A stretch of 64,000 nucleotides of DNA from Pseudomonas borbori (GTDB taxonomy: Bacteria; Pseudomonadota; Gammaproteobacteria; Pseudomonadales; Pseudomonadaceae), in NCBI RefSeq assembly GCF_900115555.1, contig NZ_FOWX01000005.1:62001-126000 (forward strand). Reading direction: 5' to 3'. The notes beneath the pieces were generated by a model. That model saw only the letters and a program-made list of their open reading frames with translations. It did not search any database and was not told the origin of the DNA. Made by a program: the position numbers and the translations under genes. Shown here piece after piece: positions 1 to 64,000 of this stretch. Numbering within the stretch: the first letter of the stretch is position 1; every line of letters begins with the position of its first letter.

Positions 1-129
<129 letters not shown>

Positions 130-135
130 ACCCGC

Positions 136-166
136 GGGTGCCGTTCAGCGTCGGCTGACGGCACCC
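136..166 (+). terminator. stem-loop after gdhA
   Basis: A perfect 9-bp stem (GGGTGCCGT / ACGGCACCC, 136-144 with 158-166) starts 7 bases after the gdhA stop. No T-run follows, so this may be a terminator without a classic U-tract or only a 3'-end stabilising hairpin. Confidence 0.45.
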
Positions 167-580
167 GGCCATCGCTCGGCATGGCCAGCAGGGTTGCCGG
201 CGATCCAACGTCCGTTCAACCATCAAAAGCATTGCGCCGGGCGGCGTTCCGACCCCGCGGCGATAGCGGACAACGTCCGCTCCCAAGGAAAGCGACAGAC
301 GATCCGTGTCGCGACACTAGCCTGGCCATCGCGTCGCCTCGACCACTTCGCCGGATGCGGGGCGCTTCTCCCGGCTGCGCATGGCCCTCGGTCGGGTCGA
401 TTGCGCTCGTCACATCCTTCGTCAGAAGCGGGAAATCCTGCGACGGGTTTTCCTTGTCAATTGGCCGGCATGTCGTAGGATAGGCAAAAAAATGCATGGA
501 CAATTGGTCTGACCAAATTAGCCCGGTAGTTCGATGCGCATAATCCTCATGGTTGTCTGATCTGCGAAGGTACTGCCGCT
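167..580. other. gene-free stretch between gdhA and the chemoreceptor
   Basis: No credible gene: the ORFs here have no recognisable family and no good ribosome binding site. Positions 177-202 repeat exactly a 26-base string that is also found inside the EAL gene (3543-3568). The last ~100 bases become AT-richer (around 480-550) and probably carry the promoter of the chemoreceptor gene at 581. Confidence 0.5.
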
Positions 581-2266
581 ATGCTAGCCACTCTTCGGTT
601 ACGCTCCAAAGTTCTGCTGTTGGCCTTGGTGCCGATTCTGCTGTTGACCCTGCTGCTCAGCGCCACCGCCGTGTTCACCCTGCAGCAACTGGCCGATCAG
701 CAAGAGCAGCAGACCCGCGAGAAGCTGACGCAGGATCGCCGTAGCGAAATCAAGCAGTATGTGGATCTGGCTCTGAATGCTGTGGCGCCGCTCTACCAGG
801 CCTCGGCCGCGGGCGACATGACGGCGCGCGAGCAGGCGGTGGCCGTGCTCAAACGCCTGTCCTACGGCGTCGACGGTTATTTTTGGGGCTACGACGACGA
901 CTCCGTGCGAGTGCTACAGGGCAATACCAATGAGCGCATTGGCGACAGCTTCGCCGATTACCGCGACCCCAATGGGGTCTACGCGATTCGCGAGCTGGTA
1001 CGCGCCGGCAAGGACGGCAGTCACTACGTCGACTACAGCTTCGTTCTCGGCGCCGGCAAGGTGCTGGTGCCCAAGGTCGGCTATGCCCACTACCTGCCCA
1101 AGTGGAAGCTGGCCTTCGGCACCTCGGTCAATCTCGATGGGGTCGAGCGGGACGTGCAGTTGGCGCGTGCCGAATTCCAGGCGCGCATCGACGACTTGCT
1201 GCTGATCATGCTCGGCTCGGCGCTGCTTCTGTTGCTGCTGATGGGCCTGCTCGCCGTACTGCTGGGCAACTCCATCCTCAGCCCGCTGCAGCGGATCAAG
1301 GCGGGGCTCGACGATATGGCTGCCGGCGACGGCAACCTCACGCAGCGCCTGGCGGTCACCAGCCAGGATGAACTGGGCGAGCTGGCGAACTCGTTCAACG
1401 GGTTCGTCGACAAGATCCATGGCCTGGTCCGTCAGGTGGCCGACACCACTCGCCAGCTCGCTACTCTGGTGGGCGCGGTAGCCGGCCAGGCGCAGCGTTC
1501 CGAGCAGATGATAGCGGGGCAGCGCCAGGAAACCGAGCTGGTGGCCACGGCGATCAACCAGATGTCCGCGGCCTCCCAGGAGGTGGCGATGAGCGCCCAG
1601 CACGCCGCCGAAGCCGCGCGCGAGACCGACCAGCAAGGCTTGTCGGCCAAGCGCGTGGTGGATCAGAGCATCGAGTGCATTCATGAGCTGGTGGCTGAGG
1701 TGCGTAGCAGCAGCACCTCGCTGGAAACCCTGCGCCAGGATGTGCAGGGCATAGTCGGGGTGCTCGACGTGATCCGCTCGATCGCCGACCAGACCAACCT
1801 GCTGGCGCTCAATGCGGCCATCGAGGCGGCGCGTGCCGGCGAGGCGGGCCGTGGTTTCGCCGTGGTCGCCGACGAAGTGCGCGCCCTGGCCAGCCGTACC
1901 CAGCAGAGCACCGGGGAAATCCAGCACATGATCGGCCGCCTGCAGAACGCCACCGGCCAGTCGGTCAGTGCCATGCAGCGCGCCAGCGCAATGGGCGAGG
2001 ACACCAGTGAGAATGCGGCCCAGGCCGGCGTCTCGCTGCAGGCCATCTCGGCGCTGATCGGCACCATCAACTCGATGAACGCACAGATTGCCAGCGCGGC
2101 CGAAGAACAAACCGCGGTGGCCGAGGAGATCAACCGCAGCGTCCATCAGATCGCCGTCGGGGTCGACGATGTTGCCAGCGAAGCCGCCCAGGGCGCACAT
2201 ACCTCGCGCGAGCTCAACCAGCTTGGCGAGCGTCTGCAGCGCCTGGTCGAGCAGTTCCATATATGA
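581..2266 (+). CDS. methyl-accepting chemotaxis protein with single-Cache sensor
   Basis: Inner-membrane chemoreceptor of 561 residues that would signal to CheW/CheA. Domains in order: TM1 about residues 10-34; periplasmic Cache-type domain about 35-205 with the motif [13 protein letters not shown] and a later YPKW-like segment ([13 protein letters not shown]) typical of sCache_2 domains that bind small organic acids; TM2 about 206-230; HAMP about 231-285; cytoplasmic signalling domain to the end with the conserved hairpin tip [16 protein letters not shown]. Start chosen at ATG 581 because GAAGG lies just upstream. It has no CheR-tethering pentapeptide. The gene is monocistronic and convergent with the EAL operon. 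The ligand is not evident. Confidence 0.93.
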
Positions 2267-2501
2267 GCGGTTGGGAAAATACTCCCGCCTGCTGCGCAAC
2301 GCTGTTCACCCAAGCCAGGTGAGAGCATTTTTTGTAGCCCTGATGGAATCCGGGAGCGTTTTTTCAGGCGCCAGACTTTCCCGGATTTCATCCGTATACG
2401 GGAAATGCTGCGGCCGCCTTCGGCGCCCGTTGCTGAGACTGCACTAAGCAGAACTTGAGGGATGGATCATCCGGCCAGCTGCGCTCCCTGGCCGGGCCGC
2501 A

Positions 2502-3779
2502 TTACTGCTCCTGCCAATCCAGATCGCAGCAGAAGACATAGAGCGTGCCGCCGAGCCTGACGGTTTGCGACAGGGTGATGCACATGCGCGAATCCGCCAC
2601 CGACAGATAGGGCCGGCTGATCTGAATGACCCCCGGTTGCTTCAGTGCCCGGTAGTGGTAGTGCTTGTGCGACCAGTTGGCGTTGTCGCCACATAACAGG
2701 GGGGCAAAGCGCGCATTCATCTGCTGTTGGTAATGTGCGCCGTAGACATTGCGCGACACCTGATAGCCCGCTTCATTGAGCAGGTAGCAGCGCGCCGTGC
2801 GCGGGTCGCCGAAGAGCAAACCGCTGCTCTGCTCAAACTGCTGGTTGGCGGCAAAGTTCGCCACGGCCTGCTGAAACAAACCTTCCAGTTCACGCACGTA
2901 GTGCCGCAGGTCGGCGCTGCGTTTGACGCTTTGCCACTGCTGGCCGCGCAACAGGCTGTCGAAGGTATTGGCAAAACTCTGGCCCGTATTGATGCGCGCC
3001 TGGGGTTTGGCGAAATAGAAGCCCTGGAGCATGTCGGCGTTGGCGGCAATCGCCACCAGGGCCTCGTGTTCGCTTTCCACACCCTCCACGACCACCAGGC
3101 TGCCGGCCTCGTGCAGCAGACTGACCATGCCGGTGAGAATCCGCTCCACCCGGCGCGAATGGCCGGCATCCTGGATCAGGCGGCGGTCGATCTTGACGAT
3201 GTCGGGTTCCAGATCCCAGATGCGGTCGAAGTTGGAATGCCCGGCGCCGAAGTCATCGATGGCGATCAGGCAACCCAGCTCGCGGAAATGGCTGATGAAG
3301 CGCTTGAGCTGGGCCTGATCGCCGACTTCGCTTTCAATGATTTCGATCACCAGACGATGCGCGGCAATGCCGGTGCTCTGCAGCAGGTTATGGGTAAAGC
3401 CGATGTCCGGTTGCTCGCTGACCAGGTACTGCGAGTTCAGGTTGAGAAATAGCCAGGCCTGCCCCGTGGCCTGGCGAGCGAAGTTGTGTACATGCAGGGT
3501 CCGGCAGGTGCGATCCAGCTCCAGGCTTTCCCGGCCATTGCCCGGCATGGCCAGCAGGGTTGCCGGCGGCTCTGCCGTGCCATCGGCATGCCGGGCGCGA
3601 ATCAGCCCTTCGTAGCCCACTGCGCGGCCGTGGGCGATACTGAAAATCGGCTGAAAATGGCTGCTCAGCGACAAGCCACGATAGCGGGTGGCGACTAGGG
3701 GGGCGCTCGGCAGGCCCAGGACTGGCGGACAGGCGGGCGTCTGCTGGTCGTGGCGTAGCGGCTGGACGGTAGTGAGCAT
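2502..3779 (-). CDS. EAL-domain c-di-GMP phosphodiesterase with C-terminal Cache-like domain
   Basis: Predicted cytosolic enzyme of 425 residues that cleaves c-di-GMP to pGpG. The EAL domain (about residues 30-280) keeps the key motifs: EGLIR in place of EAL, FLNLN, IEIIE, the metal and loop-6 motif DDFGAG, VKID and the late Glu in VEGVE, so it looks catalytically intact. The remaining ~140 residues resemble a small PAS/Cache-like sensing fold seen after EAL in some proteobacterial proteins (weak inference). I start at ATG 3777-3779, which has AAGGAAC upstream; the longer frame has no support. It is the last gene of a three-gene minus-strand operon, 10 bases after the NIT-like gene. Confidence 0.9.
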   Translation of the reverse strand: MLTTVQPLRHDQQTPACPPVLGLPSAPLVATRYRGLSLSSHFQPIFSIAHGRAVGYEGLIRARHADGTAEPPATLLAMPGNGRESLELDRTCRTLHVHNFARQATGQAWLFLNLNSQYLVSEQPDIGFTHNLLQSTGIAAHRLVIEIIESEVGDQAQLKRFISHFRELGCLIAIDDFGAGHSNFDRIWDLEPDIVKIDRRLIQDAGHSRRVERILTGMVSLLHEAGSLVVVEGVESEHEALVAIAANADMLQGFYFAKPQARINTGQSFANTFDSLLRGQQWQSVKRSADLRHYVRELEGLFQQAVANFAANQQFEQSSGLLFGDPRTARCYLLNEAGYQVSRNVYGAHYQQQMNARFAPLLCGDNANWSHKHYHYRALKQPGVIQISRPYLSVADSRMCITLSQTVRLGGTLYVFCCDLDWQEQ

Positions 3780-3789
3780 CTGCAGTTCC

Positions 3790-4644
3790 TTAGCGGGGCT
3801 GTAGCTGAGCCAGCGCCGCATCGACCAGGGCCAGCAGTTCGTCGATGGCTTGGGTGGCGCGCTGGAAGTAGGTCTTGGCGGCAATCACGGGTTGTTCCTG
3901 GCCGAGCAGTTCCTGTTTTATGCAGTGCAGAAAATCCGCCACCACCTGTTGGCCATGCTCCAGGCGGAAGCCGTTGGCCTGCGGGTGTTCGGCGGCATGC
4001 CGTTGCAGGGTGGCGAAGGCCGTGCCGGCCAGCAGCTCGATCTTCTGGTAGAGAAAACGCATGCGCACGCGCTGCTCGGCGCTGCTCTGGCCGGCCGCGG
4101 CGATGCCGGTGCCCAGGGCGCGCGCCTGGCCGGCCCATTCGGCGGCCTGGACCACCTCGCGCCAGATGCAGGGCAGGTAGCCGAGCTCGGCACGGCCTTC
4201 GCTCAGGTCGATTTCGCAGGCCACATCCTCCATCAGAAAGATGCTGTTGCGGATGATCAGGTGATGTTGCGCCAGGTTGTTCGCCCGGTCGCTGCTGCGC
4301 CCTTCGCGCATCCGTGACCAGTGATCGATCAGGCTGTGCCAGGCGTCCCGGTGCGTGCCGTCGAGTTCCTGGGCGGCGCGGATATGCCGGTCCAGCCCCT
4401 GGCGGACAGTGGCCAGGTCCTGGCTCAGGCTGGCATCGCCGCAGAGCACGCCATTGCTCAGGCCGCGATGGCGCTGCAAGCCGGAGATCAGCGCGCGCAG
4501 CAAAGCCAGCTGGCGAATGTTCAACTGGATATGTTGGCGTTTTTGCCGCTGCAGGCGCCGATGCAAGCCATAGAACAGCAGGGTCGGTATGACCAGGGCG
4601 GCGGCGCCGGCGAGCAGCAGCGGTAGTCCGTGCAATCCATTCAT
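3790..4644 (-). CDS. membrane-anchored NIT-like (nitrate/nitrite sensing) domain protein
   Basis: Protein of 284 residues with one N-terminal membrane helix (about 5-25) followed by a long helical region. The segment LQRHRGLSNGVLCGD is the signature-like start of NIT domains, in which an Arg-Gly-Leu-Ser helix begins a four-helix ligand-binding bundle. NIT domains are usually fused to a chemoreceptor, kinase or cyclic-di-GMP enzyme; here the domain stands alone between an MCP without periplasmic domain (5 bases upstream) and an EAL gene (10 bases downstream). I infer that it is the sensory partner of one or both. The ligand is unknown, and NIT assignment is from motif only. Confidence 0.7.
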   Translation of the reverse strand: MNGLHGLPLLLAGAAALVIPTLLFYGLHRRLQRQKRQHIQLNIRQLALLRALISGLQRHRGLSNGVLCGDASLSQDLATVRQGLDRHIRAAQELDGTHRDAWHSLIDHWSRMREGRSSDRANNLAQHHLIIRNSIFLMEDVACEIDLSEGRAELGYLPCIWREVVQAAEWAGQARALGTGIAAAGQSSAEQRVRMRFLYQKIELLAGTAFATLQRHAAEHPQANGFRLEHGQQVVADFLHCIKQELLGQEQPVIAAKTYFQRATQAIDELLALVDAALAQLQPR

Positions 4645-4649
4645 GCTGA

Positions 4650-5783
4650 TTATCCCGTCAGATGAGCCAGATGGTGGGCGATGGTGCGCGCCTGATCGGC
4701 GGCCTGCAGGTTGTCGGCATTGCCCTGGCGGACGCGGTCGGCCAGTTCGGCGATCTCCGCCACGGCCTTGCCCTGTTGTTCGGTACTGACCGCGACCTGA
4801 TCCACCTGCCCGGTCAATTGCAGGGTGCGCTGTTGCACCTGATCGAGCAGGCGGCGCACCGCTTCTGAGCTGTCGGCGCTGCGATGGGCCAGATCGGTCA
4901 GGTCGGACATCTGCAGCGTGGCGTCCTTGATGTGCTGTTGCACCGACTCGATGTTGCGGCTGATCTCCGCCGCCGACTCCTGGCTGTGCAGGGCCAGGCG
5001 GCGCACTTCATCGGCCACCACGGCGAAGCCACGGCCGCTTTCGCCCGCACGCGCCGCTTCGATGGCGGCATTCAGGGCGAGCAGGTTGGTTTGCGTGGCA
5101 ATCGCGCGGATGGTGCCGGACATTTCATTGATGGTGCGCGAGTTGCTGTTCAGTTGCAGGATCAGTTGGTTGGTGCTGATGGCTTGCTGCGCCATCTCGG
5201 ACACCTGTCGCACCAGATTGGTGAGCTGCTCGATGCCGTCGGCCAGTTGTGCGCTGGCCACCACGCTGGTCTGCCGCGACTCATCGGCCAGCGCCGCCAC
5301 CTGCACGATGCTCACATTCAGTTGTTCCACCGCCGCTGCCGCGATTGTGGCCGATTCGCTTTGCCCCTCGGCATTGCGGGTCACCAGTGCGGCGCTCTGC
5401 TCGAGTTCCTGCGAGGAGTGGGATATCTCGTCCAGGCGCTGCTGCAACAGCTGTTGTTGCCGTTGCTCGCGGTTCAGCCACTGCTGAAAGCTGCGGCCGA
5501 GCGGCTGCAGCAACAGCCACTGGCCAGCGCTGCCGGCGTCCTGGACGCCATGCTGGGCGGCATCTTCACAGTAGCGTTGCAACTGCCCGATCTCCTCCAG
5601 CAGCAGCCACAGGCTGGCAATCGCCAGGTAGGCCAGCACTGCCCACAGCGGCTCTACCGGCAGCGTTGGCGCCGCCAGGGTGGTGGTGGCGCCCGCCAGG
5701 GCAAGCGCCAGCAGCGTGCGCAGCATGCCGCCGAAGCCCAGCTCGCGCAGCAGCAAGAATGCAGGGTAGGTAAGCCACTTCAT
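4650..5783 (-). CDS. methyl-accepting chemotaxis-like protein without periplasmic sensor
   Basis: 377 residues from ATG 5781-5783, which has GGAG ten bases upstream; the frame continues upstream but without membrane or family signal. Two closely spaced hydrophobic segments lie at about 10-30 and 35-60, leaving almost no periplasmic loop. No HAMP is obvious. The rest is an MA signalling domain with the hairpin tip [20 protein letters not shown]. It therefore has a signalling output but no visible input domain; the next gene in the operon, a NIT-like protein, could supply it. A Rho-independent terminator sits only 27 bases before the start codon on the same strand. Confidence 0.85.
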
Positions 5784-5810
5784 GTGCCTGAATCTCCAAC
5801 GCGGTAGCCA

Positions 5811-5857
5811 AAAAAACGCCTGAAGCCTCTGCGAAATAGCCGCAGCGGATTCAGGCG
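5811..5857 (-). terminator. intrinsic terminator just upstream of the MCP-NIT-EAL operon
   Basis: On the minus strand, CGCCTGAA (5850-5857) pairs with TTCAGGCG (5817-5824), with a further CTGCG/CGCAG inner stem, followed by seven T residues (5811-5816 read as A on the plus strand). It could end transcription of the SH3 gene (stop at 6046) or act as an attenuator in the operon leader, since the operon start codon is only 27 bases beyond it. A second small hairpin, GCAGGA/TCCTGC, lies immediately upstream (5868-5885). Confidence 0.8.
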
Positions 5858-6045
5858 CCTTTGCCTTGCAGGAGCGAATCCTGCGGATGTGATTGGTTGG
5901 ATAGCAAGAGTGATGCCAGTGGCTACCGGTGTTGTTCACGCTGGCGCTCGGCCGCTGTCGCTGGGGGCTTGGAAGCCCGCGAAGACTGCCCCGAAGCATT
6001 CTGCTGCTAGCGCAGGCCGGAGCAGTTGCGGAGTCCGGCAGGGGT

Positions 6046-6732
6046 TCAGAACCAGCGGTCGTTGCGCTTGCGGCCCCGGGTCATAGCCGGCAGGATCAGC
6101 CCGAGGAGCAGACCGGCGCCAGCGATACCGGCGCCGTAGATCAGGTAGCGCATCAATAGCTGACTGTTCTCATCGCCCAGGCGCGCCTGCGCGGTGCGAA
6201 GCTCGGATTGGCTCGCGGTCAGCTCGGCGTTGAGGGCCTTGCGCTGCGCTTGCAGTTCCTCGATCAACGCCTTGCGCGAGTCCAGGGTTTCCTGCAGGCC
6301 CTGGGTCCGGGCCTTCCAGCCGTCGTCGATGGTCTTGAGCTGGTCGCTGAGCTCGGCCACTTGCTGCACCAGTTGCGGCAAACGCTCGGCCTGGCCGGGC
6401 ATGTCCTGCAGATCCCTGCTGGGAATCCAGACGCTGCTGCCGGACTCGCTGCGGACCCGGCTGTAGTCGCCCTGGGTGCTGATCAGCTCGACCTTCTGCC
6501 CGGACTGGAGGGTGCCGACTATGCGATAGCCGTCAGTCGGACCGCTGCGTACATAGGTGTGCAGCGTGTCGCTGACCCAGCGCTGATTGCCGGCGGCCTC
6601 CTGAGCATGGGTCGGGGCGCAGACCGCGAGCAGCGCGCCGAGCAGGCCGGCGCCCAAGGCTCGGCGCCGCGCACGGGGCTGAAGGCCGACAAGACGAGAG
6701 ACAAGTACAAAAAGATGGCGGGATAGGGACAT
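6046..6732 (-). CDS. SH3-domain membrane-anchored protein of the YgiM type
   Basis: 228 residues from ATG 6730-6732. An N-terminal signal region (about 10-42, ending THAQE) is followed by a bacterial SH3 domain (about 45-110; [14 protein letters not shown], then [16 protein letters not shown] and WIPSRDL), a coiled coil (about 120-190) and a C-terminal membrane helix (about 195-217) with a basic tail [10 protein letters not shown]. This order is that of the TIGR04211/YgiM family of envelope proteins, whose role is poorly defined. The terminator at 5811-5857 may close this gene. Confidence 0.85.
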
Positions 6733-7240
6733 GATGACTTCACATAGAAGAGGAAAAGATAAAGGCTCCGATGGCCACGCAGTAATCGATGGGGCAATAG
6801 TTTGATAAGGCCCTGAAGCCGTAGCGACGGCTTTTGGCACGACTGGGGGGCGCCCCTTCTTCCGGAAGGGACTCATGGCCCGTTGTGCCATCTCCAGATG
6901 ACAGACACCTCGAGTGGCCTCGGGTTCACTAACGGCCGCTAGGAGTCGTGCAGGCCAGGCTTGGCTGTTTCCCGCTGCTAGTGTGCGAGCTCGGAATTAT
7001 GGTTTCGATGACACCGGCTCGTAGGGTGCGCCATGCGCACCAGGAGTTGTCAGCGGTGCGCACGGCCTGTGCGGCGGGGTACAGCAGGCAAAATCGACGC
7101 GAAGCGGCTGGTGGCGACTGGCAGAGCGCGGTCAGGAGCTGCCCTTCGGCATCAATACCGTGGTCTGTGTGCGCCTGATTGTTCTGATTGTTCTCTCCGC
7201 TATCCTAGGAGTAGCCGAGCAGTCGATATGAGGTCGTGCC
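6733..7240. other. intergenic stretch with a GTAGGGTGCGC repeat
   Basis: Gene-free except for a copy of the GTAGGGTGCGC intergenic repeat at 7021-7082. The last ~60 bases (CTGATTGTTCTGATTGTTC direct repeat at about 7176-7194) may contain the promoter of the HicA-like gene. No other structure seen. Confidence 0.5.
7021..7082. repeat. GTAGGGTGCGC-type intergenic repeat
   Basis: Begins GTAGGGTGCGCC at 7021 and contains the inner palindrome GGTGCGC-cat-GCGCACC, as in the copies at 39238, 52053 and 55919. The right arm is degenerate here. Confidence 0.6.
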
Positions 7241-7519
7241 ATGAGCCACAAACACCAGAACCTCCTGCACTCGATTTTCCAGGGGCAGTTGCCGAGCAAC
7301 GTCCACTGGCGGGAGGTCGAGTCTTTGCTGCATCACCTCGGGGCCACCATCGAACCCGTTCTCGGCGCGCGTTTTCGTGTGGTGTTGAACCAGTACGAGT
7401 TCTTTCTGCACCACCCGCACCACAGCAATGAGTGCAGCCGGCAGGAAATCAAGCACCTGCGCGAATGCCTGGCCAGCGCCGGCATGACCCCGGCGGCCTA
7501 TGACGAGAAGTTTGGCTGA
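7241..7519 (+). CDS. HicA-like (YcfA) family protein, no partner
   Basis: 92 residues resembling the HicA/YcfA double-stranded-RNA-binding-like fold: VHWREVESLLHHLGA is the typical N-terminal helix following the first strand, and FFLHHPHHSNECSRQEIKHLRE covers the region that holds the toxin His. Known HicA proteins are mRNA interferases held in check by HicB. No HicB-like gene follows; the next gene is a small membrane protein. It is either an orphan toxin, an inactive relative, or a housekeeping relative. The ribosome binding site is GAGG at 7225-7230. Confidence 0.7.
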   Translation: MSHKHQNLLHSIFQGQLPSNVHWREVESLLHHLGATIEPVLGARFRVVLNQYEFFLHHPHHSNECSRQEIKHLRECLASAGMTPAAYDEKFG

Positions 7520-7566
7520 GCGCGGCGGCAGGCGCCGGAGCGCATCGAAGGAGGCGTGAAACACTC

Positions 7567-7773
7567 ATGGCGCGTTGGTTGATGATTGCCGGCCTGACGC
7601 TGTTGCTGCTCGGTGCGCTGCTGCATTTCGCGCCCGGGCTGCTGCACTGGTTCGGCCGTTTGCCGGGGGATATCCGCATCGAATCGCCCCGCGGCCGGGT
7701 ATTCATTCCGCTGACTTCGCTGCTGCTGGTCAGCATCGTCCTGAGCCTGCTGGTCAACCTGTTCAGGCGCTAG
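7567..7773 (+). CDS. DUF2905 small inner-membrane protein
   Basis: 68 residues with two membrane helices (about 4-25 and 45-64) separated by the conserved loop GRLPGDIRIESPRGRVFIPL, which is the DUF2905 signature. Function unknown. A strong GGAGG lies about 13 bases before ATG 7567. It starts 47 bases after the HicA-like gene and may share its transcript. Confidence 0.85.
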   Translation: MARWLMIAGLTLLLLGALLHFAPGLLHWFGRLPGDIRIESPRGRVFIPLTSLLLVSIVLSLLVNLFRR

Positions 7774-7794
7774 CGGTTTTATCGCCTGAACGCC

Positions 7795-8820
7795 TCAGTC
7801 CGGTCGCCACAGTTGCAGGTAGCTGGCCTCGTGACTGGTATCCAGCTCGATGTTGATGGTCTCGCTCTCGCGCATTATCTCGGTGGTGACCAGCAGCGGC
7901 CGGGCGACGTAGCCGCTGGGCGGCTCGCCGGAGAAGGCGCGGTTCAGTTCGTCGACCACTTGCCAGCCGTGGGCACCGAGCGGTTCGGCAATGCTGGCGA
8001 TCTGCTGGGACAGCCCGGAATGGATCCGCGCCAGCGCCCTGGCCGAGCCGTCACCGGCCGACACGTGGCGGATGTCCTGGCGCCCGAGCCGCGCCAGGGG
8101 CACATGGATATGGTCGAAATACACGTCATTGATCGCCAGGCTGTGGGTCCAGGCCGAGCCAAAGCGTTGCTGCAGTTGCCTGACCCGGCCGGCGATCTCC
8201 TCCGAAGCCCTGGCAATCGGCAGGTCCTCGACACTCAGCAGGCGACAGTTCGGGCACTCGCGGATGCGCCGGGCCATGCGCTCGGCCTTGGCCGTGGCAA
8301 TGGCGAACTGGCTGTCGGTGAAGATCACCACACCGATCTCGTCCTCGCCGATGATCAGCTCCACGGCCAGGTCCGCTACCACCAACGGGTCGGTGGTGAC
8401 GTTGCTGAACAGCCACTCGCTCGGTCCCGGCGTATCCCCGGCATGCCAGCCGACCAGGGTTATCTTGCGTCGCTGGAACTGCGCCGGCAGTTGCCCCAGC
8501 GCCTCCACGCCGAAACCGCCCAGCACCACGCCGTCCGGCGCCTGCTGCAGTGCCTGCTCGGCGATACGCCGCCATTCGGTGGCATCGCCATGCCCATCCA
8601 GTGCCTGCACCTGCCAACCGATCAGCCTGGCCGCCCGCTCGATGCTGCGATACACCGCGACCACCCCGCCGTTGCGAAAGTCGGAGGCGAGGAACACCAC
8701 TCGCTTGCCCGCCAGCGCCACCGGCCCCTCCTTGGGCCCTGTCCAGTCGCCATGGCTGGCGATAACCAATAGGCCGAGCAGGCCGGCGACCAGCAGACGC
8801 AGCACGGCAGCAGCTTGCAT
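7795..8820 (-). CDS. orphan periplasmic sugar-type substrate-binding protein
   Basis: 341 residues with an N-terminal signal segment (about 5-22) and a type I periplasmic binding fold (Peripla_BP_4-like): VVFLASDFRNGGVVAVYRSIE, then GVVLGGFG, the hinge region and a C-terminal lobe ending in QLWRPD. Such proteins normally feed an ABC importer or a sensor, but no permease, ATPase or kinase is next to it. It may serve as a partner for a remote chemoreceptor or histidine kinase. Convergent with DUF2905, 21 bases apart. Confidence 0.75.
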   Translation of the reverse strand: MQAAAVLRLLVAGLLGLLVIASHGDWTGPKEGPVALAGKRVVFLASDFRNGGVVAVYRSIERAARLIGWQVQALDGHGDATEWRRIAEQALQQAPDGVVLGGFGVEALGQLPAQFQRRKITLVGWHAGDTPGPSEWLFSNVTTDPLVVADLAVELIIGEDEIGVVIFTDSQFAIATAKAERMARRIRECPNCRLLSVEDLPIARASEEIAGRVRQLQQRFGSAWTHSLAINDVYFDHIHVPLARLGRQDIRHVSAGDGSARALARIHSGLSQQIASIAEPLGAHGWQVVDELNRAFSGEPPSGYVARPLLVTTEIMRESETINIELDTSHEASYLQLWRPD

Positions 8821-9229
8821 GGCAGTCCTCCCTGCGCCCGGATAGCGCCCAACCCGAGCGTCCGTAGTCAGATTATTAATGGCTCTACGCTATGGAGCAT
8901 AGCGGTTGCTGCCGGGCTGCAGCTGTCCAGGGGCACCGTAGCAGCGGGGAGACGTCCAGTTCCGTGCCCGCGACATCAGTTTCGCGGACATGGCCCGCTC
9001 CCACGGGAGCCGATCCCGAACGCCCGTTCGTCGTTAGTTCCCCTGCCCATAGCTTTTCGCAAAAACTCCAGAGCTTTCTGCAAGAAGTTGTCATGGCTAT
9101 GCCACTAAATTTCACCACCCACTGTTAATCGTGTGGGCTCGCCATGCGTCGGTAGTCATACCGGCGCATCTGAGCTAGACCCATAGCAGCAGTTCCTACA
9201 ACAACAGTCTCCACAAGAGGATGGGCGTG
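8821..9229. other. putA upstream region
   Basis: Gene-free. Contains a hairpin-forming repeat at 8938-9008 (see separate entry) and the putA leader with AAGAGG at 9215-9220. No neighbouring regulator gene for putA is present, so any operator here would be for a protein encoded elsewhere. Confidence 0.5.
8938..9008. repeat. intergenic hairpin repeat, family B (GGGGACGCCCAG type)
   Basis: Reads GTAGCAGCGGGGAGACGTCC then AGTTCCGTGCCCGCGA and ends GGCCCGCTCCCACGGGA. It is clearly related to the two copies at 17400-17482 and 17502-17567, which share (G)GGGACGCCCAGTYCCATGSC and a CCGCTCCYAC right arm. Confidence 0.6.
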
Positions 9230-12200
9230 ATGTTTAAAGCCAGTCACGTCTTGCAGGACGAGTTCCTTAACCGGATCTCTGCCGCCAAGGCCGCCGATTT
9301 TTTCCCTGTCATCAGCGCCAACTACAGCGTTGACGAGGCAGCCTATCTCACTGAGCTCTTGCAGCTCGCCGATCCCGGTGAGGCCGGCATCGAGGCTATC
9401 CGCCGCGGTGCCCGTACCCTGATTCAGGATGTACGCAGCCGGGACAATGCCGTCGATACCCTCGACGCACTGCTGCGTCAGTACAGCCTCGATACCCAGG
9501 AAGGGCTGATGCTCATGTGCCTGGCCGAGGCTTTGCTGCGCGTGCCGGATGCCGCCACCGCCGACGCGCTGATCCGCGACAAACTGAGTGCCGCCGAGTG
9601 GGAACGCCACCTCGGCAAGAGCGACAACGTGCTGGTCAATTTCGCCGCCTGGGGCCTGGTGATGACCGGCAAGGTGGTCGACCCGGACGCCGCCGACGGT
9701 CGGCCGAAGAAGGTCATCGGCCGCCTGATCCAGCGTTCCGGCGAGCCGGTGATCCGCGCCGCGATGAACCAGGCGATGAAGCTGATGGGCAAGCAGTTCG
9801 TGCTCGGTCGCAATATCGCCGAGGCGCTGAAGAACGGTCGTTCCGAGCGCGAAAAAGGCTACACCTATTCCTTCGACATGCTTGGCGAGGCGGCCTTGAC
9901 TGCCGATGACGCCGAGAAGTACATGGCCGACTACCGCAAGGCCATCGATACCGTGGGGGCCGAGCCGCAGGTCGGTCCGGGGCCGAAGCCGTCGATCTCG
10001 ATCAAGCTGTCGGCCCTGCATCCGCGTTACGAAGTGGCCCAGCGCGAGCGCGTGCTGACCGAGCTGTTCGCCAATGTGCTGGAACTGGCGGTGCGCGCGC
10101 GCAAACTGGGCGTCGGCATCTCGGTGGACGCCGAGGAAGCCGACCGCCTGGAACTGTCGCTGGAGCTGTACGAGAAGCTGATGCGCGACCCGGCCCTCAA
10201 AGGCTGGGGCGAATTCGGCCTGGTGGTGCAGGCCTACTCCAAGCGCTGCCTGCCGGTGCTGGTGTGGCTCACCCTGTTGGGCAAGGAACTCGGCGAGAAG
10301 ATGCCGCTGCGCCTGGTCAAGGGCGCCTACTGGGACACCGAGATCAAGCAGTGCCAGGTCCAGGGCCTGGACGGCTACCCGGTGTTCACCCGCAAGGAAG
10401 GCACCGATACCTCCTACCTGACCTGCGCGCGCTTCCTGCTGTCGGAGTTCACCCGTGGGGTGATCTACCCGCAGTTCGCCAGCCACAACGCCCACACCGT
10501 CAGCTGCATCCTGGCGATGGCCGCCGAGCACCGGCAGCCGCGCGAGTTCGAGTTCCAGCGCCTGCACGGCATGGGCGACGCACTGTACGACACGGTGCTG
10601 GAAAAGCATGGCAAGACCGTGCGCATCTATGCCCCGGTCGGCGCGCACAAGGATCTGCTGCCCTACCTGGTCCGCCGCCTGCTGGAAAATGGCGCGAACT
10701 CCTCGTTCGTCCACCAGTTGGTCGACCCGAGCACGCCGATCGAGTCACTTCTCGATCATCCGGTGACGCAACTGCGCAAGTTCAAAACCCTCGCTAATGA
10801 CAAAATCCCCCTTCCGCCTGCTCTGTTCGGTACCGCGCGGAAAAACTCCCAAGGCCTCAACATGAACATCCAGCAGTCTCTGGCTGAGCTTGAGCTCGCC
10901 TATCAGCCGCACCTCAACCGTCAATGGCAGGCCGCACCGGTGATCAACGGGCAGACGCTGCCCGGCACCGCGCAGGACGTGCACTGCCCCTATGAGCTGA
11001 GCAAGCTGGTCGGCAGCGCCCAGTTCGCCAGCGCCGCCCAGGCCGCCCAGGCGCTGGACGTGCTCAGCGCTGCCTGGCCGCGCTGGAATGCCACGCCGGT
11101 CGACCAGCGCGCGAGCATCCTCGAGCGCCTGGCCGATCTGCTCGAGAGCAACCGCGGCGAGCTGATGGCGCTGTGCACCCTGGAAGCCGGCAAGTCCATG
11201 CAGGACGGCATCGACGAAGTGCGCGAGGCCGTGGATTTCTGCCGTTACTACGCCCAGCAGGCGCGCCTGCGCCTGGGCCGCGAGGAGCTGAAAGGCCCGA
11301 CCGGCGAGCGCAACGAACTGTTCCACGAAGGCCGTGGCATCTTCGTCTGCGTCAGCCCGTGGAACTTCCCCCTGGCCATCTACCTCGGCCAGATCGCCGC
11401 CGCCCTGGTCGCCGGTAACTGTGTGCTGGCCAAGCCGGCCGAGCAGACCAGCCTGATCGCCGCCCGTGCCCTGGAGCTGATGTTCGAGGCCGGCCTGCCG
11501 GCGGATGTGATCGCCTTCCTGCCCGGCGACGGCGCCACCCTCGGTGGCGTGTTCTGCCGTGATGCCCGGGTCGCCGGGGTGTGCTTCACCGGCTCCACCG
11601 ACACGGCGCGGATCATCAACCGCCAGTTGGCCGAGAAGGCCGGGCCGATCGCCGCGCTGATCGCCGAGACCGGCGGGCAGAACGCGATGATCGTCGACTC
11701 CACCGCGCTGCCCGAGCAGGTGGTCAAGGATGCCGTGCAATCGGCCTTCACCAGCGCCGGCCAGCGTTGCTCGGCGCTGCGCGTGCTCTATGTACAGGCC
11801 GACATCGCCGAACGGGTGCTGGATCTGCTCAAGGGCGCCATGGCCGAACTGAAGGTCGGCCCGACCCAGCTGCGCGCAAGCGACGTCGGCCCGGTGATCG
11901 ATGGCGAAGCCAAGGCGGGCCTGGACGCGCATATCGCCCAGCTCAAGGGCGAGGGCAAGCTGATCGCCGAAACGCCGCTGCCGGCTGGCCTGCACGGTCA
12001 CTTCGTCGCGCCGGTGGCCTTCGAGATCGGCGGCATCGCCGAGCTGAAGAAGGAAAACTTCGGCCCCATCCTGCATATCGTGCGTTACCAGGCCAGCGAA
12101 CTGGAGCAGGTGGTCGCCGCGATCAATGGCACCGGTTACGGCCTGACCCTCGGCGTGCATACCCGCAACGAGGAAACCGCCGAGCGCATCGAGGCCCTGG

Positions 12201-12409
12201 CGCGCGTCGGCAACCTCTACGTCAATCGCAACCAGATCGGCGCCGTGGTCGGCGTGCAGCCGTTCGGCGGTTGCGGCCTGTCCGGCACCGGACCGAAAGC
12301 CGGCGGCCCGAGCTACCTGCTGCGTTTCGTCAACGAACGTACCACCTCGGTCAACACCACGGCGGTGGGCGGCAACGCCTCGCTGCTGTCGCTGGTCGAC
12401 GAGGACTAA
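9230..12409 (+). CDS. putA: bifunctional proline dehydrogenase / P5C dehydrogenase
   Basis: Oxidises L-proline to glutamate in two steps at the inner membrane face. 1059 residues: an alpha-helical arm, the FAD proline dehydrogenase barrel (about 190-490; SISIKLSALHPRYE, VVQAYSKR, RLVKGAYWDTEIK, ASHNAHT) and the NAD aldehyde dehydrogenase domain (about 540-1040; PWNFPLAIYLGQIAAALVAG, catalytic Glu813 in ETGGQN and Cys847 in SAGQRCSALR). There is no ribbon-helix-helix DNA-binding domain, as in P. aeruginosa PutA, so it cannot be its own repressor. Start at ATG 9230 is preferred over 9221 because AAGAGG is then nine bases away and the protein begins MFKASHVLQ as in relatives. Confidence 0.97.
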   Translation: MFKASHVLQDEFLNRISAAKAADFFPVISANYSVDEAAYLTELLQLADPGEAGIEAIRRGARTLIQDVRSRDNAVDTLDALLRQYSLDTQEGLMLMCLAEALLRVPDAATADALIRDKLSAAEWERHLGKSDNVLVNFAAWGLVMTGKVVDPDAADGRPKKVIGRLIQRSGEPVIRAAMNQAMKLMGKQFVLGRNIAEALKNGRSEREKGYTYSFDMLGEAALTADDAEKYMADYRKAIDTVGAEPQVGPGPKPSISIKLSALHPRYEVAQRERVLTELFANVLELAVRARKLGVGISVDAEEADRLELSLELYEKLMRDPALKGWGEFGLVVQAYSKRCLPVLVWLTLLGKELGEKMPLRLVKGAYWDTEIKQCQVQGLDGYPVFTRKEGTDTSYLTCARFLLSEFTRGVIYPQFASHNAHTVSCILAMAAEHRQPREFEFQRLHGMGDALYDTVLEKHGKTVRIYAPVGAHKDLLPYLVRRLLENGANSSFVHQLVDPSTPIESLLDHPVTQLRKFKTLANDKIPLPPALFGTARKNSQGLNMNIQQSLAELELAYQPHLNRQWQAAPVINGQTLPGTAQDVHCPYELSKLVGSAQFASAAQAAQALDVLSAAWPRWNATPVDQRASILERLADLLESNRGELMALCTLEAGKSMQDGIDEVREAVDFCRYYAQQARLRLGREELKGPTGERNELFHEGRGIFVCVSPWNFPLAIYLGQIAAALVAGNCVLAKPAEQTSLIAARALELMFEAGLPADVIAFLPGDGATLGGVFCRDARVAGVCFTGSTDTARIINRQLAEKAGPIAALIAETGGQNAMIVDSTALPEQVVKDAVQSAFTSAGQRCSALRVLYVQADIAERVLDLLKGAMAELKVGPTQLRASDVGPVIDGEAKAGLDAHIAQLKGEGKLIAETPLPAGLHGHFVAPVAFEIGGIAELKKENFGPILHIVRYQASELEQVVAAINGTGYGLTLGVHTRNEETAERIEALARVGNLYVNRNQIGAVVGVQPFGGCGLSGTGPKAGGPSYLLRFVNERTTSVNTTAVGGNASLLSLVDED

Positions 12410-12510
12410 GAGCTTGTGGGAGAGCACGCCTGCTGCGACCGCCCCTGGCGTCCGCTGCTGGCGTTGCGTTAAGCGAAAAACAGGAGACGCTCGGTATTTT
12501 TCCAAGCTCT
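12409..12510 (+). other. possible long hairpin after putA
   Basis: AGAGCTTG at 12409-12416 overlaps the putA stop and is complementary to CAAGCTCT at 12503-12510. The stem is short for a 100-base loop, so this may be chance. The rest of the 253-base putA-putP gap shows nothing else. Confidence 0.25.
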
Positions 12511-12662
12511 GATTTTCAGGGGCAGGCTTACAAGGCCAGTCCCGCCTCCGGCCAGATGGTCAGGCGTGCACCTGGTCGGTGGTTTCAAGGCAGTGGCCGC
12601 ATACAGCGGTCGCTTAACAACTAGAGTCACGGCCCGAGCCGTGCCAACAAGAGAACAACAAG

Positions 12663-14153
12663 ATGAACGAGCAGAACGTTTTTGTTGTAGGGGTGACCTT
12701 CGTGGTCTACCTGGTGATGATGTTGTGGCTGGGTCTGGTGGCCTACAAACGCACCAGCAATTTGTCCGATTACATCCTCGGCGGCCGTTCCATCGGCCCG
12801 ACCACCGCGGCGTTGTCGGCTGGCGCTTCCGACATGAGTGGCTGGCTGCTGCTGGGCTTGCCGGGCTACGCCCTGGCCGCTGGTTTCGAAGCCACCTGGA
12901 TCGCCGTCGGCCTGCTGGCCGGCACCTGGCTGAACTGGTTGTTCGTGGCCCAGCGTCTGCGTGTGTATTCGCACACGGCCAATGATTCGGTGACCATGCC
13001 GTCCTACTTCGAGAATCGTTTCAACGACAAATCCCGCGCCCTGCGCGTGGTGTCGGCGTTGATCATCCTGACCTTCTTCCTGTTCTATACCAGCTCCGGC
13101 CTGGTGGCGTCCGGCAAGCTGTTCGAAACCGTGTTCGGTCTCGATTACCCGATTGCCGTGGTGATCGGTACCCTGGCGGTGGTGTCCTACACCCTGTTCG
13201 GCGGCTTCCTCGCCGTGGCCTGGACCGACGTGGTGCAAGGCCTGCTGATGGCCGCGGCGCTGGTGCTGGTGCCGGTATTCGCGCTCAATGCCGTGGGTGG
13301 CGTGGATGCCGCGCATCTGGCGATTGCGGCGAAGAATCCCGAGTTGTTGACTTTCTTCAACGATGTCAAGGGCGAGCCGCTGGGCATCATCGCGATCCTC
13401 TCGCTGCTCGGTTGGGGCCTGGGCTACTTCGGCCAGCCGCATATCCTCGCGCGTTTCAAGGCGATCTCCGACGACAAGGACATTCCGACCGCGCGCCGCA
13501 TCGCGGTGAGCTGGACCGCCCTGACCCTGATCGCCGCCCTGGCCATCGGCTGGATTGGCATCGGCTATCTGGAAACCGATCTGGGCGACGCCGAAACCGT
13601 GTTCATGGTCCTGGTCAACAGCCTGTTCCACCCGGTAGTGGCCGGTATTCTGATGGCCGCCGTGCTGGCTGCGATCATGTCCACCGCCGACTCGCAACTG
13701 CTGGTCAGCTCCTCGGCCCTGGCCGAGGACTTCTACAAGGCCATCCTCAAGAAAGATGCAGGCGACGCCGAGCTGGTATGGATCGGCCGTGGCGCCGTGG
13801 TGCTGATCGCCATCATCGCCCTGGTCTTGGCGCTGAACCCGGATACCACCGTCCTGGGTCTGGTGTCCTACGCCTGGGCCGGCTTCGGCGCCGCCTTCGG
13901 CCCGGCCATCCTGCTGTCGCTGTACTGGAATCGGATGAACCGCAATGGCGCCCTGGCCGGCATCATTCTCGGCGGCGTGACCGTGGTGGTCTGGAAGCAA
14001 CTGGCAAGCCTGGGCGGTATCTTCGGTCTGTACGAAATCATCCCCGGCTTCATCCTGGCCAGCGTCGGCATCGTCGTCGTCAGCCTGCTGAGCGAAGAGC
14101 CGGAGGCTGCGCTGCAAGTCCAGTTCGACGAGGTCGGGCGCAAGCTGGCCTGA
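12663..14153 (+). CDS. putP: sodium/proline symporter
   Basis: Sodium:solute symporter (SSS family, LeuT fold) of 496 residues importing proline for PutA. About 13 hydrophobic helices are visible; the stretch SDYILGGRSIGPTTAALSAG followed by ASDMSGWLLLGLPG is the sodium- and proline-binding region of PutP, and STADSQLLVSSSALAED in helix 8-9 is also conserved. The start ATG 12663 follows an AAGAGAAC sequence. Transcribed in the same direction as putA, 253 bases downstream, so probably with its own promoter. Confidence 0.97.
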   Translation: MNEQNVFVVGVTFVVYLVMMLWLGLVAYKRTSNLSDYILGGRSIGPTTAALSAGASDMSGWLLLGLPGYALAAGFEATWIAVGLLAGTWLNWLFVAQRLRVYSHTANDSVTMPSYFENRFNDKSRALRVVSALIILTFFLFYTSSGLVASGKLFETVFGLDYPIAVVIGTLAVVSYTLFGGFLAVAWTDVVQGLLMAAALVLVPVFALNAVGGVDAAHLAIAAKNPELLTFFNDVKGEPLGIIAILSLLGWGLGYFGQPHILARFKAISDDKDIPTARRIAVSWTALTLIAALAIGWIGIGYLETDLGDAETVFMVLVNSLFHPVVAGILMAAVLAAIMSTADSQLLVSSSALAEDFYKAILKKDAGDAELVWIGRGAVVLIAIIALVLALNPDTTVLGLVSYAWAGFGAAFGPAILLSLYWNRMNRNGALAGIILGGVTVVVWKQLASLGGIFGLYEIIPGFILASVGIVVVSLLSEEPEAALQVQFDEVGRKLA

Positions 14154-14168
14154 TCCGCTGGGATTCAT

Positions 14169-14200
14169 CCCCGCCTGCAGCCGGTCGTCTGCAGGCGGGG
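14169..14200 (+). terminator. strong stem-loop after putP
   Basis: Perfect 12-bp stem CCCCGCCTGCAG / CTGCAGGCGGGG with an 8-base loop, 15 bases after the putP stop; no T-run follows directly. Confidence 0.6.
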
Positions 14201-14251
14201 CGCTCGAGTCAGGATCTGGCTCGGGCCCCACGACGACCCGATAGTGCTTTG

Positions 14252-14288
14252 CCGGCTCACACCCCGTTGTGTTGGGCCGGTTTTTTTT
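14252..14288 (+). terminator. intrinsic terminator downstream of putP
   Basis: CCGGC/GCCGG stem with inner CACA/TGTG pairing followed by eight T residues (14281-14288). Confidence 0.85.
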
Positions 14289-14513
14289 GCCTGGGCGGAT
14301 CAGTGGTCGTGCGGGTGCTGCGGCGGCCTGCTATGCCTGACAAGGCACACTGGCGGAACGCAACCATGCTTCGGTCCGCGCGGTGCTGCGCAAGCAACAG
14401 GCTCAAGTAATCGATGGTCGGACTCGCGGATTTGGAAGAATGGCGGCCCTCTTCCAGGTAATCGCTGCCGGCTCTGTGACCGCCATTCAGCAACCCTGAC
14501 AAGGGGTGTAATC

Positions 14514-14804
14514 ATGGCAACCTTCATCTCGCTGGTTAATTTCACCGATCAGGGCATTCGGGCGGTCAAGGACTCACCGGATCGCTTTCAGGCATTCAAG
14601 GCGCTGGGGCAAACGCTGGGCATAGAGGTCAAGGCCGTCTATTGGACCGTGGGCAGTTACGACCTGGTGCTGATCGTCGAGGGGGACGAGGAGGCAGCCA
14701 TCTCGCTGCTGTTGAAAGTAGGCTCGCTCGGCAATACGCGCAGCCAGACACTGCGTGGCTTCTCGGAGCAGGAGATGCGCAAGATCATCGGCAATATGCC
14801 TTAG
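14514..14804 (+). CDS. GYD-domain protein
   Basis: 96 residues. The sequence matches the small alpha/beta GYD family: MATFISLVNFTDQGI at the N-terminus, then the family's namesake region, here VGSYDLVLIVEGDEE (GSYD in place of GxYD), and a C-terminal SQTLRGFSEQEM. GYD proteins are ferredoxin-like-fold proteins of unknown function. Start at ATG 14514 with AAGGGGTG ten bases upstream; the longer frame upstream overlaps terminators. Monocistronic, followed by its own terminator. Confidence 0.85.
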   Translation: MATFISLVNFTDQGIRAVKDSPDRFQAFKALGQTLGIEVKAVYWTVGSYDLVLIVEGDEEAAISLLLKVGSLGNTRSQTLRGFSEQEMRKIIGNMP

Positions 14805-14848
14805 CGTGAATGATGTGCCGCAGGTGCACAACAGCGGCAGTCGTGTAG

Positions 14849-14878
14849 CGGCCCCACCCTTGGTGCGGGCCGTTTTTT
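14849..14878 (+). terminator. intrinsic terminator after the GYD gene
   Basis: CGGCCC/GGGCCG outer stem and CACC/GGTG inner stem with one C-C mismatch, followed by six T residues. Confidence 0.88.
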
Positions 14879-15086
14879 ATCGAGGCGATGGCGCTCGCCG
14901 CATTTCCCGCCGCCCGGGGCGTCAGACCCGCCAGATGCTGCCAGAGCCCTGGGGCGCTTGCAGGCTATCCTGCGAGTCGCCCCGCAAGGCCCGTCGGGCA
15001 TCAATCGGTTCGCCAGCTATTCTTGTTAGCAACCCTTGGCTAAATCGGCAGGCGGCCTGGTTCTGCCGCCAGCGAGGCTGATGATA

Positions 15087-16214
15087 ATGCGCACCGCACT
15101 CCTTGGCTTGGGCGAGCCTGCCCCGTGGTTCACCTGTCGTACCGAGACCCGTGAGCGCTTCGTGTTCGATACGGTCGCTGGTCGTTATGTGGTGCTGTGT
15201 TTCTTCGGTTCCGCCGCCGAGCCCGGCAGTGCCCAGTTGCTCAGGCAACTGGCTGCGAGTCGCCAGCGTTTCGATGATGCCAACCTGTGCTTTTTCGGGG
15301 TCACGGTCGATCCCGAGGACGAGCGCCAGCAACGGGTGCGCACGGCTTTGCCGGGGGTGCGCTATATCTGGGATTTCGATCGCCAGGTGAGCGAACTCTA
15401 TGGGGCGCTGCAGCCGGATGGCGGCTACCGCCGGGTCACCTATGTCCTCGATCCGATGTTGCGCGTGCTCGCGGTACTGCCGTTCCAGGCTTCCACGGAT
15501 CTGCACATGCCCGCTTTGCTGGCGGTGCTCGATCGCCTGCCAGCCATCGGCCCGTCATTTCCGGTTGCGCCCAGGGCTCCGGTGCTGGTCTTGCCCAGGG
15601 TGTTCGAGCCCAAGCTGTGCCAGGCCCTGATCGACTACTACCGTAACCACGGCGGAGAACCCTCCGGTTTCATGCAGGATATCGATGGCCGGACGCAGCT
15701 GGTGCATGGTCAGGATCACAAGAGTCGGCGCGACTGTACGTTGGCGGACGAGGAGTTGCGCCAGGCTTGTCGACGGCGCATCCAGGAGCGGGTGGCGCCT
15801 GAAATCCACAAGGCATTCCAGTTTCGCGCCACGCGCATGGAGCGCTACCTGATCGGCTGTTACGAGGCCGGCGAGGGCGGGCATTTCCGTGCGCACCGCG
15901 ACAACACCACCAAAGGCACGGCACACCGCCGTTTCGCCATTTCCCTGTTTCTCAACAGCGGTGACTACGAGGGCGGTTTTCTGCGTTTCCCCGAATTCGG
16001 CCCAGGGCTGTATACGGCGCCGCCTGGAGGTGCGGTGGTGTTCTCCTGCGGCTTGCTGCATGAGGCCAGTCCGGTCACCCATGGCCAGCGCTATATGTTT
16101 CTGCCGTTTCTCTACGACGAACAGGCGCGGCGAATCCGCGAGGAAAATCAGGCGTTTCTCGATGCCGGGCCTGACCCGGCAGCGCCGTCTGGCACGCCGG
16201 GGGAGGCCTGTTAG
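15087..16214 (+). CDS. cysteine-less peroxiredoxin-like domain fused to 2-oxoglutarate/Fe(II) dioxygenase
   Basis: 375 residues. Residues 1-155 have a thioredoxin-fold peroxiredoxin (AhpC/TSA) pattern: GEPAPWFTCRTE, VLCFFGSA, FFGVTVDPEDE, YVLDPMLRVL. The loop that should carry the peroxidatic Cys (PxxxTxxC) reads GSAAEPGSAQLL, so peroxidase chemistry is lost. Residues about 180-350 form a prolyl-4-hydroxylase-like dioxygenase with iron ligands His270 and Asp272 (HRD) and His325 (LLHEASPVT), and the 2-oxoglutarate-binding Arg335 (GQRYMF). It is therefore likely an active oxygenase on a protein or amino-acid substrate that is not known. ATG 15087 is preferred over 15081 because GAGG is then nine bases upstream. 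Confidence 0.85.
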   Translation: MRTALLGLGEPAPWFTCRTETRERFVFDTVAGRYVVLCFFGSAAEPGSAQLLRQLAASRQRFDDANLCFFGVTVDPEDERQQRVRTALPGVRYIWDFDRQVSELYGALQPDGGYRRVTYVLDPMLRVLAVLPFQASTDLHMPALLAVLDRLPAIGPSFPVAPRAPVLVLPRVFEPKLCQALIDYYRNHGGEPSGFMQDIDGRTQLVHGQDHKSRRDCTLADEELRQACRRRIQERVAPEIHKAFQFRATRMERYLIGCYEAGEGGHFRAHRDNTTKGTAHRRFAISLFLNSGDYEGGFLRFPEFGPGLYTAPPGGAVVFSCGLLHEASPVTHGQRYMFLPFLYDEQARRIREENQAFLDAGPDPAAPSGTPGEAC

Positions 16215-16219
16215 CCCGG

Positions 16220-16243
16220 GTGCCCGCAGCCGCCCTCGGGCAC
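16220..16243 (+). terminator. stem-loop after the dioxygenase gene
   Basis: GTGCCCG / CGGGCAC 7-bp stem six bases after the stop codon, followed by TTT. Confidence 0.5.
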
Positions 16244-16390
16244 TTTCCGCTGTGAGGCGTGCTCGCCTTGAGGGGTTCGCCTTACCTGCGCTGGCTATAT
16301 CGGGCGGCATGCCAACTTGCCCCTGTGTTTGCCGCCAGCATGGTTCTAAACTGCTTGGACATAACTAAAACATTGCGTGACCTTGCCTGC

Positions 16391-17320
16391 ATGAAAATTC
16401 ATCCACTGCCTCCGCTCAATAGCCTGGTGGCATTTGAAGCCGCTGCGCGCCATTTGAGCTTTACCCTGGCCGCCCAGGAACTGAACGTCACCCAGGGCGC
16501 GATCAGCCGTCAGGTGCGTTTGCTCGAGGATTACCTGGGCAAGACCCTGTTCGAGCGCACCACCCGGGCGATCAACCTGAGCCCGACCGGCAGTCAGTAC
16601 TACGATACCGTGCGCGACGCGCTCATGCAGGTGGCCCAGGCCACCGGCGAGATTCGCCACTGGCGTGGCGCTCAGCAGGTGACGGTGGCCACCAGCACGG
16701 CCATGGCCTCGTTGTGGCTGCTGCCCAAGGTGGCCGAGTTCCAGCGCGACAATGAAGAGATCGACCTGCGCATCATCGCCTATGACCACGTCAAGGAGTT
16801 CGCCCGCCTGGATTGTGACCTGGCGCTGTACTACTGCCGCACGCCGCCCAAGGATATTCAGGTCACGCCGCTGTTTTCCGAGGAGGTGTTTCCTGTGTGC
16901 AGCCCTGGCTACCTGGCCAAACACCCCGGGTTGCACGAGCCGCAGCAGCTGGCGGCCTGTACCTGGTTGTGGCTGGAGGATCCGCAGCGCGACTGGATCG
17001 GCTGGCCCGAGTGGTTTCAGCGGCTCGGGCTGAAGGCGCTGGAGCCCAAGCGGCGGATCAATATCAACAGCTACTCGATGCTGATCCAGTCGGCGCTGAG
17101 TGGCCAGGGCATCGCCCTGGGCTGGTCGAATCTGGTCGATAACCACCTGCAGAGCGGGGCGCTGGTGCGACCGGTCGAGACCGTGCTGAACACCGAGGCG
17201 CAGTTTTGCCTGCTCGAACCATACAGCCGCGGTCTCGGCCGGCAGAGCGTCCAGCGCTTTCGCAGCTGGTTGCTCGAGCAGTTGCCGGCGTCACTTGCCG
17301 AGGGGCAAGGCGAGGGGTGA
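16391..17320 (+). CDS. LysR-family regulator (GcvA-like), candidate regulator of the BCCT/Rieske locus
   Basis: 309 residues. The N-terminal winged helix-turn-helix is clear (LNSLVAFEAAARHLSFTLAA then ELNVTQGAISRQVRLLEDYLG), followed by the periplasmic-binding-like effector domain. The PPLNSLVAFEAAARHLSF start is typical of the GcvA/AmpR subgroup. Start at ATG 16391; no strong Shine-Dalgarno is visible. The gene is convergent with a BCCT transporter gene, and two T-N11-A boxes with identical arms (19576-19602, 28440-28466) lie in front of the BCCT genes, so I infer that this protein controls the locus. In known DMSP loci the regulator DddR is also a LysR protein. Confidence 0.9.
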   Translation: MKIHPLPPLNSLVAFEAAARHLSFTLAAQELNVTQGAISRQVRLLEDYLGKTLFERTTRAINLSPTGSQYYDTVRDALMQVAQATGEIRHWRGAQQVTVATSTAMASLWLLPKVAEFQRDNEEIDLRIIAYDHVKEFARLDCDLALYYCRTPPKDIQVTPLFSEEVFPVCSPGYLAKHPGLHEPQQLAACTWLWLEDPQRDWIGWPEWFQRLGLKALEPKRRININSYSMLIQSALSGQGIALGWSNLVDNHLQSGALVRPVETVLNTEAQFCLLEPYSRGLGRQSVQRFRSWLLEQLPASLAEGQGEG

Positions 17321-17399
17321 GAGATTGCCCGCTGTCTTCGACGGAGCGCTGTCGCGCAGAAAACCGTAGGTATTCGTGTCTATGGGCTATTGGGCACCC

Positions 17400-17482
17400 G
17401 TAGGCGCGGCGGGGACGCCCAGTCCCATGGCCGCGAAAGGCCGCAAGCCCGTCAGAATATTCGCGGCTAAAGCCCCTCCCAC
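17400..17482. repeat. intergenic hairpin repeat, family B
   Basis: Starts GTAGGCGCGGCGGGGACGCC, continues CAGTCCCATGGCCGCGAAA, and ends CCCCTCCCAC. Related to 17502-17567 and 8938-9008. Confidence 0.6.
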
Positions 17483-17501
17483 AAGAACACCGCCGTACCC
17501 C

Positions 17502-17567
17502 GTAGGAGCGGGGGGGACGCCCAGTTCCATGCCCGCGAAATCCATCGCGGCCATGGGCCGCTCCTAC
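17502..17567. repeat. intergenic hairpin repeat, family B (REP-like)
   Basis: GTAGGAGCGG at the left end pairs with CCGCTCCTAC at the right end; the middle carries GGGACGCCCAGTTCCATGCC. This is the cleanest palindromic copy. Confidence 0.7.
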
Positions 17568-17597
17568 AGAAAACTGCGGTGTCCGCTAACGCTGAAA

Positions 17598-17636
17598 CGA
17601 CCGCTGCCGCGGGCTTGTGGCCGGCGGCAGCGGTCG
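17598..17636 (-). terminator. terminator of the first BCCT gene
   Basis: Perfect 13-bp stem CGACCGCTGCCGC / GCGGCAGCGGTCG with a 13-base loop; on the minus strand it is followed by TTTC only. It lies 33 bases after the BCCT stop. Confidence 0.65.
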
Positions 17637-17668
17637 CTGGAGCGGGTGCGCTGCGTGCAGCGCGGTCG

Positions 17669-19372
17669 TTAGCAGGCCTTGCGTGCGTGTAACGCCAGTG
17701 GCGAGGCCCCGCCCAGGACAGGGACAGGCTGGTTGGCCGTCTCGTCTTCGGCGTGTTCCCGGGTTGCATAGTGGCTGCCCGGCAGCGGCGTGGGCAGGCC
17801 GCTGAAACCTTCCTGACGCAGGCAGCGCATCAGGCTGTAGCTCATCAGCAGGATGAACACGGCGATCGGCAAGCCCGCGGCGATCGAGGCCATCTGGATG
17901 GTCTTCAGGCCGCCGGCATACAGCAGGCCCATGGCGATAAAGGCCTGCAGCACGCCCCAGAGCACGCGAATACCTTGCGGCGGTTCCGGGTGTCCGGCGG
18001 CGCACAGGGTACAGAGCACCAGGGTGCCGGAGTCGGCTGAGGTGATGAAGTAGGTCGCCAGCATCAGGCAAACCAGCACGCTGAGCAGTTGCCCCAGTAG
18101 GCCGCCGTCGATCTTCTTCAGCAGGGTGAACATCGCCGAGGTGGTTTCCGCCTTGGTCGCGGTCAGCACGTCGCCGCCCTGGAACACCGCCGCCTCGCCA
18201 ACCAGTTGGCCGCTCTCGACCTGCTGCTGATGCAGTGCGCGGTCGTCCTGTTCGGCTTTCAGGGCCGAGCCGCCGAGTACCGACATCCACACGATGGTCA
18301 CCAGGGTCGGCACCAGCAGGGTGCCGGCGACCAGTTCGCGGATGGTGCGGCCACGGGAAACCCGGGCGATGAACAGGCCGACGAAGGGCCCCCAGGTCAT
18401 CCACCAGGGCCAGTAGAAGGCGGTCCACCAGTTCTGCCAGCCGCCGTCTTTCTGGGTGTCGCTCCACACGCTCAGGCCGACGATGTTCTGCAGATAATCA
18501 CCGCTGCTTTCCAGCATCAGGTTGAGCAGGTAGCGGGTCGGGCCGAGCAACAGGACCACGCCGACCAGCAGGATCGACAGCAGCATGTTCCATTCCGACA
18601 AGCGACGGATGCCGCGCGAAACCCCGGACATCACCGAGAGAATGGCGCAACCGCTGATCAGCGCAATCATCAGGGCCTGCACGCCGAAATTGATCGGCAG
18701 GCCGAACACCTGATTGAAGCCGGTGTTGATCTGGGTGACGCCGAGGCCCAGCGACTGGGATACGCCAAAGGCAGTGATGGCCACGGCGAGAATATCCACG
18801 GCGTGGCCGATGGGGCCGTAGATGCGCTTGCCGATCAGGGGGTAGAGGATCGAGCGCATGCTCAGGGGCAGGCCCTTGCGATAGGCGAAGTAGGCCAGGG
18901 CCAGGCCGACCATGGTGAAGATCGCCCAGGGGTGCAGGCCCCAGTGGAACAGGGTGAGGCGCATGGCCGCGGTGGCCGCCTCGTCGCTCAGGGCTTCGGC
19001 GAACGGGTTGCCGGCGTAATGCCACATGGGTTCGGCCACCGACCAGAAAATCAGGCCGATACCCATGCCGCCGCTGAACAGCATGGCGATCCATGAGCTG
19101 AAGGCAAACTCCGGGCGCTCGTCGTCGCGGCCCAGGCGGATATGGCCGAAGCGGCTGACCATCAGGTACAGCAGCAGGCCGAGCACGCCGCTGACCAGGC
19201 TCAGGTAGAACCACTTGAAGTTGTCGAGGATGAAATCCGAGGTGTGCTGGAAGAAGGCGCCAGCCTGTTCGGCGAGTACTGCGCAAAGCACTACGAAGCC
19301 GATGACCAGGAGCTTGGAGGCCACGGTTACGGTGGGGTTTAGGCCCTTGAACAGGCCTGCCTGTGCACGCAT
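17669..19372 (-). CDS. BCCT-family betaine/carnitine/choline-type transporter 1
   Basis: 567 residues, twelve membrane helices, sodium- or proton-coupled uptake of onium osmolytes. Family marks: the conserved signature GMGIGLIFWSVAEPMWHY, aromatic-rich helix 8 WQNWWTAFYWPWWMTWGPF with RVSRGRTIREL after it, and SADSGTLVL in helix 10. The Trp-rich helix 8 forms the cation-pi box that holds the methylated nitrogen or sulfur. I start at ATG 19370-19372, where GGGGA is well placed; the longer frame adds 64 residues without membrane or family features. Divergent from the Rieske operon, with a shared 423-base regulatory region. Confidence 0.93.
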   Translation of the reverse strand: MRAQAGLFKGLNPTVTVASKLLVIGFVVLCAVLAEQAGAFFQHTSDFILDNFKWFYLSLVSGVLGLLLYLMVSRFGHIRLGRDDERPEFAFSSWIAMLFSGGMGIGLIFWSVAEPMWHYAGNPFAEALSDEAATAAMRLTLFHWGLHPWAIFTMVGLALAYFAYRKGLPLSMRSILYPLIGKRIYGPIGHAVDILAVAITAFGVSQSLGLGVTQINTGFNQVFGLPINFGVQALMIALISGCAILSVMSGVSRGIRRLSEWNMLLSILLVGVVLLLGPTRYLLNLMLESSGDYLQNIVGLSVWSDTQKDGGWQNWWTAFYWPWWMTWGPFVGLFIARVSRGRTIRELVAGTLLVPTLVTIVWMSVLGGSALKAEQDDRALHQQQVESGQLVGEAAVFQGGDVLTATKAETTSAMFTLLKKIDGGLLGQLLSVLVCLMLATYFITSADSGTLVLCTLCAAGHPEPPQGIRVLWGVLQAFIAMGLLYAGGLKTIQMASIAAGLPIAVFILLMSYSLMRCLRQEGFSGLPTPLPGSHYATREHAEDETANQPVPVLGGASPLALHARKAC

Positions 19373-19795
19373 TGCAATGTCCCCTTTTATTGTTGGTAAG
19401 GGTTTTTGTGGTGCAAGCCGGGGGCGTGGGGGGGACAGCTGCAGACTCGGCCAATCCGGCGAAGGCAGTCGCTCAAGGCGCGGGTCAGCAGGTGGAACCC
19501 TCAGGCTCGGTTGCCCTGTTTCAGGGGACAAAGTGACGGTTCGGACGATTGCCCAACAAACCATTTATTTTCATTGATTGATGAGTTTTAAACATTAATC
19601 AGCTGCGCACTTCGGCCAATGGGCTGCTGTTGGTCTGAGCGGGCGGCGATTGTTTATTCATGAGAAAAAGTCATTAACGAGTCTGTAATTATCGTTTGTC
19701 GAACAATCCCCCGGTTCTCGAAACTCGCTGCCAACGGACCTTGGCCAGTGTGCCTGCCGATCATCAATTACCGTGCCTTGCAGGGGAGAACAACA
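19373..19795. promoter_or_regulatory. divergent regulatory region between BCCT-1 and the Rieske operon
   Basis: AT-rich in its middle (about 19550-19690) against a GC-rich surrounding. Contains the LysR-type operator at 19576-19602 roughly halfway between both start codons. No other gene is credible here. Confidence 0.7.
19576..19602. promoter_or_regulatory. candidate LysR operator, copy 1
   Basis: GATTGATGA-N9-ATTAATCAG. Inside it, GATTGAT-N11-ATTAATC is an inverted repeat (6 of 7 positions) with the T-N11-A form of LysR boxes. Both 9-base arms and the spacing are identical to the copy at 28440-28466; the nine middle bases differ. Confidence 0.75.
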
Positions 19796-20986
19796 ATGAA
19801 CAATTCCATCTCTCAACGTATTCCTGTGCAACAACTGGAACGCGTACTCAATCCGATCGACCAGGCCACCGGGCTTGGCAACGAGTTCTACACCGAGCAG
19901 CGTTACTTTGAATTGGAGCGCGATCAGGTCATGGGCAAGACCTGGGCCTGCGTCGGTTTCGCCAGCGACCTGGTGAACAATGGCTCGGTCAAGCCGGTCG
20001 ACTTCATGGGCCTGCCGCTGCTGCTGATGCGCAACCGCGAGGGCCTGGTGCAGGTGTTCCATAACGTCTGCAGCCACCGCGGCATGAAGCTGGTGCAGGA
20101 AGAGGGTGAAGTGCAGGGCGTGATCCGCTGCCCCTACCATTCCTGGACCTATGACCTCAACGGCGGTCTCAAGGGCACCCCGCACGTCGGCGGTATCGAC
20201 AAGCACAAGGATGAGCGTTTCGCCTGCGAGAAGCACGGCCTGAAAGCCCTGCGCAGTGCGATCTGGATGGACATGCTGTTCGTCAACCTGTCCGGCGACG
20301 CCCAACCGCTGGAGGAGATGCTCGCGCCACTGACCGCGCGCTGGAGCCAGTTCCTCGGCGCCGACGGCATGGAGCTGCTGCGCCGCCGCCCGGGCTTTGA
20401 TTCCACCACCCTGGATATCAACTGCAACTGGAAGCTGGCGGTGGAGAACTACTGCGAGGCCTACCACCTGCCGTGGGTGCACCCGAGCCTGAATACCTAT
20501 TCGCGCCTGGAAGACCACTACAACATCCTGTTCGACGAGCGCTTCGCCGGCCAGGGCAGCTACGCCTACAACCTGTCGGACGTGGCCGGTACCCACCTGC
20601 CGAAGTTCCCCAGCTGGCCGCAGGATCGTCTGCGCAACGCCGAATACGTGGCCTTCTTCCCCAACGTGCTGCTCGGCATCCAGGCCGATCACGCCTTCGC
20701 CATGCAGCTGGAGCCGGTCGCGCCGGGCCGCACCATCGAGCACCTGCGCCTGTTCTATGTCGGCGACGAGGCCCTGGGCGACGAGTACGCCGCCTGCCGC
20801 AACGCCATTCTGGAGTCCTGGAAAGTGGTGTTCGCCGAGGACATCAGTTCGGTCGAAGGCATGCAGAAAGGCCGTCACTCGCCGGGTTACAGCGGCGGCG
20901 CCTTCTCCCCGGAGATGGACATCCCGACCCACTTCTTCCACCAGTGGGCGGCCCGTCAGCTGCTCGAAACCACGCCGTCCGCCTGA
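19796..20986 (+). CDS. Rieske non-heme iron oxygenase, alpha subunit
   Basis: 396 residues. The Rieske [2Fe-2S] site is Cys92-His94 (CSH) with Cys112 and His115 (CPYH). The catalytic mononuclear iron site is seen in NWKLAVENYCEAYHLPWVHP, with Glu221 at the bridging position and ligands His224 and His229; the third carboxylate is probably the Asp in FAEDISS. The architecture is that of GbcA, CntA and stachydrine-demethylase type enzymes that hydroxylate or demethylate quaternary ammonium compounds. Start ATG 19796 follows AGGGGAGAA. First gene of a seven-gene operon. Unlike gbcAB or cntAB, no ferredoxin-NADPH reductase follows; a rubredoxin-reductase fusion is encoded instead. Confidence 0.92.
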   Translation: MNNSISQRIPVQQLERVLNPIDQATGLGNEFYTEQRYFELERDQVMGKTWACVGFASDLVNNGSVKPVDFMGLPLLLMRNREGLVQVFHNVCSHRGMKLVQEEGEVQGVIRCPYHSWTYDLNGGLKGTPHVGGIDKHKDERFACEKHGLKALRSAIWMDMLFVNLSGDAQPLEEMLAPLTARWSQFLGADGMELLRRRPGFDSTTLDINCNWKLAVENYCEAYHLPWVHPSLNTYSRLEDHYNILFDERFAGQGSYAYNLSDVAGTHLPKFPSWPQDRLRNAEYVAFFPNVLLGIQADHAFAMQLEPVAPGRTIEHLRLFYVGDEALGDEYAACRNAILESWKVVFAEDISSVEGMQKGRHSPGYSGGAFSPEMDIPTHFFHQWAARQLLETTPSA

Positions 20987-20996
20987 GGAAGTTGCC

Positions 20997-22442
20997 ATGT
21001 ATCCGATTGCCCCCCACTGGCTGAATTACATCGACGGCCAATGGTGTGACAGCGCCCAGCGCCTGACAGTAAACAACCCCGGCAGCGCCGAGCCGTTGGC
21101 GACCATCGCCCAGGCCGACGTCGCCGATGCCGAGCGTGCCCTGCAGGCGGCGCGGCGCTGCGCCGATGGCGGCGCGCTGAGCAGTGTGCGCCCGGCGCAG
21201 CGGGTCAGCTGGCTGCTGCGTATCGCCGCCGAGATTCGTGCGGTCGCCGACGAAGGCGCCTGGGTCTTGTGCCAGGAGAACGGCAAGAGCCTCAACGACG
21301 CCCGCGACGAGTTCACCGAGGCGGCGCGCTACTTCGAGTACTACGCCGGCATGGCCGACAAGATCGAAGGCACCTCGATCCCGCTGGGCGACGGCTACAT
21401 GGACTTCACGGTCTACGATCCGATGGGCGTGTCGGCGCAGATCGTGCCCTGGAACTTCCCGGTGTCGATCTGCGCCCGTTCGCTGGCGCCGGCCCTGGCC
21501 GCCGGCAATGCGGTGGTGATCAAGTCGCCGGAGCTGTCGCCGCTGGGCATGTGCGTGCTGGTGCGCGCCATCGCCCAGGCCGGCCTGCCGAATGGCGCGG
21601 TCAACCTGATCTGCGGCCGTGGCCGTGAGGTCGGTGCGCACCTGGTGAGCAGCGCCAAGGTCGATCAGATCGTCTTCACCGGTTCTGTGCCGACCGGCCA
21701 GACCATCCTCCGTGACGCCGCCGAGCACGCCATTCCCAGCGTCATGGAGCTGGGCGGCAAGTCGGCGGCGATCGCCTTCGCCGATGCCGACCGCGAGCAG
21801 CTGCTGGCCAGCGTCAAGGGCGGCATCTTCTTCAATGCCGGCCAGGTCTGCTCGGCCATGTCGCGGCTGCTGGTGCAGCGCGAGATCTATGAAGAAATCG
21901 TCCAATCCGTGGTCGCGCTGGCCGAAGGCCTCAGCGTCGGCCTCGGCCAGGACAACCCGGACCTCACGCCGGTGGTCAGCGCCGGGCAACTGGCCAGCAT
22001 CGAAACCCTGTGTCGGCGCGCAATCGATGAGGGTGCGGTAGCGGCCACCGGTGGTGAGGCCTTCAGCGACCGCGCCGGGCACTTCATGCGCCCGACCGTG
22101 TTCCGCGATGTCAGCCCCGAGATGTGCATTGCCCAGGAGGAAGTGTTCGGCCCGGTGCTGGCGATCATTCCCTTCGACAGCGAAGAGGAGGCCATCGCCA
22201 TCGCCAACGGCACCGAGTTCGGCCTGGTTGCCGGCGTGTTCACCCAGGACATCAGCCGCGCCATGCGCTGCGCGCGACGCCTCAAGGCCGGCCAGGTGTT
22301 CGTCAACGAGTGGTATGCCGGCGGCATCGAGACGCCGTTCGGCGGCGTCGGCCTGTCCGGCTTCGGCCGCGAGAAGGGTCAGGAAGCGCTGTACAGCTAC
22401 GTACGTACCAAGAACGTCGCCATTCGCGTGGCGGGGGAGTAA
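20997..22442 (+). CDS. NAD(P)-dependent aldehyde dehydrogenase
   Basis: 481 residues, ALDH superfamily, close in motifs to betaine-aldehyde and related dehydrogenases. Seen: VPWNFPVSICARSLAPALAA in the cofactor-binding region, VFTGSVPTGQ, the general base Glu in MELGGKS, the nucleophile Cys285 in NAGQVCSAMS, and EEVFGPV. It should oxidise an aldehyde formed in the pathway to a carboxylate in the cytosol. It starts ten bases after the Rieske stop, with GAGGAAG overlapping that stop, so the two are translationally close. The substrate cannot be told from sequence. Confidence 0.93.
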   Translation: MYPIAPHWLNYIDGQWCDSAQRLTVNNPGSAEPLATIAQADVADAERALQAARRCADGGALSSVRPAQRVSWLLRIAAEIRAVADEGAWVLCQENGKSLNDARDEFTEAARYFEYYAGMADKIEGTSIPLGDGYMDFTVYDPMGVSAQIVPWNFPVSICARSLAPALAAGNAVVIKSPELSPLGMCVLVRAIAQAGLPNGAVNLICGRGREVGAHLVSSAKVDQIVFTGSVPTGQTILRDAAEHAIPSVMELGGKSAAIAFADADREQLLASVKGGIFFNAGQVCSAMSRLLVQREIYEEIVQSVVALAEGLSVGLGQDNPDLTPVVSAGQLASIETLCRRAIDEGAVAATGGEAFSDRAGHFMRPTVFRDVSPEMCIAQEEVFGPVLAIIPFDSEEEAIAIANGTEFGLVAGVFTQDISRAMRCARRLKAGQVFVNEWYAGGIETPFGGVGLSGFGREKGQEALYSYVRTKNVAIRVAGE

Positions 22443-22447
22443 GCGAC

Positions 22448-23845
22448 ATGTTCAAGACCTGGCTCTGTGTGGTCTGCGGTTTGATCTACGACGAGGCCCT
22501 CGGTTGGCCGGACGACGGCATCAAAGCCGGCACCCGCTGGGAGGACGTACCGGCGGACTGGAAATGCCCGGAGTGCAAAGTCGGCAAGGACGATTTCGAG
22601 ATGCTCGACATCAGCCCGGTGGTCGCCGCCGCGGTGGCCAGCACGCCACTGCCGCTGCCGAAAGCCGCACAGCCGGCAGTCGCTGAGGTGCGCCAGCCGA
22701 TCGTCATCATCGGCAGCGGCTATGCCGGCTACGGCCTGGCTCAGGCCCTGCGCCGCGCCGACCCGCAGGTCGAGATCCGCGTACTGACTCAGGAGTCCGG
22801 TCACCTCTATTCCAAACCGGCGCTGTCGATCGGCCTGGCCCAGGGCAAAAGCGCCCAGGCCCTGGCCGGCGAGTCGGCCCTGGCGATCGAGCAGCGTCTG
22901 AACATCCGCGTCTATCCCCATTGCCGGGTCGAACGCATCGACGCCGCGGCCCGGCGCCTCTCTACCAACATTGGCGAGATGGAGTACGGCCAGCTGGTCC
23001 TGGCCAGCGGCGCCGCGCCCATCCGTCTGCCGATCGAGGGCGACACGGCGGCGCTGCTCAGCGTCAACAACCTGCACGACTATCGCAGCTTCCGCGAGCG
23101 TCTGGTCGGCGTGCGCCGGGTGGCGATCCTCGGTGACGGCCTGATCGGCTGCGAATTCGCCAACGACCTGGCGGCCAGCGGCTTCGCGGTCAGCGTCATC
23201 GGTCTCGGCCAGTGGCCGATGGAACGCCTGTTGCCGGTCGAGGCCGGCCGCCAGTTACAGGCGGCGCTCGGTGACCTGGGGGTGAGCTGGCACCTGCAGA
23301 ACACCCTGCAGCGTATCGAATCGGTGGAGCAGGGCTATCGCCTGACCCTCGCCGACGGTCAGCAACTGGACGCCGACTTGGTGCTCTCCGCCGTCGGCCT
23401 GCGCCCCAACCTGGCGCTGGCCGAGTCCGCCGGGGTCGCGGTGGGACGCGGTATCCAGGTGGACGCCCAACTGCAGTGCTCGCAACCGAATATCTATGCC
23501 CTGGGCGACTGCATCGAGATCGACGGCCAGTTGCTGCCTTACCTGGCGCCGATCAACCAGGGCATCGCCGCCCTGAGCAAGACCCTGCTCGGCCAGCCGA
23601 CGGCGGTCAGTTATCCGCTGATGCCGGTGACGGTGAAAACCCCGGCCGCGCCGCTGTGCCTGTTGCCGCCGGCCATCGGCATAACCGGCGAATGGCGCTG
23701 CACGGCTACCGACGATGGCCTGAGCGCCGGCTTCTACGATGCCGAGGGGGCGCTGCACGGCTTCGTCCTGCTCGGTCGCCAAGCACAAGTGCAGCGCAAC
23801 AGCTGGCTGCAATCCTGTCAGAACGCACAACGGGCAGTGGCCTGA
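22448..23845 (+). CDS. rubredoxin / rubredoxin reductase fusion
   Basis: 465 residues. Residues 1-55 are a rubredoxin: iron ligands Cys7 and Cys10 (CVVC) and Cys40 and Cys43 (CPEC), with the usual GWPDDGIKAGTRWEDVP between them. After a linker (about 56-78) comes an FAD/NAD(P)H reductase of the AlkT/RubB type: PIVIIGSGYAGYGLAQAL for FAD, VAILGDGLIGCEFANDL for NAD(P)H and NIYALGDCIEIDGQ for the FAD tail. The polypeptide can therefore pass electrons from NAD(P)H through FAD to rubredoxin by itself. It begins five bases after the aldehyde dehydrogenase stop. I infer that it reduces the Rieske oxygenase, which would be an unusual partner. Confidence 0.9.
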   Translation: MFKTWLCVVCGLIYDEALGWPDDGIKAGTRWEDVPADWKCPECKVGKDDFEMLDISPVVAAAVASTPLPLPKAAQPAVAEVRQPIVIIGSGYAGYGLAQALRRADPQVEIRVLTQESGHLYSKPALSIGLAQGKSAQALAGESALAIEQRLNIRVYPHCRVERIDAAARRLSTNIGEMEYGQLVLASGAAPIRLPIEGDTAALLSVNNLHDYRSFRERLVGVRRVAILGDGLIGCEFANDLAASGFAVSVIGLGQWPMERLLPVEAGRQLQAALGDLGVSWHLQNTLQRIESVEQGYRLTLADGQQLDADLVLSAVGLRPNLALAESAGVAVGRGIQVDAQLQCSQPNIYALGDCIEIDGQLLPYLAPINQGIAALSKTLLGQPTAVSYPLMPVTVKTPAAPLCLLPPAIGITGEWRCTATDDGLSAGFYDAEGALHGFVLLGRQAQVQRNSWLQSCQNAQRAVA

Positions 23846-23855
23846 GGGCTGTACC

Positions 23856-25184
23856 ATGAAAAAGACCATCAATCTGCCCTACGACGACGCCAGCTGCGGC
23901 TGGTATGCCGCGCTGCCCGCCGCCAAGCCCGCGACCCGCCTGCAGGGCGAACAGCGCGCCGACTTCGCGGTGATCGGCGCCGGTTTCGCCGGCCTGGCCG
24001 CGGCCCGCCGGCTGGCCGAGCATCATCCGCAGGCGCGCATCCTGCTGGTCGACGCCCAGCGCGTCGGCTACGGCGCCTCCGGGCGCAATTCCGGCTTCGT
24101 CATCGATCTGCCGCACAAGTTCGCCCTCGAGCACCCGGACCCGGCGCACAAGCAGCGCCTGCTCGGCCTCAATCGCGCCGCCATCGCCCAGTTGCAGGGG
24201 CTGATTCAGCGCCACGGCATCGATTGCCAGTGGTCGCATGCCGGCAAGTACCAGGGCGCCGTCGGCCCGCGTGGCCTGGCCTATCTGGAGCATTTCGAGC
24301 ACCTGCTGAAGAACCTCGGCGAGCCCTTTCGCTGGGTCGAACGCGAGGAATTGGCCAAGGTGGTCGGCAGCCAGCACTACAGCCGGGCGATCTACACCCC
24401 GGGCTGCTACCTGATGCAACCGGCGGCGCTGGTCACCGGCCTGGGGGCTTCGCTGCCGGGCAACGTCGAGCTACTCGAGGAGTCGCCGGTCCAGCGCCTG
24501 GAGCGTGACGGCCAGGGCGGCTGGATCCTGCACGGCAACAATGGCCGCATCCGCACCCCGCAGCTGCTGCTCGGTACCAGCATCTTCACCCAGGAATTCG
24601 GTTTCCTGCGCAACCGCCTGCTGCCGGTGATGACCTTCGCCAGCTGGACCCGGCCGCTGACCGACAGTGAGCTGCAGGTATACGGCGGCGAGCTGGACTG
24701 GGGCCTGACCCCGGCCGACCACGCCGGCACCACGGTGCGCATGACCCAGGATCGCCGCCTGATGATCCGCAACACCTACAAACACGTGCCCAAGTACGGC
24801 CAGAGCACCAGCGATGCCATGCGCGCCAGCGTGCGCGAGGATCACCGCAAGGCCTTCCTGGCGCGCTTCCCGCAACTGGCCAACGTCCCGTTCAGCCATA
24901 CCTGGGGCGGCGTTTACGCCATCTCGCGCAACTTCACCAACTTCTTCGGCGAGCTGGAGCAGGGCGTCCATGCCTCGGCCTGCGACAACGGCGTCGGCGC
25001 GGCCTGGGGCACCATCTCCGGTACGTTGCTGGCCGACCTGGCGGTGGGCGCGGATTCGGCGCAGTTGCGCGACATCCAGGCGGTCACCGGCATGCCGTCG
25101 TTGAATCCGCCGGAACCCTTGCTCGGCCTCGGCGTGCGTTCGCGCATTCGCCTGGCGGCGTGGAACAGTCGGAGCGAGCTATGA
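23856..25184 (+). CDS. DAO-family FAD-dependent oxidoreductase (PuuB/GlpO-like fold)
   Basis: 442 residues with the dinucleotide-binding motif ADFAVIGAGFAGLAAARRLA near residue 37, the DAO motif GYGASGRNSGFV and a C-terminal FAD contact region (GGVYAISRNFTNFFGEL, NGVGAAWGTISG). The overall form is that of gamma-glutamylputrescine oxidase and sarcosine/dimethylglycine-oxidising flavoproteins, which oxidise secondary or tertiary amines. In this operon it could take the demethylated product of the Rieske step. It starts ten bases after the rubredoxin gene and overlaps the next gene by four bases (ATGA). Confidence 0.88.
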   Translation: MKKTINLPYDDASCGWYAALPAAKPATRLQGEQRADFAVIGAGFAGLAAARRLAEHHPQARILLVDAQRVGYGASGRNSGFVIDLPHKFALEHPDPAHKQRLLGLNRAAIAQLQGLIQRHGIDCQWSHAGKYQGAVGPRGLAYLEHFEHLLKNLGEPFRWVEREELAKVVGSQHYSRAIYTPGCYLMQPAALVTGLGASLPGNVELLEESPVQRLERDGQGGWILHGNNGRIRTPQLLLGTSIFTQEFGFLRNRLLPVMTFASWTRPLTDSELQVYGGELDWGLTPADHAGTTVRMTQDRRLMIRNTYKHVPKYGQSTSDAMRASVREDHRKAFLARFPQLANVPFSHTWGGVYAISRNFTNFFGELEQGVHASACDNGVGAAWGTISGTLLADLAVGADSAQLRDIQAVTGMPSLNPPEPLLGLGVRSRIRLAAWNSRSEL

Positions 25185-25552
25185 GTCAGGTCGTTTCCGG
25201 GAAAGGCCCGGTGCTGCTGGTCGATCACCATGACCTGGACTTCATGCCCCGAGGCGGCCCGCCCGGCGCCGCCTATGTGGCCCGCGCGATCAGCAACGAA
25301 GTGTCGCCGAATATCGGCATCGGTTTCGCCCGCTGGGAAGGCGCCGAGGTCAACTGGACCCTGCTGTATGACGAGGTGATCTTCGTCATCGAAGGCTGCT
25401 TCGAACTACGGGCCAACGGTGAGCTGTACCGGGTCGAGCCGGGTCAGTTGCTGTGGATTCCCGAGGGCACCGAGCTGGTCTACGGCGGTCATGCGCTGTT
25501 CGGTTATGTGGTTCATCCGGGCGACTGGAAGCAACGTCACGGCCTGGCCTGA
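25181..25552 (+). CDS. EutQ-like cupin without metal-ligand histidines
   Basis: 123 residues forming one cupin barrel: VNWTLLYDEVIFVIEGCFEL is the first cupin motif and VEPGQLLWIPEGTELVY the second. The sequence resembles the C-terminal domain of ethanolamine-utilisation protein EutQ. In metal-dependent cupins such as the DMSP lyases DddQ, DddW and DddK the first motif carries HxH and Glu; here the positions are Tyr-Asp, so metal catalysis is doubtful. It may bind a small carboxylate or assist another enzyme. ATG overlaps the preceding stop. Confidence 0.8.
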   Translation: MSQVVSGKGPVLLVDHHDLDFMPRGGPPGAAYVARAISNEVSPNIGIGFARWEGAEVNWTLLYDEVIFVIEGCFELRANGELYRVEPGQLLWIPEGTELVYGGHALFGYVVHPGDWKQRHGLA

Positions 25553-25618
25553 TCGTTTTGCCGTCGCATTCCCAACCCGGGAGCGGCGGTTTTGTTCATT
25601 CTGGCCAAGGAGCCAAGC

Positions 25619-26917
25619 ATGTTGGGACTGACCCGCACCTTCGGCGCCCTGTACCTGGCCAGCCTGCTGATGCAGCTGGGCTCGACGCTGCTGATGACCT
25701 ACCTGGCGTTGCGCCTGACGGCCGATGGCGTCGCCGAGTTCTGGGGGGGCGCGCTGATGGCCGCCAACGCCCTGGGCATGGTGGCCGGTGGCCGGGTAGG
25801 GCGGGTGCTGATCGAACGGGTCGGGCATATCCGCACCTACGTCGCCTGCGCCGGGGTAATTGCCGCCGCCGTGCTGGCCCACGAATTCAGCAGTGCCTTG
25901 CCGCTCTGGCTATTCCTGCGCGCGCTGGTCGGCCTGGCCATGATGTGCCAGCTGATGGTGCTGGAGAGCTGGCTCAACGACCGCGCCCGGAGCGACCAGC
26001 GCGGCAAGGTGCTGGGTATCTACATGGTCGCGGTCTATGTCGGCATGATGCTCGGCCAGCTGGCCCTGAGTCTCAATGGCGACCTGGGTATCCACGCCTT
26101 GCTCGGCGTGGCCATGGCCTTCGCCCTGTGCCTGGTGCCGGTGGCACTGACCGGCAGCATGCACCCGGCCGCGCTACGTCCGGCCCCCATCGATATTCGC
26201 CTGTTCCTGCGGCGGGTGCCGCAGTCGCTGGTGACCATTCTGATCTCGGGCATGATCAACGGCGGCTTCTATGGTCTGGCCCCGATCTACGCCAGCCAGC
26301 AGGGCCTGGGTACAGTCGAGATCGGCCAGTTCATGGCACTGGCCATCGCCGCCGGTCTGCTCGCCCAGTTACCGCTGGGCTGGCTGTCCGACCGTCTGCC
26401 GCGGGCCAGCCTGATCCGCGCTGTGGCCGTACTGTTGCTCCTCGCCTGCCTGCCACTGGCGTTCTACCAGGACTTGTCGTTCGGCGCCTTGCTGTTGTTC
26501 GGCGCCGGCATCGGTTTCCTGCAGTTCTGCCTATATCCGCTGGGCGTGGCCCTGGCCAACGACAATATCGAAGCCGAGCTGCGGGTGTCGCTGGCTGGCT
26601 TGTTGCTGGTGGCATTCGGCATCGGCGCCTGCATCGGCCCGTTGCTCGCCGGTGCGCTGATGGAGCAGTTCGGCGCCTCGAACCTGTACGCCTTCTTCGC
26701 CGTCTGCGCCGCGCTGCTGGCCCTCGCGGTCGGCCAGGGCAAGGTCAGCGGCGCGCACTTGCAGGAGGATGCACCGTTGCATCACCAGGCCACGCCAGTC
26801 GGCCTGGCCAGCGCCACCCTGGCGGCGGCGGTGGAGCCTGCCGAGTTGGCGGTACCAGCCGCCGGCAGCACTCCCCCCGCTGAGCCTGCCGCCGCCTGTG
26901 AGTCGTCGGCGAGCTGA
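25619..26917 (+). CDS. MFS transporter (YcaD-like)
   Basis: 432 residues with twelve predicted helices, a major-facilitator motif A variant GGRVGRVLIERVGHIR after helix 2 and a second repeat PLGWLSDRLPRASLIR after helix 8. The sequence is closest in feel to the YcaD/UMF2 subgroup, whose substrates are unknown. The C-terminal ~50 residues are Ala/Pro-rich and cytoplasmic. AAGGAG precedes ATG 25619 by six bases. Placed within the oxidative operon, it may export a product or import an additional substrate; no direct evidence. Confidence 0.88.
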   Translation: MLGLTRTFGALYLASLLMQLGSTLLMTYLALRLTADGVAEFWGGALMAANALGMVAGGRVGRVLIERVGHIRTYVACAGVIAAAVLAHEFSSALPLWLFLRALVGLAMMCQLMVLESWLNDRARSDQRGKVLGIYMVAVYVGMMLGQLALSLNGDLGIHALLGVAMAFALCLVPVALTGSMHPAALRPAPIDIRLFLRRVPQSLVTILISGMINGGFYGLAPIYASQQGLGTVEIGQFMALAIAAGLLAQLPLGWLSDRLPRASLIRAVAVLLLLACLPLAFYQDLSFGALLLFGAGIGFLQFCLYPLGVALANDNIEAELRVSLAGLLLVAFGIGACIGPLLAGALMEQFGASNLYAFFAVCAALLALAVGQGKVSGAHLQEDAPLHHQATPVGLASATLAAAVEPAELAVPAAGSTPPAEPAAACESSAS

Positions 26918-26963
26918 GCGTCAGCCGTCATTTGGTCTGTATTCATCCAGTGGAAGTCCAGTC

Positions 26964-28214
26964 ATGTTCGACAACAAGAATAAGTACCTGGTCGATGAGA
27001 ACGCCACGCCGGCGCTGCGCAACCCGGTCGACATCCAGACCCACCGGGCGGCGCGGGCGTATCGCCTGCAGCGGGTGCGCCAGCGACTGCTGGCCGAGGA
27101 CTGCGCAGCGATCCTGCTCTACGACCCGGTGAACATCCGCTACGCCACCGACACCTCGAACATGCAGGTGTGGACCCTGCACAACTTCGCCCGCTACGCC
27201 CTGGTATTCGCCAGCGGGCCGGTGATCCTGTTCGAGTTCCACAACTGCGAACACCTGCACCAAGGCAACAAACTGCTCGACGAGATCCGCCCGGCGATCA
27301 ACTGGAGTTATTTCGGCGCGGGTTCGCGCATCTCGGAGAAGGCCCGCGCCTGGGCCGGCGAACTAGCCGACCTGGTGCAGCATTACGCCGGTGGCCAGGC
27401 CCGCCTGGCGGTGGACAAGGCCGATCTGCAAGGATTCGACTTGCTGCGTGAGCATGGCCTGAGCCTGGTCGAGGGCCACAGCCTGATGGAGGAGGCGCGC
27501 AAGATCAAATCCACTGATGAGCTGGAATTGATGCGCTGGACCATTCAGGTTTGCGAGCGCGGTATCCAGCGCATGCACGACGAGCTGCGCCCCGGCATGA
27601 GCGAGAACCAGCTGTGGGCCTGGCTGCACTACGAGAATATCCGCCACGGCGGCGAGTGGATCGAAACCCGCCTGCTGGCTTCCGGGCCGCGCACCAACCC
27701 CTGGATGCAGGAATCCAGCGAGCGGGTGATGCTGGAGGGCGAGATCGTCAGCTTCGACACCGACCTGATCGGCCCCTATGGCTACTGCGCGGATATCTCC
27801 CGCGCCTGGACCGTTGGCCACGTCGCGCCCACGGCCGAGCAGCGCCGACTCTATGGGCTGGCGCACGAACAGGTGCAGCACAACATGGCGTTGCTCAAAC
27901 CGGGGCTGAGTTACCGCGAATTCAGCGAGCGGGCCTGGGATATCCCGGCGCCGTTCTACCCGAACCGTTATTGCTGCGTGCTGCACGGCGTGGGTCTGGC
28001 CGATGAGTTTCCGGCCGTGGCCCACCGTGGTGAAGATTGGCGCGGCAGTGGTTACGACGGATTGTTCGAGGAGAACATGGTGGTCTGTGTGGAAAGTTAT
28101 ATCGGCGCACGGGGCGGTAGCGAGGGCGTCAAACTGGAACAGCAAGTATTGATCACTGCCGATGGCTGCCAGGCGTTATCGACGTTTCCCTGGCAAGCCG
28201 ATTGGCTGGCTTGA
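26964..28214 (+). CDS. dddP: M24-family protein with all DddP (DMSP lyase) active-site residues
   Basis: 416 residues, creatinase/aminopeptidase-P fold. From memory of DddP of Ruegeria and Roseovarius, the six metal ligands line up with almost constant offset: Asp265, Asp267, Asp277, His341, Glu377 and Glu392 here against Asp295, Asp297, Asp307, His371, Glu406 and Glu421 there. The proposed catalytic Asp377 (here Asp347 in HGVGLAD) and Tyr366 (here Tyr336) are also kept. The motif GGEWIETRLLASGPRTNPW is nearly identical to DddP. DddP cleaves DMSP to acrylate and dimethyl sulfide. It is shorter at the N-terminus than the ~446-residue marine enzymes. True substrate not proven; ectoine hydrolase DoeA, another M24 enzyme, is less similar. 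Confidence 0.8.
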   Translation: MFDNKNKYLVDENATPALRNPVDIQTHRAARAYRLQRVRQRLLAEDCAAILLYDPVNIRYATDTSNMQVWTLHNFARYALVFASGPVILFEFHNCEHLHQGNKLLDEIRPAINWSYFGAGSRISEKARAWAGELADLVQHYAGGQARLAVDKADLQGFDLLREHGLSLVEGHSLMEEARKIKSTDELELMRWTIQVCERGIQRMHDELRPGMSENQLWAWLHYENIRHGGEWIETRLLASGPRTNPWMQESSERVMLEGEIVSFDTDLIGPYGYCADISRAWTVGHVAPTAEQRRLYGLAHEQVQHNMALLKPGLSYREFSERAWDIPAPFYPNRYCCVLHGVGLADEFPAVAHRGEDWRGSGYDGLFEENMVVCVESYIGARGGSEGVKLEQQVLITADGCQALSTFPWQADWLA

Positions 28215-28613
28215 GTCGATGGCGCAGATGAGCCTGCGCATGACGCCCTGAGGATGGTTGGCGGTTGTTGCGTAACTCTATAGTCAGCCGCGAAATATAG
28301 GCTTGCGCACCGCGTCCTGAGATTGTGTACGGGTGATCTTGGCCAGCTTCTGAAACTTGATATTGCCCCTGCCGGGGTGGCCTGCGTGTGCGCACTCGTC
28401 AGCTGTTTCATTGATGTAAGGCGGGCGGCTGCGTCAGTCGATTGATGATTAAAACGCATTAATCAGGCCGGTAAAAATCAGGTGTCAGAAGTTGTTTTTT
28501 ATCGAACTATCGCGGCTTGGAAAAACAACCTGGAGACCAACCAAAGATTGACCGGCTCGCCTTGAGCCCAGCGTGCACAGTGGCAAACAAACAATAACAA
28601 CGGAGCACATGCT
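28215..28613. promoter_or_regulatory. upstream region of BCCT-2
   Basis: No gene. The operator copy 2 (28440-28466) lies about 160 bases before the BCCT-2 start. The region is AT-richer near 28440-28520. A CAAGCC/GGCTTG hairpin spans the preceding stop codon but lacks a T-run. Confidence 0.65.
28440..28466. promoter_or_regulatory. candidate LysR operator, copy 2
   Basis: GATTGATGA-N9-ATTAATCAG, arms and spacing identical to the copy at 19576-19602. GATTGAT-N11-ATTAATC has the LysR T-N11-A form. Confidence 0.75.
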
Positions 28614-30248
<1,635 letters not shown>

Positions 30249-30271
30249 ATCTCGGTAATAGGGTGACGCCA

Positions 30272-30304
30272 AAGCCTGCCTCCTTCCTGGAGGCAGGCTT
30301 TTTT
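30272..30304 (+). terminator. intrinsic terminator after BCCT-2
   Basis: 12-bp stem AAGCCTGCCTCC / GGAGGCAGGCTT followed by a run of six T residues. Confidence 0.92.
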
Positions 30305-30345
30305 ATGACGGCAGCCCAGGCCGTGACTGGGCTGGAGAATTGTGC

Positions 30346-30909
30346 ATGACAAGCGATAGCTACAACCTGGACAACTTTATCGACGATCTGCGCCGTATCG
30401 TCGCCTCCGCCGCCGATGAAACCAACCTGCTGGCCCAGGTGGCACCGCTGGCCCGGCGAGTCGTTGCCGAGCGAAATTGGCTGCGAGCGGACATGTACGA
30501 CGCCGACCCGGCGCTGGGCTTCGGTACCACGCTGTTGCATGTCGAGGCCGACCAGTCGCTGTTCGTGGTGGTGGACAGCTGGCTGCCAGGACGTGGCGTG
30601 CCGCCCCATGACCACGATACCTGGGCGGTGGTGGTGGGCGTCGAGGGCAGCGAGCGCAATATCTTCTGGCAGCGCCTGGACGATGCCACGCGCCCCGGTT
30701 ATGCCGAGCTGCAGCGCATGGGCGAGCAGTGCATCGCGCCGGGGCAGGCGTTGGCCATGCCCAGCGGCAGCATCCACAGCCTGATCAACGAAACGCCGCA
30801 CACCAGCCTGTCGTTTCATGTCTATGGTCGCCATCTCAACCATACCGCCCGTCGCCAGTTCGACCCCGAACACCACCGCGAACTGCCGTTCATCATCGAC
30901 GCTCGCTGA
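30346..30909 (+). CDS. cysteine-dioxygenase-type thiol dioxygenase
   Basis: 187 residues, cupin of the CDO type I / 3-mercaptopropionate dioxygenase family. Iron ligands His88 and His90 (PPHDHDTW) and His144 (SGSIHSL); the Ser-His-Tyr relay is Ser156-His158-Tyr160 (LSFHVYG), as in CDO and in P. aeruginosa MDO. Such enzymes add O2 to a thiol to give a sulfinate. Which thiol cannot be told, but 3-mercaptopropionate is possible, and that compound is also a known product of DMSP demethylation. ATG 30346 has GGAG eight bases upstream. A terminator separates it from BCCT-2, so it needs its own promoter or read-through. Confidence 0.8.
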   Translation: MTSDSYNLDNFIDDLRRIVASAADETNLLAQVAPLARRVVAERNWLRADMYDADPALGFGTTLLHVEADQSLFVVVDSWLPGRGVPPHDHDTWAVVVGVEGSERNIFWQRLDDATRPGYAELQRMGEQCIAPGQALAMPSGSIHSLINETPHTSLSFHVYGRHLNHTARRQFDPEHHRELPFIIDAR

Positions 30910-31047
30910 GGCTGGCCGAGAGCTGCAAGCCGGGGCGGCGCATTTGCGCTGGAGCTGGCGGGTGACTCGGGTCAGAATATGCCCCCCACGCGCGTCCCGA
31001 GCCTGTCAGCCGGTGCGCCGCGTCACGCCGTCGACACAAGGTTGCGC

Positions 31048-31269
31048 ATGACTCAATCGCCGAAAGACCCGCTGCATGGCGTCACCCTGGAAGCCATCCT
31101 CAACGACCTGGTGGCCAAGCTGGGTTGGGACGGTCTGGCGGCGCGCATCGATATCCGCTGTTTCAAGAGCGATCCGAGCATCAAGTCCAGCCTGACTTTC
31201 CTGCGCAAGACCCCCTGGGCGCGGGAGAAGGTCGAGGCGCTGTATATCCGCCTGCAGAAGAAGGGCTGA
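31048..31269 (+). CDS. VF530/DUF2132 family DNA-binding-like protein
   Basis: 73 residues. [20 protein letters not shown] then [14 protein letters not shown] and [20 protein letters not shown] are hallmarks of the DUF2132 (VF530) family, small helical proteins whose structure suggests nucleic-acid binding. Function unknown. The ATG at 31048 is the start that matches the family N-terminus. Confidence 0.88.
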
Positions 31270-31370
31270 ACGGCGAAACAGGACAGTACGCCTGCGTAGG
31301 AGATCCCTCCCACACGAACAACGCGGTACCCGTGAGAGCGGCTCCTCCCACAAATCCCGATACCTACCGC

Positions 31371-34300
31371 CTACTTCCAGCTGGCCTGCACCGGCGCCAG
31401 CGGGGGGAGGCATTGGCTGTAGCTGCCTGGCTCCAGATAGGGCGCGAGGATCGGCGCCATGCCTTTGAGTACCTGCACCGGCAGCGCCGAGGTGAAGGTG
31501 AATTTCTCCGCGGCGCGCCCGGGCACGAAGGCGGTGAGGGTGCCGTAATGGCGCGGGCCGATGAAGAAGACGAAGGTGGCGGTGCGGTTCATCGCCCGTG
31601 AACTGAGCACCTGGCCGCCGCGGCTGACGGTTTCGACCCGGTTGTCGCCGGTGCCGGTCTTGCCGCCGAGGGTCAGCAGGCGGCCGTCGGGCAGGCTGAA
31701 ACTGCCTTGCAGGCGCCGTGCAGTACCGCCTTCGACCACTTGCGAGAGTGCGCCACGCAGGGCGGCGGCCACTTCGCTGGGCATCACCCGTCTGGCCGCC
31801 AGGGCGTTGCGCGCGACCCGGGTATCGTAGGGTGTGTCGGCGGCGAAGTGCAGGCTGTCGATACGCACCGTGGGTTGGCGGATGCCGTCGTTCTGGATGA
31901 TGCCCATCAGTTCCGCCAGGGCCGCCGGGCGGTCGCCGGAACTGCCGATGGCGGTGGCCAGCGACGGCACCAGGTACTCGAAGGGGTAGCCGTGTTTCTG
32001 CCAGCGGCGGTGGATGTCGAGGAAGGCTTCGACCTCCAGCATGATGCGGATACGGCTGTCGCGGGCGCTCTTGTGTCGGCTGCGGAACAGCCAGCCATAG
32101 ACTTCCTGGCGCTGGTCGCGGCTGGCGGCCACGGCGTCGCTGAAGCTGGCCTCGGGCTTTTCCAGCAGGTAGCCGAGCAGCCACAGTTCCAGCGGGTGGA
32201 CCCGGGCGATATAGCCCTGGTCGGGCAGGCTGTAGGCGCCGGGGCCGTAGTTCAGGTACAGCGCGCGGATGCGCTTGTCGCTGAGTTTCTCGTTGGGCGC
32301 ATGGGCCCGCAGGAAGGCGGCGAAGGTCGCTTCGTCGACTTCCGGCATCAGGTAGCGGTGCACCGCGGCGAGACGCACCGAAGTGTGGCGCAGGCCGCTG
32401 AGGAAGGTGTCGAGACGCTGTTGCGCCGGCTGGCCCTGGTATTTGCGCCAGAAACGCAGGAGGAAGGTCGTGCCTTCGCGGTCGGCGAAGCGGCTGAGGT
32501 AGGCCTGACGGCGCGGGTCCTTGTCGTCCTTCATCAATTCGGCGCTGTTGCCGGGCGCCTGGTAGGTGCTGTAGCGCACCAGGTCGCGCATCAGGCGGAT
32601 GAACGGCAGGTTGATCGACTCGCGCAGTGCTTCGCGCAGGGTCGGGTTGCGGCCGTTGTCTTCGCGGCGGAAGTTGGCGAAGGTGTGCAGGCCGCCGCCG
32701 GTGAAGAAGCTTTCATACGGACTGGCGGAATACTTGCGCTCCAGCGCGGCCTCGAGCATGGCCGGCAAACTGGCGTCGGCGTTGCGGCTCAGGTAGTCGA
32801 TGGCCCAGCGGCTCAGGTAGTCCTGCGCGGCAAGCTCCACGGCACGCAGTTCGGCAACGCTGCGCCCGGCATGGCGCTGGTGCAGCTCGGCGATCACCTC
32901 CAGGTAGGTGGCCAGCACCCGCAGTTTGGCGGTGGAGCCGAGCTCCAGTTTGCTGCCTTCGTTGATGTCGAAGGGTTGGTCGGTGTTGTCGGTCTGCACC
33001 CGCACCCGGCTGCCATTGGCCGTGCGCTCGAAGAGGGTGAAGCTGTAGCGCACCTCGTCGGTCTTCTCCGCTGACAACAGGCGCTCGCCGAACAGGCCGA
33101 TCCGCTCGGCAAAGGCGGGGTCGGCGAGCTGCTCCAGGTAGCGGCTGACCGTTTGTTGCAGCTCGTCGTTGAGGCTGGTGCTGGCAGAGAGATCGAGGCG
33201 GTCGAGGTCATACAGCGGCATGTTGAGCAGGTTCGAGAGGCGCGTGCGGGCGACGCTGATGCCCTTGTTGCCGTCCACCGTGCGCAGGTTCGGCTCCAGC
33301 ACCCAGTCGCGATAGCGCAATTGCTGGGCCAGGGCGGCATCGCGCAACGCGGTATCGATCAGGCCGCCGCCCGCCAGCAGGCGGATATGGCTGTCGATCA
33401 GTGCCGCCAGTTCATGCCGGCCCTGGGCCAGGTAATACGAGGGCCGGCGCTGGGCGATCAGCATGGCCAGCACCTGGCGCAAGGCCAGGCCGCGTTCGGC
33501 ATTGCTCGCCTCGGGCGAACGTTGCGGGTCGAGCAGGCGATTGACCTTGGCGAAGTCGGCAGCGAACCAGATGCGCAAACCGTCGGCCAGGCCATGCACC
33601 TCGCCGTGCCCGGGCGCGGCGGAGAGCGGCACGCTGTTGAGGTAGTCGCGCACGATGTTCTCCCGCACCGCCCGGGTTTGCGCGCCGCCTTGGTAGGCGC
33701 GCACGCTGGCCGAGACCATCTGCCGCAGTTTTTCCGCGGCCGAGTGGGTCAGGCCATCCGGCGAGTGGCGGTATTTTTCCAGCTGGGTGGCCAGGGTGCT
33801 GCCGCCGGCGGATTGATCCTGCACGTCGAGCACCTTGCCGACCTGGGAGATGGCCGCCATGGCGAAGCGCGGCCAGTCCACCGCCGGGTTGGCCAGGGGC
33901 TGTTCGGGGTCGAGCAGGTGGCGGTTCTCGATGAACAGCAAGCTGCCCACCACTAGCGGCGGGATGGCGCTGAAGCTCGGGTAGCGCTGCTGCGGGTAGC
34001 GGAATTCGTAGAAGGGCGTGCCGCGGCAGTCGCTGATGCTCAGGCCGGTCTGGATTTTTTCCGGATAGGGTGCAAAGAAGCCGCGTTGCGTGTAGTCGAG
34101 CAACGCCGGGGAGAATCGTGCCTGCTGGCTGATCTGGAAGTCGCGCTGCTGCAGGCGTTCCAGCATCAGTGGCAGGTAGGTGTAGCCCAGGCGCTTGTCG
34201 AAGGGACCGTCCTGCGGGTAGAGGATCGCCGGGCTGGGGCCAGGCTCCACGCGGTAGGTCAGGCTGTTGCCGTAGCGACTGAGGTAATGGGCCTGGAAAT

Positions 34301-34478
34301 GCGCGGTGCGCAGTTCAAAAACCAACAGCAGGGCAGCCGCCACGATCAGCAATGTCAGCAGCAACCAGACGACGATGCGCAACTTGCTGGCGTGCTTGAT
34401 CGGCTTCAGCTCGAACGCCGGCTGCTTGCTCGTCGGTAGTGCCTGCTCCGGTGCATCGGATTTCCATAGTATGCCCAT
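31371..34478 (-). CDS. atypical class A penicillin-binding protein (transglycosylase-transpeptidase)
   Basis: 1035 residues anchored by one helix at about 33-54. The glycosyltransferase (GT51) part has the catalytic-Glu motif IENRHLLDP (Glu about 184, for EDxxF) and GGSTLATQLEKYRHSPDG. The transpeptidase part has Ser-Thr-Ala-Lys (SxxK, about 515-518), SIN (about 621) and KTG (LGGKTGTGD). So both activities look possible, but the protein is longer than PBP1a/1b and diverges strongly from them, matching a set of large Pseudomonas proteins of unclear role in peptidoglycan synthesis. ATG 34476-34478 is preferred to an upstream GTG at 34514. No operon partner. Confidence 0.82.
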   Translation of the reverse strand: MGILWKSDAPEQALPTSKQPAFELKPIKHASKLRIVVWLLLTLLIVAAALLLVFELRTAHFQAHYLSRYGNSLTYRVEPGPSPAILYPQDGPFDKRLGYTYLPLMLERLQQRDFQISQQARFSPALLDYTQRGFFAPYPEKIQTGLSISDCRGTPFYEFRYPQQRYPSFSAIPPLVVGSLLFIENRHLLDPEQPLANPAVDWPRFAMAAISQVGKVLDVQDQSAGGSTLATQLEKYRHSPDGLTHSAAEKLRQMVSASVRAYQGGAQTRAVRENIVRDYLNSVPLSAAPGHGEVHGLADGLRIWFAADFAKVNRLLDPQRSPEASNAERGLALRQVLAMLIAQRRPSYYLAQGRHELAALIDSHIRLLAGGGLIDTALRDAALAQQLRYRDWVLEPNLRTVDGNKGISVARTRLSNLLNMPLYDLDRLDLSASTSLNDELQQTVSRYLEQLADPAFAERIGLFGERLLSAEKTDEVRYSFTLFERTANGSRVRVQTDNTDQPFDINEGSKLELGSTAKLRVLATYLEVIAELHQRHAGRSVAELRAVELAAQDYLSRWAIDYLSRNADASLPAMLEAALERKYSASPYESFFTGGGLHTFANFRREDNGRNPTLREALRESINLPFIRLMRDLVRYSTYQAPGNSAELMKDDKDPRRQAYLSRFADREGTTFLLRFWRKYQGQPAQQRLDTFLSGLRHTSVRLAAVHRYLMPEVDEATFAAFLRAHAPNEKLSDKRIRALYLNYGPGAYSLPDQGYIARVHPLELWLLGYLLEKPEASFSDAVAASRDQRQEVYGWLFRSRHKSARDSRIRIMLEVEAFLDIHRRWQKHGYPFEYLVPSLATAIGSSGDRPAALAELMGIIQNDGIRQPTVRIDSLHFAADTPYDTRVARNALAARRVMPSEVAAALRGALSQVVEGGTARRLQGSFSLPDGRLLTLGGKTGTGDNRVETVSRGGQVLSSRAMNRTATFVFFIGPRHYGTLTAFVPGRAAEKFTFTSALPVQVLKGMAPILAPYLEPGSYSQCLPPLAPVQASWK

Positions 34479-34678
34479 ATCGTTCGGTCTGACCCCCACG
34501 TCACCCTTCACCACAGCTTAGCCGTTGCTTTATGAATTAGACGCTAGCGTTATTGACCAGGTCGCAAAGATTTCAGCGTTGCCCGCGACTGAACGACTTT
34601 GTGCCTGGAACGCTGTCGCAAGGGCACTGGTACGACGACTACAATCGATTCTATCGCCGAACCGGCAGCGAGTGACTT

Positions 34679-35374
34679 ATGCAGCGCGATCATCGTGAGC
34701 AACTTGCCTTGAGTTGGCAGGCCAATGCCGCTGCCTGGACCGCTGCGGTGCGCGAGCAGCGCATCGAAAGCCGGCGCCTGGTCACCGATGCGGCGATTCT
34801 GCAGGCGGTGCTGGCCCTGGCGCCTGCGCGGGTACTGGATGTCGGCTGTGGCGAGGGCTGGCTGTGTCGTGGCCTGGCCGCGCACGGCATCGAGTCGGTG
34901 GGGGTGGATGCCTCGGCGCCCTTGATCGAGGTGGCGCGGGCCGCTGACGATCCGCGCGCCCGCTACCGGGTCTGCGGCTATGCCGAGCTGGCCAGCCAGG
35001 TCGGCGAGCTGGGCCGCTTCGATGTGCTGGTATGCAACTTCGCCCTGTTCGAAGAAGCGCTGACCCCGACCCTGGATGCCCTGCACGGGGTGTTGGCGGC
35101 GGGCGGCCGTTTGTTGATCCAGACCCTGCACCCCTGGCGCGCCTGCAACGATGCGAACTACCGCGACGGCTGGCGGGTGGAAAGCTTCGCCGGCTTCGGT
35201 GCGGGCTTTGCGCAGCCGATGCCCTGGTTCTTCCGCACTCTGGAGTCCTGGCTGGGCCTGCTCAATCAAACCGGCTGGCGCCTGCAGTGGCTGCAGGAGC
35301 CGCTGCACCCGGAGAGCGAGCAGCCGGTGTCGTTGCTGCTGCTGTTGAGTTCCGCGCGTCAGGGCACAGCATAG
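34679..35374 (+). CDS. class I SAM-dependent methyltransferase
   Basis: 231 residues. The SAM-binding motif I is ARVLDVGCGEGWLCRGLAAH with the acidic end of motif II in ESVGVDAS, and FDVLVCNFALFEEAL is motif IV. Family of general Methyltransf_11/12 enzymes; the substrate is unknown. It precedes a VOC gene by 19 bases and probably shares its transcript. Confidence 0.87.
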   Translation: MQRDHREQLALSWQANAAAWTAAVREQRIESRRLVTDAAILQAVLALAPARVLDVGCGEGWLCRGLAAHGIESVGVDASAPLIEVARAADDPRARYRVCGYAELASQVGELGRFDVLVCNFALFEEALTPTLDALHGVLAAGGRLLIQTLHPWRACNDANYRDGWRVESFAGFGAGFAQPMPWFFRTLESWLGLLNQTGWRLQWLQEPLHPESEQPVSLLLLLSSARQGTA

Positions 35375-35393
35375 CCTTCGGCGGGAGGTGGGC

Positions 35394-35801
35394 ATGCAAC
35401 TGCTGCTGAATATCGATGTGCCGGATCTGCCGGCTGCCGTGGACTTCTATACCCGGGCCTTCGATTGGCGGGTGGGTCGGTATCTGTTCGGCGGCACTGT
35501 GGTCGAGCTGCTGGGCGCGCCCCTGCCGATCTACCTGTTGGCCAAGGCCGCGGGCAGTGCGCCGTTCGCCGGCAGCCAGCAGGGCCGCAGTTACCAGCGG
35601 CACTGGACGCCGCTGCACCTGGATCTGCTGGTGGACGATCTGGATGCCGCCCTGGCCCGCGCCCTGGCGGCGGGGGCGCAGTTGCAGGGGGCGGTCAGCA
35701 CACAGGCATGGGGTCGCCTGGCCTGCCTGAGCGATCCGTTCGGCCATGGTTTCTGCCTGATGCAATGGCAGGGCCGCGGCTATGAGCAGGTCGCCGATTG
35801 A
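35394..35801 (+). CDS. glyoxalase/bleomycin-resistance (VOC) family protein
   Basis: 135 residues with two beta-alpha-beta-beta-beta modules: LLNIDVPDLPAAVDFYTRAF at the N-terminus and HLDLLVDDLDAALARALAAG in the second half, ending with SDPFGHGFCLMQW. It belongs to the vicinal oxygen chelate superfamily, but the substrate is unknown. Start ATG 35394 follows GGGAGGTG; an upstream GTG at 35388 is less likely. Confidence 0.85.
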   Translation: MQLLLNIDVPDLPAAVDFYTRAFDWRVGRYLFGGTVVELLGAPLPIYLLAKAAGSAPFAGSQQGRSYQRHWTPLHLDLLVDDLDAALARALAAGAQLQGAVSTQAWGRLACLSDPFGHGFCLMQWQGRGYEQVAD

Positions 35802-35881
35802 GGAGGTGTTCATGCCCAGAATGAGCCACAGGTCGAGCAGCTACCTGATCCCTGGCGACTGGATTGCACGAGGGCGAGACG

Positions 35882-36712
35882 ATGCGAACGCTTGAGTTGG
35901 CCGGTGTATCGGTGCCGGCAATCGGTCAGGGCACCTGGCGCATGGGCGAAGTGGCCAGCCAGCGGCGCGCGGAAGTGGCGGCCTTGCGCCAGGGTATCGA
36001 GTTGGGCCTGGGCCTGATCGACACGGCCGAGATGTACGGCGAAGGCGGCGCCGAGCTGGTGGTGGGCGAGGCGATTGCCGGCCTGCGCGAGCAGGTGTTT
36101 CTGGTCAGCAAGGTCTATCCGCACAACGCCAGCCGCCAGGGCGTGGCGGCGGCCTGCGCGCGCAGCCTGAAAAGGCTGAGAACCGAGCGCATCGACCTCT
36201 ATCTGTTGCACTGGCGCGGCCAGTACCCGCTGGCGGAAACCGTCGAGGCCTTCGAGCGTCTGCGCGAACAAGGCAAGATCGGCCGCTGGGGCGTGTCCAA
36301 CTTCGACCTGGACGACCTGCAGCAATTGCACGACCTGGGCGTCGCTGGCTGCGCCACCAATCAGGTGCTGTACAACCCCGAGGCACGCGGCGTCGAGTTC
36401 GACCTGCTGCCCTGGCAGCAACGCCAGGGCATGCCGTTGATGGCCTACTGCCCGCTCGGCCAGGGCGGGCAATTGCTGCGCCACCCGGCGCTGCGCCAGG
36501 TGGCCGAGGCGCATGGCGTGACCCCGGCCCAGGTCGCCCTGGCCTGGCTGTTGCGCCAGAGCGGGGTGATCGCCATCCCCAAGGCGGTCGAGCCGGCGCA
36601 TCTGCAGCTGAACGCCGAAGCGGCGGGCTTGCAGTTGAGCGCCGCAGATCTGGCGCTGATCGATGCGGCCTATCCGGCGCCGGCGGGCAAGCAGGCCCTG
36701 CAGATGGTGTAA
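35882..36712 (+). CDS. yeaE: aldo/keto reductase, YeaE-like
   Basis: 276 residues, NADPH-dependent carbonyl reductase similar along its length to E. coli YeaE, which reduces methylglyoxal. The catalytic tetrad is visible: Asp and Tyr in LIDTAEMYGEGG, Lys in FLVSKVYP and His in YLLHWRG. The C-terminal NADPH motif is GVIAIPKAVEPAHLQLN. ATG 35882 has GAGGGCGAG upstream. Ends SAADLALIDAAYPAP as in YeaE. Confidence 0.9.
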   Translation: MRTLELAGVSVPAIGQGTWRMGEVASQRRAEVAALRQGIELGLGLIDTAEMYGEGGAELVVGEAIAGLREQVFLVSKVYPHNASRQGVAAACARSLKRLRTERIDLYLLHWRGQYPLAETVEAFERLREQGKIGRWGVSNFDLDDLQQLHDLGVAGCATNQVLYNPEARGVEFDLLPWQQRQGMPLMAYCPLGQGGQLLRHPALRQVAEAHGVTPAQVALAWLLRQSGVIAIPKAVEPAHLQLNAEAAGLQLSAADLALIDAAYPAPAGKQALQMV

Positions 36713-36725
36713 TAACCGGCTTGCC

Positions 36726-36776
36726 GTAATCCGGTATTACAGCAATCCTCAGACCGTAGCCCGGATGCAATCCGGG
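36726..36776. repeat. two small intergenic palindromes
   Basis: GTAAT-CCGGT-ATTAC at 36726-36740 and CCCGGAT-GCA-ATCCGGG at 36760-36776. The second, within GTAGCCCGGATGCAATCCGGG, is a widespread intergenic repeat type. A degenerate relative begins at about 52181. Confidence 0.55.
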
Positions 36777-36877
36777 AAGTGCTATCGACGATCTGCCTCG
36801 GCGGCCTGCGTACCACGGGGTTTCAGGCAGGCCAGGAGGCACCAGGATTATCTTCTTGTCATTGCGGGTTGAACAAC

Positions 36878-37363
36878 ATGAGCGGCACCAGCCTGAGCGA
36901 GGAACAGGTTCACTTCATCGAGAGCGGTGTATCCATCAGCGCGGCCTCGCGCGACATGCGCCGGGTGCCCTCGGTGAGCAAGGTGGTGGGCTGTCGGGTA
37001 GCGGCGGATCGGCGCCAGGTCACGGTGTTGGTCGACGCCACGCAGGCCGGCCAGTTGCTGCAGGACGTTGAGGGCAGCAAGGCACTGGCTGTGGTCTTCT
37101 GCCTGCCCAGCAGTCACCGCACCCTGCAACTCAAGGGCTGTGACGCCCACCAGGTAGCGCTGGCGCCGGGCGATGCCGAATTGGCGGCGCGCCACCGTGA
37201 TGCCTTTGCCGCGGATTTGTTGCCCTTGGGCTACGCGCTGCCGTTCGCCCGCGCCACCCACGAGTTCCAGGTCGAACAGTTGCGGGCGCTGTGTTTCACC
37301 CTGAGCGACCTGTTCGAGCAGACCCCTGGGCCCAATGCCGGCTCGCGCCTGGAGCAGGAATGA
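36878..37363 (+). CDS. flavin split-barrel (pyridoxamine 5'-phosphate oxidase-like) protein
   Basis: 161 residues. The N-terminus VHFIESGVSISAASRDMRRVPSV reads as an FMN-binding split-barrel protein related to the next gene's N-terminal domain. No catalytic motif stands out. Starts at ATG 36878, the first ATG with family match; the stop overlaps the start of the GAF gene, so they are translationally coupled. Confidence 0.65.
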   Translation: MSGTSLSEEQVHFIESGVSISAASRDMRRVPSVSKVVGCRVAADRRQVTVLVDATQAGQLLQDVEGSKALAVVFCLPSSHRTLQLKGCDAHQVALAPGDAELAARHRDAFAADLLPLGYALPFARATHEFQVEQLRALCFTLSDLFEQTPGPNAGSRLEQE

Positions 37364-38715
37364 TGCCGTCCAGTCGGAGTCTGGACGCCATCCGCCCGTG
37401 CCTGGAGGGTGCGGTACCGGCGGCGATCGCCACCTGCGGGGCGGACGGCACGCCCAACGTTACCCTGGTCTCCCAGGTGCATTACGTGGACGCCAGCCAT
37501 GTCGCGCTGTCCTTCCAGTTCTTCAACAAGACCCGCGAGAACATTCTGGCCAACCCCCAGGCCACGGTGTTCCTCCTGCACCCGCAGACCAGCGCGCGCT
37601 ATCGCCTGGCGTTGCTCTACCGACGCACGGAGACCGCCGGGCCGCTGTTCGAGAGCATGAAGGCCAAGCTCGCCGGGATCGCCTCGAATGCGGGGATGAG
37701 CGAGGTGTTCCGCCTGCGGGGCGCAGATGTCTATCAGGTGCTGGATATCGAGCATGTGCCTGGCGTCGAGGTGCCGCCGGCGCAGTGCGCGCCCTGCCAT
37801 ATCGCCCGCCTGCGTCAGCTGAGCCAGCGCCTGGCCGCCTGCACGGACCTGGCCGGTTTGCTGGAGCAGTGCCTGGAGGGCTTGGCCAGCCAGCTTGAGA
37901 TGCCCCAGGCCATGGTCCTGCTGCTCGACAGCCAGGGCCGGAAGCTCTACACCGTGGCCAGTCACGGCTACCCGCTGTCGGGGATCGGCTCGGAGTTTCC
38001 CCTGGGGCGGGGCATCATCGGCGTGGCGGCGCAGTTCCGCACGCCGATCCGCATCGCCCACCTGGCTTCGGAATACGCCTACAGCCGGGCCATCCATGAG
38101 CACCTGGCCGAGGCCGGGCTCGGTGATCGGTTGGAGACAGAGATTGCCTTTCCCGGCCTGGCCGAATCGCACAGCCAGTTGTCGGTGCCGATCCTCGCCG
38201 CCGGGCGCCTGCTCGGCGTGCTACATGTGGAAAGTGCCGAGCCGCACCGCTTCGGCTACGACGAGGAGGACTGCCTGATGGGCCTGGCCAGCCTGCTTGG
38301 CGCCTCGATCCTGGCGCTGCAGCAGGTAGCCGATAACCCGAGCGAGGAGGGTGCCGCGCCGTTGTTCGCCGCGCCGCTACAGGGCACGCCGTTGACGGTG
38401 CGCTACTACCCGGCCAACAGCAGCGTGTTCCTCGGCGAGGACTACCTGATCAAGGGCGTGGCCGGCGCGATCTTCTGGCGCCTGCTGAGCCTGCACGTCG
38501 AGGAGCAGCGTAGCGAATTCAGCAACCGCGAACTGCGCATCGATCCGGCGCTGAAGCTGCCGGAACTGGACGACAACCTCGAGGCGCGGCTGATCCTGCT
38601 GCAGCGCCGGCTGGCCGAGCGCAGCCGCGACATCGTTCTGCAGAAGTGCGGGCGTGGACGCCTGCGCCTGCTGCTCAAACGCCCGGTGCTGCTGCAGCAG
38701 ATCGCCGCCCGCTGA
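37360..38715 (+). CDS. pyridoxamine-phosphate-oxidase-like domain plus GAF domain protein
   Basis: 451 residues. Residues about 10-150 are an FMN-binding split barrel (PAAIATCGADGTPNVTLVSQ, HVALSFQFFNKTRENILANP). A short Cys-containing linker (AQCAPCHIARL) follows, then a GAF domain (about 170-330; GSEFPLGRGIIGVAAQF, SVPILAAGRLLGVLHVES). The last ~100 residues look like a winged-helix-type output (weak). It could be a redox or nitric-oxide responsive sensor, but that is inference. ATG 37360 and ATG 37363 are both possible; GGAGCAGG precedes them. Confidence 0.78.
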   Translation: MMPSSRSLDAIRPCLEGAVPAAIATCGADGTPNVTLVSQVHYVDASHVALSFQFFNKTRENILANPQATVFLLHPQTSARYRLALLYRRTETAGPLFESMKAKLAGIASNAGMSEVFRLRGADVYQVLDIEHVPGVEVPPAQCAPCHIARLRQLSQRLAACTDLAGLLEQCLEGLASQLEMPQAMVLLLDSQGRKLYTVASHGYPLSGIGSEFPLGRGIIGVAAQFRTPIRIAHLASEYAYSRAIHEHLAEAGLGDRLETEIAFPGLAESHSQLSVPILAAGRLLGVLHVESAEPHRFGYDEEDCLMGLASLLGASILALQQVADNPSEEGAAPLFAAPLQGTPLTVRYYPANSSVFLGEDYLIKGVAGAIFWRLLSLHVEEQRSEFSNRELRIDPALKLPELDDNLEARLILLQRRLAERSRDIVLQKCGRGRLRLLLKRPVLLQQIAAR

Positions 38716-39087
38716 TCAGGCGCGGCGCCAGAACACGTTGCCGGCGAACAGCAGCACCGCCAGCAGCATCACCATTGCGGCGCCGCCGAGGACCGGACCG
38801 GCCTGCGGCGTGCCGGTGATCACCAGGGTCAGGGCCACCATCATCACCGGCAGAGTCAGGTTGTGCAGCCAGAACTGCAGGCTGGCCAGGCGGCTGGCGG
38901 CGGCCTTGGGGAAGTAGTGGTAGATGATCCCGACCAGGGTCAGGGTGACCCAGCCGAGCAGGTTCAGATGGGCATGCACGCTCATCAGGCGGTGATCGCC
39001 GCTGGTGCCCATGAACACACCCAGGCTGACGGCCAGGCAGAAATAAACGATGGCGACATAGATCCAGCGACGCGAAACGGGACTCAT
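38716..39087 (-). CDS. small heme-copper-oxidase subunit I-like membrane protein
   Basis: 123 residues with four membrane helices. SVHAHLNLLGWVTLTLVGII then YHYFPKA matches the second-helix region of cbb3/NorB-type subunit I, where the His residues bind heme; here the protein stops after four helices, so it is not a full oxidase. Similar stand-alone proteins exist in pseudomonads and may bind heme. Start ATG 39085-39087 has GAGGAG upstream. Stop codon abuts the stop of the GAF gene tail to tail. Confidence 0.75.
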   Translation of the reverse strand: MSPVSRRWIYVAIVYFCLAVSLGVFMGTSGDHRLMSVHAHLNLLGWVTLTLVGIIYHYFPKAAASRLASLQFWLHNLTLPVMMVALTLVITGTPQAGPVLGGAAMVMLLAVLLFAGNVFWRRA

Positions 39088-39237
39088 CGGGGTACTCCTC
39101 TGGGTGGTGTTGAGGAGCTCCATGCTAGGGCCAGGCGCAGCGGCGCATTGCGAAATAGACCCTATGCAATCCCTAAAACTTTCCTAAATAGCTGTCGGCC
39201 TTGCCGCCGCTGCGCTGACGATGCCGCATCGGGCCGG

Positions 39238-39295
39238 GTAGGGTGCGCCGTGCGCACCACGTGCCCCTGCAAGCGGTGCGCGTGGCGCACCCTAC
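39238..39295. repeat. GTAGGGTGCGC-type hairpin repeat
   Basis: Perfect 12-bp ends GTAGGGTGCGCC / GGCGCACCCTAC. Same family as 7021, 52053 and 55919. Confidence 0.75.
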
Positions 39296-39316
39296 GGGTT
39301 GATGGCGCTTCAATGT

Positions 39317-39400
39317 GTAGGGTGGATGACGCTTTTTTCATCCACCCTCGCTGTTGCTGGATGGGTGAAGCGTCAGCTACGCGCCCCGACCCACGAGGTC
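39317..39400. repeat. GTAGGGTGGAT-type hairpin repeat
   Basis: GTAGGGTGGATGA-CGCTTTT-TCATCCACCCT hairpin, followed by GAAGCGTCAGCTACGCGCCC, which is the reverse complement of a segment of the repeat at 56965-57008. Confidence 0.7.
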
Positions 39401-39423
39401 GCAAGGTTTCCATCGATGGCTCC

Positions 39424-42400
39424 TCAAGTGTCCTGCGTGCTGCTGGCGCGGGCGTTGCCGGGCAGCGGCGCGAGCAAGTGTTCCGGCAGGTCGAGCAGGT
39501 CGTCGTCGAAGGTTTCCAGCGGCGGCGGGCGGCGTTCGAAGCGCGCGCCCAGCACCAGCAGGCAGGGGGTCAGCAACAGGGTCAGCACGGTGGCGAAACT
39601 CAGGCCGCCGGCGATGGCGCTGGACAGCTGGGTCCACCACTGGGTCGAGGGCGCGCCCAGGCCCAGGCTCGGCGCCAGCAGGTCGACGTTGACGCCGAGC
39701 ACCATGGGCACCAGGCCGAGCACCGTGGTCACCGCCGTGAGCAGCACCGGGCGCAGGCGCAGGCTGCCGGTTTCCAGCGCCGCCGCGCGCGGCTCCAGAC
39801 CCTGGCGGCGCAGTTGGTTGTAGGTGTCGATAAGGATGATGTTGTTGTTCACCACGATGCCGGCCAGGGCGATCAGGCCCATGCCGACCATGACGATGCC
39901 GAACGACTGGCCGTTGACCAGCAGGCCCATCAGCACCCCGGCGGTGGACAGGACTATGGCTGAAAGTACCAGGATGGCCTGGTAGATACTGTTGAACTGG
40001 GTTACCAGGATCAGGGCCATGAGGAAGATCGCCACGCCGAAGGCGGTGGCCAGGAAGACCGCGGCCTCGCGCTGGTCGGCATCCTCGCCGGCGAAGGTCA
40101 GCTGCACGTCCGTCGGCGGCTCGCCCATGGCTTCGCGCAGCGCTTGCAGGCGTTCGTCCAGGCGCGCGCCCTCGGCCAGATCGGCCTGCAGGGTGATGGT
40201 GCGGTTGCCGTCGACCCGGCGCAGGGTGCCGACCTTGGGCGCCGGCTGCAGGGCGACGAAGTTGCCCAGCGGCACCTGGCCACTGGGCGTGTTCAGGGTC
40301 AGGCGGCCGAGTTGGTCGAGCGAACGCCAGTCGGCGGGCAGGCGCACGCGGATGTCGACCTCGTCGGTGGCGTCTTCCGGCCGGTAGGTCGCCAGCTTGA
40401 GGCCGTTGCTGACCATCTGCACGGCGTTGCCGACGCTCAGCACGTCGGCGCCGAAGCGTGCGGCGGCCTCGCGGTCGACCTTGATCCGCCATTCGACGCC
40501 GGGCAGGGCGCGGTCGTCTTCGACGTCCTGGAAGCCGCCGATGGCGAGCATGCTGGCGCGCAGCCGCTCGACAAAGCGATCGGCTTCGAGCGGATCCAGG
40601 GCGCTGATTTGCAGCTTGACCGGCTTGCCGCCGCTGGGGCCCTGTTCCTGTCCGCGGAACTCGAGGACCACCCCGGGAATGTCGGCACTGCGCTCGCGCA
40701 TGTCGGCGAGAATCTGTCGGGCCGGGCGCCGCTCATGCCAGTCGACGAACTGGAACTGCAGGGTGCCGATCACGTCGACCCCGAGCTGACCGTCCGGCTG
40801 GGCCAGGGAGCGGGCGTACAGCGCCTTGACCTCGGACATGCCGAGCAGGCGGCGTTCGACCTGTTGCAGCAGGGCGTCCTTTTCCTGCACCGACAGGTCG
40901 CCGCGGGCGCGCAGCCAGATCTGTGCGTTCTCCGGTTCGACCTCGGGGAAGAACTCCACCCCATGGTTGAAGCGGCCGTAACCGGCATAGATCAGGGCGA
41001 TCAGCGCGAGCATGCCGAGCAGGGTCAGGCCCGGCCGGCGCAGCAGTCTGTCGAGCAGTGTGCGGTAGGCCCGGGCGCCACGGCTGGGCGTGCTCGGCAG
41101 CGGCTGCGGGCGACCGCCGGTCACCGCGCCCAGTACCGGCAGGAACACCAGGGCCATGGCCAGGGAGGCGAGCAGGCAGACGATCACCGTGGCCGGCAGG
41201 TATTTCATGAACTGGCCGACCACCCCGGGCCAGAACAGCAGCGGCAGGAACACCACCAGGGTGGTGGCGGTGGAGGCGATCACCGGCCAGGCCATCCGCG
41301 TCGCCGCGTTGGCCCAGGCCTGGCGCGGGTGCTGGCCTTGGTGCAGGTTGCGGTCGGCCAGCTCGGAGACCACGATGGCGCCATCCACCAGCATCCCGGC
41401 GACCAGGATCAGGCTGAACAGCACGACTATGTTGAGGGTGAAGCCGAGCATCCAGATCAGCAGGATGCCGGTCAGGAAGGCGCCGGGGATGGTCAGGCCG
41501 ACCAGCAGCGCCGAACGCAGGCCCATGCTCGCCACCACCAGGATCAGCACCAGGACGATGGCGGTCATCACGTTGTTGAGCAGGTCGCCGAGCAGGCTCT
41601 CGACTTCCTGCGACTGATCCATGATGTAGCTGACCTGCAGGCCGTCGGGCAGCAACGGCTGGGCCTGGACCATCAGTGCCTTGACCTGCTCGATGGTGGC
41701 TATGATGTTGGCGCCGCTGCGCTTGGCCACTTCCAGGACGATGGCTGGCTGACCGTTGATCCGGGCGAAGCCGGTCGGATCCTTGAAGGTGCGGTGAATG
41801 CTGGCGACATCGCCGAAGGTCACCACGCTGCCGCCGACCACCTTGATCGGCATGGACAGCACGTCTTCCAGATTCTCGATGACCCCGGGCACCTTCAGGC
41901 TCATGCGCCCGGCGCCGGTGTCCAGGCTGCCGGCGGCAACCAGGCGGTTGTTGCGGGTGACCAGGTTGAACAGCTCGCTGTAGTCGATGCCGTAACTGTC
42001 GAGTACCTGTGGGTCGACGACGATTTCCAGCAGGTCTTCGCGGTCGCCGCCGATCTCCACCGAGAGCACCTCTGCGATGCCTTCGATGTTCTCCTTCAGC
42101 TGGCGGGCGACATACACCAGCTGCGCTTCGGCGATCGGCCCGGACAGGCCTATCGACAGCACCGGAAACAGCGCCACGTTGACTTCGGTGACCGTCGGTT
42201 CATCGGCTTCCTCAGGCAGTTTGCTGCGTGCGGTATCGACCTTTTCGCGCACGTCGATCAGGGCCGCCTTGGCGTCGAAGCCGGCATCGAATTCCAGGGT
42301 CACCGAGGCCTGGCCTTCGTTGGCCATCGAACGCATTTCCTTGACCGCTTCGAGGCTGCGCAGCTCCTGTTCCAGCGGGCGGACCAGCAGGCGTTCGGCG

Positions 42401-42576
42401 TCTTCCGGGCTGATGCCTTCCAGTGCCACCGAGACATAGATGATCGGGATGCTGACGTCCGGGTTGGCTTCCTTGGGGATGGCCACATAGGCGGCCAGGC
42501 CGCCGATCAGCAGAAAGGCCAGCAGCAGCAGGCTGGTGCGGCTGCGGTCCAGCGCCGCGGCGATCAGGGCGTGCAT
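39424..42576 (-). CDS. RND efflux permease (HAE1-type)
   Basis: 1050 residues, proton-driven inner-membrane pump with twelve helices and two large periplasmic domains. N-terminal helix is followed by IPKEANPDVSIPIIYVSVAL, the usual start of the porter domain. In helix 4 the proton-relay pair of AcrB (VDD) reads GMLVDGAIVV, so only the first Asp is kept, as in a subgroup of HAE1 pumps. Helix 10 has LAGIVVNNNIILIDTYNQ. Start ATG 42574-42576, one base after the MFP stop. No outer-membrane channel gene is in the operon. Substrates unknown. Confidence 0.9.
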   Translation of the reverse strand: MHALIAAALDRSRTSLLLLAFLLIGGLAAYVAIPKEANPDVSIPIIYVSVALEGISPEDAERLLVRPLEQELRSLEAVKEMRSMANEGQASVTLEFDAGFDAKAALIDVREKVDTARSKLPEEADEPTVTEVNVALFPVLSIGLSGPIAEAQLVYVARQLKENIEGIAEVLSVEIGGDREDLLEIVVDPQVLDSYGIDYSELFNLVTRNNRLVAAGSLDTGAGRMSLKVPGVIENLEDVLSMPIKVVGGSVVTFGDVASIHRTFKDPTGFARINGQPAIVLEVAKRSGANIIATIEQVKALMVQAQPLLPDGLQVSYIMDQSQEVESLLGDLLNNVMTAIVLVLILVVASMGLRSALLVGLTIPGAFLTGILLIWMLGFTLNIVVLFSLILVAGMLVDGAIVVSELADRNLHQGQHPRQAWANAATRMAWPVIASTATTLVVFLPLLFWPGVVGQFMKYLPATVIVCLLASLAMALVFLPVLGAVTGGRPQPLPSTPSRGARAYRTLLDRLLRRPGLTLLGMLALIALIYAGYGRFNHGVEFFPEVEPENAQIWLRARGDLSVQEKDALLQQVERRLLGMSEVKALYARSLAQPDGQLGVDVIGTLQFQFVDWHERRPARQILADMRERSADIPGVVLEFRGQEQGPSGGKPVKLQISALDPLEADRFVERLRASMLAIGGFQDVEDDRALPGVEWRIKVDREAAARFGADVLSVGNAVQMVSNGLKLATYRPEDATDEVDIRVRLPADWRSLDQLGRLTLNTPSGQVPLGNFVALQPAPKVGTLRRVDGNRTITLQADLAEGARLDERLQALREAMGEPPTDVQLTFAGEDADQREAAVFLATAFGVAIFLMALILVTQFNSIYQAILVLSAIVLSTAGVLMGLLVNGQSFGIVMVGMGLIALAGIVVNNNIILIDTYNQLRRQGLEPRAAALETGSLRLRPVLLTAVTTVLGLVPMVLGVNVDLLAPSLGLGAPSTQWWTQLSSAIAGGLSFATVLTLLLTPCLLVLGARFERRPPPLETFDDDLLDLPEHLLAPLPGNARASSTQDT

Positions 42577-42577
42577 T

Positions 42578-43660
42578 TCAGCTGCCCTCGTTGGCGAGTT
42601 GGCTGAGCACCTGCTGGCCAGGTTCGACAAAACCCTGGCCGAGGGTGATCAGCGCGACCCGCGGCGGCAGGCCACTGACCCAGGCGCCCTGATTGTCGAC
42701 GCTGATCAGCGCAACCGGGGTGAACTCGACCCGTTGCTGCTGGTTGACCCACTTCACGCCGTGGCGGCCGGCTGCATCGAGGCTGAGCAGGGCCGGGGAG
42801 AGGCGGTGGGCCATGGCCTCGCCGGTCTGGATGTGCAGGGTGGCGCTGGCCCCGGCCAGGCGCAGCCGCTCGGGGTTGTCGACCCGCACCTCGATGCGGA
42901 AGCTGCGCGAGTCGGGGTCGGCGGCGGCGGCGATGAAATGCAGTTCACCGGCAAGCTCGCGGCCGTCGAGCAGTTGCACGCGCACTGGCTGGCCAAGGGT
43001 CAGTTGGGTGACTTGCTGCTGGGCGATCTGCGCGCTGACCTTGAGCTGGCGGATGTCGACCAGGGTCAGCAGGCTCTGCCCGGCCTGGACGAAATCGCCC
43101 AGCTCGACCTGACGCGCATCGTAGACCCCGGCGAAGGGCGCCTCGATGCGGGTGTTGCGCAGGTGCAGGCGGGCGGTTGCCAGCTCGGCGCGGGCCTTGG
43201 CCAGCTCGCTGTCCAGACGCAGCAGTTCGTTGGCGGAAAACAGCTTGCGTTCGTGCAGGCGCCGGGCCGAATCGACGTCGGTCTCGCGCTGGCGCACCTC
43301 GGCTTCGCTGCGTACCACCTGGGCGCTGCGGTCGTCCGGCGACAGGCTGAGGAGCAACTCGCCCTGTTCGACCGGCTGGCCCTTGTCCCGGTCCAGGCGC
43401 AGCACGCTGGCGCTGATCTGCGCGCGCAACTCGACCCGGCGCCAGGCTTCGACCTGGCCCTGGACCACGTGCTGGCGCTGCATCGGCTGGGCCTCAAGCC
43501 ACTGGATCTCGACTTTCGCCAGCCCCTGCTCCACGACGGGCTGATCGGCGCTGGCGGTTTTCTGCGCCTTGAACAGCGAGCCGCTGAGCAGCCAGAGCAG
43601 CAGCAAGACGCTGATGGCGACGGCGATCAACCATGGACGTTTGGACACTTGACTGAACAT
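42578..43660 (-). CDS. RND periplasmic adaptor (membrane fusion protein)
   Basis: 360 residues. Single N-terminal membrane anchor (about 10-28), then the barrel-sandwich and coiled-coil layout of HlyD/AcrA adaptors: GQVEAWRRVELRAQISASVL, a long heptad region SEAEVRQRETDVDSARRLHE, TRIEAPFAGVYDARQVELGD, and the beta-barrel domain. It links the RND permease to an outer-membrane channel encoded elsewhere. Middle gene of the TetR-MFP-RND operon. Confidence 0.9.
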   Translation of the reverse strand: MFSQVSKRPWLIAVAISVLLLLWLLSGSLFKAQKTASADQPVVEQGLAKVEIQWLEAQPMQRQHVVQGQVEAWRRVELRAQISASVLRLDRDKGQPVEQGELLLSLSPDDRSAQVVRSEAEVRQRETDVDSARRLHERKLFSANELLRLDSELAKARAELATARLHLRNTRIEAPFAGVYDARQVELGDFVQAGQSLLTLVDIRQLKVSAQIAQQQVTQLTLGQPVRVQLLDGRELAGELHFIAAAADPDSRSFRIEVRVDNPERLRLAGASATLHIQTGEAMAHRLSPALLSLDAAGRHGVKWVNQQQRVEFTPVALISVDNQGAWVSGLPPRVALITLGQGFVEPGQQVLSQLANEGS

Positions 43661-43666
43661 GAGCGG

Positions 43667-44323
43667 TTACTCGCGGCTGGCGGATGGGGCGCAAAGGTTG
43701 GCGGCCTGGCCACGCAGGCCGGCGATGATGAAATCGGTGACGCGGTCGAAGTAGTCGCTCAGGGCGGTGGGCTCGGCCCAGTGCTCGAAGCCGCCGGAGG
43801 CGATGCGCGCCATCACCCCGTTGACGCAGGCCTCCACGCCCCACAACAGGTACTGGCAGTCGCCGGGAGAGAGTGCGCGATCATCGAAGGTGTCGTGCAG
43901 CAGTTGGCCGAAGAAGTCTACGTAGTCGCGTTCCAGCTGCAGGAACTGCTCGCGGTAGGGCGCCTCCAGACGCTCCTGAAAGGCCGGGCGGTCGCAGTGC
44001 TGGCACAGTTGGGTCAGGATCGGGTCGGCGAGCATCTGCTCGAAGGCGCGGCGGATCACCTGGCGCATGGCCTGTTGCGGCGGCTGCGCGGCATGCAGGG
44101 CGCGCAGTTCGGCGAGATTGGCATGGCTCATGTCCAGCGTCAGGCGGGCAAACAGCGCCTCCTTGCTGGGAAAGTGCTTGTACACCGTGCCCTTGCCGAT
44201 GCCGGCCTGGGTCGCCACCTCGGCGATGGTCACCCGGTCCCAGGGCTGCTGGCGAAACAGCAGGCGCGCGGCATCGAGGAGGGCGCTTTCGCGCTGCAGG
44301 AAGAGGCGGTCTTGAAGGCGCAT
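43667..44323 (-). CDS. TetR-family repressor of the RND operon
   Basis: 218 residues. N-terminal helix-turn-helix: LDAARLLFRQQPWDRVTIAE then VATQAGIGKGTVYKHFPSKE is a textbook TetR DNA-binding domain; the C-terminal part is a ligand-binding helical domain. First gene of the operon, six bases before the adaptor gene. Two palindromes at 44345-44375 just upstream are the likely operator, so autoregulation is expected. Confidence 0.9.
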   Translation of the reverse strand: MRLQDRLFLQRESALLDAARLLFRQQPWDRVTIAEVATQAGIGKGTVYKHFPSKEALFARLTLDMSHANLAELRALHAAQPPQQAMRQVIRRAFEQMLADPILTQLCQHCDRPAFQERLEAPYREQFLQLERDYVDFFGQLLHDTFDDRALSPGDCQYLLWGVEACVNGVMARIASGGFEHWAEPTALSDYFDRVTDFIIAGLRGQAANLCAPSASRE

Positions 44324-44344
44324 GGGCAGGAATATGTCTGGCTG

Positions 44345-44375
44345 TGACTGGCGGTCATGCTATGACTGCCGGTCA
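44345..44375. promoter_or_regulatory. tandem palindromic TetR operator candidates
   Basis: TGACTGGCGGTCA (44345-44357) and TGACTGCCGGTCA (44363-44375). Each is a TGAC-N5-GTCA palindrome and the two centres are 18 bases apart, 22 bases upstream of the tetR start codon. Confidence 0.75.
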
Positions 44376-44812
44376 CGGTGAGCAAGCGGACAGTTGTAAC
44401 AGCGCTTGGCGACGCCTGGATTTATCTGCGAGGCGCTGCCGGTGCCGGTAGGCGTTCGCTCGCCATCTGCGCCGGAGCGCTGTCGCGCAGTAAACTGGGG
44501 CACTCAAGGATCAAGACCGTAGGATGGGTTAGGCGCCCGCAAATTGACCTGCTGTCAGCAGAACAAAGGCGCCGTAACCCATCATCGATATTCGCCCTGC
44601 CAGCGGGTACAGGCATAAACCGCCCGATGGGTATCGCTTCGCTCAACGCCACAGCATGGGTATCGCTTCGCTCAACGCCACAGCATGGGTATCGCTTCGC
44701 TCATCCTACGCTGCCCGCACCATCCTACGGTTACTGGCTCCTGCGTTTTGTGCCTGGCTGCGCCTGCCAGGAGTGGAAAACTCCAACGGGTGATCCACCA
44801 TGCCAGTCGCCG
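44376..44812. other. intergenic stretch with a large hairpin repeat
   Basis: No gene. Contains the repeat element 44518-44730, including three tandem 29-base units. Confidence 0.6.
44518..44730. repeat. GTAGGATGGGTTAGGCG hairpin element with three 29-base tandem units
   Basis: Left arm CGTAGGATGGGTTAGGCG (44518-44535) pairs first with CGCCGTAACCCATC (about 44570-44583) and also with CATCCTACG at 44702-44710 and 44721-44729. Between them ATGGGTATCGCTTCGCTCA starts at 44627, 44656 and 44685, giving a period of 29 bases. Confidence 0.75.
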
Positions 44813-45466
44813 TTACTTGGGTTGCGCCACCACGCGCAGGTAGGGCTTGAGGGTCTTGAAGCCCTGCGGGTACTTGCGTTTGGCCTCTTCGTCGGACACC
44901 GAGGTGGGAATGATCACGTCGTCGCCCGGTTTCCAGTTCACCGGGGTGGCCACCGTGTGCTTGGCGTTGAGCTGCAGCGCATCGAGCAGGCGCAGGACCT
45001 CGTCGAAGTTGCGTCCGGCACTCATGGGGTAGACCAGCATGGCCTTGACCTTCTTGTCCGGGCCGACGATGAACACCGAGCGCACCGTGGCGTTGTCCAC
45101 CGCGGTGCGCGGGCCGCCGCTGGCGTTGGGGTGGATCATGTCGTAGAGCTTGGCCACCTTGAGGTCGGGGTCGCCGATCATCGGGTAGTTGACCGCATGG
45201 CCCTGGGTTTCCTCGATGTCGCCGACCCAGGCCCGGTGGTCGCTGACCGGGTCGACGCTGAGGCCGACGATCTTGGTGTTGCGTTTGTCGAATTCGGGCT
45301 TGAGCCTGGCCATGTAGCCCAGTTCGGTGGTGCACACCGGGGTGAAGTCCTTGGGGTGGGAGAACAGGATGGCCCAGCTGTCGCCGATCCACTCATGGAA
45401 GTGCAGGGGGCCTTCGGTGGTGTCGGCGCTGAAGTCGGGGGCTTCGTCGCCAATGCGGATGGTCAT
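44813..45466 (-). CDS. 1-Cys peroxiredoxin (Prx6/LsfA type)
   Basis: 217 residues, cytosolic peroxidase that reduces H2O2 and organic peroxides. The peroxidatic Cys is in FSHPKDFTPVCTTELGYMAR (PVCTTE, about residue 45). Downstream, the Prx6-type features GDPDLKVAKLYDMI and the long C-terminal arm PVNWKPGDDVIIPTS are present; there is no second Cys in the usual resolving position. AAGAGGAG precedes the start. Divergent from the copper island. Confidence 0.93.
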   Translation of the reverse strand: MTIRIGDEAPDFSADTTEGPLHFHEWIGDSWAILFSHPKDFTPVCTTELGYMARLKPEFDKRNTKIVGLSVDPVSDHRAWVGDIEETQGHAVNYPMIGDPDLKVAKLYDMIHPNASGGPRTAVDNATVRSVFIVGPDKKVKAMLVYPMSAGRNFDEVLRLLDALQLNAKHTVATPVNWKPGDDVIIPTSVSDEEAKRKYPQGFKTLKPYLRVVAQPK

Positions 45467-45632
45467 GATCAGCTCCTCTTACAGTTGCGGGGCCGACTCG
45501 TCAGTACTGCAGCTCGCCAGTCCGGGTTGCGGGAACAAAAAGTATAGGCCCGCTGCGCTATCTGACCAGGCTCCGGCTATCGGCGGTTCGCTAGGGTGGC
45601 GCCGCCCGGTCCAGCGCAACGGGCCAGGCTAA

Positions 45633-45646
45633 TTGATCCCTATCAA
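45633..45646. promoter_or_regulatory. perfect Anr/FNR box
   Basis: TTGAT-CCCT-ATCAA, within a longer palindrome AATTGAT-CCCT-ATCAATT (45631-45648). Its centre is about 41.5 bases before position 45681, and TAGACT at 45670-45675 could be the -10 element. Orientation suggests control of the plus-strand copper genes. Confidence 0.75.
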
Positions 45647-45682
45647 TTGTCTCTGGCCAGGCGTGGGGCTAGACTGCCCGGC

Positions 45683-46012
45683 ATGAACGCCTTCCCTCGC
45701 TTCTGTCTGGTATTGCTCCTGGCCCTGGTCCTGCCCTTGCAGAGCCTGGCGGGCGCGCTGCTGGTCGTCGAGCCTTGCCCGATGAGCCAGGACGCGCCGC
45801 AGGCGAGCGACTGCTGCGACGACGCGGCGATGCAACTCAGCGGTCAGCTGTGCCCGGACATGAGCAAATGCTCCAGCGCCGGCCTGCCCTTGGCCGATGG
45901 CTATCGATTCAAACTCAAGCTGCTGCCGGCCGCCGCCAACGCCTCCTCGTATAGCCAAGCCGAACCCCTGTCGCGACCCTCGCTTGCCCCCTGGCGCCCA
46001 CCCCGCGCCTGA
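45683..46012 (+). CDS. small secreted Cys-rich protein preceding cusCBA
   Basis: 109 residues with a signal peptide (about 1-24; FCLVLLLALVLPLQSLAGAL) and four or more Cys (VEPCPMSQ, ASDCCDDA, LCPDMSKCSS), Met and Asp nearby, which suggests metal binding in the periplasm. No family recognised with certainty. There is no Shine-Dalgarno before ATG 45683; with a start site near 45681 the mRNA could be leaderless. It is followed 90 bases later by cusC and likely forms the first gene of the copper operon. Confidence 0.7.
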   Translation: MNAFPRFCLVLLLALVLPLQSLAGALLVVEPCPMSQDAPQASDCCDDAAMQLSGQLCPDMSKCSSAGLPLADGYRFKLKLLPAAANASSYSQAEPLSRPSLAPWRPPRA

Positions 46013-46102
46013 TTCCCGTCCCGTTGCGAACCCCATCGTGCAGCTCGGGTTGCACGCTGGCCGTTGCGCGTTCATCGCGCGATATCGACAGGAATCACCC
46101 GT

Positions 46103-47353
46103 ATGTACCTTTCGTTTTCCTTCCCCGGCCGTTGGCTGGTCGGCGCGCTGGCCGCTGCCTGGTTCAGCCTGCCGGTCGCGGCCCTGACCCTCGACGAGGC
46201 CTTGCGCCAGGCCGAACGCGAGGCGCCCTCGCTGGCCGCACAGGCCGCGCAAGTCGAGGCCTCGCGCAGTTCGGCCATCCCTGCCGGCGCACTGCCCGAT
46301 CCCAAGTTGTTGCTGGGCCTGCAGAACGTGCCGATCGAGGGCGCAGACCGTGGGCGCCTGGATCGCGAGCCGATGACCATGCAGATGGTTGGGGTCATGC
46401 AGGAGGTGCCCAACCGCGCCAAGCGCCGCGCCCGGGTCGACCTGGCCCAGGCCGGGGTCGAGCGGGCGACGCTGGAACAGCGGGTCGAACGGCTCAAGGT
46501 CCGCCGGCAAACCGCCTTGGCCTGGATCTCGGCGCGCGCCGTCGAGGAGAAACTGGCGCTGTTCCAGACCCTCTACGCCGAAAACGATCTGCTGGCCAAG
46601 GCGGTGCGCGCCAGCATCGCCGGCGGGCGTGCTCAGGCCGCCGACAGCGTCGCGCCCAAGCAGGAGGCGGCGCTGCTGGCCGAGACCGAGGACCAGTTGC
46701 TGCAAAGTCGCGCGCAGCAGCGCGCGGCCCTGCGCCGCTGGATCGGCCCGCGCGCCGATGAGGCCCTGGCCGGCCGCCTGCCGAACTGGCCGGTGGATGC
46801 CGCGCATTATCGGCACAATCTGCAACGCCATCCCGAACTGGCGCTGTTCGATCCCATGACCGATGAGGCGCAAGCCGAGGTGCGCCAGGCCGTGGCGGAC
46901 AAACAATCCGACTGGAGCTGGGAGCTGGCCTACCAGAAGCGCGACGACGCGTTCGGCGACATGATGAGCGTGCAGTTCAGCTTCGATCTGCCGCTGTTCC
47001 CGGGCGCGCGGCAGAACCCCAGAATCGCCGCCAAGCAGGCGCAGCTCAGCCAGTTGCATGCCGAACGCGAAGCCGCCGAGCGCGAGCATGCGCAGCAGTT
47101 GGCCGATGATCTGGCCGAATACCAGCGCCTCGACCGCGCGCTGCGCCGCAGTCAGGAACTGCTGCTGCCGCTGGCCGAAGAGAAAGTCGCGCTAACCCTG
47201 TCCAGTTATCGAGCGGGCAGCGGTGAACTGGCCAGCGTGGTCGCCGCCCGCCGCGAGCTGATCGAGGCGCGCCTGAAACACATCGACTTCGAACAAGCGC
47301 GCGCGCTGACCAGCGCCCGCCTGCATTTCGCTTATGAAGGGGTGAGCCAATGA
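46103..47353 (+). CDS. cusC: outer-membrane channel of the Cu/Ag efflux system
   Basis: 416 residues, TolC/CzcC-like. Signal peptide (about 1-28, ending PVAA-L), then paired long helices: TLDEALRQAEREAPSLAAQA and LPDPKLLLGLQNVP in the first repeat, QQLADDLAEYQRLDRALRRS in the second. The family role is the channel part of tripartite metal efflux. AGGA precedes ATG 46103. It overlaps the next gene by four bases (ATGA). Confidence 0.88.
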   Translation: MYLSFSFPGRWLVGALAAAWFSLPVAALTLDEALRQAEREAPSLAAQAAQVEASRSSAIPAGALPDPKLLLGLQNVPIEGADRGRLDREPMTMQMVGVMQEVPNRAKRRARVDLAQAGVERATLEQRVERLKVRRQTALAWISARAVEEKLALFQTLYAENDLLAKAVRASIAGGRAQAADSVAPKQEAALLAETEDQLLQSRAQQRAALRRWIGPRADEALAGRLPNWPVDAAHYRHNLQRHPELALFDPMTDEAQAEVRQAVADKQSDWSWELAYQKRDDAFGDMMSVQFSFDLPLFPGARQNPRIAAKQAQLSQLHAEREAAEREHAQQLADDLAEYQRLDRALRRSQELLLPLAEEKVALTLSSYRAGSGELASVVAARRELIEARLKHIDFEQARALTSARLHFAYEGVSQ

Positions 47354-48864
47354 GTGCTCGAATCGCAAAAGGCGCGCTGCTGGCGACGCTGGTACTGGGG
47401 ATAGGCGCGGCAGGTGGCTACTGGTTCGCCCAGCAATCGATGAGCGTCGGGCCCGAGGCCGCTCACGCGCAAACTCAGGCCAGCACGGTAGACCAGCGCA
47501 AGGTGCTCTATTGGTACGACCCCATGGTGCCGCAGCAAAAATTCGACCAGCCGGGCAAGTCGCCATTCATGGACATGCAGCTGGTGCCGCGCTATGCCGA
47601 CGAGGGTGGCGACAGCGCCGCCGTCAGCATCGATGCGAGCATCACCCAGAACCTCGGCATGCGCCTGGCCCCGGTGACCCGCGGGGCGCTGGCCAACAGC
47701 CTGGAGGTGGTTGGCAACCTGACCTTCAACAGCCGCGATATCGCCGTGGTGCAGGCGCGTACCGGCGGTTTCGTCGAGCGGGTCTATGCCCGCGCGCCCG
47801 AGGATTTGCTCGAGGCCGGCGCGCCCCTGGCCGACCTTCTGGTGCCCGAGTGGGTCAGCGCCCAGGAAGACTATCTGGCCCTGCGCGATGCCGGCGATCC
47901 CGCGCTACTGGCCGCGGCGCGCCAGCGTCTGCGCCTGACCGGGATGCCGGCGGCGCTGATCGCCCGATTCGAGCGTAGCGGCAAGGTACAGGCACTGTGG
48001 ACGGTGACCAGCCCGATCGCCGGCGTGCTGCAGCAACTCGACGTACGCGAAGGCATGAACCTGATGGCCGGCGACACCCTGGCGACCATCAACGGTTTAC
48101 GCAGCGTCTGGCTGGATGTGGCGGTGCCCGAGGCCGAAGCCCTGGGCCTGCATAAAGGCCAGGTGGTCGAGGCGCGCCTGCCGGCCTTCCCCGGCGAAGT
48201 GCTCGGCGGCAGCATCGAGGCCATTCTGCCCCAGGCCAACCTCGACAGCCGCACCCTGCGCGTACGGGTTGTGCTGGATAACCCCGAAGGCCGTCTGCGT
48301 CCGGGCCTGACCGCCCAGGTACGGCTGGTTCGCCCGGCCGAACGCGATGCGCTGTTGGTGCCGAGCGAGGCGGTGATCCGCAGCGGTCGCCGCGCCCTGG
48401 TGATGCTCGCCGAAGGCGAAGGGCGTTTCCGCCCGGTGGAAGTCCGTCTGGGCCAGGAGGCCGCGGGCACTACCCAGATCCTCGAAGGGCTGGAGGAGGG
48501 CCAGCAGGTGGTCGCCTCCGGGCAGTTCCTGCTCGATTCCGAGGCCAGCCTGCGCGGCATTCTGGCCCAGCAACTGGGCGCGCCTGCGACCGAGGTCAAA
48601 CTGCAGCCGGCGCTGCACGAAGCCGAGGGGCAGATCGACGCCATCGAAGCCGATGGCGTGATGCTCACCCATGGCCCGTTCAAGACCCTGGGCATGCCGG
48701 GCATGAGCATGCTGTTTCCGGTCGCCGATCTGGCGCTGCTGGAAGGCTTGAAACCCGGCGACCGGGTCCGGGTCGGGGTGCGCGCCGACGACGACGGGAT
48801 GCAGATCGAACGCATCGAGCACCTGGCGCCCGTGCATGACGGCCATCAGGAGACGCAGCCATGA
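47350..48864 (+). CDS. cusB: Cu/Ag efflux adaptor with heavy-metal-binding and CusF-like domains
   Basis: 504 residues. After an N-terminal anchor/signal (about 6-28) comes a heavy-metal-binding domain with [20 protein letters not shown] and MDMQLVPRY (about 53-80), then the adaptor barrels and hairpin. The C-terminal ~75 residues ([40 protein letters not shown]) match the CusF fold with its Met-rich metal site, so the periplasmic Cu chaperone is fused to the adaptor instead of being a separate gene. Overlaps cusC and cusA by four bases each. Confidence 0.92.
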
Positions 48865-51800
48865 TCGCCGCGCTGATCCGCTGGTCGGTGGCCAACCGTT
48901 TCCTGGTGCTGCTGGCGACCCTGTTCGCCACCGCCTGGGGCGTCTGGTCGCTGCAGAACACGCCCATCGATGCGCTGCCGGACCTGTCCGACGTGCAGGT
49001 GATCATCCGCACACCCTATCCGGGCCAGGCGCCGCAGATCGTCGAGAACCAGGTGACCTACCCGCTGGCCACCACCATGCTCTCGGTGCCGGGGGCGAAG
49101 ACGGTGCGCGGCTATTCGTTCTTCGGCGACAGCTTCGTCTATGTGCTGTTCGAGGACGACACTGACCTCTATTGGGCGCGTTCGCGGGTGCTGGAATACC
49201 TCAGCCAGATCCAGAGCCGTTTGCCGGCCAGTGCCAAACCGTCGCTGGGGCCGGACGCCACCGGGGTCGGCTGGATCTACCAGTACGCCCTGGTCGACCG
49301 CACCGGCACTCACGACCTGGCGCAGCTGCGCGCGCTGCAGGACTGGTTCCTCAAGTTCGAGCTGAAGACCCTGGCCAACGTCGCCGAGGTGGCGACCATC
49401 GGCGGCATGGTCAAGCAGTACCAGGTGCAACTCGACCCGATCAAGCTGACCAGCCTGGGCATCACCCAGGCCGAGGTGACGGCGGCCATCGGCCGGGCCA
49501 ACCAGGAAACCGGTGGCGCGGTGCTGGAACTGGCGGAAACCGAGTTCATGGTGCGTGCCTCGGGTTATCTGCAAAGCCTCAACGACTTTCGCGCCATCCC
49601 GCTACGCCTGGATGGCGGCGGCGTGCCGGTGACCCTCGGCGAGGTGGCGCATATCCAGATCGGCCCGGAGATGCGCCGCGGCATCGCCGAACTGGATGGC
49701 GAGGGCGAGGTGGTCGGCGGCGTGGTGATCCTGCGCAGCGGCAAGAACGCGCGCAGCACCATAGACGCGGTCAAGGCCAAGCTCGAGGAACTGAAAAGCA
49801 GCCTGCCCGAGGGGGTGGAGATCGTCACCACCTATGACCGCAGCCAGTTGATCGACCGCGCGGTGCGTAACCTGGGCGAGAAACTGGTGGAGGAGTTCAT
49901 CGTCGTCGCCCTGGTCTGCGCGGCCTTCCTCTGGCACCTGCGTTCCTCGCTGGTGGCCATCGTCTCCCTGCCGGTCGGGGTGCTGATCGCCTTTACCGTC
50001 ATGCAGCAGCAGGGCATCAACGCCAACATCATGTCGCTCGGCGGCATCGCCATCGCCATCGGCGCCATGGTCGACGCCGCGGTGGTGATGATCGAGAACG
50101 CGCACAAGAAGATCGAGGCCTGGCGCCAGAAGCATCCCGGCGAGGAACTCAAGGGCGAGCAGCACTGGCGGGTGGTTACCGACGCGGCGGTGGAAGTCGG
50201 CCCGGCGCTGTTCTTCTGCCTGCTGATCATCACCCTGTCGTTCATTCCGGTGTTCACCCTGCAGGCCCAGGAAGGCCGCCTGTTCGGCCCGCTGGCCTTT
50301 ACCAAGACCTATGCCATGGCCGCCGCCGCGGGGCTGTCGGTGACCCTGGTGCCGGTGCTGATGGGCTACTGGATTCGCGGGCGGATTCCCGATGAAGCGC
50401 GCAACCCGCTGAACCGCTGGCTGATCCAACTCTATCAGCCGGCGCTGGACGCAGTATTGGCTTGGCCAAAAGCCACCCTGGCGGTAGCGGCGCTGGTGTT
50501 TCTCAGCACCCTGTGGCCGCTGTCGCAACTGGGCGGCGAGTTCCTGCCGCCGCTGGACGAGGGCGATCTGCTCTATATGCCTTCGGCCCTGCCCGGCTTG
50601 TCGGCGCAGAAGGCCGCGCAGTTGCTGCAACAGACCGACCGCATGATCAAGACGGTGCCGGAAGTCGCCCATGTGTTCGGCAAGGCCGGCCGCGCCGAAA
50701 CCGCCACTGACCCGGCGCCGCTGGAGATGTTCGAGACCACCATCGCGTTCAAGCCGCGCGAGCAGTGGCGCGCCGGCATGACCGCGGACAAGCTGGTGGA
50801 GGAACTGGACCGGGTGGTGCAGGTGCCGGGGTTGACCAATATCTGGATTCCGCCGATCCGCAACCGCATCGACATGCTCGCCACCGGGATCAAGAGCCCG
50901 ATCGGGGTCAAGGTCGCCGGCAGCGATCTGGCGCAGATCGATGCTGCCACCCAGGCGATCGAGAAGGTCGCCAAAGGTATCCCCGGAGTCAGTTCGGCGT
51001 TGGCCGAGCGGCTGACCGGCGGACGCTATATCGACGTCGATATCGACCGGGCGGCGGCCGCGCGTTACGGCCTGAATATCGCCGATGTGCAGGCGATCGT
51101 CGCCAGCGCCATCGGCGGCGAGAATGTCGGCGAGACCATCGAAGGCCTGGCGCGCTTCCCCATCAGCGTGCGTTATCCGCGCGAATGGCGCGACTCCCTG
51201 GGCGGGCTCGAACAGCTGCCGATCTACACCCCCCAGGGCAGCCAGATCACCCTGGGTACGGTGGCGCGAATCAGGGTCAGCGACGGCCCGCCGATGCTCA
51301 AGAGCGAGAATGCGCGACCCTCGGGCTGGGTCTATGTGGATGTGCGCGGGCGCGACCTGGCCTCGGTGGTGGCCGATCTGCGCACCGCCATCGACGAGCA
51401 GGTGCAACTGCAGCCGGGTATCAGCCTGAGCTATTCGGGGCAGTTCGAGTTTCTCGAACGGGCTAACGCGCGGCTCAAGCTGGTGGTGCCGGCCACCCTG
51501 CTGATCATCTTCGTCCTGCTCTACCTGTGCTTTGGCCGCTTCAGCGAGGCGCTGCTGATCATGGCCACGCTGCCGTTCGCCCTGACCGGCGGGGTCTGGT
51601 TCCTCTACCTGCTCGGCTATCACCTGTCGGTGGCCACCGGCGTCGGCTTTATCGCCCTGGCCGGAGTCGCAGCGGAGTTCGGCGTGATCATGCTGCTCTA
51701 CCTGAAGAATGCCTGGGCCGAACGCGAACAGGTCGGTGAGCGTAGCGAGCATGCTCTGGTCGAGGCGATCCGCGAAGGCGCAGTGCAGCGGGTACGGCCC

Positions 51801-52019
51801 AAGGCCATGACCGTGGCGGTGATCATCGCCGGCCTGCTGCCGATTCTGCTCGGTGGCGGCAGCGGCAGCGAGGTGATGAGCCGCATCGCCGCGCCCATGG
51901 TCGGTGGCATGCTCAGCGCGCCGCTGCTGTCGCTGTTCGTGTTGCCGGCGGCCTACAGGTTGATGCGCCGCCGGCGTCTCCCCGCTGCGGCCAGCATTGC
52001 TCTGGGAGACATCGCCTGA
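48861..52019 (+). CDS. cusA: Cu(I)/Ag(I) RND pump
   Basis: 1052 residues, heavy-metal RND permease. The three Met residues that bind Cu/Ag in E. coli CusA are present in their contexts: [29 protein letters not shown] and [16 protein letters not shown]. Helix 4 has [17 protein letters not shown] with the relay Asp. It exports Cu(I)/Ag(I) from periplasm or cytosol through CusB and CusC. ATGA overlap with cusB. No regulator gene (CusRS, CopRS or CueR) is in the island. Confidence 0.95.
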
Positions 52020-52052
52020 AGAAAATCCTGTGCCTGTTGCCGACATGCTTGT

Positions 52053-52160
52053 CGTAGGGTGCGCGGGGCCGCCCAGGCCATGCGCACCGATATACTCGCG
52101 ATCATTGCCGCGGTCCCCCATGCGCGGCGGCAACAAATGGTGCGCGCGGCGCACCCTACG
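52053..52160. repeat. GTAGGGTGCGC-type hairpin repeat
   Basis: CGTAGGGTGCGC at the left end pairs with GCGCACCCTACG at the right end, 12 bp perfect. Lies between cusA and the convergent Met-rich gene. A degenerate GTAGCCCGGAT-type repeat follows at about 52181-52260. Confidence 0.75.
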
Positions 52161-52271
52161 GGAGCTGTTAGCAGTCCCATAGCCCGGATAAGCCTTGGCG
52201 CAATCCGTGAGGATGACGCCCCCCGGATCGCGCTGCGCTTACCCAGGCTACGAACAGCGTAACGTCCAGGC

Positions 52272-52748
52272 TTATTGGCCGTTCGGCACTGACTGGTTTT
52301 CCAGCATCTGCTCCATCATCTGCAGCATGTTCTGCATATTCTGGTGCATGTCCTTCAGGCATTGCTGCTGCATGGGCGCATCCTTGGCCATCGGGCATTG
52401 GCTCTGCTGCATCTGCTGGTTCATCATGCCCATCTGCGAGCGCATGGCCTGGCGGTGTTCGCTGCGGATCTTCTGGCGTTCCTGGGGGTTGGTGGTGCCA
52501 TGCATCTGCCGCATCATCTCCTGCATCTGCGACCAGTCCATCATGCCCTTGCCTGGCCCCATTCCTTGGCCCATGCCCATGCCCATTCCTTGGCCCATGC
52601 CCATGCCCATGCCTTGGCCCATGGGCATGTCTTGCTGGTTCTGCGCCAGCTGCTCGGGGTGATGGGCGTCCTCGGCGAAGGCCGGGGCGGCCAGCAATGC
52701 GCCGGTGAGGGCGAGGGCAGTCAGGGTCTTGTAAGTGAAAGTGCTCAT
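52272..52748 (-). CDS. Met-rich periplasmic copper-binding protein
   Basis: 158 residues with a signal peptide (about 1-25, ending PAFA-ED). Residues 41-70 are a low-complexity array of GMGMGQ units, and Met makes up a large share of the remaining helical region (MQEMMRQMHG, MRSQMGMMNQQMQQSQ, MQNMLQMMEQMLE). Thioether-rich sequences of this type bind Cu(I)/Ag(I) in the periplasm (CopC/PcoE-like role, inferred). AGGAG precedes the start. Third gene of the minus-strand operon, 20 bases after copA. Confidence 0.85.
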   Translation of the reverse strand: MSTFTYKTLTALALTGALLAAPAFAEDAHHPEQLAQNQQDMPMGQGMGMGMGQGMGMGMGQGMGPGKGMMDWSQMQEMMRQMHGTTNPQERQKIRSEHRQAMRSQMGMMNQQMQQSQCPMAKDAPMQQQCLKDMHQNMQNMLQMMEQMLENQSVPNGQ

Positions 52749-52768
52749 GGTGTTTCTCCTGCTTGGTT

Positions 52769-55051
52769 TCAATGAGTGCTGCGGATGACGCTCAAGGGGG
52801 ATCTCTTGAGCAGTAGGGAATTGGCGATCACCGACAGCGAACTGGCGGTCATGGCGATCACGCCGATCATCGGGTGCAACAGGCCGACGGCGGCGATGGG
52901 GATGGCGGCGACGTTGTAGGCCGAGGCCCAGATCAGGTTCTCGACGATCTTGCGAAAGGTCAGGCGCGACAGCTGCGCCGCTTCCACCAGGCCGCTCAGG
53001 CGTCCACCGATGAGAATCACGTCGGCGGCCTCCATCGCCACGTCGGCACCGCTGCCGATGGCGATGCCGACGTTGGCCTGCTTCAGTGCCGGGGCGTCGT
53101 TGATGCCATCGCCGACCATCGCCACCCACTGACCGTACTCGGCCTGCAGTTGGCGGATGACCTCGACCTTGCCGCTGGGCAGCACATTGGCGTGGACGCT
53201 GTCGATGCCCACTTGCGCGGCGATATGCGCGGCGGCACGCTGGTTGTCACCGGTCAGCATGACGGTATGGATGCCCAGGGCGCGCAGTGCCGCGATGGCC
53301 GCCTGGGCGTCCTCCTTGAGGCTGTCGGCGACCGCGATCACGCCGATCAGTTGCTGCGCGCGGGCCACATAGAGCGCGGTCTTGCCCTGGTTCTCCAGGG
53401 CTTCCAGCTGGCCGGCCAGGACGGCGGTGTCCACCCGGCATTCCTGCATCCAGCGCGCGTTGCCGACGCGGATCAACTGGCCGTCCACCTGGCCCTGCAC
53501 GCCCAGGCCGTTGAGCGCCTGAAATTCGCTAAGGCCCCCCAGTTCCAGACTGAGTTCCTTGATGCGTTCGACCATGGCCTGGGCAATCGGGTGCTCGGAG
53601 CCGTATTCCACGCTGGTGGCCAGGCGCAGCAGCTCGTGTTCATCGATGCCCTCGCCGGCCAGGCAATCGGTGACCACCGGTTTGCCCAGGGTCAGGGTGC
53701 CGGTCTTGTCCAGCACCATCACCTTGATGTCCTTGAACATCTGGATGGCGGTGCCGGAACGATAGAGAATGCCCAGCTCGGCGCCGCGCCCGGCTCCCAC
53801 CATCAGCGCGGTTGGGGTGGCCAGACCGAGGGCGCAGGGGCAGGCGATCACCAGCACCGCGACTGCCGACAGCAGCCCCACCAGTGGCGACGACAGCTCG
53901 GCATCGACCCAGGGCAGCCAGGTCGCGCCCCAGACCAGGATGCCGCGCAGCGACTCGCCGGCGATCAGCCAGACGGCCAGGCTCGCCAGGCTGATGAGCA
54001 GCACCACGGGCACGAAGCGCCCGGTCATGCGGTCGGCGAACTCCTGGATCGGCACCTTGGAGCTTTGCGCATGCTCCACCAGATCGATCACCTGGGCGAG
54101 GAAGGTGTCCTGGCCGACCTTGGTCGCACGCACCCGGAGCAGGCCTTCCTTGTTCAGGGTCGCGCCGATCACCGGATCGCCCGGCCCCTTCTCCTTCGGC
54201 AGCGGTTCGCCGGTGGCCAGGGACTCGTCGATATGACTGTTACCCTCGACCACCTCGCCGTCGCTGGGGATCTTTTCGCCGGGGCGCACCAGCATCAGGT
54301 CGCCGACCACCACCGCCTCGATCGGCACCTGCACCTCGACGCCATCGCGCAGCAGCACCGCGCTCTTGGCCCCCAACTCGAGCATCTTGCGGATGGCCTG
54401 GGAGGCGCGACCCTTGGCGCGGGCCTCCAGGTAGCGGCCGATCAGGTGGAAGGTGGTGATGGTGGCGGCCATCTCGATAAACGAGGTCATGGGGAAGAAA
54501 AACCCCACCAGACCGATGAAGTAGGGCGGCAGGCTGCCCAGGCTGATCAGCACGTCCATATTGGCGGTGTGGTTGCGCAGCGCTTTCCAGGCCGATGCAT
54601 GGGTGCTGGCGCCGGCGATGAACACCGGCACGGCGGCGAGCAGCGCCACCATCGCCAGATAACCCGGCAGCATGAACCAGAACATCTGCACCGCCATGAT
54701 CAGCATGATCAGGGTCGTGGGCACGCCGGCCAGCCACATGCGCCGCCAGGCGTCGCGCAGGTACTGCTCTTCCTCCTCGATCCCGCTGGGTTCGCCACGG
54801 GTGCCGGCCAGCTCCGCCCTGGCCACCTCGTAGCCGGCCTGCTCGACCGCCTGCTTGAGCGCGTCCAGGTCGGTCTGGCCGGCATCGAACTCGATGTGCA
54901 CCTTGTGGCTGGCGATGCTGGTGCTCAGTTCGACAACACCCCGCAGGCGCCTGAGCGACTGGCTGACCAGGCCGGCGCAGTGATCGCTGCCCATGCCGGG
55001 CACTATCAGTACCGCGTTTTGTCGCTGTCTGCTTGGTTCGGCTGCGTTCAT
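52769..55051 (-). CDS. copA: Cu(I)-exporting P1B-type ATPase
   Basis: 760 residues. N-terminal HMA domain (about 12-78) in which the usual GMTCxxC reads GMGSDHC, so only the second Cys remains. Then eight membrane helices, the TGE loop (SLATGEPLP), the CPC metal site ([17 protein letters not shown]), phosphorylation motif DKTGTLT, nucleotide-domain HP (EHPIAQAM) and [11 protein letters not shown]. Helix 8 has MTASSLSV, the MxxSS mark of the P1B-1 Cu(I) group. Start ATG 55049-55051 overlaps the DUF2933 stop by ATGA; the longer frame is not used. Confidence 0.93.
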
Positions 55052-55317
55052 GGTCTGAGGCCGCAGGCTGGTCGTTTCTGATCCATGTCTGGGTTCCGCT
55101 TCGGCTCGGGGCGCTTGTTGCCCCGGCCGTGACCGTGGTGCATGAACAGATGCAGCAGCGGGCACAGCAGCAGGACCAGGTAGGGCAGGGCGCCGAGCAG
55201 ATGGGCCTGATGCTCTGCCCAGAGGAAGAGCAGGGCGATGGCGGCGAACAGCAACAGGGCCGGCCAGAAACGCCAGGGGTTGCCGGCCGCTGGGGCATGG
55301 CGGGGGTCGTGGGGCAT
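55048..55317 (-). CDS. DUF2933 small membrane protein of the copper locus
   Basis: 89 residues with two membrane helices (about 18-38 and 43-60) and the conserved cytoplasmic or periplasmic tail [14 protein letters not shown], a Cys-His-rich stretch that defines DUF2933. These proteins are often next to copper ATPases; role unknown. GGAG precedes ATG 55315-55317. ATGA overlap with copA. Confidence 0.85.
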
Positions 55318-55409
55318 GGCAGGATTCTCCAGAAAACCGGGGTGGCCGACCTGCAAGCGCGGCTTGCGGCCGGCATGGCGAGGCGACGGGGTTCAGCGGG
55401 AGAGTGGGG

Positions 55410-55805
55410 CTATTCGTTATAGCGATGCAGCTGCTTGCGAATGGGCGTAGGCAGGCCGGGGCTGAACAGCGGAGCCCGCAGGCTGCTGGTGCGGCGCTGC
55501 AGGCCGGTGAGCAACCCAAGGCTACCGGCCAGGCCGAGGAGGGCGGTCAATGCCAGGAGCGTCAGCAACTGCTGGTTGAGGGGAGCGTTCTGCAAGGTGC
55601 TGCAGCTGTCCGCGGCGCTTGGGTCATGCCGAGTGTGGGCGTGGTCGCCGTGCAGAGGACTCGCCAGGCTGGCCGAAGCCTCGTCCATCATGTCGCTGGT
55701 AGCGGCTTGTACATGGGTGAAGGAACAAGCGAAAAACAGCACGAACCAGAGCGCCAGCAGATTCCTGGCGAGCCCTGTATGGCGGCTGCGCATCGCTTGG
55801 ATCAT
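55410..55805 (-). CDS. small exported His-containing protein, unknown
   Basis: 131 residues. Signal segment (about 12-34, ending VQAAT), a His-rich region [13 protein letters not shown] (about 51-63), one membrane helix (about 80-100), basic tail. No family recognised. Position 92 bases upstream of the DUF2933-copA operon, and the His content, suggest a link to metal handling. Start ATG 55803-55805 has GGAAG about ten bases before it. Confidence 0.65.
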
Positions 55806-55918
55806 GAGGTCGGCTTCCGCGTGTGGTTGACGCTGTTGTTCTGATTAAAGCCCAGGGTCGGCCAGGCACTATTGATCCAAATCATGCGCGTGCCGAGCTT
55901 TTCAGCGCGGGGGCGTGC

Positions 55919-56013
55919 GTAGGGTGCGCCATGCGCACCGGGGTGACCGTCAGGCCAATGCGTGGCGCTAAGTCATGGTGCGCGCGGCCTAGGCGGCCCC
56001 GCACTCCCTACGG
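55919..56013. repeat. GTAGGGTGCGC-type repeat
   Basis: Left end GTAGGGTGCGCC followed by the palindrome with GCGCACC; right end GCACTCCCTACGG is imperfect. Confidence 0.65.
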
Positions 56014-56023
56014 GGTCGGCCAT

Positions 56024-56941
56024 TCAGCGCGCCACGCTGACCCCTTCCAGATTGGCGAAGGAGGTGTCCTTGGCCGTGAGCAGGAAGTCGCGCATGAACG
56101 GCGAGTCGAGCATATCGGTGCGGATGCCGGCATACAGGGTGGCGAACAGGCCTTTTTCGCCCAGGCGTTTGGCCGTGACGTAGCCGCGCGAGCTGTATTC
56201 GTGCAGCGCCCAGTTGGGCAGGCCGCAGACGCCGCGGCCGCTGGCCACCAGCTGCATCATCATCACCGTCAGCTCCGAGGTGCGTACCTGGGCCGGCTCG
56301 ACATCGGCCGGTTCGAGGAAGCGGGTGAAGATGTCCAGGCGGTCGCGCTCGACCGGGTAGGTGATCAGGGTTTCCGTGGCCAGGTCTTCGGGCTGGATAA
56401 ACGGCTTGCTGGCCAGCGGATGCTGGTTGGCTACCGCCAGCATGGCCTCGTAGGTGAACAGCGGCACGTAGGTGATGCCGGCCAGCTCCAGCGGATCCGA
56501 GGTCACCACCAGGTCCAGGTCGCCCCGGGCTAGGGCCGGCAGCGGGGCGAAGGAGAAGCCCGAGGCCAGGTCCAGCTCGACCTCCGGCCAGGCGTCGCGG
56601 AACTGGTCGATGGTCGGCATCAGCCACTGGAAGCAGCTGTGGCATTCGATCGCCATGTGCAGGCGGCCGGCGGTGCCGCCGGCCAGCCGCGCCAGATCGC
56701 GCTCGGCGCCGCGCAGCAGCGGCAGCACCGCATCGGTCAGTTGCAGCAGACGCAGGCCGGCGCTGGTGAAGCGCACCGGCTTGGTCTTGCGCACGAACAG
56801 CGGCATGCCGAGGCGCTCCTCCAGCTCCTTGAACTGGTGCGACAACGCCGACTGGGTCAGGTGCAGGCGTTCGGCGGCGTCCACCAGGCTCTCGCTTTCG
56901 CGCAGGGCGTGGAGGGTTTTCAGGTGGCGCAATTCGAGCAT
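56024..56941 (-). CDS. metR: LysR-type regulator of methionine synthesis
   Basis: 305 residues. Winged helix-turn-helix: LKTLHALRESESLVDAAERL then HLTQSALSHQFKELEERLGM, which is the MetR DNA-binding sequence. The rest is the homocysteine-sensing domain (ECHSCFQWLMPTIDQFR, VVTSDPLELAGI). Divergent from metE, as is usual. In known systems MetR with homocysteine activates metE. Confidence 0.95.
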   Translation of the reverse strand: MLELRHLKTLHALRESESLVDAAERLHLTQSALSHQFKELEERLGMPLFVRKTKPVRFTSAGLRLLQLTDAVLPLLRGAERDLARLAGGTAGRLHMAIECHSCFQWLMPTIDQFRDAWPEVELDLASGFSFAPLPALARGDLDLVVTSDPLELAGITYVPLFTYEAMLAVANQHPLASKPFIQPEDLATETLITYPVERDRLDIFTRFLEPADVEPAQVRTSELTVMMMQLVASGRGVCGLPNWALHEYSSRGYVTAKRLGEKGLFATLYAGIRTDMLDSPFMRDFLLTAKDTSFANLEGVSVAR

Positions 56942-56964
56942 GGGGGCCTCGCGGGGAAGGGGGC

Positions 56965-57008
56965 GTAGGGTGGATCGGGGCGCGTAGCTGACGCTTCATC
57001 CACCCTAC
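56965..57008. repeat. GTAGGGTGGAT-type hairpin repeat
   Basis: Perfect 11-bp ends GTAGGGTGGAT / ATCCACCCTAC; the centre CGGGGCGCGTAGCTGACGCT matches, inverted, the element at 39363-39400. It sits in the metR-metE regulatory region. Confidence 0.75.
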
Positions 57009-57040
57009 ATGAGTAAAACTATAGATCAATACAAATATGT

Positions 57041-57053
57041 TGAGTTTGTCTCA
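57041..57053. promoter_or_regulatory. candidate MetR binding site
   Basis: TGAG-TTTGT-CTCA, a palindrome of the form of the MetR site TGAA-N5-TTCA, 57 bases before metE and about 100 bases before metR. Confidence 0.65.
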
Positions 57054-57109
57054 CGCTGATGGCTTGCCGAGAATACGCCCCATCTTGTTTATCTATGGAG
57101 CGTTTTGAC

Positions 57110-59416
57110 ATGGCCCTGTCCCATTCCCTGGGTTTCCCGCGTATCGGTGCCGACCGCGAACTGAAGAAGGCCCTGGAGGCTCACTGGAAAGGTGAGCTGG
57201 ATGAGGCCGGTTTGCAGGCGGTTGGCCGCCAGTTGCGCGCCGCCCACTGGCAGTTGCAGAAGGACGCCGGTATCGACCTGCTACCGGTCGGCGATTTCGC
57301 CTGGTACGACCAGGTACTCACCCACTCGCTGTGCTTCGGCGTGATCCCCGAGCGCTTCCGTCCGCACAGCGGCAAGCCGAGCCTGGAAACCCTGTTCGGC
57401 ATGGCGCGCGGCGTTAGCCACAGCAGTTGCTGCGGCGCTGCCCATGCACAGGAGCTGACCAAGTGGTTCGACACCAACTACCACTACCTGGTCCCCGAGT
57501 TCAGCGCCGACCAGCAGTTCCAGCTGAGCTGGGAACAGCTGTTCGAGGAAGTCGATGAAGCCCATGCGTTGGGGCACACCGTCAAACCGGTACTGATCGG
57601 CCCGCTGACCTACCTGTGGCTGGGCAAGGTCAAGGGCAGCGCCTCTGAAGTTAAGAGCTTTGACCGTCTCGACCTGCTCGAACGGCTGCTGCCGGTGTAC
57701 GGCGAAATCCTCCAGCGCCTGGCCAGCCAGGGTGTGGAGTGGGTGCAGATCGACGAGCCGATCCTCGCGCTGGACCTGCCGCAAGCCTGGAAGAATGCCT
57801 TCGAGCGTGCCTACAACCTGCTGCAGCGCGAGCCCGGCAAAAAGTTGATCGCCACCTACTTCGCCGGCCTGGAAGACAACCTCGGCCTGGCCGCCAACCT
57901 GCCGGTGGATGGCCTGCATATCGACCTGGTCCGCGCACCCGAGCAGTTCCCGAGTATTCTCGACCGCCTGCCGGCGTACAAGGTGCTGTCGCTCGGCGTG
58001 GTCAACGGGCGCAACGTCTGGCGCACCGATCTGCAGCAGGCCCTGAGCATCCTGCAACAGGCGCAGGAGCGGCTGGGCGAGCGCCTGTGGGTGGCGCCGA
58101 GCTGCTCGCTGCTGCACAGCCCGGTCGACCTGAACCCTGAAGACCAGCTGGATAGCGAGCTGAAAAGCTGGCTGGCCTTCGCCGTGCAGAAGTGCGAGGA
58201 AGTCGCCCTGCTGACCACCGCCCTGAATGACCCGCAGAACGCCAAGGTGCAGGCCGCGTTGGCGCAGAGCCGCACCGTGCAGGCCAGCCGCGCGCAGTCG
58301 CCGCGTATCCACAAACCGGCGGTGCAGGCCCGGCTGGCCGCCATCACCGCGGCCGACAGCCAGCGCGCTTCGCCCTTCGCCCTGCGTATCGAGCAGCAGC
58401 GCGCACGCCTGCAACTGCCGGCATTGCCGACCACCACCATCGGCTCCTTCCCGCAGACCGCTTCGATCCGCCTGGCGCGTCAGTCGTTCAAGGCCGGCAA
58501 GTTGTCGCCTGCCGCCTACACCGAGGCCATGCACAGCGAGATTCGCCACGCCGTCGAGGTGCAGGAAAACCTCGGCCTGGACGTGCTGGTGCACGGCGAG
58601 GCCGAGCGCAACGACATGGTCGAGTATTTCGCCGAGCAGCTCGACGGCTATGCCTTCAGCCGTTTCGGCTGGGTGCAGAGCTACGGTTCGCGCTGCGTCA
58701 AACCGGCGCTGATCTTCGGTGACCTGAGCCGGCCGCAGCCGATGACCGTGGAGTGGATCCGCTACGCCCAGACCCTCACCAGCAAGGTGATGAAGGGCAT
58801 GCTGACCGGCCCGGTGACCATGCTGATGTGGTCCTTCCCGCGCGACGACATTTCCCGCGAGCAGCAGGCGCGTCAGCTGGCCCTGGCGATTCGTGACGAG
58901 GTGCTGGACCTGGAGGCCGCCGGGATCAAGATCATCCAGATCGACGAAGCGGCCTTCCGCGAAGGCTTGCCGCTGCGCCAGGCCGGGTGGCAGGACTACC
59001 TGGCCTGGGCCACCGAGGCCTTCCGCCTGTGCGCCTCGGGTGTGCGCGACGAAACCCAGATCCACACCCACATGTGCTACAGCGAGTTCAACGACGTGAT
59101 CGAGTCCATCGCCGCCATGGATGCCGATGTCATCACCATCGAGACCTCGCGTTCGGACATGCAGCTGCTGGAGGCCTTCGAGCGCTTCGACTACCCCAAC
59201 GACATCGGGCCCGGGGTCTACGACATCCACTCGCCGCGGGTACCGGACAGCAGCGAGATGGTCAAGCTGCTGCGCAAGGCGGCGCGGCGCATCCCCGCCG
59301 AACGCCTGTGGGTCAACCCGGACTGCGGCCTGAAGACCCGCGCCTGGCCGGAAACCGAGGCGGCGCTGGTCAACATGGTGGCGGCGGCGCGGCAGTTGCG
59401 CGGCGAACTGGCCTAG
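57110..59416 (+). CDS. metE: cobalamin-independent methionine synthase
   Basis: 768 residues, transfers the methyl of 5-methyltetrahydropteroyl-triglutamate to homocysteine. N-terminal domain begins [21 protein letters not shown]-terminal catalytic domain starts at [10 protein letters not shown]. Zinc ligands are visible in the usual places: His and Cys in [10 protein letters not shown], a Glu in the preceding strand region ([13 protein letters not shown]), and Cys in [13 protein letters not shown] lies nine bases before ATG 57110. Divergent from metR with a candidate MetR box between. No cobalamin or SAM riboswitch is seen. Confidence 0.97.
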
Positions 59417-59654
59417 TGTCGCGTCACAGATCAACCTGCGGTTAAACGGCCTCTCGTAGGGTGGGTTAGGCGCATGCCGCCGATAGTGATGATCCAGCAA
59501 GATCCGCTGCGCCGTAACCCACCACCGGCGCAATACGGGAGATCGCTTGGTGGGTTACGCGGCGCGCCACGATCGCGGAGCCTGATCGCTCTGCGCTTGG
59601 CGCCGCTAACCCACCCTACGGAACTACGACACTTCATGGTTGACGCGACACTAG
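59413..59654. mobile_element. MITE-like element with 14-bp terminal inverted repeats
   Basis: CTAGTGTCGCGTCA (59413-59426, overlapping the metE stop) and TGACGCGACACTAG (59641-59654) are perfect inverted repeats bounding 242 bases without a gene. Inside are nested arms CGTAGGGTGGGTTAG (59455-59469) / CTAACCCACCCTACG (59606-59620) and CGTAACCCACC (59513-59523) / GGTGGGTTACG (59550-59560), which make two hairpin units. No obvious target duplication found. Confidence 0.65.
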
Positions 59655-59671
59655 CGGCTGGCAGCATGAAC

Positions 59672-59697
59672 AAGGCGACCCACGGGTCGCCTTTTTT
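59672..59697 (+). terminator. intrinsic terminator of metE
   Basis: GGCGACCC / GGGTCGCC stem with a two-base loop and six T residues. It lies beyond the MITE-like element, 256 bases after metE, suggesting that the element was inserted between the gene and its terminator. Confidence 0.85.
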
Positions 59698-59723
59698 GTC
59701 TCATGCCACGGCTGGCGCGGCCT

Positions 59724-60662
59724 TCAGCCGTGATTGGCGGTGCGCGAGCAGGTCGCCAGGTCCTCGAGGAAGGCGCGCAGGATCGGCGGCGGGGCCAGTC
59801 CGCGCCGGCTGATCACGTCGAATGGCGACATCAGTTGCAATTGGTTTGTCGCCAGTTGGCGCATGTCGTCGCTCTTCACCCACTGCGCGGCGAAGTGCAC
59901 TGGCAGGAAGCCGAGGTAAGCGCCGGAGATGATCAGGATGGCCAGGGCCTCGATGTTGTCCACCGTCGCCGCGGCCTTGCTCGCGCCCAGTTGCTCCAGA
60001 TCGTAGTGCTGCATGTAGCCGCGGGCGACGATGCGACTCGCGCGGATTTCCTCGAGCAGCCTGGCGCCCTCGGTCTGGCTGGCAAAGAGCGGGTGGCGGC
60101 GACCGCAATACAGGCCCAGCGCCTCCTGGTAGAGCGCCGAGTACGACAGCCCGGGCACATGGATGGGGAAGTGCCCCACGGCCAGGTGCAGGCGACCGTC
60201 GAGCACGCGCTCCTCCAGTTCCGCCGGCGAACCGATATAGACGTTGAGATGCACGTCATGGCCGCGGGAGACGAAGCGCTGGGTGGTGCGCGGGATCGGC
60301 GAATCGGGGTCGGTGATGGTGGTGTCGATGATGCCCAGGTTGAGCTGGCCGCTGATGTGCTGCTTGAGCACGTCGGCGTCCAGGCAGAAGTTCTCCACCG
60401 CCGCGAGCAGGCGCAGGGTCGCCTCATGCACCGCCACGCCTTGCTCGGTCAGGTGAAAGCCGCTGCGCCCGCGCTGGCAGAGTTTGACCCCGAGCCGGGT
60501 TTCCAGATGGGACATCTGTTCGCTGATGGTCGACTGGCCGGCATTGAGCGCCGCCTGGGCCGCGGAAAAGCCCCCGCACTTGACGATAGTGGCGAAGACC
60601 CTGAGCAGTTTCAGGTCGACATCGTGCAGCTGGATCACCCAGACCTCCGGTTCGCGATACAT
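59724..60662 (-). CDS. LysR-family regulator of the ureohydrolase-TRAP operon
   Basis: 312 residues from ATG 60660-60662; a longer start at 60722 is possible. Helix-turn-helix: LLRVFATIVKCGGFSAAQAA then LNAGQSTISEQMSHLETRLG; the remainder is the effector domain (LNLGIIDTTITDPDSPIPRT). Divergent from the ureohydrolase, 129 bases between the start codons. In P. aeruginosa, the guanidinobutyrase and guanidinopropionase genes also lie next to LysR regulators (GbuR, GpuR), so a guanidino acid is the likely inducer (inference). Confidence 0.9.
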   Translation of the reverse strand: MYREPEVWVIQLHDVDLKLLRVFATIVKCGGFSAAQAALNAGQSTISEQMSHLETRLGVKLCQRGRSGFHLTEQGVAVHEATLRLLAAVENFCLDADVLKQHISGQLNLGIIDTTITDPDSPIPRTTQRFVSRGHDVHLNVYIGSPAELEERVLDGRLHLAVGHFPIHVPGLSYSALYQEALGLYCGRRHPLFASQTEGARLLEEIRASRIVARGYMQHYDLEQLGASKAAATVDNIEALAILIISGAYLGFLPVHFAAQWVKSDDMRQLATNQLQLMSPFDVISRRGLAPPPILRAFLEDLATCSRTANHG

Positions 60663-60684
60663 CGGAAACGCCGATATGAGTATC
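60656..60684. promoter_or_regulatory. candidate LysR operator
   Basis: ATCGG-aaacg-CCGAT (60661-60675) flanked by GATAC (60656-60660) and GTATC (60680-60684). It overlaps the short lysR start codon, so either the dyad is chance or the regulator starts upstream. Confidence 0.35.
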
Positions 60685-60791
60685 TGAAGTTGCGCATTTT
60701 TTCCAGAAAAAACTGCGCCCATAGTCACTCCAACGGCGAATGCCTAGCCGCTTCGCCCCTCGCCAAGAACAAGAGTTGGAGACGCCTGAAC

Positions 60792-61766
60792 ATGTCGAAC
60801 AACAGTTACGAATCCGGTCGCCTGAACCTGCCATTCGTGGGTCATTGCACCTTCGCCAAATCGCCGGTCTGTACCGACTGGGATGCGCTGAATGCCGATG
60901 TGGCGATCCTCGGCGCGCCCAACGACATGGGCACCCAGTGGCGCTCCGGCGCACGCTTCGGACCGCGCGGCATTCGCGAGGCTTCGACCCTGTTCTCCTT
61001 CGGCCACGCGGGCGCCTACGATCACGAAGACGACGTCATGTACCTGACTGCTTCCGATGTGCGCATGGTCGACGTCGGCGATGCCGACATCGTGCACACC
61101 GATATGGTGGCGAGCAACGCCAACACCGAGTACGCCGTGCGCAAGATTCTCGAGGCTGGCGCCATGCCGGTAGTGCTGGGCGGCGATCATTCTGTGCATG
61201 CTCCGGTGATCAAGGCCTTCGAGGGGCGCGGGCCTATCCATATCCTCCATATCGATGCCCACCTGGATTTCGTCGATGAGCGCCATGGCGTGCGCTATGG
61301 TCACGGCAGCCCGCTGCGTCGGGCCTCGGAGATGAACCACATCATCGGTATGACCCAGTTGGGCATCCGCAACGTCTCGTCCTCCAACCGCGACGATTAC
61401 GACGCCGCGCGCAGTGCCGGCTCGAATATCTTGTCGGTGCGCGACGTACGTCGCCTCGGCGCCCAGGGCGTACTCGATTTGATTCCCAGCGGCGTGCCCT
61501 ACTACATTACCATCGACATTGACGGCTTCGATCCATCCATTGCGCCGGGCACCGGCACTCCGAGCCATGGCGGTTTCCTCTATTACGAAGTGCTCGAGAT
61601 CATCCAGCTGCTGGCCAAGCGCAGCCGGGGCAATATCGTCGGCATGGACCTGGTCGAGGTGGCGCCGGCCTATGATCCTACCGGGATGACCTCGATCCTG
61701 GCCGCGCAGCTGCTATTGAATAGCATCGGCTTTATTTTTCATGAGCGTAACAAGGCAAAAGAGTAA
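60792..61766 (+). CDS. ureohydrolase (agmatinase/guanidinobutyrase/guanidinopropionase family)
   Basis: 324 residues, Mn-dependent hydrolase that releases urea from a guanidino compound. Metal ligands are all present: His133 in GGDHSVH, Asp155, His157 and Asp159 in HIDAHLDFVDE, Asp242 and Asp244 in the region IDIDGFDP. The substrate loop and EVAPAYDPTG also match. Among Pseudomonas paralogues (SpeB, GbuA, GpuA) the exact one cannot be told by eye; the neighbouring TRAP uptake system argues for an anionic or zwitterionic guanidino acid and against agmatine. GGAG precedes ATG 60792. Confidence 0.9.
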   Translation: MSNNSYESGRLNLPFVGHCTFAKSPVCTDWDALNADVAILGAPNDMGTQWRSGARFGPRGIREASTLFSFGHAGAYDHEDDVMYLTASDVRMVDVGDADIVHTDMVASNANTEYAVRKILEAGAMPVVLGGDHSVHAPVIKAFEGRGPIHILHIDAHLDFVDERHGVRYGHGSPLRRASEMNHIIGMTQLGIRNVSSSNRDDYDAARSAGSNILSVRDVRRLGAQGVLDLIPSGVPYYITIDIDGFDPSIAPGTGTPSHGGFLYYEVLEIIQLLAKRSRGNIVGMDLVEVAPAYDPTGMTSILAAQLLLNSIGFIFHERNKAKE

Positions 61767-61825
61767 CAATCACGTTAGAACGGCTATCCAGAACAATTAC
61801 AACATCTGCGTACCGGAGAAAAACC

Positions 61826-62845
61826 ATGACTCATTTAAGAACATTGTTGGGTGCTGCTGCGTTGCTGCTGGCAAGTTCCGGCAGCTTTGCGGCCGAAGTG
61901 TGGAAATACGCGATTGAGGAACCGCCCGAGTCCTTGATGGATGTCTACGCCAAGGAGTTCAAGAGCCGCATTGAACAGGCGAGCCAGGGTGAAATTGAAG
62001 TCAAGATCTACTACCTGGGGCAGCTGGGAACCTCGACTGAAATGGTTGAGCAGACGGCTGACGGTGCGGTCAATTTCGTCAACGTCGCAGTGGGCGCATT
62101 GGGCACCTTGGTGCCGGAGTCCCAAGTATTCTTGATGAACTATGTGCTGCCGGACAACCCCTCGGCCATAACCCAGCTGCTCAGTTCAGAGAGTCTTTTG
62201 CGTGGCGATCTGGGCACGGCTTTCGAGGAAAAGGGCTTGAGATTGCAGGCGCTGTTCTCCGAGGGACCACAGGTTTGGACTACGAATCGTCTGGTGCGCA
62301 GTCCTGCTGATTTGAAAGGTTTCAAGATGCGCGTCATGGTTTCGCCAGTGTTACTCGATGCCTACTCTGATTTGGGGGCGAGTCCGACGCCGATGCCGTT
62401 TGGCGAAGTCTACGGTGGCCTGCAGTTGAAGCAGATCGACGGGCAAACCAACCCGGTGCCAGCCATCCAGGAAATGAAGTTTTACGAAGTAACCGATTTC
62501 ATGATCTGGGCCGGAGAGCAGGAGCTGGTGACGGCGATCATGGCTGGTGATGATTGGTATCAGAATCTTTCGCCGCAGCGGCAAAGTCTGATTGACGAGA
62601 CCATAAGCGGCATGAATGGCTATATCGCTGAAGCGGTGCAGCAATACAACGCCGAGCGTTTGCAGGCCATCCAATCGGCCAAGCCTAGCATGCAGATGGT
62701 GCAGTTGAGCGAAGCCGAGCGGGAAGTGTTTCGCCAAGCCAGCCAGAAAACCCATGAGAAAGTTGGAGAGCATATCGGCGTGCGCGGCAAAAAGCTGCTT
62801 GCCTCGATCCTGCAAGAGGTCGCGAAAGGAGAAAACGCTAATTAG
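61826..62845 (+). CDS. TRAP transporter substrate-binding protein (DctP type)
   Basis: 339 residues. Signal peptide (about 1-22, ending GSFA-AE). DctP-fold motifs: YYLGQLGTSTEMVEQTADGA, QVWTTNRLVRSPADLKGFKM followed by RVMVS, in which the Arg is the usual carboxylate anchor, and TPMPFGEVYGGLQLKQIDGQ then TNP. It should capture a carboxylate-bearing solute in the periplasm. CCGGAGAA precedes ATG 61826. Base composition is visibly less GC-rich than in the flanking genes. Confidence 0.92.
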   Translation: MTHLRTLLGAAALLLASSGSFAAEVWKYAIEEPPESLMDVYAKEFKSRIEQASQGEIEVKIYYLGQLGTSTEMVEQTADGAVNFVNVAVGALGTLVPESQVFLMNYVLPDNPSAITQLLSSESLLRGDLGTAFEEKGLRLQALFSEGPQVWTTNRLVRSPADLKGFKMRVMVSPVLLDAYSDLGASPTPMPFGEVYGGLQLKQIDGQTNPVPAIQEMKFYEVTDFMIWAGEQELVTAIMAGDDWYQNLSPQRQSLIDETISGMNGYIAEAVQQYNAERLQAIQSAKPSMQMVQLSEAEREVFRQASQKTHEKVGEHIGVRGKKLLASILQEVAKGENAN

Positions 62846-62855
62846 GGTGTCGCAG

Positions 62856-62889
62856 CCTACAGTCAGGCACGCGCCGGTTTGGCTGTAGG
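62856..62889 (+). other. hairpin between the TRAP dctP- and dctQ-type genes
   Basis: CCTACAG (62856-62862) and CTGTAGG (62883-62889) form a 7-bp stem with a 20-base loop; no T-run. It may protect or reduce the transcript so that the binding protein is made in excess over the membrane subunits. Confidence 0.45.
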
Positions 62890-62926
62890 TGCCCGATCAA
62901 TTTAAGACGCCGCAATAGAGGCAACT

Positions 62927-63583
62927 ATGTACAAGAATAAGATGTCGCCTGTAAATCATGTTCTTATTGGTCTGGATTGCTTGCTTGGTAGAGTTGAAAG
63001 TGCGGTTCTGGGAATGGCAATACTGGCTTTGGCGGCCTTTGCTTGCGCCAATGTTTTCGGGCGATTCGTGTTCAGTGAGAGCATCTATTTCGTCGAGGAG
63101 CTCAATGAGTTCCTGATGGTGCTGATTACCTTCTTCGGGCTTGGTTACGTCACTCGCAATGGGCGACATATCCGGATGACGGCCATTTATGATCAGCTTC
63201 CGGCCGTTACCAAGAAAGCGCTGATGATAGTGATTGCCCTGGTGACGGCTGGCATCATGTTTGCCTTGGCCTATTTCGCCATCGAATACGTCGCCAAGAC
63301 CGCCAGTCGCGGGCGGTTGACGCCGGCGTTGAAAGTCCCGCTGTACCTCGCCTATGTTCCGGTGGTGCTGGGCTTCGTGATTACCGGCGTCCAGTATCTG
63401 CTGACTGCCTGGCGTAACCTCGATTTTACCGATCCCGATGTTTATGTCTCCTACAGAACGCGTGATGAATACGAGGCGGTAGAGCTCGCCGATTCGTCTG
63501 TGATGGACGATGCGGGACGCGATAAGCATAGTCCGCAACCCTGTAACGATGCGCGTGACGCAGTGCTCAAGGAGGTCAAGTAA
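62927..63583 (+). CDS. TRAP transporter small membrane subunit (DctQ type)
   Basis: 218 residues, four membrane helices. VLGMAILALAAFACANVFGR is helix 1, FVFSESIYFVEELNEFLMVL the conserved region leading into helix 2, then YVTRNGRHIRMTAIYDQLP, typical for DctQ. The C-terminal ~40 residues are a soluble acidic tail. One base overlaps the next start (TAATG). Codons near the start are AT-rich for this genome. Confidence 0.9.
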   Translation: MYKNKMSPVNHVLIGLDCLLGRVESAVLGMAILALAAFACANVFGRFVFSESIYFVEELNEFLMVLITFFGLGYVTRNGRHIRMTAIYDQLPAVTKKALMIVIALVTAGIMFALAYFAIEYVAKTASRGRLTPALKVPLYLAYVPVVLGFVITGVQYLLTAWRNLDFTDPDVYVSYRTRDEYEAVELADSSVMDDAGRDKHSPQPCNDARDAVLKEVK

Positions 63584-64000
63584 TGACTGCCTTAATGCTG
63601 ATCATTATGGTCATTTTTCTGCTGGCAGGGTTTCCCATGATGGTGCCGCTACTGGGCGCTACACTGGGTGCTTTTATATTCTATTTGCCTGACTTGAGTC
63701 CGCAGCTGATTATTCAACAGATGATCGGCGGAGTAAAACCGGCATCACTGATCGCCATACCGATGTTCATGTTCGCCGCTGACGTCATTACCAAGGGGCA
63801 TTCGGCCGATCGCCTGCTCGACCTGGTGCTGAGGTTTGTCGGTCACCAACGGGGCGGCTTGGCGGTGGCGGTGGTTAACGCCTGTGGCATGTTCGGCGCG
63901 GTTTCCGGTTCGACCCAAGCCACAGTAGTGGCGATCGGCTCGCCTATGCGCACGAAAATGCTCCAGGCCGGCTATAGCGACAGCTTCACCATCGCCCTGG
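63583..64000 (+). CDS. TRAP transporter large membrane subunit (DctM type), partial
   Basis: First 139 codons; the gene runs off the right edge. LLAGFPMMVPLLGATLGAFI, LIAIPMFMFAADVITKGHSA and GGLAVAVVNACGMFGAVSGS with TQATVVAIG are classical DctM motifs around the sodium sites. Start ATG 63583 overlaps the DctQ stop, with AAGGAGG eight bases upstream. Confidence 0.92.
   Translation, partial: MTALMLIIMVIFLLAGFPMMVPLLGATLGAFIFYLPDLSPQLIIQQMIGGVKPASLIAIPMFMFAADVITKGHSADRLLDLVLRFVGHQRGGLAVAVVNACGMFGAVSGSTQATVVAIGSPMRTKMLQAGYSDSFTIAL

Follow-up and report, generated by a model that had tools for sequence, protein, structure and literature searches.

Our analysis of a 64,000-nucleotide stretch of Pseudomonas borbori DNA (hereafter, the window) found an M24-family protein that resembles DddP in predicted fold and active-site residues and lies outside the DddP clade. 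We suggest, with moderate confidence, that it is a dinuclear-metal DddP-like enzyme serving the breakdown of an N-methylated betaine. The dddP gene is a marker for DMS production in environmental surveys. An earlier note on this DNA had offered two readings of the protein, either as a DMSP lyase found in new surroundings or as a relative of DddP whose substrate is some other osmolyte. We prefer the latter, which the operon and the family context support; the former was weakened because the protein scores below the DddP cut-off and falls outside the DddP clade.

The M24 gene and its neighbours in the window are as follows.

16391..17320, plus strand: LysR-type regulator (83% to the LysR gene preceding the Pseudomonas MPC6 operon; start codon picked by inspection)
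17669..19564, minus strand: BCCT-family transporter, divergent from the operon (PF02028, 590.9 bits)
19793..20986, plus strand: Rieske oxygenase (nearest solved structure carnitine monooxygenase, E 1.6e-32)
20994..22442, plus strand: aldehyde dehydrogenase (best NCBIfam model betaine-aldehyde dehydrogenase, 406.4 of 668.6 bits, below cut-off)
22445..23845, plus strand: rubredoxin fused to a rubredoxin-reductase-like flavoprotein (PF00301, PF07992, PF18113)
23853..25184, plus strand: FAD-dependent amine oxidase of the DAO family (PF01266, 168.1 bits)
25181..25552, plus strand: small EutQ-like cupin (PF06249, 58.7 bits)
25592..26917, plus strand: MFS transporter, adjoining the M24 gene
26964..28214, plus strand: M24 DddP-like protein (416 aa, start ATG at 26964)
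28614..30248, plus strand: BCCT-family transporter (PF02028, 562.9 bits; TIGR00842, 434.1 bits against a cut-off of 407.55)
30340..30909, plus strand: thiol-dioxygenase-like cupin (3-mercaptopropionate dioxygenase, E 6e-20; mercaptosuccinate dioxygenase, E 9e-18)

From the Rieske gene to the M24 gene, neighbouring genes lie at most 46 bp apart and in one case overlap by 4 bp, and about 400 bp precede the second BCCT gene. The TIGR00842 cut-off was passed by both BCCT transporters (the divergent one at 479.7). Pfam and NCBIfam matches agreed with the earlier note in placing M24 beside a Rieske oxygenase and a flavoprotein and away from acrylate genes: none of the 10 genes scanned from 17.7 to 30.9 kb was a known acrylate or DMSP gene. 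The rubredoxin-reductase fusion is presumed to be the electron donor of the Rieske oxygenase. Promoter and terminator scans gave fewer matches than in shuffles.

The M24 open reading frame is real, as had been observed before, and close relatives align with it from residue 1 onward. The protein is the sole member of its family in its own genome at E 1e-10. It is about 40% identical to the DddP enzymes of known structure, RdDddP (4b28; E 5e-99, residues 23–411) and RlDddP (4rzy; E 3e-98, residues 30–412), and shares their M24 pita-bread fold. The alignment bore out the proposed six metal ligands, with Asp265, Asp267, Asp277, His341, Glu377 and Glu392 of M24 matching Asp295, Asp297, Asp307, His371, Glu406 and Glu421 of DddP; the offset is almost constant, 30 residues throughout but 29 for the last two ligands. 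Tyr336 and Asp347 likewise correspond to the proposed catalytic pair Tyr366 and Asp377. The motif GGEWIETRLLASGPRTNPW, described as near-identical, is the same in 4rzy and has a single residue changed in 4b28. Residues of DddP are numbered as in PMC4108388, which is the chain position in 4b28 minus 23. The AlphaFold model of M24 (pLDDT 88.8) is DddP-like in its predicted fold: the four DddP entries were its top structural matches at Z 46 (for 4rzy, Z 46.1, 399 aligned residues and rmsd 2.0), and the next fold followed at Z 35 and below.

We examined the conservation of these residues in 75 related M24 proteins. Asp265, Asp267, Asp277, His341 and Glu392 were present in 75/75, Glu377 in 74/75, Tyr336 in 73/75 and Asp347 in 62/75, and most of the motif residues were invariant in a set of 34 rows. 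In sequence, the DddP ligands, the Tyr/Asp pair and the motif are thus a signature of the wider family and not of DddP alone; being common to that family, they do not single out DddP. In ten of the 75 rows (L182–L184, L186, L188–L191, L211 and L212), Gly replaces the proposed catalytic Asp, which suggests another reaction in these proteins.

The score and the phylogeny pointed the same way. Against the NCBIfam model of DddP (NF043017), M24 reached 411.9 bits, below the cut-off of 600 (411.1 in the genome search). For the tree, 213 M24 proteins were extracted, with three stretches skipped (one had an internal stop and the other two were too short); merging of identical proteins left 170, and dropping rows shorter than 380 aa or at least 78% identical to a kept row left 75, to which three outgroup rows were added. 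RdDddP and RlDddP were represented by the Loktanella protein, 81% identical to RdDddP. The DddP clade received full support and held 18 rows: Loktanella, Paracoccus, Oceanisphaera, two Pseudomonas proteins (L109 and L116), a relative at the level of the class (G494) and twelve rows of one family (f55), presumably that of the roseobacters. DddP of the Oceanimonas/Oceanisphaera type is active. M24 was placed elsewhere, with relatives from Oceanospirillaceae and Pseudomonas MPC6, and a second tree, built quickly after four long-branch rows and two outgroup rows had been removed, still kept the two groups apart. The approximately unbiased (AU) test rejected the placement of M24 with the DddP clade (p 2e-18), as it did for the nine-row clade of M24 (p 1.4e-5); the 18 rows taken as DddP were defined from the tree itself, though the question had been set beforehand in the earlier note. 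Between the nine-row and 18-row clades, 30 positions showed fixed differences. Phylogenetic placement, one of the two points on which the earlier note would have refuted its reading, therefore went against membership in the clade of the Loktanella, Paracoccus and Oceanisphaera enzymes. RdDddP and RlDddP differ from M24 accordingly, in that M24 belongs to a separate clade, scores below the cut-off and lies in a Rieske/amine-oxidase operon. The root of the tree is unsure because the outgroup branches are very long.

The fold also raises the question of hydrolysis, since prolidases, creatinase and ectoine hydrolase share it with the M24 model (Z about 33–35). M24 could be a hydrolase acting on a conjugate of betaine or proline, in which it would split an amide, peptide or ester bond and thereby supply the demethylation pathway, and it is in keeping with this that some relatives lie in proline- or hydroxyproline-type clusters and that relatives are annotated as ‘Xaa-Pro peptidase family protein’. 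However, the columns near residues 248 and 348, which we take to be those of the M24-peptidase histidines, hold Met248 and Glu348 in the window protein, which thus lacks both histidines of an Xaa-Pro peptidase. His was absent at 248 in 74/75 family members and Glu was present at 348 in 75/75, whereas among three M24 paralogues of the same genome position 248 was His in all and position 348 was His in two and gapped in the third. The ectoine hydrolase (DoeA) models scored far below their cut-offs (NF038259, 38.1 of 575 bits; TIGR02993, 21.7 of 613 bits), which also argues against ectoine as the substrate. DoeA and the Xaa-Pro peptidases have the fold in common with M24 at 16–23% identity and differ from it in these His columns. 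We therefore regard a hydrolase as doubtful.

Carnitine monooxygenase, the stachydrine-demethylase type and glycine betaine monooxygenase are Rieske oxygenases that act on onium carboxylates. In the window Rieske protein the cluster motif is complete and the Tyr-His iron ligand is preceded by a Glu; the same Glu was found in the GbcA of the same genome, in stachydrine-type Rieske proteins and in the aligned carnitine enzyme. The window protein is 27–30% identical to the other Rieske proteins compared. The window system differs from the others in its reductase, a rubredoxin-reductase fusion where theirs is annotated ‘hybrid-cluster NAD(P)-dependent oxidoreductase’. Glycine betaine was considered as the operon's substrate; the window protein scored 131.4 of 670 bits with the GbcA model (NF058607), below cut-off, and a separate glycine betaine monooxygenase GbcA is encoded elsewhere in the genome (814.6 bits). 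The separate GbcA argues against glycine betaine, and the window Rieske oxygenase is probably for another substrate.

Conservation of the operon was estimated from eight partners of M24 (LysR, Rieske, aldehyde dehydrogenase, rubredoxin-reductase fusion, FAD amine oxidase, cupin, MFS and BCCT). Where M24 was at least 77% identical, all eight were present in 13/13 Pseudomonas loci (L008–L019 and L046) and in 10/11 of a second Pseudomonas set that shares some genomes with the first. Pseudomonas loci with M24 at 66–68% identity (L033, L271 and L272) had different neighbours. Most Oceanospirillaceae copies and one Halomonas copy kept much of the set, in a divergent arrangement. Our survey of 398 genomes of the genus found family members in 74 when the threshold was E 1e-60, and an M24 of 77% or more in 12, the window's own genome included.

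M24 and the Rieske gene were apart in five genomes. Four of them have no Rieske gene near M24 (L023, L024, L026 and L029) and still carry the same Rieske subfamily elsewhere (4/4, 59–64% identity); at three of these distant loci it is accompanied by aldehyde dehydrogenase, rubredoxin reductase, BCCT and LysR genes, and at the fourth Rieske, aldehyde dehydrogenase and LysR genes adjoin SoxA/SoxB-like genes. The fifth, Pseudomonas G137, keeps MFS–M24–BCCT and has no Rieske protein of this subfamily in its genome (best 28–29%), so M24 can do without it. In both marine relatives checked (L030 and L023), an EamA-type transporter gene follows M24. In two Marinobacterium loci (L023 and L026, about 10001–12210), M24 and then a transporter-like gene (EamA/2A78 type in L023) stand among housekeeping genes. 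Judging by the adjoining transporter genes, something in the M24 reaction may be exported.

Next to the operon itself, the company of the wider family supports a role in osmolyte breakdown. We searched about 9–10 kb on each side of M24 genes by tblastn with markers of our own choosing, whose function names come from annotation or recall; 40 stretches from genomes of the same sets served as controls, and these were arbitrary stretches, not other catabolic clusters. In a phylum-wide draw, 41/398 genomes had a family member and 17 had one over the DddP cut-off. A Rieske gene was found near M24 in 47/80 loci (the best 80 of 434, a biased set nearest to the window M24), 13/20 of a further locus set, 3/22 below-cut-off loci of the phylum draw, 6/20 Pseudomonas paralogues, 0/18 over-cut-off places of the phylum draw and 0/40 controls. 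Any marker, that is Rieske, N-methylproline-demethylase-like, hydroxyproline/P5C or glycine-betaine-demethylation, was found in 58/80, 18/20, 11/22, 14/20, 1/18 and 1/40, respectively. The counts for the 80 loci are lower bounds because many of these loci end at contig edges. Taking the 22 below-cut-off loci and the 20 Pseudomonas paralogues together, betaine or hydroxyproline markers lay within about 9 kb in 25/42 other family members versus 1/40 controls. The link of the family to betaines is not general, as the counts at the over-cut-off places indicate.

Particular clusters gave a similar picture. Rhizobium clusters combine M24 with a Rieske protein close to 3vca and 4qup (E about 1e-102), which we take to be of the stachydrine-demethylase type, with 4-hydroxyproline epimerase and with betaine ABC carriers. 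Five Pseudomonas M24 genes (L193–L197) adjoin a flavin oxidoreductase 74–76% identical to that of a rhizobial stachydrine-like cluster, and some alphaproteobacterial copies are found with MttB-like, Bmt, dimethylglycine-dehydrogenase-like or sarcosine oxidase genes. We also considered M24 as a plain 4-hydroxyproline epimerase; this is unlikely, because some clusters already hold a 4-hydroxyproline epimerase (L123) or MLE-family genes beside M24, and epimerisation of another betaine is possible. Cupins distantly like the DMSP-lyase cupins were observed near DddP-like M24 genes in Rhizobium and Burkholderia-group loci (L005 at 17324–20372, L039, L055, L056, L061, L064, L065, L067, L074, L076, L078 and L079); the one in L005 matched 5cu1 at E 4e-6 and DddQ at E 2e-4.

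Proteins near or over the DddP cut-off were also considered. The DddP of Loktanella salsilacus (870 bits; L119, 7857–15010) stands beside a Rieske oxygenase, a 2Fe-2S reductase and a stachydrine-type NADH:flavin oxidoreductase. This and an MLE-type neighbour in Paracoccus yeei suggested that roseobacter-type DddP shares the Rieske/stachydrine association; the 18 over-cut-off places, with their one marker and no Rieske gene within about 9 kb, did not uphold it. Among 40 Pseudomonas loci (L193–L212 and L260–L279), 11 had a paralogue with at least 60% identity to Oceanisphaera DddP, and at 9 of these 11 a Rieske gene, hydroxyproline markers, a betaine ATPase or DAO/ALDH genes were nearby. Two such paralogues that were scanned (L204 and L276, about 8860–10140) scored 608.8 and 607.9 bits; they are of the same family as the window M24 at 47–48% identity and, unlike it, pass the DddP cut-off, and that of L276 is the tree row L109 inside the DddP clade. 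Both adjoin hydroxyproline and betaine-transport genes and come from a different draw than the 18 places. Proteins that would be annotated as DMSP lyases can thus sit in hydroxyproline-betaine-like clusters.

Could M24 nevertheless be a true, physiologically relevant DMSP lyase that yields DMS and acrylate, with the oxidative genes using acrylate or serving other osmolytes? The DddP-like active site and the structural matches (Z 46 vs 35) speak for it, and so does the company of sulfur genes in some genomes. A DddD-like gene, which is how we read the MPC6 ‘CoA transferase’, was found in 7/12 carriers of M24 vs 1/20 non-carriers tried (Fisher p 0.0016, kinship ignored), and some Pseudomonas loci also carry a thiol-dioxygenase-like gene. 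In Pseudomonas MPC6, a dddD-dddT-dddB-dddC-like cluster adjoins the M24 operon on an Antarctic plasmid (L003, 16434–25245; L254; L253, 13010–39001); its genes, which we read as ddd genes, encode a CoA transferase, a BCCT transporter, an iron alcohol dehydrogenase and a methylmalonate-semialdehyde dehydrogenase. The plasmid also carries hydroxyproline-type genes and a second M24 gene roughly 18–50 kb away. These thiol-dioxygenase-like and DddD-like genes hint at sulfur osmolytes. However, the score, the AU test and the 30 fixed differences set M24 apart from DddP, the scanned genes include none for acrylate, the best DddD match in the window's own genome is partial (1.8e-22), and the amine oxidase and Rieske oxygenase would be superfluous for DMSP lysis. 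A stachydrine-type oxidoreductase was found in 7/12 carriers vs 4/20 non-carriers (p 0.053, kinship ignored), and its co-occurrence and that of DddD-like genes may be a mark of osmolyte-rich habitats. DMSP lyase activity of M24 is possible but unsupported, and a physiological DMSP lyase is unlikely. Breakdown of another sulfonium or thiol compound (S-methylmethionine, for example), in which the thiol dioxygenase would act last, is very improbable: the thiol-dioxygenase-like gene follows the BCCT gene in the window and was found in 5/13 and 5/11 loci of the two Pseudomonas sets with M24 of at least 77% identity, but not in the remaining Pseudomonas loci or in L020–L030 (0/11, some contigs short), and the amine-oxidase and sarcosine-oxidase-like partners point to nitrogen.

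For the reading that we prefer, breakdown of an N-methylated betaine, we infer the order of steps, the M24 reaction and the class of substrate from the gene content. A BCCT carrier would import the betaine, and the Rieske oxygenase, with electrons from the rubredoxin-reductase fusion, would oxidise it next to the onium nitrogen to give an aldehyde, which the aldehyde dehydrogenase would convert to an acid. The FAD amine oxidase would strip the remaining N-methyl groups, in a few relatives perhaps replaced by sarcosine-oxidase-type genes. The two metals of M24 would hold the substrate carboxylate while Asp347, with assistance from Tyr336, abstracts the alpha proton; the outcome would be elimination of the onium group or epimerisation, not peptide hydrolysis. 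Such alpha-proton chemistry on an onium carboxylate is favoured because the Asp and Tyr are kept and the His columns are Met248 and Glu348. Passages of PMC4108388 propose for DddP that the metals hold the carboxylate and that Asp377 or Tyr366 takes the alpha proton, and give for RnDddP a Km of 13.8 mM on DMSP; according to a passage of PMC8163506, the efficiency of DddP on DMSP is lower than that of DddX. This low efficiency leaves room for another native substrate. Among the titles and abstract openings searched, none was found on this operon or on a betaine reading of DddP, which is no proof of absence; the passages found in PMC12478193 and PMC8079746 are silent on M24.

A broader view can be put forward only tentatively: DddP may have arisen from a large family that mainly serves nitrogen betaines, with DMSP cleavage recruited later or present as a side activity. 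The window M24 would then be an undescribed kind of betaine lyase or epimerase, and the osmolytes of the family would be proline, hydroxyproline and other N-methylated compounds. Because its root is unsure, the tree leaves the direction of this descent undecided.

The residues used to recognise dddP are common to a much wider family. If M24 serves betaines, the recognition features of the marine DddP would be too broad, and the enzyme would represent a new step in osmolyte catabolism. Were betaines the native substrates of proteins such as the over-cut-off Pseudomonas paralogues, counting dddP beyond the roseobacter-type group would overestimate DMS production. If the family of DddP did originate with betaines, many soil-bacterial “dddP” genes would be betaine genes.
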